From the NCBI GenBank assembly GCA_964059195.1, contig CAXKWD010000007.1, forward strand, positions 57,165,163 to 57,229,162: 64,000 nucleotides of DNA. The letters run 5' to 3'. This DNA comes from Ectobius pallidus. Taxonomy: Eukaryota; Arthropoda; Insecta; Blattodea; Ectobiidae. How positions within the stretch are numbered: position 1 is the stretch's first letter; the number at the start of each line of letters is the position of its first letter. The translations under genes and the position numbers were made by a program. Positions 1-64,000 of the stretch are shown here, in pieces. Below the pieces are notes generated by a model, which saw only the letters and a list, made by a program, of their open reading frames with translations, was not told the DNA's origin and did not search any database.

Positions 1-2119
1 ATTTACATATATAAAATAGAATTATATTTACATATTATTTACAAGCAGCAATGCCGAAGATTCAGTTCTAGTCAAACACCAAGATCTTGAACTACAATCA
101 TAAGATACAGAAAACTCTAATTCACGACCTTCAAAACCATCTGGATTATGAACATGAATAACCTAACAGAGAATTAAATATATGTAATATCTGAAATAAT
201 AGCGATGTAAAAATAAAAGGAGAAATTTAGATACATTTACTTGAGGCTACTAAATGCTTATTATGAAAAATATTTAACGTAACAGAAATCTATATTGGAA
301 GAAGTCACAATAAAAAATCAATAAATAAGAAATAGCTAAATATGTAATACACCAAATAAGAGAATATTAATGTGAGATATAGACTGGCTAATAATTATAC
401 GAAATTTAAACATAAGAAAAATTTCAAGTTAAGGAAGGGAACAGAAAAATACTGGTTAGGAAAAATATTTGATAATAGCAATAACTGCTTCACGAAGAAT
501 TCCTAACGGAAATGTACAAGCATAATTTGAATGGTGGAAGGAAAAATCTAGAACACGCCACGTGACGTCAAGGAAAGACAGTAATAGAAATCTCAGTTTT
601 ACAATATATAAGAGGGATAAATATGTCCACAGTTAATTATGAGAATAACATCCGAACTGTATTTAAGAAAACTTCACTAAGAAAAAAAGGGAAAAAATGA
701 GAACTAGCCTCACACGAAAAACGCAATGCAAGTTATAATACGGAAATACTGAAATATTAGCTGCAGTATAATAAGAACATAATTCTCAAAATATTTATTT
801 ATTGACAGAAAAAGGAGATTTCAATTAAATACGCAGAGAACCATGAATGTCTAAATGTACACACGAGCAAACATTAAAAGGAAATTCTTACGTAGCAACG
901 GCCTGAATCACAGCATACTGAATCGTACATATTTCTGTACAGGAAAAATGCACGCAAAAACCAGGGGAAGGTTACGTAGAATGAAAAATTAGTAAGCTTT
1001 ACTTATATGTTACTGTATTGGCTTAGAAACATCCTTACTTCAATATGAATACAAATAATGGAAAACTGGAGTTGGCTAGAACTGATTCTAATTCAAAGCA
1101 TCATAACCTGATTTTAATAAAATGTCACGGCATTCTCAACATGGCCGAGTAAACTTTAACTATATAAATCGCGAAACATGGTTTGTGAGAAAACCTGAGA
1201 CTAGTATTTGACTTGCATCCTGAAATGCATTAACTACCGAAAAATGTAACTGGCACTAAAGGCATAACTCACCTCGAACAGCAAATGGTGAAACGGCAGA
1301 GCAAACTTCAAGGCACTACATAGTTCAACTCCAGGCAACATACTAACTTGGCAACTCTAGCGTCACGGCAAACCATCCCGAAAAACCAGGAAGGACTGCG
1401 CGCGCAGCATAAAGACAATAGACGATCGGAAACCAGCCATGTTTACAAATACTCGTGAACCAAAGATAACCATTTCAAAGAGATAAAAAGCAAACATTAG
1501 AATTATCCACTGACTTGTAAGCCGATTAGTTGGCATTCAAAACTTATATTTATATCCTTACCTCTTTAAGGTAATGAATTCTGTTAACTCTTTTGTTCCT
1601 TTATCTTGTAAGGATATGTAAGAGTTATGTTTATAATTTATGTACTTTAAACCCACACTTCAAATGGCTATAACATTATTATCGTTACTTTATATTCATT
1701 GATAATTTTATACTTTATACCATTATTAGATTTTAAAAAAATTCCAATAGTGAACTACATGCAGTATCTACCTTTTTCCCCAAAATAGTTAATTATGCAG
1801 CTTATTTGATATGTATTCTGCCACCATGGGGTTTTATTTTGAAATTTAGGGCTTTTTGCCCATAATAACAAATTTAAGATGTTTGTGTCGTATATACATA
1901 GACATATTATACATTTAACACTTCTAGAGATCATGGAACTGATGAGATTTTTTTTATTTCAACGGATTAATTATCTGCCAATACGTCTCGTAACATTATC
2001 GTTGACAATACATGGCTCTAGCTCTGTGAAATTTGATATAAGATGCATAAACTCAGAAAATCTACTGTTTAATATCAAATAAGTGAGAGAACTAACTTCT
2101 GAAAACTACAAAGGATGGG
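1..2119. other. AT-rich upstream DNA without a recognisable gene
   Basis: I see no conserved reading frame, RNA gene or clear transposon end here. Short ORFs such as the one at 1879-2082 have no protein-like composition. The stretch lies upstream of the fdl exon and is probably intergenic or 5' flanking DNA. Confidence 0.5.
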
Positions 2120-2345
2120 AAAAGGTTCCCACTCGGTTTCCTTAGATATTTATGGTATGGAAACTCCCTGACTTGTTCCTTTAAACTAACAGGGAGGTCC
2201 CAGAACAGGAAAATGAGCTGTTTAAGGAACATCAGAGGCCCCCTTTAACCTTTGAGGTGACTTCCTTCCTTAAACGAAACAAGGAAGGTTCCAGAATAGG
2301 AATGGCTATATAAGGAGGGTTGAAGACCCGTTTTATGTGAAGAAG
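2120..2345 (+). promoter_or_regulatory. Candidate promoter with heat-shock-like element and TATA box
   Basis: A TATATAAG box lies at 2307-2314. Eleven bases upstream is a perfect GAA-nn-TTC-nn-GAA triplet at 2284-2296, the heat shock factor consensus. Related GGTTCC/CAGAACAGGAA blocks recur at about 2122-2140 and 2190-2212, and a GAAGAAGCTTC lies just downstream at about 2340. The block sits about 200 bases ahead of the fdl start codon on the same strand, so it could drive that transcript. Only the motifs are seen; promoter activity is inferred. Confidence 0.4.
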
Positions 2346-2543
2346 CTTCAAATCATGATTCCAAAATTCTGTCCCTAGTCGTCCTGGCCCCAGCACCTAA
2401 AAATGTCTCACTTGGTGACCAAATCTGCATTTCGTTACTCCTGTTAGGTGACATGCAGGAATAGGATAGCGAGAAAGAGAAAAATCCATGCATTGTGTAC
2501 AGAATATCACATGAGTGTCAGAATCAACTCTGTTATGTTACAG

Positions 2544-2886
2544 ATGGCGTGCAAGCCGGAGCCCCTAAAAAGGACGTTCTTAGGTCTGACTGTAGTTACT
2601 GTGGGAATGGTTGCACTGCTGTACTGGGGCCGATTGGATGAGCTGCAGAGCAGCAGACCCAGACACTCAACTTGGAATACGTGGACCTGGGATTGTGAGG
2701 AAGACCAGTGTGTTCGTAAGGTCAAACAGGCAGAGGACACCTTTCTCTCTCTTGAAACCTGCCGAATGCAATGCGGACCTCTTCCTCTCTGGCCGCAACC
2801 TTCCAACGTCACAAGAGATGGGTTCAAACATGCGAGATTCAAACAGCTTAGAATTGAGATTATCACTGCACACGAACAAGTTCGAA
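2544..2886 (+). CDS. fdl: fused lobes beta-N-acetylglucosaminidase, first coding exon
   Basis: This exon encodes 114 codons plus one base. A short cytoplasmic tail is followed by a single hydrophobic segment at about residues 12-28 (type II anchor). Next comes a module with W-x-C, two further Cys in a CRMQCG context and LWPQP, ending in ITAHEQVR. This order matches the N-terminus of insect FDL, the Golgi/secretory family-20 hexosaminidase that removes terminal GlcNAc from N-glycans; the membrane anchor favours fdl over the secreted chitinolytic hexosaminidases. An NVT sequon follows the Pro-rich stretch. The exon ends at a consensus donor (GTAAGT, 2887-2892) in phase 1, and the trailing A would begin the Lys codon expected in the family. 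I chose the ATG at 2544, which puts the anchor near the N-terminus; in-frame ATGs at 2448, 2514 and 2535 are alternatives, and an acceptor-like TTATGTTACAG abuts 2544. The catalytic domain is not in this window. Confidence 0.8.
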
Positions 2887-2892
2887 GTAAGT

Positions 2893-3939
2893 CTTTTTCT
2901 TGTTTATTTCTTTTTTCTCTCTTTCTCTCTAGCAGAGGACTTGCTTCTTTTTGGCCTCATTTAAATGGCTAATTGACGAAATTAATGTCGGTAATAGAGA
3001 TAAGCGTGATATTTTATAAAAGTTTTCCCAGTTATACATAATAGGTGTGCTGATGCTAAAAATACTACTATTCAGCAAAATAAATCCACGTAATATTGCG
3101 AAATTTGCTCGTTTGTGCGAATCAACTGATTCCGTTTTTTATGAATTTGAACAGTTCTATTTGAAAACAGTGCGTTTACTGTAGTTCATATCTGGGTTTC
3201 TACACGAAGTGTTCCATGTGGTTACGCGGACCTACCTTGCATACTAACATTTTCATTGCCTACCGGCGAACTTTGCCTCATTGGTCCCTTACGCACAAAT
3301 TGGAGGACTACTTTATTCACGCGTAAATGCTGCGTGACTGCTATTGGCCATGTGGTATATGATCCACATCCCCAGTGCAGATCATATTAACGGATTGAAA
3401 ATAAAATGGCAAGAATATAGTGATGTGAGTATTAGTGACATGTAGAGCTAGGTTTGTGGCATTAAGGTTAGGAAAATTGACATTAGTGCTAGTGACATGT
3501 AGAGCTAGGTTGGTAGTAGGATGTAAGGAATAGTGATATTAGTGTTTACTGCCATAAAGTTTACGGCCCTGTTTCGGGATCGACTCCCTCCCGCTGCTGA
3601 GCAGAAGATTCTCGTGAATACGCATCACTAGCGCCATTTTGGATCAATTTTATGTGAATTTCGAAGCGATTTACTTATATTTTGATTATTCCTACAAGAA
3701 GAAGGTGCTTATATACTTGCTTTTTACAGGTTTCGTAGAACAAGATAACTTGAAATTTGCCCGTTTATCATAAGGAAAGAAGAAGAAAACCAAGATATGA
3801 GCTACATGAACCCAAAATTGCTGTCTGAAGTTGGGTTATATCATCTAAATAAGATAACTGATTTGGTTATATTTTCACCAAAATAAAAGTTATCACTGAA
3901 ATAAGCTATTTTATTATATTACAAAAAAATCAGACTCCT
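2893..3939. other. No gene seen; start of inferred fdl intron 1
   Basis: AT-rich sequence. A GTGACATGTAGAGCTAGGTT segment occurs twice, at about 3436 and 3493, with related flanks, which suggests a small local duplication. No coding potential is recognised. Confidence 0.4.
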
Positions 3940-4195
3940 AGACTTGGCTCAGGTGCTAGCGTCTTGGATTTTCATTTGGATGGTTTATGGTTCTGTCTCC
4001 TCGTTCGGTAATTCTGACTAGGGTTTATCGTGGTTTCCCCAGATTCTTATTAATGCTACGACCTTCCGTTTCCTTCCTCATCGTCTCCTCACTTCGTTTT
4101 TCTGAGTCTGTGTTGTCTGAATGTGCCCAGAGCTTATCACTCGTCCTCTGTGTCCTGTCTAAATATGTGTGATTCATATGTTTACTTATTCTCCC
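3940..4195 (+). repeat. tRNA-derived SINE-like sequence (degenerate)
   Basis: A TGGCTCAGGTGCTAGCG block at about 3945 resembles a pol III A box. About 40 bases later GGTTCTGTCTCC resembles a B box (GGTTCGANTCC). The following C/T-rich body has no coding sense. This arrangement is typical of tRNA-derived SINE heads. Boundaries and target duplications were not resolved. Confidence 0.4.
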
Positions 4196-5866
4196 TTCCT
4201 TTCCCTCAAACATCAGTGTGTAAGTCCTCTATTTGCGTAATTTGCGTAAAGCCGAAATAGAAAAAATAGAAACATAAAGTAGTAAAATGTTCATAAAGAT
4301 AAATATTTTATGATCTACTCTGTAGTCCTGTGATAAGGGTTTACTATAGAAACTTGGCTTTGATTATGATACCTCCTAGGACAGAGGTAGAGGAGTCCGG
4401 AATAGCGTGCACTAAACTTTTTCAGCTGAGGAGCTACTTGAAAAAAGAAACACAGTTCCGGTCAAAGAGCCACAACTGCATACCATATACCCAATCTTAT
4501 AATTTACTAATAAAGTAAAAGAAAGACTTGGGCTATAAAGAATCAGTGCTTGGTTATTTTATGTACAGTGAACGCTGCTAAATGTAATCGCGGTTAATAT
4601 TCGGGTAATGTTATCACTTTTATGAAGTCTCGTATGGATTAATACTCATACATTGAAAAAATGCTGTTTATTTCCAAGTACTGCACTGTACGTCATTCAA
4701 AATTTCGTATTCAAGGGTTTCGTTTCTAACTCAACTGAATTCTGTTCTATTCTGGAAGTAACGGTAGGCCTACTGTTCCCAGCTCACAGGATTGCCAGTT
4801 CGAGGGGGTGGAATTGCTTATCTTTCTCATTTAAGCAATAAAACATGTTTCATCCCTTACTTTAGCTGCTGCTTTTGATTTATGAAGATAGGCCTAACAG
4901 AGTAGACATACAGTGATGGTTATGTAAAATGAAAAGACTTGAACAGATAAGCGTTAGATGTTTCGCTACGTAGTGTTCACCACAGATGAGTAGACTTCCA
5001 AAAACACTCGTATCTCGTAATTCAGTATGGGGTACTGGTTAATGGAGTCCTAAAGGAAAATAAAACAATTAAAAACTTTGTTATTGGCTGAAAAAGTAGA
5101 TGCTTGCAGTGGTTCAATGAATCACAGTTACGTATTATTTTATGAATAAATAGCTTTTAACTCTATTTTGTAGTGTATTAAGTTATCTTATTTAGCCTAT
5201 GTGTAAATAACCTTCATTGAATTCTTTCGGCTACTGTTATGAATCGTTTAATATTATCAGATTAACAAAATCCCGAAATGACTATATTATAAAACATACT
5301 AATTTTGAGTTCGGTACATCGACTTGCTGGAAAATTTAACCTGAAATTTATTTATCTATTATATGAGTTGTCCAGTTCCAAAATGAGTATTGTCCATCAA
5401 AATTCGATATTGAAATATGAACATCATCAGATTCAGACTTTATATATCTTTCCGGTAGTATGTAGCAAATGTTCCAAAGAAATTCTTGTTCTCATAAAAT
5501 AAATGGTTAAAAGAAATATAGGATCGGTTCCATATCAAGTATTTTCCACTGACAGCTGTTCCATATTAAGTTTTGTCCTTATGACAATTCCAGATCAAGT
5601 ATTGTCCAACTGGCCAAACTGATCAAATAAACCAAAGAAAACAGCTGACACAAACATTGCTGTTTTAACCTCCGTTTTAGTTTGAAGACTATTTTAATTA
5701 AAAAGTTCAAAATACAACGTTTAATTACAGAATTACGCTTTCATAAGCGTTTTATGGCATTCTTAAAAATGAAGGGGAAGGTGAATTTACATAATCATTC
5801 TATTGCCAAAAGAACATGGCCCTTTTTAAATTCCCTGGTCAGGCGGCATATTACAGCCGACAGCCG
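4196..5866. other. No gene seen
   Basis: AT-rich DNA with several short ORFs of random appearance. The TAGGCCTA-type words common in some insect genomes appear at about 4765 and 4890. No TIR, LTR or protein similarity is visible. Confidence 0.4.
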
Positions 5867-7147
5867 TATATGGGTGATTCTACAATTAGGTGTACTTTTA
5901 CTGTCCCTTTCATTTAATGTTTCTATTTAAAATTGCAATTCACTGGTAAATTTTTTCCCTCTTTTTCCTGATGAGAAAGATAAATGTGTGTTAAACTTAA
6001 ATTCCTTCTATATTTAGCTAAGATAAATTTATATTTTCTTATGAAATGTCATTAGCATGGATGTCCCCAGTCATTGTTTTGAGATTAAATATAGAAAAAT
6101 ATGGAAAACTATAAACATTTTGTTAAACCTAACAGTATTGTCATTAACATATAACTACTAAAAGCACATGCACCACATCAAAGAAACAAATAACTTTCAT
6201 TAGAACGTAGGAACAAGCCAAAAACTTTGTCCTTACACTATTTTGTCATTAGCATGGCCACTTTTCAACTTGAAGATGGAGCGGCAGAGAATTTTTTTTA
6301 AAGCATGAATTAGTACATGTGACAACACTGTTCTCTTCTTCAGTGAACCTGAGTGTGATTTTGGCTATCAGGTGCTTTGTTTTCTGGATGCTGGATATTT
6401 CAACTCTCAGAACTGGCGAGTACATTAATTGATTGTCATTAGCATGGACTGTGTAAAATAGCACACAAAAAATTAAAATTTTATTAATCATGTGATGAAA
6501 CATGTTAAATTATCACAAAACTGTCACCAAAGTTTCAGTTATCTAGGTCTAAACTCAAATTGGAGGGATGCTATTTTGGCTTGTTTTGTCATTAGCATGG
6601 ACATCATGTTGGTCATTAGCATGGACACAGGGTGATATCCAAACAGTTGGATCAGCTGATGATGGTGGAAAATGTCCATCGAAATGCATTCTGAGGTAAA
6701 TATACCTATTAAGTGAAGTTCATGTGCAAGTCCCGATCTCAATATTTAAGTCTGAAATCACTTCACTGTGTATCTTCCCATCCCAAATTATAATTTCCTT
6801 AAGTTTGTTTAAGAAAAAATTGTAACCTTGTATTCAGTTACTTTATTAATAAAATTTTATACAGATTCAGTTTGATATTAATTTTGCTATTATTGCTTTC
6901 AGAAAATTGTTGTTAGTGTGGATACAAAGTCATTAGCATGGATTGTAATGTCACTAGCGTGGAGGTGAACAATAAAAAGAAAACAAAAAAAATCTTAAAA
7001 CCATAATTTCAGCTCTGCTGGATAATAGGCTGTCTTCTACTACATGTCAGGTTGGCCTACGTGTAAAATTTTCAGCAAATATTACTATTACTTTTTTTCA
7101 TTTTTTGAAGTTCGAGAGGTACACCTAATTGTAGAATCACCCATATA
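5867..7147. mobile_element. 1.28-kb TIR DNA transposon, non-autonomous
   Basis: The two ends are perfect 29-bp inverted repeats at 5867-5895 and 7119-7147. They begin TATATGGGTGATTCTAC and include ACAATTAGGTGTAC. The outermost TATA may be or include the target duplication (TA or TATA). The interior has no transposase ORF, so this is a MITE-like or deletion-derivative element. It carries a cluster of a 16-bp motif listed separately. The superfamily is not assigned; a TA-type target would fit a Tc1/mariner-like family. Confidence 0.75.
6047..6963 (+). repeat. Array of TGTCATTAGCATGGAC motif inside the TIR element
   Basis: At least seven copies, all in the + orientation, lie at about 6047, 6244, 6434, 6587, 6611, 6929 and 6949, with a degenerate copy at about 6909. 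Intervals vary from about 20 to over 300 bases, so this is not a simple tandem repeat. The sequence between copies is unrelated. The motif may be a binding site for a transposase or host factor, but its function is unknown. Confidence 0.7.
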
Positions 7148-7189
7148 TTTTTTTTTTGACATTTTGACATTTTTATTTATTTAAATTAC

Positions 7190-7623
7190 ATTTACAAACT
7201 TATGTACAAATACAAATACAAATACAAAAATACACAAATAAACAAAAAACATTTACAAGTTTCAAAATTAAAGTACAGAAAAGAAAAAGAAAGAAAATAA
7301 CGAAATATTATTTAGAAATACACCCGAATGAGCAGACTGCTCGTGCTCGGGTGTACATCTTTAAATTTAAATTAAATTTATACGTCCTCTTGTTAGTTGA
7401 ATTACATTACAAATTAAAAAAAAAAAAAAAAAATAGTAGAAGTTTTGTATATTACATTACAAAACTTTTTTACACTTACAAACTTATGTACAAATACAAA
7501 TACAAATACAAAAATACACAAATAAACAACAAACATTTATAAATTTCAAAATTAAAGTACAAAGAACCAAATATTTATTTAGAAATACACCCGAATGAGC
7601 AAACTGCTCGTGCTCGGGTGTAG
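7190..7623 (+). repeat. Tandem pair of LINE-tail-like repeats with conserved hairpin
   Basis: A segment starting at an ACAAACTTATGTACAAATAC run occurs twice, at about 7194 and 7478. Each copy ends in a CACCCGA...TCGGGTG stem-loop (about 7321-7354 and 7588-7622). AT-rich simple sequence and a run of A separate them. A terminal hairpin preceded by low-complexity sequence resembles LINE 3' ends. Confidence 0.5.
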
Positions 7624-9290
7624 TTTCAGAACATATGTTCAACAGTTTGTGTAGGTTTGTCGAAAACTGAACAAGATATCCAAAATACCGTTGTTTACAC
7701 AAGAACCGAAGATATGAAAAGTAAAGGGTCCAATGAAACTGTATCGGCCGTTCAGCATCTACTTGAGAATTCCGATTTATCAAATTTCAAACAGTTAGAT
7801 TAATAGCTCATTGTGAAAGGGAACAAGATAAAAATTCAACTATGGTAGGAATTGCAATGAAGTGGGTAGTAAATAAACATACCTCAGAATGAGCAATCTG
7901 TACAGTTAATTTTCCCTGTACAAGGCCACTCTTAACCACTCGACAGGATATTTGGTAAGATTGAACGAGTTGTTAGAAAAATAGATACCAATATCTCCCT
8001 TGAAGAATACTTAGAAATATATTCCCAAGAGGGCACAGTAACTGGAAAACGGCAATATCAACAGATTTAAAACCAACAACCCAGTGGCACTTCCGATTTT
8101 AGTAATCAAAATTACTTTTTATATCAACATCTAGAAGAGGTAATGCTTTTATTCAAGGAGTGCCCACTTATCGCGTTGAATGTGGCGTTCCAAAAAGTGT
8201 TAGTAAAGAAAATCACTGCTCATAACATAGTCCCAGAAGTTCTTCCTATAGGTCTTAAAGTCAACATAGCCAAATTGCGAGTTGTTGATTCTCTATTAAG
8301 TAAACAGTTTATCACCGAATGGAACTTATTTTTGTTTATAGGTACGTTTACAGTCGAGCCATAAAAATTCAAAATAAAAAGCAAATTACGTCAACATGAA
8401 AATTAAAAAAACCAGATAGTGTAAAGAAATCCCATACATTATTGTTTTATACTTTTTGCCGAAAATTTGTAAAAGTGGACACGACTGATTTTGAAACTGG
8501 ACAACTCATATAAAGTGCGATGTCCGAAGACCCAAAATATTTTGATTGCCTCTCTAGGACAGCCAAACAGTGACCGAGCCGCCATTAACATTAGCATTCG
8601 TAACTAAGGTAAACAAAATATAAACTACTCACTAAATAGCATGCTTTCATTACCAGAAGTTCTATCCAGCTGGTACTTGACACAAACGTTATTATTTTGT
8701 ACACTTTACAGCATATAAACATTAATTGATACTTATTATCATGGATATAATATACGGCCAACAATAATGTTGCATGGGCCGCTCTATCCTAAACATAACT
8801 TAACAAATTGTCGATATTGTTAGCCCGCCTAGATTGATTCATTCCTTTATAACTATATCAGTGTAAATGAATAAATAAATAAATATGAATGCAAGATGTA
8901 AAATACATCTAGCCGTTGAATAATATTAAACGCAGCTGCTGATGATATTATATTGTGCATTCTATCGAAGTGTACGGCTACCGATATCTGTATCAGCCTA
9001 TATTTTAATGTAAATATTTTTCAGTATAAACGGTCCTGTGCAAGTAATAGACCTAATGTAACTCCTGACAGATTGTTTTCAGATTAAATTTAATTCATTC
9101 ATAAGCTTTATGCTGCTTTAAATCTTTAATCAATATGTCAGTGAATTTCTGTCCTCACTCACATAATTAATATTATTGCCAGTGCAGAATTTCTTATATC
9201 AGTGTAAGATATGAATGATATATCTACTGTACCAAGAGAATTTTACCACTAGACATCTTAAAAACACAATAACACTTTTTAATTGGAGGA
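7624..9290. other. No gene seen
   Basis: AT-rich DNA. An ORF at 8143-8364 has no recognisable domain and no support. I see no TIRs or repeats that I can delimit. Confidence 0.4.
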
Positions 9291-9296
9291 ATGAGT

Positions 9297-9600
9297 AGTT
9301 ATGTTTTCGGTCACGTGGTTGGTGGGTCCGCGGTGGGACCATGGGTCCGTCTTATGTTTTGTGGGTCACGAGGTTGGTGGGTCCGCAGTGGGACCATGGG
9401 TCCGTCACGCACCGTTGTGAAGGGGGTCACGCACTGTGGTCACCCCACTTCCGGTTACGCCCTACTGACCACCCTAACATCCGGCCACCCGCATCCGGTC
9501 ACACCCTACTGACAACCCTAACATCCGGTCACCCGCATCCGGTCACAACAATGGGGTGATGGCCACAAAAGGCCACATTTTTTGTGGTCATCGGGTCATG
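9297..9600 (+). repeat. GC-rich minisatellite-like block
   Basis: Two related short units alternate. The first is GGTTGGTGGGTCCGC...GGGACCATGGGTCCGTC, twice at about 9318-9410. The second is a CATCCGG(T/C)CACCCGCATCCGGTCAC unit, repeated at about 9478-9548. The block is far more GC-rich than its surroundings and ends in GGCCACAAAAGGCCAC, echoed by GGCCACCAAAAGGCCAA at about 10624. The two ORFs across it are by-products of the repeat. Confidence 0.55.
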
Positions 9601-9624
9601 TGCGTCGTGCCGCGGGGCGCAAGA

Positions 9625-10575
9625 GCATTGACCTGAGCAGGTTTGTTCAAGGTTTTTGCATTGTTTGATAGAAGAATAATGATGTGACGAGTTGGAATGT
9701 CGTTTAAGTTAATTATATGGGCAGGTGTTCATTTTAAAATTGGAATCGATTGATGTATATGCCGACATTGATAAATCGAGTCGTTGTTTGTATGCGATTT
9801 AACAGGATGTTTCCTTATTTGGGAATGGCAGGTGGTCGTGTATGTTAATGATGGGCGTTGTCCGTATGTCAATATTAGGAGGCTTTGGCATTGACCTGAG
9901 TGGACATGTTCAAGGTTTTTGCATTGTTTGATAGAAGAATAATGATGAGACGAGTTGGAATTTCGTTTAAGTTAATTATATGGGCGGGTGTTCATTTTAA
10001 AATTGGTATCGTTTGATGTATATGCCGACATTGATCGAGTCGTTGTTTGTGTGCGATGTAACAGGATGTTTCATAATTTGGGAATGGCAGGCGGTCGTGT
10101 ATGTTAATGATGGGCGTTGTCCATATGTCCATATTAGGAGACTTGGAATAAAGTCGTATGATAATAATGATGCCCATTTTAGGAGGACGTGAACGTGGAT
10201 TTATGAGCTGTGCTATTCCTTTGAGTTGACAGGCGACCATGTCATGTCTGCTAGCGTTGTGTGATAAATAAGGGTGTGGTCGAGGCGTTTAGGATTTTAG
10301 GAGGTTTTGAATAAAATTGTGTTCATTGTTGGAATGTTGTTTGTGGTAATTATATGTGCAGGTGTGTTTTTAGAGACAACAGATGGTTATGATTTATCAT
10401 AGTCGTATGATATTAATGATGGGTGTTGTTCATATGTCCAATAACGCTTTTTAAATCACGACCGCCTGCCATTCCCAAATAAGGAAACATCCTGTTACAT
10501 CGCACACAAAGAACTACTCGGTATATCAATGTCAGAATACACATCAAACGATTCCAACAAAAAAAAAACGTCTGG
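9625..10575 (+). repeat. 263-bp tandem repeat with inverted partial copy
   Basis: A unit starting GCATTGACCTGAG at 9625 recurs at 9888 (period 263), with over 200 bases closely matching. It includes TTCAAGGTTTTTGCATTG, GATAGAAGAATAATGATG and AACAGGATGTTTC. A diverged third copy spans about 10141-10440. At about 10445-10556 part of the unit (the GGGAATGGCAGG...GGTCGTG section and its left neighbour) is present in reverse complement. This resembles the remains of an element with subterminal repeats in both orientations. Confidence 0.6.
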
Positions 10576-11610
10576 CGGGAGTTATGGAATTGTTTATTAC
10601 GAATTCATGCGTGATCTCATGATGGCCACCAAAAGGCCAACTAAAAACGAAATTTGAGTTAATCTACTCTCCAGAATTGCAGATTGTTCTTCTTTCCAGC
10701 ATCAACAGCGGCATATATTATATTACAATATTCCACCAACAGATGGTAGAAGTGTCGCTGTTGCGTGCTCTGCTTTGTTTTTTATACTGGCTGTAAGGTG
10801 GAAGGCAAGAGATTTGAAATTGTATAGTTAGATCTAATGCATAATTTTTATTACAGATGACAGAAAAAACAAAAAAATGACGCCTCGCGGAAGATTTTGA
10901 AATTGTATATTACGATTTATGAAAATTAATTCAATTTACGAGTTGTGATGTGGACATAGCACTAGATCCATCTGTTGTTACCACCCTCAAATATAAACTG
11001 TATAATCCCCATATCCAAAATTATGCCATAAATAAGAATAGGTCGGTAAAGCAGAGACCTGCAACACCAACCTTTAAAAATTCATCTAAAACCGATAATA
11101 TTATTACCAGAAAAATAGGGAAATGTGATATACAGAGTTAAGCCCTTATGAAATATTATTAAATCCTACTAGAGGGGTGGTTTTTAAGAAGGAAAATTTA
11201 AGATAATTTTTAAAATCTAGTATTATAAAGGACAAGTGATAGGATTAAAGACATTATGAATAACCGTAACAAGAGGGTAAAGTTAACTTACCCTTAGTCA
11301 CCCCTAAGTTCAAAAATGTGTAAGGCTAACAAAATAAGAGATATGCATGATCAAATAAATGAAACAAAAATAATAAAATTTAAGGAAGTGCCATACGAAA
11401 GAGTTAGAGCCTTTTGAATGAATTATCAACCCCACTTGGAGGGGTGGTTTTTTAAGAAATAAAAATAAAGATAATCTTGTAAAATCAAGTATTATAATTG
11501 ATAGGTCATAGGATTAAAACCTTATGACCATCCATGACTAGAGGGCGGTTTGCACCACCACTTCCAATCTAACCCTTAACAAATTTAATTTTCGACAATA
11601 AAAAATCGTT

Positions 11611-12420
11611 CTGTGTGATATCAACTATCTGACATGATTTACACCCCAAGGCATTAATTTTATGAAGGGGTGGTTTTTCAAGGGTAACCAGGTTTTTGCA
11701 GATATGGACAATGTGATCCAATATAAATCGTCTAGAGGGTAGTTTTCACCCCCACTTCCAATCTATCCCATTAAAAATTTATTTTTCAACAATAAAAAAT
11801 CGTACCGAGCGATATCAACTATCTGACATGATTTACACCCCCAAGGGGGTAATCTTATGAAAAGATGGTTTTTCAAGGTCAACCAAGTTTTTGCAGATAT
11901 AGACAACTTGATCAAATATAAATCGTCTAGAGGGTAGTTTTCACCCCAATTCCAATATAGCCCATTAAAAATTTATTTTATCGACATAAATACATCTTAT
12001 TGAGTGATATCAACTATCTGACTTGATTTACACCCCTAAATTATTTAATTTTTTGAATGGGTAGTTTTTCAAGGTCACCAATGTTTTTATAGAAATGGAC
12101 AAATTCAGCCACTATAAATCGTCGTGAGGGTAGTTTTCACCCCTCATAACCAATATAGCCATTGTAATATTATTTTCTCGACATATAAACATCTTACTGA
12201 ATGATATCAACTATCTGATATGATTTACACCCCTTAATTACTTAATTTTTGAAGGGGCGGTTTTCAAGGAAACCCAAGTTTTTTACAAAGGGACAAATTG
12301 AGCCACTATAAATCGTCTAGTGGGTGTTTTTTACACCGCAACCAATGTTACCCAAAAAAATTTATTTTTCGCCAGTAAAAATGCGATTGAGTGATAGCAA
12401 ATATCTGACATGACATAGGC
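11611..12420 (+). repeat. 195-bp subterminal tandem array, arm A
   Basis: The unit is marked by GATATCAACTATCTGACATG at about 11617, 11811, 12006, 12203 and, degenerate, 12393, giving a period of about 194-197. Each unit also holds AATCGTCTAGAGGGTAGTTTTCACCCC and a GGGGTGGTTTTTCAAGG block. The same array lies in arm B (about 17300-18130) and partly in copy C (about 20880-21320), so it is a stable part of the element. Confidence 0.75.
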
Positions 12421-12871
12421 TACACCTTCAAAGCAAAGACAATTTCATGAGCCTTGTCAATTCAAACAAACTGGTTGCAAAATAGGAGAAAACACCTGTA
12501 AACAAAGAATATGTTGGAACGTGAAAGCCTCAGGATAGGTGACGTCAGCAACAATATGATTAAACAACTACAGCCGACAGAGGAAATTAAGTCATTTATG
12601 CATTAAAATGTTCACCCATTTGACAAGGACGCCTTAACAAGAAATACAAAAATGTTAAAAGTGATCAAAACGGCGATTTAATACAAAGATTGGAATGTGA
12701 GAGCCTCAGGATAGATGTTATAGACAAATGTTGATTGAAGATATCCAGTAAGCAAAGGTTATAAAGTAATTTATACAATAAAAATACAATACAAAACCAA
12801 TATGACAATGACATCCCTAACAACTGAAACAATATGGCTGTAAACTAATAAAGAAATAAGAAGTATAGAAC

Positions 12872-13240
12872 ATGTCTAGATGGGAGGAAAATAAAAACAT
12901 CATGCATTGCAGGAGAAGAAAAAATATTTATACACAAAGACAACAAGAAGGACCTATCGCACCGGTATTCAATTCGATTGACAGAACAAGTATGACATTC
13001 CAGCCCACTTCGGGGAAATCCAGTCAAAAGTTTACAGATGCACCATACGCTCATAAGCGTACATACAGAGAAGACAACAACAGTAAAATTTGTAGTTTGC
13101 AAAGGTCGTTCCACCCCTTTTTGGAGCGATAGAGAAATCTAATCAAACGTTTACAGATGTGGAAAATGCTCAGACCTTGAATGGTACGTTACCCTTGAAG
13201 GAAAAAAATTGCTCCCTAACGCCTGTTTACCTTGATGAAT
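12872..13240 (+). pseudogene. Broken copy A of the 119-aa Cys-containing ORF
   Basis: Counterpart of the ORF at 16489-16848 (- strand). The N-terminal part reads openly from 12872, then loses frame near 13060. Downstream codons in another frame recover the conserved VKFVVCKGRS, FWSDRE and YRCGKC segments, with an in-frame stop after DREI. The Cys before KGRS and the CxxC are present. Recovery of the same peptide in three copies suggests the frame once coded, but its function is not recognised. Confidence 0.45.
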
Positions 13241-13574
13241 ATCTACATCTGCTTCCATAAATTATCCCCCAACCACTTTCATACATGCTAACCTTTGTTG
13301 ACCTTTAGGAAAACACTTGGTTCATAAACATTACAAATATATGGCCAACGCCCAAACACTTGTTAACCTTGGAGAATATCCATACCTGTTTCCAGCCTGC
13401 TTCTATACTTGTTAATCTTTGCTGTCATTGGAGAAAACACCTGGCATCATAAATTATCCCCCACTATTTTAAACAGGAGAGATATAAGGCAACAGCTAAG
13501 CTCAGTAGAACCTATATTAGCAACTGCGTGATCAAAACTAAATCATCTTCAAACAATCTTACAACGATCTTACT

Positions 13575-14059
13575 ATGGCATCTTATAACACGAACGCAGG
13601 AGCATATGGACCAATTGAAGTCGTGGTCTCGAAACGTGGAAGAACTGCCGCCAAAACAAAAAGCCTCGAAAGTATCGAAAATAAAAGAAATCTGCAGAAC
13701 GTATACCTGACCACAACGCAAGTGAAGGTGTTTCTAATGGATCGCGTGTTCTTCAGGAATTTAACCAACTCGGTCGCGGCGACGCATATGACGACACTAT
13801 GCGGAAATTGGAAGACTTCACTGTTGACGTCAAGTATCCAATCAAGCGGGCAAGAGCCGTGAATACAAGGTATGGACTACGTGTGGTGTTGAACTTCATA
13901 GATAGCACCAGTGTGTTTTTACCTGCACGTTTTTCAACTTTCAATGACGACAAGATTTTAAAGTTAAATAGTGGTCGTTTTGCTGTTGTGAGCCGTGGTA
14001 TGGAAGATGTTGGAAATGCGCACTTCATTCAAGTAGAATTGGTATACATCGACCAGTAA
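13575..14059 (+). pseudogene. Frameshifted copy A of ORF162
   Basis: Copy of the intact 162-codon gene at 15660-16148. The first part starts at the equivalent ATG (MASYNTNAGAYGPIEVVV). Small deletions near 13640 and 13680-13705 shift the frame, and the C-terminal 86 codons (from 13799, MRKLEDFTVDVKYP) are open in another frame. Differences from copy B in the C-terminal half are few, so the inactivation looks recent. See copy B for the family description. Confidence 0.65.
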
Positions 14060-14477
14060 ATTGCATATATATACAACGAGAGATCAAATATATAGTATTC
14101 GGACATGTATTATAGTATTCCAAGTTATAGACAGATTATAGTATTCCAAGTCATATGGGAAAAGATTATCCATGTATTAATGTGAACCATTGTGTATTGT
14201 GGATGTGTTGTGAGAATAAAAAAAGAAAGATATGTATTTGTGCAATTGTTATTAACCCTAGCAATCCTATCATGCTCGCCTATAAGAGGGGAGGGGTCTA
14301 GATGGAGAGGAAAATAAACGCATCATGTCCTGCAGGTGATGTAAATATTACATAGTAAATCCACAAATCATGATTGAACTTGACCATCGACAGAGGAAAT
14401 GAAGTTATTTATACACAAAAACTACAAAAAGGACACCTATCATGTACAATTGACAATGTAAGGTCTGGTGAAGGACA

Positions 14478-15165
14478 GGAGGAGGGGAGGAGGAGGATGG
14501 GAGGAGGGGAGGAGGATCGGAGGAAGAGGAGGTGGTGGGGGAGGAGGAAAGGAGGAGGGGAGGAGGAGGGAAGGGGGAGTAGGAGGTGTAGGAGGAGGAA
14601 TAGGAGTAGGAGAGGGAGGGGTCGAGGAGGGGAGGGGAGGGAATGCGTCATAGGGAATTAAGGCGGCGATTTAGGAGTCAAAGGCACTGCCGCTCAATGT
14701 TGCCAGATCAGAATCGTAAAACAGTTGTATCAATATCCGAAAATAGTCCCACCTCCCCTCCTCCTCCCCCCTCCTCCTCCTCCCCTCCTCATCCACAAAG
14801 AAAACCAGTTTACAGTACACCTGCACTTATAATTAGCATATAATTAGTCATATCAATATCCGAAATAGTCCTATGCTATGTCGGATGTAGATACTTAATC
14901 ATATTTTTGTTGACGTCACCTATCCTTTCCTGATGCTTTCACGTTCCAACATAATCTTTGTATGTTACGAAGCCTCAAGTAAAATTAAATAATAAAGTAA
15001 TTCAATACAAAAAAATACTCAAAAAATGAAGTACGGGATAAGAGTAGAGGAATTCAAGGTTAAACGTAAAAGGAAAGACGTATTCCAGGATGCATCGTCC
15101 CTCTTATTGAAATAAGATTTTATAAAAACATGTTAATAAAAAAATTTATTTTGAAGATCGTCCTT
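14478..15165. repeat. Palindrome spacer with long purine and pyrimidine tracts
   Basis: This spacer joins arms A and B. Its left part (about 14478-14642) is an almost pure GGA/GGAGG purine tract. At about 14744-14795 a CCTCC/CTCC pyrimidine tract follows, so the two can pair. Neither gives a credible protein; the Arg/Gly- and Pro/Ser-rich ORFs here are composition artefacts. The rest, to 15165, is AT-rich with a TGACGTCACC word near 14912. Confidence 0.6.
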
Positions 15166-15659
15166 CACCAGATCGTACATTGTCAAATTGTACATATTTT
15201 GTCGGGGTTGATCATTGAATGCAATGGTTTTCACTTCTTCTTGATTGGAATTGTCTCTGTCACATTGATTAATGATAGGTGTCCTTTTTGTAGTTTTTGT
15301 GTATAAATAACTTCATTTCCTCTGTCGATGGTCATGTTCAATCATGATTTGTGGATTTACTATGTAATATTTACATCACCTGCAGGACATGATGCGTTTA
15401 TTTTCCTCTCCATCTAGACCCCTCCCCTCTTATAGGCGAGCATGATAGGATTGCTAGGGTTAATAACAATTGCACAAATACATATCTTTCTTTTTTTATT
15501 CTCACGACACATCCACAATACACAATGGTTCACATTAATATATGGATAATCTTTTCCCATATGACTTGGAATCCTATAATCTGTCTATAACTTGGAATAC
15601 TATAATACATGTCCGAATACTATATATTTGATCTCTCGTTGTATATATATATATGCAAT

Positions 15660-16148
15660 TTACTGGTCGATGTATACCAATTCTACTTGAATGAAATGCG
15701 CATTTCCAACATCTTGCATACCACGGCTCACAACAGCAAAACGACCACTATTTAACTTTAAAATCTTGTCGTCATTGAAAGTTGAAAAACGTGCAGGTAA
15801 AAACACACTGGTGCTATCTATCAAGTCCAACACCACACGTAGTCCATACCTTGTATTCACGGCTCTTGCCCGCTTGATTGGATACTTGACGTCAACAGTG
15901 AAGTCTTCCAATTTCCGCATAGTATCGTCATATGCGCCGCCGCGACAGAGTTGGTTAAATTCCTGAAGAACACTCGATCCATCAGAAACACCTTCACTTG
16001 CGTTGTGGTCAGGTATACATTCTGCAGAGTTCTTTTCATTTTCGATACTTTCGAGGCTTTTTGTTTTGGCGGCAGTTCTTCTTCCACGTTTCGAGACCAC
16101 GACTTCAATTGGTCCATATGCTCCTGCGTTCGTGTTATAAGATGCCAT
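15660..16148 (-). CDS. ORF162: intact 162-aa protein of unknown family, possibly OB-fold-like
   Basis: An uninterrupted frame of 162 codons, one of few intact ORFs in this repeat-rich window. The N-terminal 60 residues are low-complexity and basic (VVVSKRGRRTAAKTKS), then acidic (SAECIPDHNASEG). The C-terminal 90 look like a compact beta domain: TVDVKYPIKRARAVNTRYG, then VFLPARFSTF, a DDKILKLNSG segment and a final FIQVELVYID. The pattern 'YP-x-AxxVNTRYG...FLPxRF' weakly recalls small OB-fold single-strand-DNA-binding proteins of viruses and selfish elements; that is an impression, not a demonstrated homology. The start is the ATG at 16148, conserved in all three copies. Copies A (13575-14059) and C (near 20230-20290) are broken. 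A 152-codon ORF overlapping in another frame (15857-16315) is probably a shadow. The iteron-like region lies immediately upstream. Confidence 0.55.
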   Translation of the reverse strand: MASYNTNAGAYGPIEVVVSKRGRRTAAKTKSLESIENEKNSAECIPDHNASEGVSDGSSVLQEFNQLCRGGAYDDTMRKLEDFTVDVKYPIKRARAVNTRYGLRVVLDLIDSTSVFLPARFSTFNDDKILKLNSGRFAVVSRGMQDVGNAHFIQVELVYIDQ

Positions 16149-16302
16149 AGTAAGATCGTTGTAAGATTGTTTGAAGATGATGTAGTTTTGATCACGTTGT
16201 TGCTAATACAGGTTCTACTGAGCTTATCTCCTGCCTTATATCTCTCCTGTTTAAAGTAGTGGGGGGATAATTTATGATGCCAGGTGTTTTCTCCAATGTC
16301 TG

Positions 16303-16500
16303 CAAAGGTTAACAAGTATAGAAGCAGGTTGGAAACAGGTGTGGATATTCTCCAAGGTTAACAAGTGTTTGGGCGTTGGCCATATATTTGTAATGTTTAT
16401 GAGCCAAGTGTTTTCTTCAAGGTTAACAAAGGATAGCATGTATGAAAGTGGTTGGGGGATAATTTATGGAAGCAGGTGTAGATATTCATCAAGGTAAACA
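16303..16500 (+). promoter_or_regulatory. Iteron-like CAAGGTTAACAA direct repeats upstream of ORF162
   Basis: CAA(A)GGTTAACAAG occurs at 16303-16316, 16353-16365 and 16418-16429, with a variant CAAGGTAAACA at 16490-16500. These are direct repeats about 50-70 bases apart. GGGGGATAATTTATG occurs at about 16262 and 16455, and GTGTTTTCTCCAA-like words flank the sites. The cluster lies between the two ORFs of the element and is retained in arms A and C. It could be a control region or replication-protein binding region; no function is shown. Confidence 0.45.
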
Positions 16501-16848
16501 GGCGTTAGGGAGCAATTTTTTTCCTTCATGGGTAACGTACCATTCAAGGTCTGAGCACTTACCACATCTGTAAACATTTGATTGGATTTCTCTATCGCTC
16601 CAAAATGGGGTGGAACGACCTTTGGAAACTACAAATTTTACTGTTGTTGTCTTCTCTGTATCAACATGCTTATGAGCGTATGGTGCATCTGTAAACTTTT
16701 GACCGGATTTCCCCGAAGTGGGCTGGAATGTCATACTTTTTCTGTCAATCGAATTGAATACCGGTGCGATAGGTCCTTCTTGTTGTCTTTGTGTATAAAT
16801 ATGTTTTTCTTCTCCTGTAATGCATGTCGTTTTTATTTTCCTCCCCAT
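16489..16848 (-). CDS. 119-aa Cys-containing ORF of unknown function
   Basis: Open frame of 119 codons upstream of ORF162 in the same orientation. The middle reads MTFQPTSGKSGQKFTDAPYA and the C-terminal third contains VKFVVSKGRSTPFWSDRE, then NVYRCGKCSDLEWY. In copies A and C the residue before KGRS is Cys, giving C-x(about 20)-C-x2-C, a possible zinc-binding set; this copy has Ser there. The same peptide is recoverable in all three copies despite frame breaks in A, which suggests past coding. The start is uncertain (GTG/ATG choices near 16848). I do not recognise a family; it could also be a chance ORF in conserved repeat DNA. Confidence 0.35.
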   Translation of the reverse strand: MGRKIKTTCITGEEKHIYTQRQQEGPIAPVFNSIDRKSMTFQPTSGKSGQKFTDAPYAHKHVDTEKTTTVKFVVSKGRSTPFWSDREIQSNVYRCGKCSDLEWYVTHEGKKLLPNACLP

Positions 16849-17299
16849 CTAGACATGATCTATATTTCTTATTTCTTTGTTAGTTTACAGCCATATTGTT
16901 TCAGTTGTTAGGGGCGTCATTGTCATATTGGTTTGTATTGTATTTTTATTGTATAAATTACTTTATAACATTTGCTTACAGGATATGTTCAATCAATATT
17001 TGTATATAACATCTATCCTGATGCTCTCACATTCCAATCTTTATATTAAATCACACTTTTGATCAATTTTAACATTTTTTATTTCTTGTTAAGCTGTCCT
17101 TGTCATATGGGTGAACATTTTAATGCATAAATGACTTAATTTCCTCTGTCGGCTGTAGTTATTTAATCATATTGTTGCTGACGTCACCTATCCTGAGGCT
17201 TTCACGTTCCAACATATTCTTTGTTTACGGGTGTTTTCTCCTATTTTGCAACCAGTTTGTTTGAATTGACAATGCTTATGAAATTGTCTTTGCTTTGAA

Positions 17300-18130
17300 G
17301 GTGTACCCTATGTCATGTCAGATATTTGCTATCACTCAATAGGATTTTTACTGGCGAAAAATAAATTTTTAATCGGTTATATTGGTTGTGGTGTGAAAAA
17401 TACCCTCTAGACGATTTATAGTGGCTCAATTTGTCCCTTTGTAAAAAACTTGGGTTTCCTTGAAAACCACCCCTTCAAAAATTAAATAATTTAGGGTGTA
17501 AATCATATCAGATATTTGATATCACTCAGTAAGATGTCTATATGTTGAGAAAATAATATTACAATGGCTATATTGGTTATGAGGGGTGAAAACTTCCCTC
17601 ACGACGATTTACAGTGGCTGAATTTGTCAATTTCTATAAAATCATTGGTGACCTTGAAAAACTACATCTTCAAAAAATTAAATAATTTAGGGGTGTAAAT
17701 CAAGTCAGATAAATGGTATCACTCAATAAGATGTTTTTATGTCGGAAAAATAAGTTTTTAATGGGCTATATTGGAATTGGGTGTGAAAACTACCCTCTAG
17801 ACGATTTATATTGGATCAAATTGTCGATATCTGCAAAAACCTAGTTACCCTTGAAGAACCACCCCTTCATAAAATTAACCCCTTGGGGTGTAAATCATGT
17901 CAGATAGTGGATATCGCTCAGCACGATTTTTTATTGTTGAAAAATAAATTTTTAATGGGATAGATTGGAAGTGGGGGTGAAAACTACCCTCTAGACGATT
18001 TATATTGGATCACATTGTCCATATCTGCAAAAGCCTGGTTGCCCTTGAAAATCCACCCCTTCATAAAATTAACGCCTTGGGGGTGTAAATCATGTCAGAT
18101 AGTTGATATCACTCAGAACGATTTTTTATT
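17300..18130 (-). repeat. 195-bp subterminal tandem array, arm B
   Basis: Inverted counterpart of the array in arm A. The unit mark CATGTCAGATA(G/T)TTGATATC or a close variant lies at about 17316, 17510, 17703, 17897 and 18090, each followed by a GGGTGAAAACTACCCTCTAGACGATTTATA block. The period is about 195. Confidence 0.75.
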
Positions 18131-18974
18131 GTTGAAAATTATTTTTTTTATGGGTTAGATTGGAAGTGGTGGTGTAAACCACCCTCTTGTCATGGATGGT
18201 CATAAGGTTTTAATCCTATGAACTATCAAGTATAATACTTGATTTTACAAGATTATCTTTATTTTTATTTCTTAAAAACCACCCCTCCAAGTGGGGTTGA
18301 TATTTCATTCAAAAGGCTCTAACTCTTTTGTATGGCATTTCCTTAAATCTTATTATTTTTATTTAATTTATTTGATCATGCATATCTTTTATTTTGTTAG
18401 CCTAACACTTTTTTGAACTTAGGGGTGACTTAGGGTAAGTTAACTTTACCCTTTTGTTACGGTTATTCATAATGTCTTTAATCCTATCACTTGTCCTTTA
18501 TAATACCAGATTTTAAAAATTATCTTAATTTTTCCTTAAAAACTACCCCTCTAGTAGGATTCAATAATATTTCATAAGGGCCTAACTCTGTTTATCACAT
18601 TTCCCTATTTTTCTGGTAATAATATTATCAGTTTTAGATTATTTGTTTTAAGGTTGGTATTGCAGGTATCTGCTTTATCGACCAATTGTTATTGAATACA
18701 TAATTTTGAATATGGGATGATACAGTATATGTTTGAGGGTGGTGTCAGCAGATGGTTCTAGTGCTATGTCCACATCACAACTCGCAAAGTATATTAATGT
18801 TCATATTTTGGATTGATATTGTTTAATTCTGTTAGGCCAAAGACGCATCTCGGAATATGCTTCCTCCTATTTGTTATGCCTAATTGGATTAAACTTTATT
18901 TTTCATAATAAATGTCCATAACACATCTCAAAAAGTTATAATAATTTTTTTTTCTTATTTGGGATTGATTTTTA

Positions 18975-19668
18975 GGTAGATTTCGAAGAAAAATATACCT
19001 ATTGCAATGGATTCCATGTCATGATATTCGAAAAATGCTTTCATATCTTTACGTTTCATGCTTCCCTAAGTACTAAACCACCGCCCGTTCCAAAAAACAT
19101 TGTGATATTTATATATATGTATATATATTTATATCTTTACACGATGGCGGCCGTAATTTTGAAGATATTTGAACCAAATTTTATTATGTTATTTCTAGTC
19201 TCAATAGTTTGGACAAGTTCGTTAATGAGCAAAATTGGCCCAAGAGGGTGGTCGGGGGAGGGGGTTGAAATTTTAAAACATTTATATCTCGGCCCCTACG
19301 AAGTATAGAGGGAAACTTTGTTTGAATAAATTAGAGTAATCCCTATGGAGTTCACAGTGACACCAACGATTCGGGGGTTTTGGGGGAACGAGTGGGGGTG
19401 GGGGGATGGAAATTCGAAATTTTTGTAACCACGTCTTGTGGGGTATCATTTAAAAGCTCTTGATGAGTACTCTACAAATCAATAACTCGTTTCTCGATAG
19501 CTCTTATTTAAGGCGAGATTTGAATGTTTGAAAAAGTGCTCTTTCCTCTTTTTTGCAATTATTATTGCGGGTTTGTCATGCCAAGGCTAAAGAAGAAGAG
19601 TGCTATGCAGCGACAGTAAATTAAACCAAAAGCACTTTGAAATCTATCTCAGCCTGTAGGCTTGCCTA
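18975..19668. other. About 690-bp insertion in the unit flank, unidentified
   Basis: Copy B flank (18830-18974, then 19669-19915) and copy C flank (about 21995-22390) are collinear except for this block, so it is an insertion in one copy or a deletion in the other. It contains an ORF at 19021-19308 with no recognised domain, plus GGGGG-rich short tracts near 19256 and 19390. I see no clear TIR. Confidence 0.45.
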
Positions 19669-19915
19669 AAGGGATTTTTTAAATTATGATAGGCTTCAGA
19701 TATGTCTCCCACACCTAGTAACAGTTAAAACTCGAAAAAAAATTCTGAAGTGTCCCACAACGCCCTAATTTATAATGCGACTGTCGACTCAAAGGTCACA
19801 TTCCGATGTACTAGTTAATCCCACGGCCAAACCTCTTCCTATATCTAGACAGTAAAAGCTTGAACAATCTCGTTCAGGCACCTTGCATACTTGTCAATTT
19901 ACATATTACTTGTAC
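19669..19915 (+). repeat. Direct repeat flanking copy B, matched beside copy C
   Basis: Matches about 22152-22390 in the same orientation. Shared words include AATTATGATAGG, CACACCTAGTA, CAGTTAAAACTCGAAAA and TTCTGAAGTGTCCCAC. Together with the preceding 140 bases it shows that copies B and C arose by tandem duplication of a unit larger than the element. Confidence 0.65.
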
Positions 19916-20030
19916 ATGTAATTATCATAACCGCATTCCTATCCCAACCTATATGAAAAACAGACAATCTAATAAGGGCCAAACTCTGTGTATCAGATTT
20001 CCTTTTTTTATGTTAATATTATTGTCGGTT

Positions 20031-20249
20031 TTAGATGATTTTTATTAAGGGTGGTATTGCAGGTCTCTGCTTTACCGACCTATTCTTATTTATGGCATAA
20101 TTTTGGATAGGGGGCTGATACAGTTTATATTTGAGGGTGGTGTCATCAGGTGGCTCTAGTGCTATGTCCACATCACAACTCGCAAATTGAATTAATTTAC
20201 ATAATTCGTAATATACAATTTCTTGTTTTCTCGGAAGTTCTTCTTCCAC
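20031..20249 (-). pseudogene. Hybrid 72-codon ORF at the copy C junction
   Basis: Reads from the ORF162 N-terminal region in its alternative frame across the deletion into the outer-end segment (YYELCKLIQFASCDVDIALE, then QNYAINKNRSVKQRPA). A very similar peptide can be read in arm A at about 10890-11080, and part of it in arm B. The outer segment may therefore once have encoded protein, but no family is recognised. Confidence 0.3.
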
Positions 20250-20624
20250 GTTTCGAGACCACGACTTCCATTAGTCAATATGCTCATGCGTTCGTGTTAT
20301 AAAATGCCATAGTAAGATCGTTGTAATATTGTTTGAAGATGATGTAGTTTTGATCACGTTGTTGCTAATACAGGTTCTACTGAGCTTAGCTACTGCCTTA
20401 TATCTCTCCTGTTTAAAGTAGTGGGGGGATAATTTATGATGCCAGGTGTTTTCTCCAATGTCAGCAAAGGTTAACAAGTATAGAAGCAGGTTGGAAACAG
20501 GTGTGGATATTCTCCAAGGTTAACATGTGTTTGTGCGTTGGTCATATATTTGTAATGTTTATGACCCAAGTGTTTTCTTCAAGGTTAACAAAGGTTAACA
20601 TGTATGAAAGTGGTTGGGAATAAT

Positions 20625-20888
20625 TTATGGACGCACATGTAGATATTCATCAAGGTAAACGGGCGTTAGGGAGCAAATTTTTCCTTCATGGGTACCGTAC
20701 CATTCAAGGTTTGAGCATTTGCCACATCTGTAAACGTTTGATTGGAATTCTCTATCGCTCCAAAATGGGCTGGAACGACCTTTGCAAACTACAAATTTTA
20801 CTGTTTTTGTCTTCTCTGTTTCAACATGCTTATGAGCGTATAGTGCATCTGTAAACTTTTGACTGGATTTCCCCGGGGTGTGAATCAT
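20625..20888 (-). pseudogene. Truncated copy C of the Cys-containing ORF
   Basis: Retains GKSSQKFTDA, VKFVVCKGRSSPFWSDRE and YRCGKCSNLEWY, with all three Cys of the proposed set. The N-terminus is lost in the deletion at 20873 and replaced by array sequence. The C-terminus is frame-altered after EGK. It is useful as the third sample of this peptide. Confidence 0.4.
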
Positions 20889-21320
20889 GTCAGATAGTTG
20901 ATATCACTCAATAAGATGTTTTTGTGTCGAAAAAATAAATTTTTAATGGGCTATATTGGAATTGGGGTGAAAACTACCCTCTAGACGATTTATATTGGAT
21001 CAAATTGTCGATATCTGCAAAAACTTGGTTGGACCTTGAAAAACCACCCCTTCATAAACTTAACCCCTTGGGGTGTAAATCATGTCAGATAGTTGATATC
21101 GCTCGGTACGATTTATTATTGTTGAAAATAAATTTTTAATGGAATAGATTGGGAGTGGGGGTGAAAAATACCCTCTAGACGATTTACTTTGGATCACATT
21201 GTCCATATCTGCAAAAACTTGGTTGCCCTTGAAAAACCACCCCTTCATAAATTTAACGCCTTTGGGCGTAAATCATGTCAGATAGTTAATATCACTCAGA
21301 ACGATTTTTTATTCTTGAAA
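20880..21320 (-). repeat. 195-bp tandem array, copy C (about 2.3 units)
   Basis: Units with CATGTCAGATAGTTGATATC or a close variant at about 20886, 21081 and 21274, the same repeat as in arms A and B but with fewer units. Confidence 0.7.
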
Positions 21321-22390
21321 ATTAAATTTTTTATGGGTTAGATTGGAATTGTTGGTGCAAACCACCCTCTTGTCATGGATGGTCATAAGGTTTTAATCCT
21401 ATGACCTATGATCTATAATACTTGATTTTCAAGATTATCTTTATTTTTATTTCTTAAAACCACCCCTCCAAGTGGGGTTGATAATTCATTCAAAAGGCTC
21501 TAAGTCTTTTGTATGGCATTTCCTTAAATTTTATTATTTTATTTATTTTATTTGATCATACATATCTCTTATTTTGTTAGCCTAACACCGTTTGAACTTA
21601 GGGGTGACTAAGGGTTAGTTAACTTTACCCTCTTGTTACTGTTATTCATAATGTCTTTAATCCTATCAGTTGTCCTTTATAATACCAGGTTTTAAAAATT
21701 ATCTTAATTTTTCCTTAAGAACTGCCCCTCTAGTAGGATTCAGTAATATTTAATAAGGGCCTAACTCTGTTTATCACATTTCCCTATTTTTCTGGTAATA
21801 ATATTATCGGTTTTAGATTATTTGTTTTAAGGTTGGTATTGCAGGTATCTGCTTTATCGACCTATTCGTATTTAATACATAATTTTGAATATGGGATGAT
21901 ACAGTATATGTTTGAGGGTGGTGTCAGCAGATGGTTCTAGTGCTATGTCTACATCACAACTCGCAAATTATATTAATGTTCATATTTTGGATTGATATTG
22001 TTTAATTCTGTTAGGCCAAAGACGCATCGGAATATGCTTCCTCCTATTCGTTATGCCTAATTGGATTAAACTTTATTTTTCATAATAAATGTCCATAACA
22101 CATCTCAAAAAGTTATAATAATTTCATTTTTTATTTGGTATTGATTTTTTTGAATTATGATAGGTGTCGGATATGCCTCACACACCTAGTAGCAGTTAAA
22201 ACTCGAAAACATCATTCTGAAGTGTCCCACCACGCCCTAATTTATAATGCACCTGTCGAGTCAAAGGTCACATTCTGATGTACTGGTTATTTCCACGGCC
22301 TAACCGCATTCCTAAGTCTAGACAGTAAAACCTTGAACAATCTCGCTCCGGCTCCTTGAATACATGGCAATTTACATATTACTGACTCCG

Positions 22391-23099
22391 TTTTGGTACT
22401 CAGGTTGAGTTCACAAATTCCATATGCCCAACGTATAACACAATACATTTTTGTACATCTGGTGGTCATAATAACAGGAATTTAAGAATTCAGTCCAGGA
22501 TAGTTAAGTATGTCAGGAAGAACAGTTCTTTTTCTGTTTATTTATAAACAAACATAAATAAGTTAAAAAATTAGTTACACTGCACTATTTAAAGAAAGAT
22601 TCTTACAATAGTTGCATGAAAATTAGTTTTCGTTCAGAAAATGGTACAGTCTTCCAAAATAACCTTCTCAGGCCTTCTGAGAAATAAATACCTAATAAGC
22701 TTTGACATTCATAAAAACACAAATGCTCGAAATAACTTAAATAATATGACAATGAAAATATTCAAGCATAGAACACACATTTTTGGAATAGAATATAAAC
22801 CTTTTTGGGTTTTCCAAAATGAACTAAAAATTAAATTTAGCTTTTATTTGTAACTTTAATACAGCCTTTCTGGTACTAATTTATGTGCTTGAAATCTTCA
22901 AACAATAATTCTATAATCAAATAAAAACGTTCTTATCCATGAAAGGACATGATAAAAATTTTAATTGCATTTTATTCGAATTTATACATGAAAAATGCAG
23001 AAGGAAAGAAAGTAAGATGGCAAGCTTATATTTTCTTTCGGTGGTGGAGATTCACGAAGAGCTCCCTTCGATCTGCAGTTGCATCTCCCGATGCAAGTG
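22391..23099. other. No gene seen
   Basis: AT-rich DNA between the ORF162 repeats and the R1-like LINE. Short ORFs at 22641-22853 and 22949-23134 show no protein features. The LINE 5' end may begin anywhere in the last few hundred bases. Confidence 0.35.
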
Positions 23100-23539
23100 A
23101 TTACATTTTAAAACTACTTAGACAGCTGTTTTGACGAGGCAGAATCACAGAAAAATGTCCGTCTCCAATCGGATAGAATACTCCAGGATGACCACACTAG
23201 ACGTTCGGGTAGGACCGTCCAACCCTTGGCTAAGGGCAGGATGATAGAGTCAGGAACCTGGTTCCCTTGCAGAGATTCAGACATTGTTTCCCCGGAGGAA
23301 ACCCATATGCAGGAAAGAAAACTACAACTGGGCAGGAATGTCTTCTGAACGCATCTACCATGCGGGATGCAGTAAGGCAGAAAGAGAATCTGGCAATGGG
23401 CAGGCTTCGCAGACAATGTCTTATAGGATGAAAACCAATTTCCTTGTAGTAGAAGAAGCCTAATCAAGGCACCACAACCTCAACCAAAGACGACACATAC
23501 CTTATCGACCGCCCAGAGGAAGAAGAAAACACTGCCGAC

Positions 23540-24150
23540 GGAGTCAAAATGGCCTTATGGAAAAAATCGACATTGTAGCGGAAGGGTGGAAAGTTATCAG
23601 CCTGAAACGCACATGCGGGAAACAGATAGTATTGGAAACGACGTCTGAAGCTGAAGCCCAAAAAGTATTAAACTCAACACCCTCCATGGAAAAGGGTTCC
23701 GTGCCCAGAAGACGACAAAACTAAAGCCAAGAGTCATAATTAAAGGCATACCAAGAAGCATGTATAACGAAGAAGTCCAGGCAACCCTCGTGGGCCAGAA
23801 CACGGAAGACGACGACAGTGACATCTGGAGAAAGATTGAACTAAAATTCAATCTGGGGAAAAAGCTTGACGACCATGACCACTGGGTGTGTGAAGTGGAC
23901 CCTGCACTAAGACAAAAGATGCTAAGCCGCGGGCGAACCTTTTTGGCTACCAAGCCTGCAAAGTTGAGGACCATCTAGTAGTCACGAGGCGCTATAGATG
24001 TCAAGGCCTGGGTTACACAGCCAAACACTGCAAAGCTGAGAATGAAACATGCAGCCACTGCACCGCAACGGGACACAAACGAAAAAATTTCCAGAAATCC
24101 ACTGAGCCACCAAAGTGCTTCCTGTGCAGCCGCTTTAACGCCCCCCAATG
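23540..24150 (+). pseudogene. R1-like LINE ORF1 (gag-like), C-terminal part
   Basis: Reads IDIVAEGWKVISLKR, then PRVIIKGIPRSMYNEEV, a typical R1-group gag segment. Two or three zinc knuckles follow at about 23995-24135 (RCQGLGYTAKHC, CSHCTATGHK, CFLC). The knuckles are damaged: the first lacks its leading Cys and has Tyr for His, and the second lacks its final Cys. ORF1 binds RNA in the ribonucleoprotein; this copy cannot be functional. Frame changes lie near 23720 and 23950. Confidence 0.6.
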
Positions 24151-24199
24151 ACCACGACACACATGACCCAAACTCCCTTCTCTGATGCAAGCAGAAGAC

Positions 24200-24960
24200 A
24201 CTCAGAAGCTGAATCGATTATGGGACACACTAGGCACACCTTGAAAATCTGGCAGTTAAACGCCGACCGATCCCGTCTTGTTTCGGATGAGCTTCGAAAG
24301 CAGGCTCATGAAGCGGAAGTCGATATTTTTCTACTTCAAGAGAGCTACCAATCCAATGGAAAGGTGACTTTGGCTTTGGCATGCAGAACAGAACCTTCAT
24401 CGGCAGTCGTCCGGGCGAGGCTCCATGGGCGGCCAATATTATCCTGAAGCCCGAACTGGAGATCATCCACCAGGTCCACCTCAGCACGCCACATGTGGTG
24501 TGTGTGACATTCTCCACCCCTAACGGAGACTTCCACATCGCTAGCGCCTGTCTGCAAGACAGCCTGTCTCCGGAAAGCATGTTGTTATCCCTCCGCAGAA
24601 TATCTGATACTCTGAGAGGAGGCACACTTGTAGGAGGTGACGTAAATGGAAAGTCGCTTCTCTGGAGACCAGACCCGCCGGATGAGAGGGGCGTAATGGT
24701 GGAGGACATGATAACAGACACAGGCTGGCATCCACTCAACGAAGTACACCAGGGGCCAAGTTTCCACACAGCAGAAGGCTCTTCCTACATAGACCTAACA
24801 CTTCTGTCTCTCGGCGTTTTGGCCCTCCTGAACTCATGGAAAATTCTAGGTGACGTAACCTCTAGCCCACACAAAACATTAGAAACCGTAATTGAAAACA
24901 GAGGACCGAGAACTATCACGCAAGGGAGATGTTATGTTTTCAAAACCGCCAACTGAACTG
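24200..24960 (+). pseudogene. R1-like LINE ORF2, endonuclease domain
   Basis: APE-like endonuclease relic in two frames. The N-terminal part (24240-24360) holds IWQLNADRSR, the family's N-N/D element, and DIFLLQESY, which contains the catalytic Glu. The second part (24381-24830) holds the central strands, GGDVNGKSLLW with the catalytic Asp/Asn pair, and SYIDLTL near the end. The expected final SDH motif is not recovered. A frameshift near 24370 separates the parts. It would nick target DNA for target-primed reverse transcription. Confidence 0.65.
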
Positions 24961-25499
24961 CCTACCAGGAACGACTGACCCAGGATTTTCCACAAGTCAC
25001 CACGCCACTAGACACCAAACAGGACATAGCAACCAGAATTCACTACATTACAGACTCCATATCCCAGGCAGCCACCAAATTATCCGGAGGACCTTACCCA
25101 GAAGTCTACAGTGAGTTGGTGGAATAAAGAGCTTACCCAGCTAAAGAGGATTACCTACGCCAGAAGGCGAGCTAACCAAAGTGCACCTTCCCCAGAAAGG
25201 CAGCAGCTCCGAGCCCAGTACGCAGAACAACGACGACTGTACACACAAGCAATCCACCGCACCGCGTGAGAGTTGGCCGCCAGAACAACTGGGAGGTTGC
25301 CTACCGGATCCAAGTCAACAAACTGCACCCAAAAATTCGGCTCTCCAACCTCAAGAAAAGCGACGGTACCCAGGCCATGTGGGACGACATCATTGACGTC
25401 TTGTTCGAAGCCCTTGTGCCAGATGACCGAGAAGATGGAGAAACTTATGAACAAGCAGTACCCGGCCATCGACCTGAACGATCTTGACATTGCACTTGA

Positions 25500-27235
25500 C
25501 TCCACATGAACCAAACGAGCCGCAGGAGCGGACAACATCAATCCTGAGTTGGTAAAAAAGAGTGGGCTAGAGCTCAAGACTCAACTCCTTCAAATATACA
25601 ATGCCTGTCTTCGTCTCCACATGTTCCCCAACTGATGGAAACATGGCCTGCTCAAACCCATTCTAAAATCACCAGACAAAGACCCTACCAACCCGTTCAT
25701 ACAAACCTATTTAACTCCTCCCCATCATGGGAAAAATCCTAGAAAACTCGTCCTGTCACAACTCAACGCTAGCATCGAATTTCCCTCTCCGACCAACAAT
25801 ACGGCTTTAGAGAGGCCCGCAACACCGAGGATGCTGTCAGGGAGCTCCAAACCTTCACCAAATCATCCGAACATAAGTATATACATGGATCCTTTATTGA
25901 CATGAAAGGGGCCTTTGACAATGTCTGGTGGCCCAAGTTCTTAAGAGACTCAGAGAAATTCAATGCCCACCCAACGTCTACGCGACAGTACAGGACTATT
26001 TTCGCAACAGGAAGGTAACAATCAAAGACAACGTCCAAAAGAAGACCAAGCAAGTGACCATGGGCTGTCCTCAAGGATCAGTTCTCGGACCAAAGCTATG
26101 GAACCTTGTCTTCGACGAAGCCCTTCGACAAATGGAAAACATCCAGAACGTCAAGGCTATCACTTTCGCTGACGACTTCGTGCTCCTACTGGAGGCCAAC
26201 TCCAGGACTGGGCTCGATCAGAAGGGCAATGAGGCGATGCGACTTTTCTCATACTGGTGCTGGAAAGTAAAATTGATAATATCCGTGGACAAAACTAGGA
26301 CATTACTCATCAAGGGCTTCGTAGATCCAGAGCAACCACCACGCATCTTCGCTGACGGTACGAGACTGAGAAATGTCCAACATCTACGATACTTGGGAGT
26401 TAAGCTCCAGGCAGGAAACAAAATGGACAGTCAGTTAGACAGGGCTTTTGCCTCAGCTGTCAACCTGTTCCAGGCTTTGGGAAGATTATCGGGTCAAAAT
26501 TGGGGCTACCGATACACGAACTACAGGATCCTCTACCACGCCGTCTTTGTGCATGTCTTAACGTAGGCGGCCAAGGGATGGGCACCCTACATCAACGTCA
26601 GACCCAAAAAGAAGATCCTGTCCGCAAAACACCAGGCGCTATTGCCAGTCACGAGAGCACATTCCACCACCTCTACACACGCCCGCAGGTGTAGTGCCAG
26701 CAGACCTGCTGCTAGAGGAAAGGGTCGTGGCCTACGACTTGAGGAAAGGTCTGCCTACACAAATAGGCCAGCTTCAGGTATCACAATCTACCTATAGAGA
26801 CAGAACAAGCTCCCAGCTCAAAAACCTCCTCAGGTTGCAAACCATCAGCCAATGGGAGCGCCGATGGCAGACCACTCCGAATGGACTATTCACAAAGAGC
26901 TTCTTCCCCAGTGACAGGACAAGGATCCAGCAGAAGTGGATAACTTCAGACTTCGCGACTGCGTAGCTCTAAACTGGCCATGGTCTACACTGGTTCAATC
27001 TGGCTGACGATAGTTTGTGTTGTTGCGAAGACTGTGAGGAGGACACAGCCAACAAGCGCTGTAAACCTGCCCACGTCATGGGGAAGTAAGGCGCGAGCTG
27101 ATACGAATTGCCACGGCAGAAGGAGTCAAATGATCTCTGGAGCTGAGGTACTGGACTGGCAGAACGACCTACGAGGCGTTCAAGATTTTTGCTCGATGTG
27201 TCATCGCAGAGGAAGGAATTCAGAAGAAGATTAAT
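25500..27235 (+). pseudogene. R1-like LINE ORF2, reverse transcriptase and C-terminal zinc finger
   Basis: The RT begins near 25520 (AGADNINPELVKKSG) with several stops and frameshifts up to 25925. It then reads openly at 25928-26566: GCPQGSVLGPKLWN (motif B), FADDFVLLLEA (catalytic Asp pair, motif C), then SVDKTRTLLIKG and RYLGVKLQ in the thumb. After a stop at 26566 the connection is broken. At about 26984-27080 a Cys-rich C-terminus (SLCCCEDCEED...) corresponds to the R1-group zinc finger. The motif A region near 25900 (MKGAFDNVWW) is present but out of frame. Confidence 0.7.
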
Positions 27236-27660
27236 TCCATTCCTGTAGTGTACATAGACATTTTGCTTTCTTCTCATTTATCTCGTTCATAATTTCACTG
27301 ATTTGTAAATATTTATTCTGTATAAGAATAACTTATTGATTGCTTGTGATTATTATTACCATGTACTGTGTTGTAAATATCCATCATTCAGCAATTCATC
27401 ACTCACCTCATCTTGTTCTAAATATATATTAATTACTTTGATTTACTGTTACAGTATTCTGTTGTAAATATTCAACCTATCGCAAATTCTTCACTCACCT
27501 TATCATCATTGTCATCATCATCTACTACTACACATACCAAATTCATGAAACCGTGATAACAAATTGTGTACAAAATTAGTGTACGTATTATCTGTATTCT
27601 ACCCAGTAGTGTAGCCTCCGGCTGTAGGATTCTGGGTCAATTATGGTCAAATAAATAAAG

Positions 27661-28529
27661 TAATTAAGAAGTAGAACAGGCCTTCAACACCAGCCAGAAT
27701 TCTGTGTCGAAATCACCACACTGGAGAAAAAAAGAGTAGGTTTTCATAAGCACTTAATGCTGAGTTGAACAGGTACTCGATAGCTTTAGGCTTGTGGCAA
27801 ATAAGAGTTAATAATTCAGGATTTCCTCTACCTAACGATATGTCATTATTAAATGCTAGTTCATTGAAGTATAGTTTAGAGAAAAAGGCACTTCTAAGTG
27901 AATGCCCTTGACGAAAGCGTCCGAGAGAAATAATACATTACGCTTCATCTCAGCTGATGTCCGTGAACGACAAAGCAGATGTCATGGGAGCGAGGACAAT
28001 CACTCTAGCGGCCGGTCACTCGCGTGATGTCATTCTCCACCTTCTCCTCCACGCTTATTAGGTGTACTAACGTGGGTTCGTGGGCTCTCAAGCGTTACCT
28101 GGTAACAGTAATTCGCAGATCCTGGACGACTTGTAATCTCTTAGGCGTGTTGGGATTCTTTTTTGGGTGAAGTAACTGTTTATGCTTCATATGTTTCCCC
28201 CATCGACGTTCTCGCCCCTTTGTCAGTAGATCTGTCTCTGTTTCCTAAGTCAATCCCTCCTGTATCATTTACGTTGTTTCCCTCTGCTCGTCTTGATTCT
28301 TCTTCATTTTTTCTTTTAACCACGGACCGGCCTTTGCCTCTAACAGAAATGAGTATCAGGAGCTCCCAATTTGAACCTGCCCCCAACATTTCAGTAATCT
28401 CCATCCTAGACAAAACATCTCTTCTTTTTTCTATCCTGTGAATACTGTGACGGGTTTTTGAGGATGTAAAGGTTACTGTTCCTGAACTGAGATGATAAAT
28501 TACTACATATTGCTATGAGGGGAAACCAT
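27661..28529. other. No gene seen between LINE and provirus
   Basis: Mixed-composition DNA. An ORF at 28163-28441 and its antisense partner show no family features. TGACATCACTCGCGTGATGTCA-like words occur near 28010-28035. It may be old repeat or unique intronic DNA. Confidence 0.4.
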
Positions 28530-29563
28530 TGTCATGCCTGGGGAAAGAGACAGGAAATTAGCCGAGCGCCCCTGATTGCCTTAACCCCTAGGATTGATCG
28601 GGTAATGTAGATTAATAGTCCTCACTATCACAAGTACAATATTTATTAACTATAAACAAAAAATAAGACACGTTTATAATAAAAATGTCTAAAAAACAAA
28701 TAAAACTGATTTCTTCTGAAATCATTGCTTGAGTTTAGTTCTACTCGTACAAACTATCAATATTCTTTGTTGCTAAACCTCTTACAAAGCAATTATATAC
28801 TTCCTATAATATTATGAGTATAATATTTATATTAGCTACTCGCGAGGGCAGTTTAGACTGAGCTAACAGCTATTTACTTACAAGTACAATAGAAAAGCAA
28901 TCTGTCCATCTCTTGGCTGAGGTAGGTACAGACGTTCTTTAACTACGTCCCGGGATGATACTTCTTTTATCTCCTCCTCCCGCCGGGGCCGTTCTATCTG
29001 TATCTGATGCTAGCTCTCAAATCGTACTCTGTTATCATATAATCTCGGTAGGAGTTTATATACTAATCTGTACATCCGGCCTACAAGGCTAGCGGATGTG
29101 ATCTGGGTCATCATAAGGGGCAATTCTTAGAATCGTCATAGCAAAGGAATTTTAATTGCCATTTTAATGGAATTCAAATATTAGCCAGTCTGACCCTCGG
29201 TTACACATCATCAATTAGTACAAAAATTAATGAGTGTTGACATACATAAAACTAATTAAATCACACTTGACTACAATGAACTTGCTACATCGCAGGATGT
29301 GTGTAGGAGTTTACACAAGGAATACAATTTTTATAATATTTAATTAGCACACAGCATATGACTTGCTCTTATCTTCCTGTAACACAGGCTGTAGCTTCCT
29401 CTCTCCACAGACTGGGTATTTATCTCTAAAAAATTACCTTTTCGATTTTATACTAACAATTAATAAATACAAATAAACATTAAAATCAATATGAATTAAT
29501 GAACCAATAAAATTGATAAAATTACACATGATGTTACTCATTAAGATGGCCCGTGACATCACA
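28530..29563 (-). repeat. E1 3' LTR (left in window)
   Basis: Begins TGTCATGCC and ends ATCACA in + orientation, that is TGT...ACA. Near-identical to 42484-43520, with scattered differences and a local replacement at about 29106-29122. The junction with the polypurine tract fixes its inner edge at 29563. Confidence 0.9.
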
Positions 29564-29573
29564 CTCCCCTGTC
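29564..29573 (-). promoter_or_regulatory. E1 polypurine tract
   Basis: Read on the - strand, GACAGGGGAG directly precedes the TGTGATG start of the 3' LTR. That is the expected position and composition of the plus-strand priming site. Confidence 0.7.
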
Positions 29574-29714
29574 ACTAAAGGAAAAGGTCTTCTGAAGAAG
29601 ATCGTTTTAGCCCTTTCGTCCAGCACGTAAATGCTCCGTAACGACATCCTCATACCCAGTATATTAGAGAGCGGTTCGCAATTATTTGCACATTTTATCT
29701 GACTGTGCTGTATC

Positions 29715-29967
29715 ATGGATCCATGCCCTGTATACGACGCTTATGAGAGTGACGAAGACACAATTAGCCCTCCGGGGTCGCCAGTAGTGCGTACGGCGTC
29801 GCCGGGGGTGCAGAACGTCGCAGCGCCCCCCTGTACAGCAGCTGCCTCCGGTGCCGTCGCCTCTCCAGGCGCATCCTGTTGTAGCAGGGAACCTGCCCGG
29901 ACCCCTGGTGGAGGCGGGACCGCCACCGGAGCCGGATCATCCCTTCAGGCCCTTCCATCATCATGAG
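29715..29967 (+). CDS. Candidate antisense exon 1 within provirus E1
   Basis: A GC-rich + strand ORF between the 3' LTR and the env stop codon, antisense to the virus. It starts at an ATG at 29715 (MDPCPVYDAYESDEDT, an acidic start) and continues with Ser/Pro/Ala-rich sequence. In the starting frame it stops at TGA 29964-29966, overlapping a perfect donor GAG|GTAAGT whose exon end is 29967. In the next frame the last two thirds are open and strongly Pro-rich through the donor, in phase 0. A one-base change, perhaps in the C run near 29828, would give a continuous exon in phase with 41476. The 3' LTR could supply an antisense promoter. Family unknown. Coding is inferred from composition, the splice site and the matching second exon. 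Confidence 0.45.
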
Positions 29968-30061
29968 GTAAGTTAGTAGACTTAACCTATAAACATTAAA
30001 ATTCATTATATACAATAAAATAAATGTTACAAATGTTTATATCAAATTCTAGATTTCCTTC
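29968..30061. other. Donor site and E1 env downstream region
   Basis: Begins with GTAAGTTAG, the inferred 5' splice site of the antisense gene (intron 29968-41475). The rest is AT-rich and ends at the env stop codon on the opposite strand. Confidence 0.4.
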
Positions 30062-32120
30062 CTAGTGCTTTGCGTACATCACTGCTTCCCGATTAGACTC
30101 TTCTATAGGCGTTACATGGAAAGAAGGTGCTCTTTCCACTGGCACTTCTTCTTGTACTTCTTTACTAATTAATTCCATGGCTTCTAATACAGGAACTGAA
30201 GTACGTGGTTTTCCTCGTCGAGTGCGGTTTGCTATCTCGAGTGATTCTTCCCTTTCTTTTTCTTCTTTATTCTGCCATAACTTATATTTCCGTATCAGTC
30301 TAGTCAACCTGTTCTTAAACACATAAATTAACACAGTGAGTATTACCAAGGCTACTAAAATAGCAGCTAACGACACTGAAAGAGTCTGATGATCTGTTAG
30401 CTCCGGTTCGTGTTGCAGTCAGTCCAGGAATCGATGCAACTGGCTCAAGTCGATTCTTGGCCGTGTTCCAGCGAGGTCCATGTTGGTCGCTGCTTCGATG
30501 CTGGTGTCCATGGTTCGCTGTTCCCAGTTAATCTGGAACATTTCTAATTCCCTTGGTGTGAAAACAGTGTCTATTTTAGGAATCACTATTGCAGGTGTTC
30601 TAAGTTCGTACACAGTTCGACCCATAGAATGTGGTAGTAACTGAAAAGTGCCCCCGTAAATGAAACAATTAAAAGTATTGTTAAACAGGCCTGTGCCGTT
30701 CAGCGACAGGGTCTCTGTGACAGTATTGGCCGCCGGTGGGGTCCCCGTCTGACATTTCTTAGTTACTGTGAGGGGTGCACTTAGACTATAAATCCAGTAG
30801 TCACTTTTCTTATATCTTATCCATCTAGGTGTGAACTGCGGACTCTCTATTATTCTTTGACAGGTTTCCTGAACTCGGTCTGTTCTTCCCAAATACAAAT
30901 TTATTAAACAATTATCTGACCTTTCATCATATAATACATAATCAGCTGGGCAGGTTGTAAACATAGTTTCTTTACATAAATTCAAATCACTCTCAGTTAA
31001 AATAGTAAATAACTGTTGGTTCATCGAAACTGCCAAGTATGTAAATTTCGGAACATTTATTGATATAAACTGATTCAACTCTGATTCAAAATAAGGCAAG
31101 GAATGTGCGTGAAATACTTCAAACTATCTATCATTTCCCTTAAGAGGTATTTCAATAAAAAGTCTAATCGTATCAGGAAAGGCAGCAGCATGCACTTCTG
31201 CTAACCCGTAGTATAAATATGTTGACTCTGGCGTAGGCTTGGCTAACATACTTGTACTTTCCGGTAGATTCATGGAAATTTCACTTAATATTTTCGTAAA
31301 ATTATGTGGAGGTATTAATGTTGTGGACAGTTTACCTATTGAAGTCATATCTAGACTCTCTTGCAACTGCATTAACTGTGCTTTCATATGAAAAATGGTA
31401 ACTTTTATTTCTCTTATTTGAGTTGCAAACTTCATATATCTTCTCTGCTTATCTGCTTCGGACTTCATTCAACTTCGTATTAAATTATCTAAATCTTTAG
31501 CCATTTCCACTATTAATATAGAATTTTGACTAACTCTTTTATCTAACTGCTTAATATATGATTCTTGTTTTTCGGTTGTATGAACCATATTGGTAGCGAA
31601 TCCCTTTAAGTCTGTTACTACTTGATTTATCCTTCTTAAGTCTTTTTGGTCTAGTGTACCAAACAAATAGTTCAACGTATACCCTACTCCATCTCCTAGT
31701 CCTCGTTTTCCTCTACTAGCTTTTCGTATATTCAGTGGATTTAATGCTTTAAAAGCTGCAATATCAACTTCCATTCCATTGGTTAAATTTTGTAATCGGT
31801 CAACTCTCCTAAATAAATGCTACTATCAGCTTCGTCTCGTGTAAAATGTAAAAATTCTTAAATCCTATTCTTAACTCATCTATAGCAGTATTTACACCTT
31901 CGATTAACTTCTCATAATCGTTTAAATGTTTATCCATTATTACGGTCCACTTATCGCCTGTTAATAAAATGTCTCTGTCTTTCACAAAAACCATCCCCTT
32001 ATCCAGTTTTACTTCGTCCGCCTGCGTGGCGTGTCTCGTCACCAATAGACCTGTAACACATACGAAGAAATCTCGCGATTTACACATTTTATTCTGATCT
32101 AGTACGTGAACGTAACTCAT
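30062..32120 (-). pseudogene. E1 env: baculovirus-F-like envelope fusion protein, broken
   Basis: Type I fusion glycoprotein that would mediate entry of an errantivirus. The N-terminal segment (32120-31809) overlaps the pol end in another frame and has a signal-peptide-like stretch near its start. A furin-type site RGKR followed by GLGDGVGYTLNYLFGT, the F-protein fusion-peptide pattern, lies near 31715-31660. The ectodomain continues through 31124 and 30419. A transmembrane segment (about 30374-30315) and a Lys/Glu-rich tail end it. Breaks: a frameshift between 31809 and 31774, in-frame stops at about 31469 and 30419, and damage at about 31124-31100. Not functional. Confidence 0.8.
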
Positions 32121-33578
32121 ATCTACGCTGGGGGAATTCTACATTATTACTACCTCTTTGTATTTCTACATCTACATTTACATTATCTCTACGTACATTA
32201 TTTCTATTTACAATGTCTCCATGGACATTATTTCTATTTTCACTAACCTCTTCTGCTCTCACTCTCGAGCGCAATTCATATCTGTCAGTTACTACTTCGG
32301 CTGATGTACCAGCTCTCGGTCGAGTATGTGGTAACCACTCATCTCCTGACTCAGTTAAGCTTAATGATTCGTTCGATGTATCTTGTATATCACCTATGTC
32401 ATCTGACTCACTACATCTGAATGGTTTAGAACATTCCGCCATTTCATATTCTTCGGGTTCTCCTACAATGGTATCTAGCTTTAAATGGTTTCTCTCAGTT
32501 CTCTCGGTAGCCCTAGTACTACCTTTCTTTACCAACGGATACTTTTCCGTCGTTATTGGCACTTTGCACTCTTTTAGCCGGTTTACATGCACTACTACTG
32601 TACTTCCATAATCTTTTTCTAATCTATATGTTACATCTGAGGTCCGATCTACAATTTCCTAGTCGGCCCTTTCTTTGCTATAGGATTATAGAGGTACGCA
32701 TACTCGCATACTTGAAATCCTCTCATCTTTTTACCTCTATCGTAGTACTTATTGGAGGTTTCCTGACCTCTCTTATTGGCTGCTTGCACTGATTCATATG
32801 CCGTTTTTAACCTCTCGGCCAGCACTTTTATGTGCGTTTGATAATCGTTGGGTTCCTCTTTCGACATTCTACAGACGTCTTCCATTGGTAGCCTTAACTC
32901 TCTACCAAAAACTAAATAGTGCGGACTATATCCCGTCATTGAATGTGGTGTACTCCGGTATGCAATTACCGCATACGGTACGTACTCGTCCCATCGTTTC
33001 GCGTCTTTAGATACGAAATGCAAGACCATATCGGCCAATGTTTTGTGAAACCTCTCACAAATTCCGTTACTCTGCAGGTGATACGCAGTTGTTTGTAACT
33101 TTGTTACTTTCAATAGCTTGCACACTTCTTGAAATAACCTCGATAAAAACTTTGGGCCTAGATCTGAGATCAACGCCTTCGGCGAGCCAAATTCTAACAC
33201 TATTTTCGACACAAACTCTTTGGCTACTATTTCTGCACTTTCGCTCGGGACTGGTATTGCAAAACAATATCGCGTGAAATGATCTACAATCGTTAACACA
33301 TAACGATTTCCCAACTCTGTAGTAGGTAATACTCCTACGAAATCTGTAGATAAAATCTCTAGGAATTCTGATGCCTGCGGCGGTTCTGCTAAAGGCACGA
33401 TTCCTGCGGTTCCTGATTTTCTTCTCGCACACTTATCACACGTACTGATAAACTCTTCTACATCCTTTCGTAACGTATTCAACCAGTATTTCCTTGAAAT
33501 ACGCGCAACTGTTCTATGAACACCTTGGTGTCCAGCGAAATGTGTATCATGATAATATTGTAATACTACAGGAACCAA
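32089..33578 (-). pseudogene. E1 pol: integrase and C-terminal tail
   Basis: The 33578-32649 section encodes the zinc domain (H..H then CDKCARRK) and the DD35E core: STDFVG with the first Asp, ISDLGPKFL with the second, and QSNGICERFHK with the Glu. This is followed by the usual RSTPHSMTGYSP segment and part of the C-terminal domain. A frame break near 32650 leads to 32592-32089. That part has VNRLKECKVP, a long acidic and Ser-rich tail, and two copies of a YELRSR(T/V)R motif before the stop. All catalytic acids are present, but the frame is interrupted at both ends (stop near 33579). Confidence 0.8.
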
Positions 33579-35436
33579 TTATGTCGGAATGACTACTCCG
33601 TAACCAGATATAATCTGTTTGCTTTGTTTAAACATCAGACCGTTATTCACTCTGAAATCGGGATACCTTTCTTTTTCTTTTGGTATTCCATACAAGACTC
33701 ATCGCTTTTCTGAGCTTACAATATAGCTTCTGTACTCAAGTTTTTCTCACAAAACATCATCGCTACGTGACGACTCAAGGCGTCAGCGTGGGGTAACTTC
33801 CGGCCTGCGCGATGCACAACAGTGAAGTCGAATTCTGCTAAACGTAAACTCCATCTGACCAGCCTCGAACTGGGGTCTTTTACATTTTACATCCACATCA
33901 AAGCTACCTGGTCAGTTACCAAAATAAAAGGATGCCCATATATGTAACATCTAATCTGTTTAGTTGCAAAGATAACCGCTGCCAGCTCCTTCTCTGTCAC
34001 ACTATAATTAATCTCGGCTTTATTGTGTTACCTCGAGCAATAGGCTATAGGCCTCTCGTGCCCATCATATTCCTGTGACAACACAGATCTGATAGCGGTC
34101 TTCGACGCATCAGGGGTCACAATAAATACTTTAGAAAAGTCAGGGTACGCTAACAAAGTTTCGGTGCTGAGTATTTCCTTCAGCGTCTCGAATGCTTCTT
34201 GTTGCGCGATTCCCCACACAAAATCTGTGTTTTTACGCGTTATAGCAGTTAATGGACGTACTATTTCCGCAAAATTATGGACATGCCTCCGATAGTACGA
34301 AGCCAACCCTACAAAAGATCGTATATCCTTAACATTAGCAGGTACTGGATATTCCTTTATTGCTTTGACTTTATTAGGGTCTGGTTTTAACCCATCACTA
34401 GTAAAAATGTGTCCCAAGTATTCTACTTGATCCACAGAAAACTGGCATTTTTCTGGTTGAATCTTGAAATTAGCTCCTTCCAATCTTTGGAATACTTGCT
34501 CCAGTTTCTGAGCATGTGAGCGTATATCTGGCGTAAATAAAATAAGTTCATCAAGGTACGCAAGAACGTCCATTCCCATTAAACCCATAAGAATAGAGTT
34601 CATACAAGGAGAATACGTTGCAGGTGCGTTACATAGACCAAAACAAAGTTTATTGAAATGAAAATGCCCACTTTTGGTGCTGAAAGCAGACTTTTCTCGG
34701 TCTTTCTCTGCTCTCTCTATCTCCAGATACCCACTGGCCATATCTAAAACTGAAAATACCTTACTCTGGCCTAATGAATCTATAATAAACTAAAACTAAA
34801 CTAAACTCCGTGGCTCTACATCCCTGAAGGGACTTGGCCTACCACCCGACCGCTGCGTCATCTCCCGTAGGCAGATGGCAGGATTGGGGGGCATGTGGTC
34901 AGCATGCCGACACCCACGATCATATCAGTGATATTTGGAATCTGGTATGCATCTATCTTCGTCTGGGCGTTCAGGGCCCTCACGTCTACACACAGGCGCC
35001 ATATTGGTTTGCCATCACGTGACTTTTTAGGCACCATTACAATGGGACTATTGTAAGGTGAATTACTCTCGGATATGATGCCCCTTTTTAGCATATCTCT
35101 TATTTGCTCTTCCACTATCGGTTTTAATGCGTCTGGAACTCTATACGGCCTTTTTCTAAACCGTTTTGCATCACCTGTATCTATCTCATGTTTTATCTTA
35201 CTTGTGCAGCCTATTTCCATACTGCCTTCTCTATAAAATAAGTGCTGATATTTACTTAGTACTCCGGCTATGATTTCATTATCTTCCTGGCCCAAATGGC
35301 TTAATTTCTCTACTAGGTATTCATTAAATTGTCCATAGGCAATTTCCTCTTCCAAAGATAACTCTGTATCTTCTACTTGCAAGATACCATTTACGATACC
35401 TTCCTCGGAGATTGGCTCAATTTCTCCCAATCTACT
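33579..35436 (-). pseudogene. E1 pol: reverse transcriptase and RNase H, broken
   Basis: The N-terminal RT (35430 to about 34920) has RKRPYRVPDALKP, NSPYNSPIVMVPKK and LCVDVRALN. A SINE at 34784-34917 interrupts it. The palm resumes near 34770 with FSVLDMASGY (first catalytic Asp), GLCNAPAT, then AYLDEL in place of the usual Y-x-D-D: Glu at 34547-34549 replaces the second catalytic Asp. The connection and the start of RNase H run to 34028 (TPDAS, then AYCSR). From 34027 to 33579 RNase H remnants are frameshifted. The enzyme is inactive on several counts. Confidence 0.8.
34784..34917 (+). mobile_element. SINE fragment inserted in E1 RT
   Basis: Starts with AACTAAAACTAAACTAAACT and continues TCCGTGGCTCTACATCCCTGAAGG, then GACTTGGCCTACC and GACCGCTGC. 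This is the head of a SINE family widespread in insects (GTGGCGCTACAGCCC...GAAGGGC type). It splits the RT coding sequence between ITDMI and DSLGQSK on the opposite strand. The exact target duplication was not resolved. Confidence 0.65.
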
Positions 35437-35777
35437 GCCTTTATTTATTTATTTATTTATTTAATCAAAAATGAACATTACAGGTATACACCCAATTACA
35501 ATGTTCATGACTATACTAGCAATACATCATGTGGTTACAATAACACAAATATGAAGTAGATATTATAAAAAGTAGAAAAGTTAGAATAATGACAATATAA
35601 GTTAAGAAGTAAAGAGAATAGGAGAGAGTAAAGAGAACAAGAGACATAAGGAGAAAGCAAGCATGAAGGATGTAGAGAAAAAATAAAAATGAAATAAGAG
35701 TGAAACAAGTAAAATAAAACAGTGAAAAATATGTTAGTTGACAACGGTGTTACTATTCATACACAGATTCCTATGAA

Positions 35778-38700
35778 TTACCATGTTGGACAAGTTTTTA
35801 ACAGTCGGCTTGCAGCAGAATTAAATTGTTTAAGATTCATTCCAAATATATCTATATCAAGTGGGTGGATTTGATTGTACCTATTCAAAGTTCTGTTTAT
35901 TGGTGAATTTTTGTGTATTTCTGTGTTTACTCTAGGAGTAAAAAATAGTTTTCTTAATGTACTATTTTTACTGGGTACATATATATAAATTTCTTCTATA
36001 AGGTTTGTATCATCAATATGGGAATTAATTATTTTATACAAAAAACTTAATGACTGACATGCTCTTCTATGTGTTAAAGCTCGGAATTCAAAATTTTCCA
36101 GGAGTTTATCATAATTCATATCCAATGGATAATAGCCACAAACTTTAAACATTAAAAACTTGTGGAATTTATTTTGTACTTTTTCGATTATATTTTTGTT
36201 TTTTACAGTAAATGGATCCCAAATGATAGATCCATATTCCAAATTTTGTCTAACGAGAGAATAATACAAACGAGTTAATGTTTTCTGGCTTAACATGTAT
36301 GAATATCTCATTATGAAACCAAGGATTCCCAATGCTTTCCAAACTGTTAATTCTATATGTTCATTAAATCTTAGATCAGAAGTAAAAACAATACCTAGAT
36401 ATTTTTTACTTTTTACTTGAAGTAATAAAATGTTGTCAATGCTATAATCAAATATAATGGTTTCTTTGCATCTTGCAAATGTCATTTTTTCACATTTTTT
36501 AATATTAAGTGGTAGTTTGTTATCTGTACTCCACTTTGATACTGAATTAATATCAGTTTGAAGCTTATAACAGTCTTCTGCTGAATTTATAGATTTATAT
36601 AATTTGACATCATCAGAAAACATTTGAATACAGAATTTTATCCGGCAAATCGTTTAAAAATAATAAAAATAATAGAGGACCCAGGGTTGATCCTTGAGGT
36701 GAGTGTGTCCGGCTTAAACGTATAACATTTCATCATTTTATTACTAGACACGTATTGATGATATTTATAATCTGTTTGCTTCTACGGGTAGAGTAACTCG
36801 AAATTTTTTTTTAATAACCTAATAAACCTCGATATGAGCACCATTGGTGGCACGGCAGACGTCCAATCTGTATTTCACCTCTCTCCATGTTTTTTGCAGC
36901 ATAGCAGGTCTAACATTTGCGATGGCGCAGATCTGGTAATCACGAACTAGTGTCTGGTAAACCTGATTCTTGACGAACCCCCACAGAAATAGTCGAATGG
37001 CGTAATGTTTGCTCTTCTAGGGGGCCAATCGATCGAAGGACTACCAAGCTGGATTGGGCGAGGTAGTCCTTCGATCGATTGGCCCCCTAGAAGCCCAGAC
37101 ATTACGCCATTCGACTTTTTCGTTAGGGGTTCGTCAAGAATCAGGTTTACCAGACACCAGTTCGTGATCTACCAGATCTGAGCCATCGCAAATGTTAGAC
37201 CTGCAATGCTGCAAAACACACGGAGAGAGGTGGAATACAGATTGGACGTCTGCCGCGTCACTAATGGTGCTCATATCGAGGTTTATAAGGTTAGTAAAAA
37301 ACATTTTGAGTTACTCTACCCGTAGAAGCAAACAGATTGTAAATATCATCAATACTTGTCAAGTAATAAAATAATGAAATGTTATACGTTTAAGCGGGAC
37401 ACACTGCATAGTATCAATTTGTTTCTACTCATCTAATTCAGATGATATGTATTCTGTGAAGTTACATAGATTGGCAATTGTTGATCTCTTAGGCATAAAA
37501 CCGTGTTGTTTTGATGAGATTGATAGTTTAACATCATTGAAAATATGTTTATGTAAAATGCTTTCAAATATTTTGGCTGGTGTTGATAGAATTGCAATGG
37601 GTCTATAGTTTTGTACTAATTTCGTATTTCCTGATTTATAAATGGGTGTAACTTTAGTAAATTTCCACGCATCCGGAAAAATACTCTTTTCAAGTATTTT
37701 ATTATATATCAGGGTTAGTAGATATGCCAATGCTTCTCCACAGCCTTTAAAGATATAGGTGGGTATTTTGTCTGGCCCAGAAGATTTTGTTGATTTTAAC
37801 TGTTTTATGGTCTGTTTCACTTCTGTAATAGTTATTTTTTTCAAATCAAAATAGTCCAATTCGCTATTGATCGCATTAAACATTGGATTGTATGTAGTTT
37901 GGTTTGTGAATACATTGATCTAAAATAGTCTGCATATCCATTTGCAATTTCAACATTTGTTTTTAAAGATTGGCCATTAAATACCATCTCCACATTAGAT
38001 TTGAGTTGTTTTCTTTTACCTTTTATAAAATTCCAAAATTGGTTGGTATTTTGCGATATATTCTCTTCTATATTCTGTAGATAAGACCTATAAGCTAATT
38101 CAATATCATTTTTAATTCGGGCCCTGCAAGCTTTATATAGAAACAAATAGTACTCTGAATCATCTTTCTTCTTTCTGTACTTTTCATTAAGTTTGATATT
38201 TTTTCATAATTTGTTTTGTGAACCAAATGGGATACTTCTGTTTATAACCTCTTGTTTTAGGAACACATTGATCTATAACTGAATGTAGCTTATTGTAAAA
38301 CATAGTAACAATTTGGTTTAAGTCATGGTAGTTATTTAAATCATCCCATGTGCAATCTCTTAAGAGTAAATATAACCTATTAAAATCAGCTCTACAATAA
38401 TTGTATCTATTTATTGATTCTATATTACTTTTGTTACCCCGGGTTGTTCTATAGAGTAAACTTAAAGGTGGGTGATATGTGTCTTTAGGCACTAATTTAT
38501 GATCGTCTTCTGTAATATTTAAATTCATATTTGTTAATACTAAATCTAGCGTTCTTCCATTGATATTTGTTATATTGTTTACTGACTGTAAACCTAAGAG
38601 AGTTAATAATTTATACAGTTCCTTTACCTTATTCCTACCTGTACTAAAATCGCATGAAGCATCACAAATCTCAGGTAAATTGAAGTCACCAAGTACAACA

Positions 38701-39110
38701 GTATTACAACCAAATAAAACTATATTTTGCTCAATTTTCTCATAATGTTCAACGTAAGAGTTCAAGCTGGAGTTTGGAGGAAAATAAACTGTACCTATAA
38801 TATACTTGACACTATTGTAATAGACTTTCACCCAAATTGATTCATTATTTGAGTCTAATGAGAAAATCTGCTCTGGTCTTAATGAAGCTTTAATTGCTAA
38901 TAGAACACCTCCCCCTGGTGTTCGTGAGTCTCTGTCTTTGCGAAAACTACTTATCTGCTATCAAACAATTCAGAATCAAAAATACTATTTGTTAGCCAGG
39001 TCTCTGATAAATTTATAATATCGAAATCAGAGGAGAGAATATTATTGTAAAATATTCTAGACTTAGTTCTTAGACCTCTTACATTTTGGTAGTAAATACT
39101 AAGTGTCGTT
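35778..39110 (-). pseudogene. LINE ORF2: endonuclease and reverse transcriptase, broken
   Basis: The endonuclease starts near 39100 (YYQNVRGLRTK), with DIINLSETWL holding the catalytic Glu, then GTVYFPPNS and LGDFNLPEI with the Asp/Asn pair, in pieces down to 38187. The linker (38146-37841) is followed by RT: SSGPDKIPTYIFK, NYRPIAILS and KQHGFMPKRST (37883-37425). The 702-bp foldback then replaces roughly the motif A region. RT resumes with SPQGSTLGPLLF near 36690 and the catalytic FSDD at 36620. The thumb and C-terminus follow to the stop at 35778 (RLLKTCPTW). That last part, 281 codons, is open. Without motif A the enzyme is dead. Confidence 0.75.
36703..37404. mobile_element. 702-bp foldback element made of two mariner-like 3' ends
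   Basis: Near-perfect palindrome: left arm 36703-37045, right arm 37062-37404 (343 bases each), with a 16-base loop. Ends read GTGTGTCC(G/C)GCTTAAACG. Within each arm, reading outward from the centre, is the C-terminal coding region of an IS630/Tc1-mariner-type transposase, with WPPRSPDITPFDFF (the last catalytic region) and GAHIEV near the end. So two copies of the transposon 3' end are joined tail to tail, with no intact transposase. It sits in the LINE RT, where about 70-80 codons are missing. Confidence 0.8.
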
Positions 39111-39279
39111 GGATTACTCACTGTCTATAGATAATGGGAGTCAAACTTATATAGAATTTTGAAATGTTTGTAGGTCTTCTTCTGATGCAATAGCCTGGAT
39201 AGGTGTTGCTTGGCCTTTCCTCATGAAGATTCTCCCAATACGTGTCCACAAGAATTTTACATTGGAAATTCGTCGCACT

Positions 39280-40416
39280 TCACGGCATTTCGCTAGGAGA
39301 CGTCTTCTTGTGGGGCAGATTCAGTACAATCTCTTCCTCTGAGAGATTCACTATACTAACTGGAATTGTATACATCTTATTTAACTTCACATACACCTGC
39401 TGGGACGGATTTTCTAATTTACTCTCTGCGCAAAATTTCTGTTTGCCAAGGAACTGCGCATGATCCTTCCCAAGGCGTCCTTGGTTCGAGCTCTCTCCTA
39501 CGGGGTTGAGAGGCTGAACTGCTTGTGTCCCACAAGAACACCTTTGTGCGATCGTCTCTCCCATTAACTTTTCTGTTCCTGACGCAGACCACCGCCCACT
39601 GGAAGATTGAGTACTTTGATGCCATTCGTCCTTCGGAATTTCACGAGGCTCTGAGGGAACACATTGGGGACTTTCTGTCAACAGGGAGCAATTCCCCGGG
39701 GTACCAAAAGGATCCTTACACAATTTCACAATAGCGCGCGGTGAATATAAACCTGGTAGTAGGGCTTCTACCGGTTCGAACACTGCATAAGGGGAATCTG
39801 CAGGGATGTTGCGCCCAACAGCCCTAGCACGGACTATCGTCCCAACAAACGGAGAGCATGCAACCATTTCCGTTAGGATGACCGATGCAAACCAACCTGG
39901 AAAGTTATCCAGACCAGGCTCCTCGAGCTCAGTGCGGCCATCTGTAGGGTCCAATGCCTGAAGCGGGGTGATCAATCCCTGAGCAGAGGGTTCCCTGCAG
40001 CCCATTCCATCTCGCTCGTCGACAGGCGAGACAGCACCCAGCCAGCTACATATCAGAGGAATCGGCTGGCCTCCCACCAAGAGGCAGTTAGTTTGCAAGT
40101 CTAGTTGCGCTCCAACCTTTCGTAGGAAGTCGACACCCAGTATCCCATCTCCAGGGGAACTCAAGTCACTCACTAAAAATTCATGTTCATAGGACCTCTC
40201 GTTAACATAAAACGTGACTTTCCGTACACCGTCCAGCTCTAAATCTGTTCCAGTTATACCCCTAGCCGTTATACTACTTTCTTCAAGTCGTGCAGAACTT
40301 ACTGTAGGTTTTAACAATGACACAGCGGCTCCGGTATCCGCTAATAGCTTACGCTTCGTTCCCTCTATTTCTACTTCTAGCAGCAGTCCCGTCGCCGGAC
40401 TAATCGCTGCTGGCAC
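39280..40416 (-). pseudogene. E1 protease and adjoining pol N-terminus
   Basis: Open for 378 codons. The retropepsin active site KLLADTGAAVSLL lies near residue 30, with the flap region following and GILGVDFLRK as the second conserved hydrophobic-Gly block. It cleaves the Gag-Pol polyprotein. It lies in a different frame from gag (which stops at 40434), as expected for translational frameshifting. The remaining 250 residues are a long linker of low similarity, and the frame stops where the LINE interrupts pol. This is one of the better preserved viral frames here. Confidence 0.7.
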
Positions 40417-40433
40417 GTCTTCTTGCTTCGGCT

Positions 40434-41385
40434 CTACTTTGGGAAGACCGACGGGGTTGTTTTGGTCCCCCCTACCCCGTTTAAACCTTGGCGCCCCTCT
40501 CGCCTTTTCTTACAATATTTAGCTATATGCCCCAACTCCCGACAGTTATAACATTGGTAACCCCTACGACCACTCGCGCTCCGGTAACCGTCGTTACCCC
40601 CTCGCGCTCCTTGCGCGGGACTCGATCCATTGGGACCAGGATCACGTGAAAGCCATCCTTGCTGTGCATTACTGCCACTAGCGTTTCTTTCACTCCAGTT
40701 ATTCCTATAACCTTGTCTATTATTACTATTATTATTGTTGTTGCTCCAATGTCCTCGTCCTGCTGCCCTAGAACCACCACCACCTTTATTTTGCGACTGT
40801 ACGCCTCGACTTTCGTAAGTAAACACTTGCGCGTGAGCCTAAATGCGCGTTTTATCTATCTTTGTTTCTGCCTGGGCTGCCATGGTGGCTATCTTTATCG
40901 CTTTATCCATTGTCTCGGGCATTTGGTACTTTACTTGCAACCCAGGGTTCCCCTTTAACCCGTTAATAAAACTAGCTAGTAACCTTTTCTCTGCTTCTTC
41001 ATTAATTGCCCTTTGTTCAGTCTCATCATCGACTGTTCTAATAGTTTGTCTACTTAAACGACGCAGACGGTCAGCAAAGCCTGCAATCGACTCATCCCTT
41101 CCCTGTGTCGCTGCCTGCAACTGCGAGTAATAAAAAAAATCAGTGTGCTGCTCTTTAAATCGCTCCTTAAATATCTCTTTTAACCTCGTGAACGTAATTT
41201 CTGCTTGCAATTCGGGGTGTGTATCAACAAATGTCTGAGCAGCTCCTAACACTTTCATAATAACTAATCGAACTTTATCTTTATCGGTTAAATTACCCAA
41301 CTCGGCTGCAGTTTCTATATTTCTCAAAAAATTTGCAACCGGTCTACCGCTTTTAGGACCCCATCCTTGTATTCATCCAGCCACA
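40434..41385 (-). pseudogene. E1 gag: capsid and nucleocapsid
   Basis: The capsid part is readable from about 41380 and open from the ATG-equivalent at 41327 to 40839 (FFYYSQLQAATQGRDESI, then a Glu/Arg-rich helix region and ASFINGLKG). An in-frame TAG at 40839 separates it from the nucleocapsid part (40826-40434). That part is rich in Gly, Asn and Arg and ends with one zinc knuckle, CYNCRELGHIAKYC. Upstream of about 41385 the frame meets a stop and no N-terminal gag sequence follows; the + strand exon occupies that place instead. Confidence 0.75.
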
Positions 41386-41475
41386 GCCAGATCCTTCACC
41401 CTAGTTTCCTGTGCTTGGCCATGGCAAGCACATCACTATCACAACTAATGTACTTTAATTTCTTGACTGTTTCAG

Positions 41476-41745
41476 TTGATGCCGACCCTGGGTGAAAGGG
41501 CCACCTATCTAGAGGTTGTACGTCGCCGCGTCTGCCGACGATGCCGTAGGGTGGAGGAGGTGACCTACCCGGTGGTGATCTCCCTGGCCCACGTTCCTTG
41601 GCGTAGGTTCCAAAACTGGCCCTTCCTTCAGGCGGATTGCGTCCCGGATGAGGCTTTTAGCTTCCGGGTGCTGTCCGCCGAAGGAATGCGGCGGGTCTCC
41701 GAGGAAAACGAACGGGCGGGTCGGTGCGGGGCCTACCGCCGATAA
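41476..41745 (+). CDS. Candidate antisense exon 2 within provirus E1
   Basis: An intact GC-rich 89-codon frame on the + strand, antisense to the virus. It begins directly at a strong acceptor: pyrimidine-rich CTTTAATTTCTTGACTGTTTCAG with an ACTAATG branch-like word about 30 bases ahead. It ends with TAA, and AATAAA follows at 41772-41777. The protein has an Arg/Cys-rich helix-like run (VVRRRVCRRCRRVEEV), then YPVVISLAHVPWRRF, FLQADCVPDEAFSFRV and a charged C-terminus. The basic run could bind RNA or act as a nuclear signal. Codon use is G/C-ending, unlike the AT-rich neighbours. The phase matches the candidate exon at 29715-29967. Family not recognised. Alternatively it is a captured host fragment. 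Confidence 0.5.
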   Translation: MMPTLGERATYLEVVRRRVCRRCRRVEEVTYPVVISLAHVPWRRFQNWPFLQADCVPDEAFSFRVLSAEGMRRVSEENERAGRCGAYRR

Positions 41746-41986
41746 AAAAAATAACTGACTGAATTGATTTAAATAAATATAATATAATAAACTATATCAA
41801 TGGTCTCTTTATTTACTGGTGTAAAAATGAAACCCGCATATCCTCACTCCTAGAATTAGCAGTACTATACATAGGCAGATAGTCTTTTCTCTCTATCTCC
41901 AAAGTGTTATAGTCGTGTGTGGGTGGTATATATCTAATTACAATCCTCACTTCTAATTAAAAAATTACAGCCAAACCTTCTCCGTG
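41746..41986. other. Antisense exon 3' end and E1 leader
   Basis: Starts with an A run and AT-rich sequence containing AATAAA at 41772-41777, a plausible poly(A) site for the + strand ORF. The rest shows no coding potential on either strand. Confidence 0.4.
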
Positions 41987-42274
41987 TTAGTATTTATAAA
42001 TCTTCTGGATGGGAACGTTAAAGTGTTTAGGACGACCCTCGAATGCAATATCTAACCTGGACTCAGCTATAAGTCCTCTAAATTTATGTTCGTGCTCCTG
42101 TATCCTAGATACATCTATATCTGTAAATTTCTTGAAAAATCTTTCCACTAATTCCTTGGCATACTTAGTGGATCCATGCACGGCTAACGTATTCGACACA
42201 GGAAGTACTCTCACTAAGAGAAGTGTAAACTCTTTATCACAGGGATCTCGACGTTTCCAACAACACAACGCCAT
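41987..42274 (-). CDS. E1 95-aa ORF between primer site and gag
   Basis: First ORF after the 5' LTR on the virus strand, starting MALCCWKRRDPCDKEF about 200 bases downstream of the primer binding site. It is intact for 95 codons. The composition is protein-like (VERFFKKFTDIDVSRIQEHE) and ends in PKHFNVPIQKIYKY. It could be the N-terminus of gag cut off by the antisense exon region, or a separate leader protein. No known family is recognised. Confidence 0.4.
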   Translation of the reverse strand: MALCCWKRRDPCDKEFTLLLVRVLPVSNTLAVHGSTKYAKELVERFFKKFTDIDVSRIQEHEHKFRGLIAESRLDIAFEGRPKHFNVPIQKIYKY

Positions 42275-42470
42275 ATAAATTCTTTATTTCTATTATTCTT
42301 ACTTGGAACACCTATAATTATATTATCACATTATACTATACTATCACTTTATATTACTCTTGTTCACTAATAATCATAACGTAGGCTACAAAATATTTTA
42401 TCTTCTGTACTCTTCTAAGCTTAGGTTCGTGGAGATTAATGATAGTTTAACTAAAAATTAATCCCTAAAA

Positions 42471-42481
42471 CGCTGCCACCA
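42471..42481 (-). promoter_or_regulatory. E1 primer binding site, tRNA-Leu type
   Basis: Two bases inside the 5' LTR, the - strand reads TGGTGGCAGCG. This is complementary to a tRNA 3' end CGCTGCCACCA, as in insect tRNA-Leu (acceptor CGCTGCCA plus CCA). The match is 11 bases, then diverges. Confidence 0.6.
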
Positions 42482-42483
42482 GT

Positions 42484-43520
42484 TGTCATGCCTGGGAAAA
42501 GGGACAGGAAATTAGCCGAGCACCCCTGATTGCCTTAAAACTAGGAATTATCGGGTAATGTAGATTAATAGTCCGCACTATCACAAGTACAATATTTATT
42601 AACTATAAACATAAAATAACACACGTTTAGAATAAAAATGATTAAAAAACAAATAAAACAGATTTCTTCTGAAATCATTGCTTGAGTTTAGTTCTACTCG
42701 TACAAACTATCAATATTCTTTAAAGCTAAACCTCTTACAAAGCAATTATATTCTTCCTATAATATTATGAGTATAATATTTATATTAGCTACTCGCGAGG
42801 GCAGTTCAGACTGAGCTAACAGCTATTTACTTACAAGTACAATAGAAAAGCAATCTGTCCATCTCTTGGCTGAGGTAGGTACAGACGTTCTTCAACTGCG
42901 ACCCGGGGTGATACTTCTTTTATCTCCTCCTCCCGCCGGGGGCGTACTATCTGTATCTGATGCTAGCTCTCAAATCGTACTCTGTTATCATATAATCTCG
43001 GTAGGAGTTTATATACTAATCTGTACATCCGGCCTACAAGGCTAGCGGATGTGATCTGGGCAGTTCAGACTGAGCTATTCTTAGAATCGTCATAGCAAAG
43101 GAATTTTAATTGCCATTTTAATGGAATTCAAATATTAGCCAGTCTGACCCTCGGATACACATAATCAATTAGTACAAAAATTAATGAGTGTTGACATACA
43201 TAAAACTAATTAAATCACACTTGACTACAATGAACTTGTTACATCGCAGGATGTGTGTAGGAGTTTATACAAGGAATACAATTTTTATAATATTTAATTA
43301 GCACACAGCATATGACTTGTTCTTATCTTCCTGTAACACAGGATGTAGCTTCCTCTCTCCAACAGACTGGGTATTTATCTCTAAACAAATTACCTTTGCG
43401 ATTTTATACTAACAATTAATAAATACAAATAAACATTAAAATCAATATGAATTAATGAACATAAAAAAATTAATAAAATTACACATGATGTTACTCATTA
43501 AGATGGCCCATGACATCACA
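42484..43520 (-). repeat. E1 5' LTR (right in window)
   Basis: Partner of 28530-29563. At 43061-43077 it carries GCAGTTCAGACTGAGCTA in place of a different sequence in the other LTR. The same words occur 260 bases away at 42801-42818 within this LTR, so the difference is a local templated copy. Confidence 0.9.
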
Positions 43521-43682
43521 CATCACACACTAACCTACTGAACAAATCTATACTTGAACTACTATTCATTGCTCAGTCCAAAACACTATTACATTCCTAT
43601 GTAATAATACTCTGAAACACTGATTCTACCAACCAAAATTAATAATAAAATTCCTAAAAGTGAAATTTGGAATCGCGTTTAA

Positions 43683-44343
43683 CACATTCGCTACCGTGCA
43701 CGCCATTTGGCGTGGAAGAAAAGCCAAAACTTCCCTCCCGTCCACGCCAGCTGGCGTTTAAGCGCCCGTGCCAATTTTTTTGTATATTTCTTTAAGGAAA
43801 TGGTGAAGGTCGTAGTTTCCATTTACGGCAAAGATAGGGGGTGAATACACTTGCTAGTTTCCATTTAAGGCAATAGATGGTGGGTGAATACACTTGCTGG
43901 ATTTACAGAAACCCTAAAATTATGTCGTTGACCTCCTGACAACAAAAGAATTCCATGTGCTTTTGAAGACCAGTTTCGCAACGCTGGTCAGTAGCGTGAA
44001 GAATGGCTAGCATTAGGCTTAGTGGTAATTCCGTGTGCAGTGACAAAAGAGATAAATGTGATTATAGGCGTAGGCCATTATCAGGTGAAGAGATAGACAA
44101 ATTATTATTCAACAATGATCGTAGTGTTGAATTAATCCCGTCTTCTGCAGCACCGCGGCCACTCAACAAACACAGAAGTCGTCCTGAAAGTATGTAAAAT
44201 TTTTATGCAATAATTTCATATACTTTTCAAGAAAAACTGAAAATATTGAGATACTGTAAATTCATGTGTATGTTTAGATGGCCATTTAAAAATCCCTGGG
44301 CTGGGGCATTTAAAGAGCTGGCAGGTAGTCAGTAGTGAATGTG
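43683..44343 (+). mobile_element. Mini piggyBac-like element
   Basis: Bounded by TTAA at 43679-43682 and 44344-44347, the piggyBac target. Ends are CACATTCGCTACCG on the left and, reversed, CACATTCACTACTG on the right. Just inside the left end are two hairpins, CACGCCATTTGGCGTG and CACGCCAGCTGGCG. The interior retains one short N-terminal coding piece and no transposase core, so this is an internally deleted, non-autonomous copy of 661 bp. Confidence 0.8.
44003..44197 (+). pseudogene. piggyBac transposase N-terminal remnant
   Basis: 64 codons starting MASIRLSGNSVCSDKRD, with RPLSGEEIDKLLFNNDRSVE, the short acidic helix typical of piggyBac-family N-termini, then a Pro/Arg-rich end. The catalytic DDE domain is absent. 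A TATGTAAAA following the last codons may be a relict splice donor of the first coding exon. Confidence 0.5.
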
Positions 44344-44347
44344 TTAA

Positions 44348-44959
44348 GGTCCACACCGGAGGAGAATGAAGATAGTAACACCTCAAACAGAAGAACGAGG
44401 AGGGAGAGGATATCGCCAGAAAACTAAGCGAAATTACAACAAGAGTGGGTCATTTGATGAATAGGCCTATGCATTCAAATAGATTCAGAAGTTGCGGATT
44501 ATTACAAATTAACTATCAAGAAAGCATCTTAGATATGGCTGCAAATATCTTAATACATATTCAATCATGTATCTGTGAAGGACTTTTCCAAATTTGAATT
44601 CTTCACTTATTTTCTCTTACACGTAATGTAATACTATATGCTTAGTACGCATATAGTAAGCATTGCTTACGCATCGTTCAAGTTTCACCGTTGGAATCTA
44701 TGATAATGACCTTAGCTCAGATCTATTTCTTGTTAAACATTCCTTTAACTATGTGAGTGCCCTGACTAAAGAAAATAAACATACACACAAATGCTACAGT
44801 TCCAAATTGTGTATAACAGCATTCCTACGTTCACACACCACTAGTAACTCACGTAAAAACTTTAAGTTTATTTCTCAATATTTATTCTTAAACTCTTTCT
44901 TCTTTTATTCTGTTTTGAGGACTTTTCTATTTTATGGTCACATATTCCTCTATAATTGC
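44348..44959. other. No gene seen
   Basis: AT-rich DNA. The ORF starting at 44663 is composed of random-looking codons and overlaps the LINE relic downstream. Confidence 0.35.
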
Positions 44960-45830
44960 CTTTATCCTTCCTATCTCCGTTCTTATGTATGGGCGTTAAG
45001 TAACCTAGTTTCATTTCATCCGGTAATTTTCCCCTTTTAGGATTTTATTTATGAATTTAGTTAATACTGTAACTACTTTTGGTCCTCCATATTTTAGTAG
45101 CTCTAAATTGATTCCTCCTGGTCCATGAGCTTTCCTATTTTTCCTTCTTTTATTGCATGTGCTACTTCCTCATTTGATACTTCTAGTCCCGTATCTTCAA
45201 ATACTCCTGTGGTTTCTTCTATAAATTCTTTTCTCCCTTCTTGTAATAACTTTCCAAAATATTCTTCTATTGAAATCATCTCTAATTTTGCTTTATGCTT
45301 GGTTTCTTTTCCCAAAATTTATAAGTCGCCTAATCTAATCTGATGATATATAAATTAAAGATGGAATTGTAGTATATTATACGTATTATAAGCCTATTAT
45401 TGTCTAAAGTGTCTTTAGCCCCACAGCTCTCCTAAACATGTATACGCGATTTGTAGTTTTTCTGATGCACTTATTTTTCCTTTTGGCCTTACGAGTATTA
45501 TTTTAATCCTTATTGTGGCTAGTATTGTATTTTCGAGTGTAAATGTTTCGTCGGTACTGTTAATTTTAGTTTCTATAGGCAGGTAATGACATACTTTTGG
45601 CTCATTACTGTTTTATTCAGGACAATGCGATCTCAATTTTCTCTCAATTTTAGTTTTCTTATAATTCTCTCTTCGTGTTCTTTCTTCATTTGGCTCATTT
45701 ATTCTTTATCATGTTTTCTATTACTTCTTTTAACTTCTCCATTTGTTCTGTTTGGTAGTTTTGTTTTGTTTGTTTGCAATTCAGAAAGTTTTTGTCAATT
45801 TGTTTGAGTTCTATGAATCATGGATCAAAT
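44960..45830 (-). pseudogene. Degenerate LINE relic (RTE/jockey-like ORF pieces)
   Basis: On the - strand, 45315-45103 reads EYFGKLLQEGRKEF, then GLEVSNEEVAHAIKEGKIGK, the linker and first strand of a LINE RT ahead of the K-x-G-K-A-x-G-P region. Further pieces, with stops, run to about 44960. At about 45830-45590 a Lys/Glu-rich coiled-coil-like stretch (MEKLKEVIENMIKNK) resembles a LINE ORF1. The endonuclease is missing, so this is a heavily deleted copy. Confidence 0.5.
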
Positions 45831-46304
45831 GACCATTTTAGATCATTATTTAGATGTGGCCTAAATTTTAATCATTCCTATAATTTTAATTATAATTGAT
45901 ATACAGTATTAGTTTATCATTTGCTCTTTTATCAAAATTTTCTGGTCTTTTGTTGATGTTATTGCCAGGTTACTAGAATTGTTAAATTACTTGTCTGCTC
46001 CAATTTAATTTATTTATTTATCTATTTAACTTCTTTATATTTATTGTTAAACTATTAGACTTAACCAAGACAGTTACATTAAATAAAGCGAAGATGATAA
46101 ATGTAGTATAAGCCAAAATTGCTTTAGTAATCCTGCAGGTAGAAGAAGAAATCATTTATTATAAAAAAAATGAAGCTGCTTGAATACACAAGTTGCCCTA
46201 AGACACAGCTTACCATTCAAGCCATGAAGGCCAATGGATAACAATTCAAACACAATTTTTGTTTTTCTTTTGAGTTAAATTGACAAGTAGAGATAAGCAG
46301 AGAT
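45831..46304. other. No gene seen
   Basis: AT-rich DNA including a TTTATTTATTTATCTATTTA low-complexity stretch near 46010 that could be an old LINE tail. Confidence 0.35.
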
Positions 46305-46610
46305 TCAATGAATGTTCCCATAAATATGATGATGTATTATTCCAACAGAGTCGGATATTATAGTTTCTGAGATAGTTATCAGGTGGCGCTTATCAATTCC
46401 AAGTTGTTTTAGGAAGTCAGCTACAAACTGATAGACGGTACCCCGTGCTCCAAATAGAAGTCCTTGCACGATGTAATTGCGGCTTCCATATCTAGATGTA
46501 TATTTTTGCTGAAAGAATGGTATGCAGCTGTTGTAAATTGCTTTCTTCTCCTGATCAACTTGTTTAGCATGGTCTGTATCATTATTTTCGTACCGCACAG
46601 TGGGGTCCAC
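46305..46610 (-). pseudogene. C-terminal fragment of a LINE polyprotein
   Basis: About 101 codons. An acidic Asp-rich opening (DPTVRYENNDTDHAKQVDQE) is followed by KKAIYNSCIPFF, GLLFGARGTV and a final SDSVGIIHHHIYG. This order recalls the domain after the RT in some insect LINEs, with an 'ADxxxxxE...EKxxxY' start and a GARGT core. It has no ATG (GTG at 46608-46610) and no RT upstream, so it is a stranded fragment. It is unlikely to belong with the 45-kb relic, whose domain order would be reversed. Confidence 0.45.
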
Positions 46611-46880
46611 TATATCTGCAAATCGACTGGATTGATTAGAGCTTATTTTAATGTTTTTGCCTCAAATATTAAGTGGATGAGTTAGACAATAAGGATATGT
46701 GAGGACCATGGAATTATTGTTTTAATTTTTTTCTACTTAAAATGTCTATTTTCTAAAAATATAATTACAAATATCTTGAGGATTTGTAAATAATGTTCAA
46801 AAGGGGGGCTTCTTTCATGGTTGAGAATTGTTCCTGCCGCTGGTTTGTATGCTTTCAACTAACTTCTATGGTGCATATGT

Positions 46881-46906
46881 AATTTTCTCTCTCTCTCCCT
46901 CTCTCC

Positions 46907-46951
<45 letters not shown>
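46881..46951 (+). repeat. (CT)n microsatellite
   Basis: A run of CT/CCCT units about 70 bases long. The ORF 46828-47028 across it is an artefact. Confidence 0.9.
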
Positions 46952-46953
<2 letters not shown>

Positions 46954-47440
46954 CACCTTTTCTACGGCCGCGCTTTCGCCAACCTGCTATGGGGGCCACT
47001 CAGCTCATGGTCCTGGTGGGCTTGCTGAGTGTCGTATTTCAGAGACGTCTGAAGATTTCTACTGTGACCTGTAACACACTACGTGTCCGACTTCTACTCA
47101 GCTGCCCTCACTATGGTCCTGCCATCTCTGCGCTTCCGATGTCGCCACCTCTACTACAAATAATGACTTTTCTACAGAATTCCTACAATTCCGATATATA
47201 ATGAGCCACAAAGAACATTTTGTTAAAAAACCTACATCTACAGTTACAGAATTTCTTCTTACCAGCCACCAGTTTCGGACAGAATCTGGTCTTCTATATT
47301 GAATTTACCTCACCTCAGTTATCCGTATTGCTACTGGTTAATTCCATCCATTCCATCCTTACATTCATCCCCTGAATCAATTATTTTCGTCCAATGTTCT
47401 ATGAAATGATATGAACATTTATAAGGCATTTTTATTATCT
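46952..47440. other. No gene seen
   Basis: The first 200 bases are somewhat GC-richer, with no recognisable protein. The rest is AT-rich. Confidence 0.35.
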
Positions 47441-47460
47441 GGTATAATGAGTGAAGAGAT

Positions 47461-47697
47461 ATGGACTTTCTGTCACCACTGAGGCTGATTAATATAAGAG
47501 AATTAACAAGATGGTTGCAACCTATGAATTTAACGGTGTGCGTCAAAGACTATCATGATGGTATAAGAGATATGGACTTTGTCTCACCACTGAGGCTGGT
47601 TAATATAAGAGAATTAACAAGATGGTTTCAATCTATGAATTTGGTGGTGTGCGTCAAAGACTTTCATCCTGAGAGATATTTCGCGCGAACTGTGTGA
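47461..47697 (+). repeat. 111-bp (37-codon) tandem duplication in an open frame
   Basis: The unit starting ATGGACTTT at 47461 recurs at 47572, a period of 111 and a multiple of three. Both copies stay open in one frame: MDF(L/V)SPLRL(I/V)NIREL, then TRW(L/F)Q and VCVKD(Y/F)H. Most differences are conservative. The end (VCVKDFHPERYF) resembles the C/H part of a THAP-type finger. It may be a fragment of a THAP-related transposon gene. Confidence 0.5.
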
Positions 47698-48009
47698 TGG
47701 TGCTAATGGTGCTTACGGACCCCTTTATCAATTACACAACAGTGAGCGCTTCAGATGCATTTAAGTGAGTGCAGCAGTGCGATGACTATCAAGATAAATA
47801 TGAATAAACATTAATTAAAATTAAATTGATCCAATATGAACGCTTGAACTATCAACTGCAAGAAGATGGATGATATATATTTATAAAAATAGGATCTTTT
47901 GTGTTCTGAGGGAATTCTGTACAGTGCGTATTATACGCGGTACATTTTTCTTTCAATGTTATATATGTACAGGAATATCTTTTGTCACTATGTATCGATT
48001 TATTTATTA
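47698..48009. other. No gene seen
   Basis: AT-rich DNA with no recognised repeat or ORF. Confidence 0.35.
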
Positions 48010-48540
48010 AGCCCCAGTATGGTACTTTATGAGATTGTGTGGGGGACGGAAAAATGTCTGTCCGTGTGTCTGTAGGCGCCATAACTTAAATACGCTTTAT
48101 CAGATTTTCATGAAACTTGCTTTACGCATTTATAACGATCATGGGAAGAACCTTATTGATATTGAACCAAATCGGTTCACCGGTACCGGAGTAATGCCCA
48201 ATTTAGTGCCTATTTTAATAGATTATATTAGAAAGGTGCCTTAACTCAAATACGCTTTATCGCATTTTTATAACACTTGGTATAAACATTTGTGAGGTCC
48301 GTGAAAAGTAACCTATTGAATTCGGACCTAATCGGTTTACCGGTACCGGAGTAAAACCCAATTTAGTGTATATTTTAAAGGTGCGATAACTCAAATCCGC
48401 TTTATCGGATTTTTATGAAACTTTATATACGCATTTATAATGTCCATGGGTAGACGTCTAGTGATACTGGATAAAATCGGTTGGCCGGTATCGGAGTAAT
48501 GCCCAATTTATAATGATATATTATTAAGAATTTAACAAAT
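48010..48540 (+). repeat. Three tandem units of a dispersed 145-160-bp repeat
   Basis: Begins CAGTATGGTACTTTATGAG. Units are marked by AAATACGCTTTATC at about 48087, 48248 and (variant) 48393. Each contains TTTATGAAACTTG-like sequence, then CCGGTACCGGAGTAATGCCCA. A related single unit with the same leader lies at 53508-53735. Confidence 0.7.
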
Positions 48541-48985
48541 GCAAATCTGTTATCCTGACAACATATCGATTTACTTACTTCATATACGGCTTTGGAATAG
48601 TTAGCAATGACTCATTCCTTCGCAATTAAGCTGAGACGTACGGTGAGAATAACAAAGTAAATTGGAAGATTTAATTATCAAACTATTCAGTGTTTATTTC
48701 GTTCATAAAGTTGAATACTGTTAAATGTAGAAGATATATACTCTGAAATAATTAGGCCTACATACATTAAGTGGTGTTCTTCGCCAGTGTATTTTGTAAA
48801 ATGTAACATAATTATTTTAAGCATGTCTTATATCAGTGTATACGAGTTTGAATTAAAGGAAAAGTAAACTTAAAATTCAGTATCATTTTCTTCATACGTA
48901 TTGAAAGAAAATGTTTTTAAGAAATGATATTGACTGTTAGAAATGTTTTACACCTTCACATTCAATCACAAAACGAATATGTTTA
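48541..48985. other. No gene seen
   Basis: AT-rich DNA ahead of the THAP pseudogene promoter region. Confidence 0.35.
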
Positions 48986-49001
48986 TTGTAACGCGGTGGG
49001 C

Positions 49002-49015
49002 GCGTGACGTCACGC
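49002..49015 (+). promoter_or_regulatory. Perfect CRE-type palindrome upstream of THAP gene
   Basis: GCGTGACGTCACGC is a perfect palindrome containing the CREB/ATF core TGACGTCA. It lies about 95 bases before the THAP ATG in a locally GC-rich stretch, so it is a plausible proximal promoter element. Confidence 0.45.
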
Positions 49016-49108
49016 TTGAAGAATGCTTGGCTCAGTCTCGCCCGGTGAAAGACATTTCATAGCATTCTGTCTACTGTTACAGTTTTTTAGTGAGTATCTG
49101 TTCAAACA

Positions 49109-49782
49109 ATGGTTTATTGTTGTGTTGTGGGGTGTACAAACTCATCGTTGAAAAGTGATAATACACTTAAAATAGGCATTCTTTCCATCGATTTCCCAAC
49201 AGAGATAAGTCACCCGAACGTTAATAAGCAATGGCTGATAAAAATAAACAGAGAAAAATTTGTTCCTACTAAATACAGTACGGTTTTTTCACAACATTTG
49301 AAGAAAATGATACCGAGCTTTCAGTACAGTTACGAAAACAGTTAGCTGGAGAAACCCCGCAATCTGTTTAAAAAAGAAGTGCTGTGCCATCACTTCTTTT
49401 GCGAGGGAAATCTGAAACACCGCCAATGAAGAAAATAAAATTGTCGTACTTGAGGAAGAAGGAAATGAGAGAGTTGTTGCAAGATTCGAACAGTAATCCA
49501 CCAGTATCCGGGAATGGACAAATCATGAATGTGGAATCTAGTATTTATGACGAAAATTCAGTTTCTAACAGCGTAGGAGTTCAGCGTGAACTAGGAAATG
49601 AAACTTATATCAATGTTTGCACAGATTCATTGAATGTTTCTTCTAGAAATTGTTATTTAGATAGCTCTTTTAGCATTTCACACATTTCTACTACCGCAAA
49701 AGATGATTCTGAATCTGAAAGTGACTCTGTTCGTATCTTGAAAAATATTTTGTTTTTGAACTGTATTAGCTCTAAGTATTAA
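49109..49782 (+). pseudogene. THAP-domain protein, frameshifted
   Basis: The ATG at 49109 is in good context (CAAACAATGG). MVYCCVVGCTNSS gives the first two Cys of a C2CH THAP finger, followed by IDFPTE, QWLIKINREKFVPTKYSTVFS and QH. A one-base shift near 49297 destroys the frame just where the final Cys/His and AVPTIF-type end belong: Cys appears replaced by Phe-Ser before QH, and the next frame gives FEENDTEL. A second ORF (49384-49782) adds a Lys-rich stretch, an acidic Ser-rich region and no nuclease domain. THAP fingers bind DNA in P-element transposases and host regulators; this looks like a dead transposon-derived gene. Confidence 0.55.
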
Positions 49783-49974
49783 CCGGTAACGACTGGCAAC
49801 TAGTGTATCTTTATTTATAATAACGCTATTTATAATAACGCTATCGAGTGAGGCATGTTGTGTTGTAAAGACAACTTCTACCGCCTCCGCCGCCAAATTC
49901 GAATGTGTTATATTCAGAATCCACAACGCCGATTTTGAGTAGTTAAAGATTTCATATAAAAACCAGCGCAAAAC

Positions 49975-50240
49975 CCGTTCTTCTCACAGGTGCTCACGAG
50001 CGATAGTTTAAATTGGTGTAGGGACTAGTACCTTAAAGGTATAATATTAAAACGACCGCAAGAGCCCGTTCTATTCACAGGTGACAGTTAAATAACCCCG
50101 TTCTGCTCGCTGGTGATAGTTTAAATTGGCGTAGGGACTAGTACTTAAAGGTATAATATTAAAACGAGCGAAAGAGCCCGTTCTACTCACAGGTGACAGT
50201 TAAATAACCCCGTTCTGCTCACGGGTCACTCTGTATATAT
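49975..50240 (+). repeat. Outer tandem repeat of the left arm
   Basis: CCCGTTCT(T/A)CTCACAGGTG and TTTAAATTGG(T/C)GTAGGGACTAGTAC alternate about every 120-130 bases, with two full units. The inverted partner lies at about 55540-55790. Confidence 0.65.
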
Positions 50241-50296
50241 TTTTATTATTTCCTAGCCGGTGATCCTGGTGTTATAAAATCTTCACACGGCTTTTT

Positions 50297-50482
50297 CTAC
50301 TCGGTATATTTTTTACCTTTTTTAATTAACCCATATTTCTTTCTGCAGAGCAAAGAATGAATGAACGTATTATGTATTTTTTCTTTGTGAACATCTCGTT
50401 TGTTGCCATAACTTTTACAAAGCCTACAGCATATTTTACCGACTTCTTGCATGTACCTAATAAGCCTACTCAGATTTTTCAA
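50297..50482 (-). CDS. Small Cys/His-rich ORF in palindrome arm
   Basis: 61 codons from MKNLSRLIRYMQEVGKICC, then RLCKSYGNK and a His- and Lys-rich end. The same frame is found in the right arm (55270-55390, + strand), where it changes after YGNKR. CC-x2-C with downstream His residues could form a small metal-binding element, but this is weak. It may be a conserved non-coding part of the arm. Confidence 0.2.
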   Translation of the reverse strand: MKNLSRLIRYMQEVGKICCRLCKSYGNKRDVHKEKIHNTFIHSLLCRKKYGLIKKGKKYTE

Positions 50483-50599
50483 ATATTTTGTTTGTTTAAA
50501 ATTATCATACGAAATAATAAACGTTCTTACCCTGACTTTACGACATGAAAATTACACCGATTAAAGAAAAATTCATTATATGGAGGAACATTTTTTTCC

Positions 50600-51650
50600 A
50601 TCATGAGTGACATGTTTTATCCATAATTCGATCCTTCTGAACTCGAATATAACAATAATAATAACCAGTTCCTCGCAAACTTTGAGAAAATTCCGATTTA
50701 CCATTAATATCACACATATTTCGCAGAAAAATTAGGAACGATTTCCATAAAAATTAATTACATGGAAGAAAATGTTTTTTGCAGACATGAGTTACAAGTG
50801 TTATCTATAATTCGACCCTTCTGAATACGAATATAACAACAATAATAACCAGTTCCTTCCGCACTTCGAGAAAATTCCGATTTTCCAATAGTGTGACCCA
50901 GTTTACGCAGAAAGATTATGGACGATTCAAAGAAAAATGCATTCCATCGAGGAAATGTTTTTTCCTGACATGAGTTACATGTTTTAGGTATAATTCGACC
51001 CTTCTGAACTCGAATATAACAATAATAATTACCAGTTCCTTGCGCACTTCATGAAAATTGCGATTTTCCATTAATATCACACATTTTTCGCAGAAAAAAT
51101 TGGAACGATTTCAATAAAAAATAATTACATGGAGGAAATTTTTTTCCGACATGAGTTACAAGTGCTATCTATAACTCCACCCTTCTGAAAACGAATATAA
51201 CAACAATAGTAACCAGTTCCTTCCGCACTTCGAGAAAATTCCGATTTTCCATTAGTGTGACCCAGTTAACGATTCAAAGAAAAATTCATTTCATCGAGGA
51301 AAAAGTTTTTCCCGACATGAGATACAAGTGATATCTATAATTCCCGACATGAGATACAAGTGATATCTATAATTCGACTCTTCTGAACACGAATATAACA
51401 ACAATAATAACCAGTTCCTTCCGCACTTCGTAAAATTCCGATTTTCCATTAGTGTGGCCTAGTTAACGCAGAAAGAGTATGGACGATTCAAAGAAAAATT
51501 CATTCCAGAAAGGAAAATTTTTTTCCCGACATCAGTTACATGTTTTATTTATAATTCGACCCATCTGATCTCGAATATAACAATAACAATAACCAGTTCC
51601 TTCCGCATTTCGAAATAATTTAGATCTTCCATTAATGTTACATTCAATTA
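50600..51650 (+). repeat. 180-185-bp tandem array, left arm
   Basis: About six units marked by CGAATATAACAA(C/T)AATA and AACCAGTTCCTT at about 50645, 50828, 51010, 51192, 51390 and 51575. Each also carries GAAAATTCCGATTTTCCATTA and CCGACATGAG. Adjacent units alternate between two subtypes, so the higher-order period may be about 365. A short duplication of CCGACATGAGATACAAGTGA lies at 51314-51375. Confidence 0.7.
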
Positions 51651-51658
51651 TTAATAAC

Positions 51659-52936
51659 TAGCTTGTGCCCGCGGCTTCGCCCGGGATAATTATTTCAAAA
51701 ATTAAAAATTAAGAGCATAATAGTTAAACCATTATATTTATTAACACCTAATCACGTGGACTACATACCACGATTAGATAGCGTCGCCTGGTAAAAGCTA
51801 TCTCAGATTCGAGTTCCTTGGCCCAGAAAATCCCTGTATAGTGAGTTTCGTCCAAATCGAACGATGTTTAACCATATTTAGGTCTATGTTGATTATCCCT
51901 CTTCCGTGTAGGATGAAAATTTCATATGTCTACGGGCCTTGACATTTTAAACAAATGAATCGACCAGCGTGGGCTTACAACATCCAAGCGATCGCGATGA
52001 TTTTATTTCCACGGTATGACAAAAATAGCCAAAGCCAACTGCAATTGATTTGACATTGAAATGTAATACTGAAATCTGATGCTTCGACAGCGCTAAAATC
52101 ACGTCTTCTGCCAGTTTTTCACTCATACCTCGCGAACAAAAGCTAAAATTAAAAATTCGGCTTCGAGGTGCATTTGCCCACCTTTCAGTGCATATATGTA
52201 TAAAATTTCAGATCTCTGCGTTCAGTAGATTTCGATGGGCATCGCGGACAGACAGACAAACACGTCCTTTTATTATTATAAGATACCATGTGCCCGCGGC
52301 TTCCCCCGCGATAGTTATTTAAAAAATTAAAAACTAAAAATTAAGAGCATAATAGTTTTATCATTATATTTATTAACACCTAAATCACGTGGAGTGCATT
52401 CCACGTTTAGGTATCGTCCCCTGGTAAAAGCGACCTCAGATTCGAGTTCCTTGGCCCAGAAAACTCCTGTATAGTGAGTTTCGTTCAAATCGAACAATGT
52501 TTGACCATATTTAGGATTGATTATCCTTCTCCCGTGTAGGTTGAAAATGTCATATGTCTGTGGGCCTTGACACTCTAAACAAATGAATCGTCTAGGATGG
52601 ACTAACAAAATCAAGCGATCGCGTTGCTTTTATTTCCAAGGTATGAGGTATGATGACAAAAATAGCCAAAGTCAACTGTAAGTGATTTGATATTGAAATT
52701 TATTACTCAAACTGATGCTTCGAAAACGCAAAAAAAAAATGCACGTTTTTTGCTCATTTTTCACTCATAACTCACGAACAAAAGCGAAAATTAAAATTCC
52801 GGCTTCGAGGTGCACATTCCGACCCTTTAGTCCGCCTATGTATAAAATTTCAGATCTCTGCGTTGAGTAGATTTTGCTGGGCATCGCGGACAGACAGACA
52901 GACGGAGGACAGACACTTCCTTTTATTAATATAGAT
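51659..52936 (+). repeat. Two head-to-tail copies of a 630-bp short retroelement
   Basis: Copy 1 (51659-52283) starts GCTTGTGCCCGCGGCTTCGCCC; copy 2 (52284-52936) starts CATGTGCCCGCGGCTTCCCCC. Both end with GGACAGACAGACA and a CCTTTTATTA(A)TAT(A)GAT tail. The GCCCGCGGCTTCGCCCG head and GACAGACAGA tail are common in short insect retroelements. The ORF at 52327-52614 is a by-product. Confidence 0.65.
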
Positions 52937-53410
52937 TACTTAAATCATCCACTATTTTATTATATAATTAACTGATTAATTCATCCATACCTCCATTATT
53001 TCATTCATTCATTCACCCAGTCATCCAAATATCTACCATTCCTTCCATAAATTAATAAGTTCATTCGTCCATCCTTCAATTAAATAATTAATTAATTCGA
53101 TAAGTGAATTAATGATTGGATGGATACACTGATGGACAGATTTGTGAATGAATGGATTGATGGATGGTGGGTGAGTGGTTGTTTGTATGGGTGGGTGAAT
53201 TAATTAATGGATAAATGCATGGATGGATAGTTGGTTGGATGGACTAATTAATTAATTAAAGGATGGTTCTTCCCTATCTCGTCACTAAATCATCTCGACC
53301 AACCATCCATCCATTCATTCATCCATCATCCATTCATTCATTGATCCGTTAATCAATTCATCCATCGTTCATTCATTCTGCCATCCACCCGTTTATCCAT
53401 CTCTGGGAAC
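52937..53410. repeat. Degenerate (ATTC/CATC)n and (ATGG)n simple sequence
   Basis: Long run of imperfect CATTCATTCATC units, then GGATGGATGG and again CATCCATTCATTC. The two orientations could pair into a hairpin. No gene. Confidence 0.8.
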
Positions 53411-53507
53411 TCTCACGCGATTTTCTCTGCCCTAATAGCTTTTTTTGCTATTTTCTCTTGTCGTAATCTATCTGTCTTAAAACTCTCGTTAAATAGTTTA
53501 TAACAAT

Positions 53508-53735
53508 ATTAAGTGCCAGTATGGTACTTTATGAGATTGTGTGTGTGAAGGGAAAATGTTTGTTGTCCGTCCGTGTGCCAGTACGCGCGTAATTCAAATA
53601 CGCTTTAGCGGATTTTCATGAAAATTGTTATACTCATTTATATCGTCCATGAGAAGAAGCCTATTGATATTGCACCAAATCGGTAGACCGGTACCGGAGT
53701 AATGCCCAATTTAGTGGCTGTTTTATGGTAATGGA
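53508..53735 (+). repeat. Single copy of the 48-kb dispersed repeat
   Basis: GCCAGTATGGTACTTTATGAGATTGTGTG leader, AAATACGCTTTAGC at about 53586 and CCGGTACCGGAGTAATGCCCA at about 53690, collinear with the first unit at 48010. Confidence 0.7.
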
Positions 53736-54394
53736 ATAGAAAGAATCTTTTCTCATGACATCATATTGTTTTACAGTTTTCATATACGGCTTTAAAGTTG
53801 CAATACAGGTAACTTTCACAACACTACCCACATATTCCTTCACATATGTTTATCAAAATAGATCTTTGTTCTTCCGTAAGCCTTGCTTTATGAATCGATC
53901 TGGAGCTTAACTCGAGAATCGATTAAAAAAATCACTTATTTCCTGCATATGATAATTGCAATTATCACTGATTAAACAAAAGCATTCTGGTACTTTGTTA
54001 CATCAGTTTTCCTGATTTTATTTATAATAGTTTAGCAAATACAACAGAAGCCTGTTAAAATGTAGAGTACGATTTGAAGATGGTACCCTCCATGGACAGA
54101 TCAATAATTCAAAATGAAATTATTTTATTTAATAATCGATATAATTAAATTATAAAATTTATTCAAGAATAATTGCAGTTAGATAAGAGAAATAATACTG
54201 CAGTTTCAAGTATGTGTAGTACCACATGTACGAAGTCTATTTGCAGCGACAGATTAACTATAGTAAGATATAATAATAAAATAGAAAAGCACACAATGTG
54301 CACTGAGGTGTAATTCATTGTCTTATATCCCACAATGACATTCACTTTCTCTCATAGGACATAACTTACATCTTACAGTGGCATCATCATATAA
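53736..54394. other. No gene seen (palindrome interior)
   Basis: AT-rich unique-looking DNA between the dispersed repeat and the right arm. Confidence 0.35.
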
Positions 54395-54419
54395 TCACAC
54401 CCTTTTATTTAGCCGAAGA

Positions 54420-55200
54420 ACTCCTGTCGGGAAAAAATATTTCCTCGATGGAATGCATTTTTCTTTGAATCGTCCATACTCTTTCTGCGTAAACTGGGTC
54501 ACACTAATGGAAAATCGGAATTTTCTTGAAGTGCGGAAGGAACTGGTTATTATTGTTGTTATATTCGTGTTCAGAAGGGCCGAATTATAGATAGCACTTG
54601 TAACTCATGTCGAAAAAAAACATTTTCCTCAATGTAATTAATTTTTATTGAAATCGTTACTACTTTTTCTGCGAAAAATGTGTGGCATTAATGGAAAATC
54701 GGAATTTTCTCTAAGTGCGCAAGGAACTTGTTATTATTATTGTTATATTCGAGTTCAGAAGGGTTGAATTATAGATAAAACTTGTAACTCATGTCGGGAA
54801 AAAACGTTTCCTCGATGGAATGCATTTTTCTTTGAATCGTCCATACTCTTTCTGCGTTAACTGGGCCACACTAATGGAAAATCGGAATTTTCTCGAAGTG
54901 CGGAAGGAACTGGTTATTACTGTTGTTATATTCGTGTTCAGAAGGGTCGAATTATGGATAAAACTTGTAACTCCTGTCGGAAAAAACATTTTCCTCGATG
55001 TAATTAATTTTTATTGAAATCGTTACTACTTTTTGTGCGAAAAATGTGTGATATTAATGGAAAATCGGAATTTTCTCAAAGTGAGCAAGGAACTGGTTAT
55101 TAGTATTGTTATATTTGAGCTCAGAAGGATTGAATTATGGATAAAACATGTAACTCATGTCGGAAAATTAAATTTCCTCCATGTAATGAATTTTTCTTTA
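54420..55200 (-). repeat. 180-185-bp tandem array, right arm
   Basis: About four units, inverted relative to the left arm, marked by GGAACTGGTTATTA and TTCCTCGATG(G/T)AAT. ORFs 54378-54590, 54820-55017 and 55033-55224 all come from this repeat and are not genes. Confidence 0.7.
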
Positions 55201-55894
55201 ATCGGTGTGGTTTCCATGTCGTAAAGTCAGGGTAAGAACCTTTATTATTACGTATGATAATTTTAAACAAACAAAATATTTGAAAAATCAGAGTAGGCTC
55301 ATTAGGTACATGCAAGAAGTCGGTAAAATATGCTGTAGGCTTTGTAAACGTTATGGCAACAAACGAATGTTCACAAAGAAAAAATACATAATACGTTCAT
55401 TCATTCTTTGCTCTGCAAAAAGAAATATGGGTTAGTTAAAAATGGTAAAAAATATACCGAGTAGAAAAAGCCGTGTGAAGATTTTATAACACCAGGATCA
55501 CCGGCTAGGAAATAATAAAAATATATACAGAGCGACCCGTGAGCAGAAAGGGATTATTTGACTGTCACCTGTGAGTAGAACGGGCTCTTTCCGTCGTTTT
55601 AATATTAAACCTTTAAATACTAGTCCCTATGTCAACTTAATCTATCACCCGCGAGCAGAACGGGGTTATTTAACTGTCACCTGTGAATAGAACGGGCTCT
55701 TGCGCTCGTTTTAATATTAAACCTTTAAGTACTAGACCCACTCTAATTTAAACTATCACCCGTGAGCACCTGTGAGAAGAACGGGTTCTGCGCTATTTTT
55801 AATATGAAATCTTTAACTACTCAAAACCGGCGTTGTGGATTCTGAATATAACACATTCGAATTTGGCGGCGGAGGCGGTAGAAGTTGTCTTTAC

Positions 55895-57060
55895 CCAAGA
55901 TCAGTAAACTGTAGTAGTTTACAAGCCTTGGTCTTTACCGACCGCTGCGCTGCCAGGGTGAAGGCATCATGGCTTGGTGGCGTAAAGGGACCCGTCAACT
56001 ACGGTATTACTGGTTTTTTTTACTCCCATTCAAGCTATCGATATAATTAATTGTTGTAAATAAATAATGAAGAATTAAATCCACGAAAGTGATGCACAAT
56101 GTGATGCCTTGGACATGGAGAATATCATTTTCTCACTTCACATTTTGATGTTGGATAAGAGACCGTATTGCAGGGACAGCTTAATCTACTTGTCTCAGCC
56201 TGAGTAAGTTATGTGCCAACGAGTATGCTATAGGCGGTAAGACGGTAAAAAACCCAATCCACTTATATGTTATTCATAGCGGTAGGCTTTATATTAGTGG
56301 AGAAATACTATGTTTATCGCAGGCTCTAAACGTATAAAAGGAGACAAAATAGGAAGGAGCACTTTTGGTCCTATATGCGCAGTAAATTATTATGTCCCAA
56401 GGTTTTGGGGAGGAAAATATGAAAGGAATATTGAATTTCTTTTTATTTCAGCCCCAAACGGTTGCATGGTAACATGAGAGTTAGAAATAGAATACTTCAT
56501 AAAGTCAATACGATTTAATGTTACCGGAATTTCTGTTTATTCTTATTTCACCCCCTACCAGGCATGATGTGTAGAAGCAATGAGGTGAAAAATTCTATGC
56601 ACTCTATGAGGCTTAAAACGTATATCAAGCGTTTTCCGAGGGAATAGTTTGAGTGTGATAAGTCGTTCTTCCTCATTTCAAATTCTACTATTTTTACAAA
56701 ATTCTACATACCTATACAAGGGCCTGGAGTTTGAAAATCGAATGTAAATTTCGAGTTATGAAATTAAAAAAAATCTGGCGTCGTTTGGCCTTTTAAGCTA
56801 GTAGACAAATAATATTCATGTTACAGCTACTGTAGCGATGCGTCTTTGCTGCACATCCGCTCATCCCAATTATGACACTAATGTGTAGAGGTTGCTCGTG
56901 TGTTTGATCTCACGGCCGAATCCAATATTGTAGAGGTGCGCTTTGGCGTCTCACCCCTATTGTTTCGCTCCTATTCACCTGTAGATATAATTCATGCGTA
57001 TGCCGTTTACAAATCATTTTTTAGTTTAATTACATCTCATTTATAATTTCAACTTGTGTG
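55895..57060. other. No gene seen
   Basis: Mixed DNA between the palindrome and the hAT-like element, with no ORF of interest or delimited repeat. Confidence 0.35.
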
Positions 57061-57068
57061 CTGTAGAC

Positions 57069-57755
57069 CTGCGTTTCTCAACCTTTTTGAACCCGAGGAC
57101 ATCTAAAATGTCTAAAATATTTTACGGACCTCTAATTTTACATCCCATTTTTAAAAGTAGGTTGTATGTAGGCCTATATTCTTAATATTTGGGGTATTAA
57201 TTATAGGTCATTATAACGAAATACCGTTTCTTTTAATTCGACGGAAACACAGTTATTGAAGTGGATTAAAATTATTGACAGTAAAATTATATTTTGAACA
57301 GACTTTAATAGGTATTACAAATTCGATAATATAAGTAGGAATTATGTTATTATTCACTTTCAATGAGACGGTCGAACTTGTCGCCTCTTGCTGAGTTCCT
57401 GGATATTTGGCTCGATATTAGTCAAATTTAGTCGAAGATCAGAAGATACATTGAGTCGGTTTCTGTATTTTATTTTTAGTTAAACGAGCTATGAAAATCC
57501 CTTCTAACAGAGATAGGTTCTTGAAAACTGCATGGCGCCTCTAATAACAAATTCTGTGGTTCGTAACTGCAAAAGTAAGGAATCTTGCAATATGACCTGT
57601 ATTTTCCAAGATTTTAAAAACTTTGACATCTAGTGTCCATTTTGCGTGAAAAATGTGAACTTCTTTACTTCCCACTTGCTTTATGACATTTTTAAATTAA
57701 TTATGTCTGCGGACCATCTGCACCATCTTCGCGGACCATAGGTTGAGAAACGCTG
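57069..57755. mobile_element. hAT-like MITE
   Basis: Ends are C(T/A)GCGTTTCTCAACC on the left and GGTTGAGAAACGCTG on the right. The flanking 8 bases are CTGTAGAC (57061-57068) and CTCTAGAC (57756-57763), matching at 7 of 8, the target size of hAT elements. The subterminal word GCGGACC(A/T) recurs near the right end and TACGGACC near the left. No transposase is encoded. Confidence 0.8.
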
Positions 57756-57763
57756 CTCTAGAC

Positions 57764-58162
57764 TCAAAGGTGGATGATGCCCAGGATCCCTCTTCTTACC
57801 TCTCCTCTGATTGTGCCTATATGAACCCTCCCAAGGATTTAGGAGTCTCAGGGAGGTTTCAAGTTAGCACACGCAATTACACAAGACGATTGTTTCAAAA
57901 ATATTGTTCCACTTTATTCCCTACATTACCTGCATTACACATGTAAAGAGATTTCAATACGCTATTCTCTAAATCCTTGACTTCCCCATTTTGGATATCC
58001 CAAACTCACATCCGTTTCCTCCGAAACTTATATACCATATACACGTCTGCCTCCATGGCCAAACATTTTGCCACTTATGTCGTGTAGTAGTCTCCGCTGG
58101 CTTTCTAAATTAAAACTGGATTCGCAATTACCCTGGAGAAATTGAACAATAACTCGATATGA
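57764..58162. other. No gene seen
   Basis: Flank between the hAT-like MITE and provirus E2. The ORF 57743-57946 straddles the MITE end and is not supported. Confidence 0.35.
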
Positions 58163-58700
58163 TGTCAGAAGTTAAAGTTAAATTTATTAAGTAAAAGATG
58201 AATATAAGTACAACGCAGTCGGACATAGAGTCGTTCTGCCAACAACAAGTAGAATACAATGTTTTTACAAATTACATACGTATTTATACTTGCCATGAAG
58301 GGAGGAGCCTTCAACCCTACATTAAATATTATCCACTAAATGTAAATGTTTAATCTTCAACATAACAAATATTATAACTATTACTTTATTCACTAATGGA
58401 ACATCTCAGGTCCTCATCGGAAATGGTTGTTTATATATTTTATCCTTTCCCACAAACATTTAATATAAATGTTTAGTCTCTACGTAACAAATATTATAAC
58501 TTGTTATTTTATCCACTAATGGAACATCTCAGACCCTCTTAGGAAATAAACAAGGTTAATGTATATTAAACAATGATACAAGTGTTTCCCTGTAATTTAC
58601 AAGGGGGTAGGGATGCCTAAAGTCCAACAAGATAATTAACTTTAAGAAAAAGGGAGAAAACATGTATATTATTATATGTAAATATGAAGTATACATGACA
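58163..58700 (-). repeat. E2 3' LTR (inferred boundaries)
   Basis: The inner edge is set by the polypurine tract: on the - strand AAAGGCGGAGG precedes TGTCATGTATAC, so the LTR ends at about 58700 in + coordinates. The outer edge is placed at TGTCA (58163), which pairs with the TGACA end as a 5-bp inverted terminus. An AATAAA on the - strand lies near the outer end. The other LTR is not available to confirm this. Confidence 0.5.
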
Positions 58701-58941
58701 CCTCCGCCTTTATTTTATGTTCAAGACAATGACTTGAACATACGATAAAGTATATGTAAAATAAGTTAAAAGACCTTAAACTCGTTGGTCTTGCCAATTT
58801 GCAAAATCTGGTCTAGTATTTACTTTCTGAGATGAACGAAGACCTTTTCTTTTCTCAAAGCGAGAAGGAGAACTAATTTCTATCACGGGGTTATTATCAG
58901 TAGGAATTAATACAAGTGAGAAGTTATCTAGAGATCTGGTC

Positions 58942-61009
58942 TTATTTTTTTTGAACTCGTTCCTTCATAGCAGTATCTAATAATGTATCAAACTCTTTCA
59001 CACTCTTCCTGGAATCTTCTTGTTGGGTTGCATTGTTACCTTGTTCGTATTCACTATCATCTGATTCCACGTAATTTCTTCTTTTATTACCTTTAGTTAT
59101 GGTTACTTTATTCTTGTTTATTATTTGAGGGCGTTGATAGCATTTTTTGCAATCATCAAAACATGCCTTGGGATTAATGTTACTTAATAATTTATAAGAA
59201 CATTGTCGGCAACAATTACAACAGCAGCAAGAAACAATCCAAATTACAATTAAAAACACCATACAACTTACATAAAACCATATTGAATAATAATATTCAG
59301 ACCATTCACTGTTATTGTGTATTCTTTCCTTTTCATCCTCAATCATTTTATTTACCTCTTGTATTTTATATCCAGCAAATTTAAAATCATTTAAAGATGA
59401 TAATATATTTTGAAAGGGCAAATTGATAGAATGATCAGCCAACTTAATTTGATCATCGATATCCAAGCAGCAGTCATTACTTAGTGGTGCTACAGGGATA
59501 ATATCTAATTTTGAATTATTATGAGTTTTTGTTTGAAGGGGGTGTATCATTCCTGACACAGTAATGCCTTTGCATTGCTCATTCATTATTAATCTTCCTC
59601 GACCCTTAATGTTTAACTGATATCTCTGATCAGGACAGATGCTTGTGAAAAGTTCAGATCTAGGAGCCACAAATAACCATTCGTTATTATCTTTTAGTGG
59701 TATCCACATGGACTGTGTGAGGGGTAAGTAAGACATTTCTAAGTCACACACCTCTGGCACATATTGTGTAAATGGATGCAGCAGAGTAGGAACACATTCC
59801 TTCTCCGGGATATAATTATAAATGGGTACATTCTCCTTACATACGTACGTAAAATAATTTGGCTTTTTACAATCATGAAATTTCTCAAAATTAAGATACA
59901 CATATTTTGTCTTAACTAAATCAGTAGCTATATAATCATGGGTAGATTGTATAAATTTTACAGTCATATTTCCTTGCATTACTACAGGAAAGGGAGCAAT
60001 TTGATAAATATAAAACTTTTGTTGTTCTAATAAGGGTACCTTGATCACATAAACTAACATTTGATTCTGAGTATACACCACTGGTTCCATCAATTTCATA
60101 GCCTGACTTCAAGAGAAAGGAGGTATAATATTTTCCTGACTTACCTCTTTTCTTAAAATATCATTAATGCTCTTATAAGTAATGATATGAGGTTGTATCA
60201 CACCATTCTGTGCATTCATATAAGCATCTATTAACAAATCATAGCTTTGCTTACATTCATTTAAACCAATCTCTATATGTCTGATTTTAATATTAAGAGA
60301 ATTAATTACATTGGATGCTAGTTCTTTCTTAGAAAGACGTTCATTTATTTCATGCTGAAATTTGTTAAATTCATCAGATATTTCTTGATCATTTCTCATC
60401 AATTCTACTAAAGAGGTGTTTACAGTTAATAATGTAGATTTTAATACTGTCATTTGATCAGAACTAATTTTTTAATAATGTCATTGATCTTTTCTTACTT
60501 TGTTTATTTGATCCTTATATTTATTGATTTCGGCGTCAGTTGCCGTACCAAATAATATCTTTGACAGCTCTCCAACAAAACCTAATACACTTCTTTTTTC
60601 TTTGTCATTTCTAACCTTAATATCTGAAATTTCTGAAAATATTTGAACAGTTCTTTCAACTAATACTCTTTTAGATTCTACATAATATTATACTAGATTC
60701 GCAATCTGTCAAAGGATACCAGTCTTCCTTATTAAATTGCTGACATTTTGCCTACAGTACATCTATTTGTTTCCGAATATTATTCCATAATGTGTTAACA
60801 TTGTTCACCTCTACGTAAGTGATAATTTCCCATTGATTTGAGTACAACCACATTTCTCCTAAATAATCAAAATATATACCTCCACTTCCATCTATCGGTT
60901 GTATTTTTAAATCTTCTTCACCATGTAAATTGCTTGGGCATCCCAATATTACTATTATTATTGTTATTCCCACGTATAATAACATTTCGTAGCTGACCCT
61001 GCAACACAA
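58942..61009 (-). pseudogene. E2 env: baculovirus-F-like envelope fusion protein, broken
   Basis: The N-terminal part (61009-60752) has a hydrophobic signal peptide and GIYFDYLGEMWLYSNQW, the usual start of insect F-like Env. A stop at 60752 and then a frameshift follow. The furin-type KEKR, followed by SVLGFVGELSKILFGT (fusion-peptide pattern), is readable near 60605-60550 in an ORF with no start codon. The heptad-rich region is 60453-60109 and a single in-frame TGA at 60109-60111 precedes the large C-terminal part (60099-58942). That holds paired Cys, a transmembrane helix near residues 280-300, a Cys cluster and an acidic cytoplasmic tail of about 85 residues. It would mediate membrane fusion but is inactivated. 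Confidence 0.8.
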
Positions 61010-61859
61010 GGTTTTATCGGGTCACTCCCAATTATTCTAGCATTGCTCTTACTTAAATTTAAGTATTTTCTTTGTGTAATATGACCTAAATTTACTTTCT
61101 CATACATTTTACCATATGCACTTATTACTCATGCAAATTAAATCTTCCTTACACAGTATTTATTGAATAGTTTCCTCTTAATTATTTTTTTAGTTTCCTT
61201 TTATAATTTACCTAGATTTACGTATTACAGCAAATCCTCTGTATCCTCTATTTCTGCTTCAAATAAAGTTTAGATTGATTTTAAATGCTTTTACTCGTGT
61301 TTCTTTACATTTTATCTTGTAAATATTCCTGACAATATTACAGCAAATCTTCTCTATTCCTGACATTAATCACTTAATTTGATTTACCTCTTTATTGTAA
61401 ATCCACTTCATTCTCAAGCTATCCTCAACTCACTTAATGTTTGCTCATGTCCCTTTTATTTTATTTTCCCTTGATTTCTTGTTATCGTCCCAGACAATAA
61501 TCAATGAAATCCTCTCTATCCTCGACCAACAACACAGAACACCTGACAGCACAAGATATTCTCAACACATTACCTTTATGTGTTACAACTCTATGCAGTA
61601 TTCTTACAATGACACCCATGTGTCTATTTTCACAACACAATACATTTATGTGTTACCACTCTATATTTTTGCAGTCTTCTTACTCTATATTTTGCAGCCT
61701 TCCTACTACGACGACACGTGTCCACTATAACTTTCTTTAGTTACCACTTTACAATACCATTTTACAATACAATATGCATATTGATTTTCTTCTCTCAAAC
61801 TGGAATTTCTCTCACTAACTACCTCAGTGGTTAGTTTTCTCACTTCTTAGTCCTAACGA
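61010..61859. other. E2 pol-env interval, no clear gene
   Basis: AT-rich. The + strand ORFs at 61437-61740 come from local direct repeats (CAACACA...TACCTTTATGTGTTAC). It lies between the integrase C-terminus and env and may contain the env splice acceptor. Confidence 0.4.
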
Positions 61860-63295
61860 CTAATTATCTAAGACTTGACCTGAAACATAAGGCCTCGTCC
61901 GCGTAATATGTGTATGGAGTACTTTTCTCCCATCATTACCCAACTTTCTTAGCTCTACATTTACTCCCATTATTTTCTTTAACTCGACGGCCCATGCCAG
62001 ACTGAATCCAATTTCCGGCGTTTCTCCCTTTTTACTAGGACTAAATCCCCTATCTTATACTGCGGATCATTCACCTTTTGCTTACTTAATTCGCAAGTCT
62101 TCTCCTTGCTCCTAACTAAATTTGTTCTTGCTTCTTCCCAAGTCTGCTGAAATTTCTGTTTTACACTTCGTACATAATCTTCTTAATTATATAACACTTC
62201 TGGTTTTTTCTGTAAAACTCCTGGTATGTTAGCCTTCCTACCGAACATTACTTCGTACGGTGTGAACTTTGACTGGGTGTGAGGTGTTGTATTATAGTTA
62301 AAAACTGCAAAGGGTACCCACCGGTCCCATTCGTACTGTTTTTCTCTACAGAAACATCTTAAATACTCTACTATCACTTTATGTGACCTCTCGAGACTAC
62401 CATTTGACTGTGGATAGTAAATACTCGTGTTCATTTTGCTTATTTTTAACATTTTACACAATTTATTCATCAAATCACTTGTGAACTGTCCGCCTAAATC
62501 CGTCAAAATTTTACATGGGATTCCGTAAATTAAAATAATATTCTCCATAAGAGCGGAAGCTACACTTTCAGATGTTTGGTCCTTCATAGGAACTCCGATA
62601 AGATACTTACTTAAATTATCTTGGCATGTCAATAAATATTTATTTTCCTTCTCTGACTGTGGAAAAGGTCCTACTATGTCCAAAGCTATTTTGTCCCAAG
62701 TTACCTCACTAGTATCCGTTTGCTCGAATGGTAGTTTTACCGTTCTATTCGCATGTTTGTTTAATTGACAAATATTACATTTACGAATGTAGTTTTCTAC
62801 ATCTTGGAACAAGCCTGTCCAATTTGTGTATAGTTTAATCCTCTCAAACGTACGTTGTATGCCATTGTGCCCTCCAACTGGACAAACATGAAATTCCTTT
62901 AAAATCCTCTTTTTCCTATTTTCTGATATCTCGGAAACGTTTTCTACCATAGCAGTGGTCGGGTACCTGCTTAAGGAATCTACGTGTAAAATATTTGTAC
63001 CGGCTCGATGCACTATCTCGAAGTCATATTCTTCTAATAGTAATCGCCATCTTAAAATACGCGAACCTGGATCTTTTACGTTCATAAGCCATTTTAAGGG
63101 TTTATGATCTGTTACTATAACAAACTTTTGGCCCAAGAGGTAGGGTCTAAAGTGATTACACGACCAAATTATACTCAGAAGTTCTCGTTCTGTCGTTCTG
63201 TAATTAATTTCTGCGGGTGACACTAAACGACTAGCATAAGCAATTGGTTTGTCTTCTCCTATTTTTCCTTCACTGAGAATGCTACCTATAGCTTA
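61860..63295 (-). pseudogene. E2 pol: RNase H and integrase
   Basis: The open frame 63223-62183 (346 codons) begins within RNase H: TTERELLSIIW (catalytic Glu), TDHKPL (Asp) and HVDSLSR. The integrase zinc domain (H..H, then CNICQLNK) and DD35E core follow: ALDIVGPFP, LTDLGGQFTS and YPQSNGSLERSHK, with all three acids present. After the stop at 62183 the C-terminal domain continues in another frame (about 62160-61860; GDLVLVK). An in-frame TAG at 63293-63295 separates RNase H from the RT remnant. Confidence 0.8.
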
Positions 63296-63925
63296 GCTGC
63301 TACTGTCAGTGGTCAGAATAAAATTTTTACTAAAATCATTAAATTGTAACACTGGGTACGTCATTAAACACTGTCTTAATTTATCAAAACTATTTTTCTC
63401 TTCTTGCGTCCATTTCCAAGGATTATTTTTCTTCAATAATTCAGTTAACGGCTTCGCAATTTTACTAAAGTCTGGAATGAATCTTCTATAATATCCTACC
63501 AAACCAAGAAATTATTTTACTTCCTTTTCTTTCGTAGGGACAGGAAATTTTTCTATAGCCTGTACCTTGTCGCGATCTGGTGCTACGCCATCTTGACTTA
63601 CAACATGCCCTAAGTATTTTAATTCTGATTTCAAAAATTAAAAGCTCTACTACCTATCTATTTCTTCCTGATGATTTTGCGGGAGTCTATATGACTTTAG
63701 ATTAATTGGGCGTATATTATCTACGCTCGGGGTCGGTATGTGATGTTTAACTCCTTTTATTTCAGCTAGCCTATCACCCGGTAATCTAAATACATCGTTG
63801 TATTCACAACATATTGCTTTTATTTCTTCGCTACCTTCCTTTATATGTGAAAAGCGTAACTTTCTCATTAATAACGCATTTCTGTCTTGGGGGTTTCTTA
63901 CTATAGCGGATTGTTTGACACTCAA
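63296..63925 (-). pseudogene. E2 pol: reverse transcriptase with core deleted
   Basis: 63925-63650 covers the region leading into RT (HHIPTPSVDNIRPINLKSYR, then QNHQEEIDR) and stops. Directly beyond, at about 63640-63505, the frame gives ELKYLGHVVSQDG and FPVPTKEKE, which normally lie after the catalytic Y-x-D-D, then GYYRRFIPDFSKIAKPLT and DSSS. So the palm, including all catalytic Asp, is missing between about 63636 and 63650: an internal deletion. This copy cannot reverse-transcribe. Confidence 0.75.
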
Positions 63926-64000
63926 ACACTCTAGGAGAGTTACACAACTCTACTTCGTCCTCATTTAGATTTATTACCAAACAGCAAAATTTACCATTAT
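63926..64000. other. E2 interior at window edge
   Basis: Presumably part of the E2 pol upstream of RT. Too short to assign. Confidence 0.3.

What the first reader, a model, noticed from the sequence alone, without database searches (positions are those of the whole stretch)
29715..41745. Possible two-exon antisense gene spanning the whole coding part of provirus E1
Seen: a GC-rich + strand ORF just inside each LTR. The left one ends on GAG|GTAAGT (donor at 29968); the right one begins exactly at a pyrimidine-tract acceptor (AG at 41474-41475) with a branch-like ACTAATG, has a TAA stop and is followed by AATAAA (41772-41777). Exon phases agree (0/0) if the left ORF carries a one-base error. 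The intron would be 29968-41475, all of env, pol and gag. Neither ORF resembles viral or known host proteins; one is acidic and Pro-rich, the other has an Arg/Cys-rich basic run. Known: antisense genes exist in deltaretroviruses, and extra antisense ORFs in some plant Ty3/gypsy lineages. I know of none spliced in insect errantiviruses. Inference: an element-encoded accessory or regulatory protein driven by the 3' LTR.
Basis: partly seen in the sequence, partly recalled or inferred. Interest (0 to 1): 0.88.

Follow-up and report, generated by a model that had tools for sequence, protein, structure and literature searches.

The report
Spliced antisense gene inside insect retrovirus
An insect endogenous retrovirus carries, on the strand opposite to its own genes, a second protein gene whose two exons sit at the two ends of the provirus so that the whole virus is its intron; the gene is shared by dozens of copies, kept by selection, and occurs in strongly different versions that are swapped between otherwise nearly identical viruses.

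Summary
The finding holds. In provirus E1 (sense genes on the minus strand) a two-exon gene lies on the plus strand: exon 1 29715-29967, exon 2 41476-41745, intron = env, pol, gag. From the window alone this was only suggestive; the window's own 2.12-Gb genome decides it. Exon 2 has 79 protein matches, exon 1 has 52; 46 of the 52 have an exon-2 match 3-20 kb downstream on the same strand, median spacing 7,581 nt. GTAAGT stands behind exon 1 in 16 of 17 loci read, TTTCAG before exon 2 in 21 of 21. Both exons evolve under purifying selection in the predicted frame (exon 2 pN/pS 0.18, third-position excess P 4e-8; exon 1 dN/dS 0.33-0.36 between types). The frame break in the window's exon 1 is not shared by sister copies. 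Unexpectedly, exon 2 exists in four classes differing at about 44% of residues on backbones whose gag differs by about 4%, and exon-1 and exon-2 types reassort. There is no RNA evidence. Most likely an accessory protein aimed at a variable, probably host, partner.

The parts
28525..29564 (-). 3' LTR of provirus E1
   Evidence: 1046-nt alignment between the LTRs, 95.3% identical
29660..29667 (+). TATA-like TATATTAG in a conserved block upstream of the antisense ATG; candidate antisense promoter
   Evidence: invariant in 15 of 15 exon-1 loci aligned
29715..29967 (+). antisense exon 1: acidic, Pro-rich N-terminal half; A at -3 and G at +4 around the ATG; frame-broken in this copy
   Evidence: sister copies read through in one frame; dN/dS 0.33-0.36 between types
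29968..29973 (+). splice donor GTAAGT
   Evidence: present in 16 of 17 exon-1 loci read, L009 does not reach it; ranks 2 of 3447 GTs in the window
29968..41475 (+). predicted intron of the antisense gene = env, pol, gag plus a nested LINE-like insertion
   Evidence: sister copies: median 7,581 nt between exon matches
30419..31099 (-). env fragment (Baculo_F)
   Evidence: Pfam E 9.9e-8
32649..33578 (-). integrase (H2C2, rve)
   Evidence: 27 relatives in the protein collection
34028..35430 (-). reverse transcriptase / RNase H pieces
   Evidence: RVT_1 and RNase H domains in 34028-34738; 34858-35427 has no Pfam match at 0.01 and is assigned by position
35778..38831 (-). LINE-like insertion inside pol, not part of the gene but inside its intron
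   Evidence: weak RVT_1 matches and an endonuclease match
39280..40416 (-). protease region
   Evidence: RVP
40434..41327 (-). gag (zinc knuckle and capsid pieces)
   Evidence: zf-CCHC, Retrotrans_gag
41444..41475 (+). branch-like ACTAAT, pyrimidine tract and acceptor AG
   Evidence: TTTCAG in 21 of 21 exon-2 loci, CTAAY within 45 nt in 16 of 21
41476..41745 (+). antisense exon 2: basic C-terminal domain, CxxC and two further mostly conserved Cys, TAA stop
   Evidence: pN/pS 0.18 among 4 copies, third-position excess P 4e-8; 79 genome matches
41772..41777 (+). AATAAA behind the stop
   Evidence: sequence; AT-rich stretch, so weak evidence
41987..42274 (-). sense small ORF upstream of gag (not part of the antisense gene)
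   Evidence: pN/pS 0.23 over 12 copies of equal length
42478..43521 (-). 5' LTR of provirus E1

Best explanation
SHOWN BY SEQUENCE: an errantivirus-like endogenous retrovirus family encodes, antisense to gag-pol-env, a two-exon gene. Exon 1 (about 65-85 codons, between env and the 3' LTR) ends at a conserved GTAAGT; exon 2 (about 90 codons, between gag and a small leader ORF) starts at a conserved TTTCAG acceptor in phase 0. Both exons are under purifying selection and occur together, at the spacing of gag-pol-env, in dozens of copies. INFERRED: an RNA starts near the conserved TATATTAG just inside the 3' LTR, crosses the whole provirus, is spliced over 7.6 kb (11.5 kb here, with a nested insertion) and is translated into a protein of about 155-175 residues with an acidic, proline-rich, probably disordered N-terminal half and a basic, cysteine-containing C-terminal domain. 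MOST LIKELY FUNCTION (inferred, about 45%): an accessory protein that binds a variable partner outside the element, most likely a host factor limiting or controlling the element. Exon-2 alleles that are old, individually constrained, and exchanged by recombination between nearly identical backbones, independently of the LTR, fit a changing external partner better than a fixed target in the element's own LTR.
For: Co-occurrence: 46 of 52 exon-1 matches have an exon-2 match 3-20 kb downstream on the same strand; chance expectation 0.016 for evenly scattered matches; 37 of the 46 spacings lie at 7.2-8.2 kb (lists). Selection: exon 2 plus frame 0, pN/pS 0.18, variable columns 12/7/36 at codon positions 1/2/3; exon 1 dN/dS 0.33-0.36 at dS about 1, length differences of 6 and 12 nt. 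Splice sites kept. Exon 2's own Met is I or V in 11 of 21 loci, so it is not started there. Recent integrity: copies with both exons open have LTR pairs with 4 of 1024, 1 of 1006 and 2 of 1032 mismatches (L053/L011, L055/L012, L058/L008), and 20 of 20 loci of one amplified class have identical exon-2 protein. Cassette pattern: between exon-2 classes aa distance 0.444, gag 0.036; within classes 0.124 and 0.037 (12 copies); Mantel exon 2 vs gag r 0.05, vs LTR r 0.10, whereas LTR vs gag r 0.73 P 0.0005 (11 copies); the same without frameshifted L069 (0.436 / 0.113; r -0.02, 0.08, 0.76). Gag capsid pS is 0.12 within and between classes, exon-2 pS 0.67-0.77 between classes.
Against: No RNA evidence at all. 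No homologue outside this genome was found for exon 2 (exon 1 was not searched outside), though the viral collection yields no integrase relative either, so that negative is weak. No Pfam, PHROG or PDB match of note. Single-sequence folding is uninformative: the reverse-strand control scored higher pLDDT (62.4 vs 57.6) but lower pTM (0.17 vs 0.40). Pol II crossing 7.6 kb against the sense direction could interfere with the element itself. Conserved residues are lost in single copies (C23 in L062 and L063, W48 in L063, C84 in L054). The cassette analysis rests on 21 chosen loci, not on all 79 matches.
Confidence: 0.85

Rival explanations
1. HBZ-like regulator of the element's own LTR: the antisense protein acts in the nucleus on 5'-LTR transcription, and its classes match LTR types.
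For: Position and strand like HBZ/APH (review passages); acidic Pro-rich plus basic domain; LTR more divergent than gag.
Against: Exon-2 class does not follow the LTR: LTR distance 0.081 within and between classes, Mantel r 0.10 P 0.23, no 60-nt LTR window above r 0.23 (11 copies). Regulation through a host cofactor without LTR specificity is not excluded.
Confidence: 0.25
2. Two separate antisense genes, exon 1 and exon 2 not spliced together.
For: Each block has an open frame and an ATG in the window copy.
Against: The ATG of exon 2 is I or V in 11 of 21 loci; donor and acceptor are kept; in unbroken copies exon 1 has no stop of its own before the donor.
Confidence: 0.03
3. The blocks are sense-strand features: GC-rich RNA structures of the genomic RNA, or a sense Arg-rich ORF in block 1.
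For: Block 1 sense frame open for 66 codons, GC change points 29767-29952 match it; exon-2 block folds better than shuffles, z -3.4 on the plus and -1.8 on the minus strand.
Against: All three sense frames carry stops in 6 of 7 sister exon-1 loci over the last 198 nt (exception L014); codon-position pattern of exon 2 fits the plus frame; the better fold is on the antisense strand and block 1 does not fold better than shuffles on either strand (z 0.76, -0.33).
Confidence: 0.02
4. Unrelated GC-rich insertions of different age, or chance open frames.
For: Open-frame length alone is not significant.
Against: Paired presence in 46 of 52 cases and selection on both.
Confidence: 0.01
5. The exon-2 classes reflect repeated introgression from distant families without selection for diversity.
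For: Recombination is frequent in retroelements (recalled); a second family (gag distance about 0.19) carries a related exon 2.
Against: That family's exon 2 is more distant from all four classes (pN 0.37-0.43) than they are from each other (0.21-0.30), so it is not the donor; gag, sORF and LTR show no such classes. Other donor families were not looked for.
Confidence: 0.3

Closest known systems
HBZ of HTLV-1 and APH-2/3/4, BLV AS1/AS2 (deltaretroviruses)
   Same: Antisense, promoter at the 3' end, spliced, protein-coding for HBZ/APH (passages of PMC10186651, and PMC8622228).
   Different: Here the second exon lies upstream of gag, so the intron is the whole gag-pol-env region; no bZIP found (Pfam); a Ty3-like errantivirus with a Baculo_F env; allele classes reassorting between copies. 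HBZ's exon layout is recalled.
Antisense additional ORFs of plant Ty3/gypsy elements (Grande gene 23, RIRE2, Retand TRP28)
   Same: Antisense gene between the coding region and the 3' LTR, own promoter for gene 23, regulatory or DNA-binding role suggested (passages of PMC7264820, and PMC11963269).
   Different: Those lie between pol and the 3' LTR; the word 'intron' has 0 occurrences in either paper; no TRP28 match here; no second exon near the 5' LTR in the passages seen.
Antisense RNA of Drosophila hydei micropia
   Same: Antisense transcription of an insect LTR element (passage of PMC7264820).
   Different: Described there as 1.0- and 1.6-kb RNAs without protein-coding capacity.
Drosophila errantiviruses (gypsy, ZAM, springer, idefix)
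   Same: LTR, gag, pol, env of F type; env is spliced from upstream exons (passages of PMC12992720).
   Different: That splicing is on the sense strand; no antisense gene mentioned in the passages seen.
Subgroup cassettes: retroviral env receptor subgroups, phage immunity regions (recalled)
   Same: A short, highly divergent, interchangeable specificity segment in an otherwise uniform backbone.
   Different: Here the variable segment is the antisense gene; env pieces of the same family are 93-96% identical to the window's (L011, L012, L015-L018; 90% in the more distant L014).

Membership tests
Errantivirus-like Ty3/gypsy endogenous retrovirus (host element) | LTRs, gag with zinc knuckle, PR, RT-RNase H, integrase, Baculo_F env | tested here: met
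   genes frame-broken in this copy
Errantivirus-like Ty3/gypsy endogenous retrovirus (host element) | RT phylogeny within the errantivirus clade | not tested
   no tree was built; integrase relatives are mostly unnamed contigs, two named ones from the dragonfly Ladona fulva
Deltaretroviral HBZ/APH antisense genes | antisense coding gene with splice sites | tested here: met
   (splice sites conserved; splicing itself unseen)
Deltaretroviral HBZ/APH antisense genes | bZIP domain (HBZ) or detectable sequence relation | tested here: not met
   no Pfam match of note
Deltaretroviral HBZ/APH antisense genes | transcription from the 3' LTR and nuclear action | not testable with these tools
   no RNA or cell data; TATA-like motif lies outside the LTR
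Plant antisense aORF-3R (Retand/TRP28) | TRP28 domain (PF04195) | tested here: not met
Plant antisense aORF-3R (Retand/TRP28) | antisense ORF between coding region and 3' LTR | tested here: met
   exon 1 only
Zinc-binding small regulatory proteins | invariant set of metal ligands | tested here: inconclusive
   C20, C23, C55 invariant in 10 aligned alleles, C84 nearly, but C23 lost in L062 and L063 and C84 in L054

The most novel reading that the evidence does not exclude
The antisense gene is a specificity locus of an insect retrovirus: exon-2 (and exon-1) alleles older than the present backbones are kept by diversifying or frequency-dependent selection and shuffled by recombination between copies, as subgroup or immunity-group cassettes are, so that each class answers a different version of a host restriction or control factor, or marks copies that interfere with their own class. 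Encoding it antisense, with the whole virus as intron, makes its expression depend on an integrated, full-length provirus.
Probability: 0.35. Interest if true: 0.94.

Novelty: new variant of a known kind. Interest (0 to 1): 0.87.

Why it matters
Antisense protein genes of retroviruses are known mainly from deltaretroviruses and HIV, and in plants as antisense ORFs of unknown role. Here is one in an insect errantivirus relative, with the entire gag-pol-env region as its intron, kept by selection in dozens of copies, some very young. That makes antisense gene function testable in an insect. The allele classes point to a conflict in which the antisense protein, rather than Env or Gag, is the fast-changing side; the search for its partner becomes a concrete experiment.

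Tried and rejected
Sense-strand Arg-rich ORF in block 1: rejected, stops in 6 of 7 sister loci. RNA structure as sole explanation: rejected. Coding statistics from the window alone: inconclusive. Structure prediction: uninformative; the reverse-strand control had higher pLDDT, and Foldseek gave nothing at E <= 0.001. Viral and prokaryotic collections: nothing. LTR co-specificity of exon-2 classes: not supported. CpG decay as cause of the divergence island: not supported, 3-6 CpG-site transitions among 12-45 differences per pair. First upstream Met of exon 1 as start: unlikely, a stop follows it in L007 and L009 and the frame is closed upstream in L071 and L072. Intronless retrocopies: none among the matches compared; the three close pairs are neighbours in the wrong order (contigs C1, C2, C4-C7, C9, C12 only). 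Rows dropped: L004 and L006 (frameshifted) from the exon-2 selection counts; L007, L009, L014 from the exon-1 counts; L057, L060, L061, L064 from the Mantel test, then also L069.
Full report
WHAT IS THERE. The window holds a provirus (E1) with its genes on the minus strand between LTRs at 42478-43521 (5') and 28525-29564 (3'), 95.3% identical. Pfam finds gag, protease, RT-RNase H, integrase and a Baculo_F env, in frame-broken pieces. A LINE-like insertion lies in pol (35778-38831). On the plus strand two GC-rich blocks sit in the spacers: 29715-29967 between env and the 3' LTR, and 41476-41745 between gag and a small leader ORF.

WINDOW-LEVEL EVIDENCE. The first block ends on the plus-strand donor GAG|GTAAGT, the second begins behind a branch-like ACTAAT and TTTCAG. 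That is striking, but the open frames alone are not significant, exon 2 alone has no significant periodicity, and block 1 also has an open sense frame. On the window alone the case was undecided.

SISTER COPIES. The genome behind the window (2.12 Gb, 410 contigs) was searched. Exon 2 as DNA has 6 matches, the window's own among them. In four of them (window, L002, L003, L005) the plus frame is intact; pN/pS is 0.18 and 36 of 55 variable columns lie at third codon positions (hypergeometric P 4e-8). Of the other five frames one (-1) also shows a low ratio, 0.20, but has 4-5 stops per copy; the rest have ratios of 1.3 to 4.5. L004 and L006 are frameshifted and were left out. Exon 1 as DNA has 9 matches, the window's own among them. 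Six (L008, L010-L013, L015) read in a single frame to the donor; dN/dS is 0.33-0.36 between type A (L008) and type B (the other five) at dS about 1, and length differences are 6 and 12 nt. Within type B, where few changes exist, single-pair ratios scatter from 0.14 to 0.62. Hence the break in the window's exon 1 belongs to this copy.

A TWO-EXON GENE. Protein searches gave 79 exon-2 and 52 exon-1 matches at E <= 0.001. The tool calls such counts lower bounds for repeats; on the other hand a few matches are pieces of one copy (for example two each at C8:24.96 Mb and C1:71.42 Mb), and each list includes the window. 46 of 52 exon-1 matches have an exon-2 match 3-20 kb downstream on the same strand (0.016 expected if matches were evenly scattered), median spacing 7,581 nt, 37 between 7.2 and 8.2 kb. 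One of the 46 (C12:5439021) was paired by the script with the exon 2 of a nested element. Most pairs belong to one recently amplified class, so they are not independent events. TTTCAG stands before exon 2 in 21 of 21 loci, CTAAY in range in 16 of 21; GTAAGT stands behind exon 1 in 16 of 17 (GAG|GTAAGT in 14; L009 does not reach it). The Met near the start of exon 2 is replaced by Ile or Val in 11 of 21 loci, so exon 2 is read only as a continuation. A block upstream of the ATG with TATATTAG is invariant in 15 of 15 loci (the ATG was located by a protein pattern, so its presence is by construction).

AGE. LTR pairs of copies carrying both exons differ at 4 of 1024 (L053/L011), 1 of 1006 (L055/L012) and 2 of 1032 (L058/L008) aligned bases; at 11 of 787 in L063/L013. 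These insertions are young, the window's (4.7%) is older.

THE PROTEIN. Exon 1 begins with an acidic stretch and Ser-Pro repeats and ends near a PDHP(F/Y)RPF core (L014 has PDRPFRPF). Exon 2 in ten alleles keeps 19 invariant columns, among them C20, C23, C55 and W48, some of them lost in single further copies. No known domain was found, and folding of the single sequence told nothing.

DIVERGENCE ISLANDS. Against the window, L002-L005 are 93-97% identical in gag and sORF but 83-87% in exon 2; the more distant L006 has 87%, 91% and 77%. In further copies (L026, L030) exon 2 falls to 46-71% per 100 nt between gag and sORF stretches of 88-99%. In the window's family exon 2 falls into four classes: I (window, L051-L053), II (L055, L058), III (L056, L057, L059-L062, L064), IV (L063, L069). 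Over 12 of these copies the mean amino-acid distance is 0.124 within and 0.444 between classes, while gag (0.037 / 0.036), sORF, LTR (0.081 / 0.081) and the gap show next to no difference. L069 is frameshifted near its end; without it the figures are 0.113 and 0.436. Over 11 copies Mantel r of exon 2 is 0.05 with gag, 0.10 with LTR and -0.02 with sORF, none significant, while LTR and gag agree (r 0.73, P 0.0005); over 10 copies without L069 it is -0.02, 0.08, -0.18 and 0.76. Capsid pS is 0.116 within and 0.120 between classes, exon-2 pS 0.67-0.77 between classes. Exon-1 and exon-2 types combine freely: A with I (window), A with II (C7:39.04 Mb), B with I (C7:57.92, C12:5.44, C19), B with II (C9:27.08 Mb), B with IV (C1:73.74 Mb). 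A second family with gag distance about 0.19 has its own exon 2, more distant from the four classes than they are from each other.

READING. The gene is real beyond reasonable doubt at sequence level; transcription and splicing are inferred from conserved signals. Function is inference. The alleles are individually constrained (pN/pS 0.18 in class I, 0.16 in III, 0.11 in the second family; 0.31 in the single pair of class II), old, and exchanged independently of the LTR. This favours an external, variable partner over the element's own LTR; I put about 45% on a host-directed accessory role, 25% on an HBZ-like regulator of the element, the rest open.

KNOWN RELATIVES. Two reviews of retroviral antisense genes have 0 occurrences of 'Drosophila' and 'gypsy' (PMC10186651, PMC8622228; passages seen). 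Plant Ty3 elements have antisense ORFs between pol and the 3' LTR, and Drosophila micropia has non-coding antisense RNAs (PMC7264820, PMC11963269, passages). In an insect-ERV paper the passages seen describe sense env splicing (PMC12992720); those of another concern piRNAs (PMC13172572). Listings of searches for an insect antisense accessory gene showed no title or abstract start naming one; subscription papers are not held.

Noticed in passing
window 41987-42274 (minus strand): A sense small ORF in the leader before gag is conserved (pN/pS 0.23 over 12 equal-length copies, closely similar protein in the second family); in sister copies the frame does not end at the window copy's stop. Perhaps a leader exon of env as in ZAM, or another accessory gene.
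   Followed up: partly
G000 C12:5.39-5.57 Mb: Nine exon-2 matches, all on one strand, in 170 kb; three times an exon 1 follows an exon 2 after 2.2-2.5 kb, as if proviruses stood in tandem with a shared LTR. Tandem array or one-strand piRNA-cluster-like locus.
   Followed up: partly
L031-L050 and further matches: A recently amplified class with identical exon-2 protein in 20 of 20 loci read and spacings close to 7,581 nt in most of its pairs.
   Followed up: partly
window 36702-37405: Nested inverted repeats (138, 110 and 107 nt, 91-94% complementary) inside the LINE-like insertion in pol.
   Followed up: no
window 58942-64000 (minus strand): A second, different errantivirus with a longer Baculo_F env stretch (E 1.7e-18), cut by the window's end; no antisense exon recognised by eye in the ORF list.
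   Followed up: partly
window 28539 and 42493 (minus strand): The highest-scoring sense-strand acceptor-like site of the element (9.6) lies at the inner end of each LTR copy.
   Followed up: no
window 29596-29690: The stretch upstream of the antisense ATG is conserved more evenly across exon-1 types than the stretch next to the ATG.
   Followed up: partly
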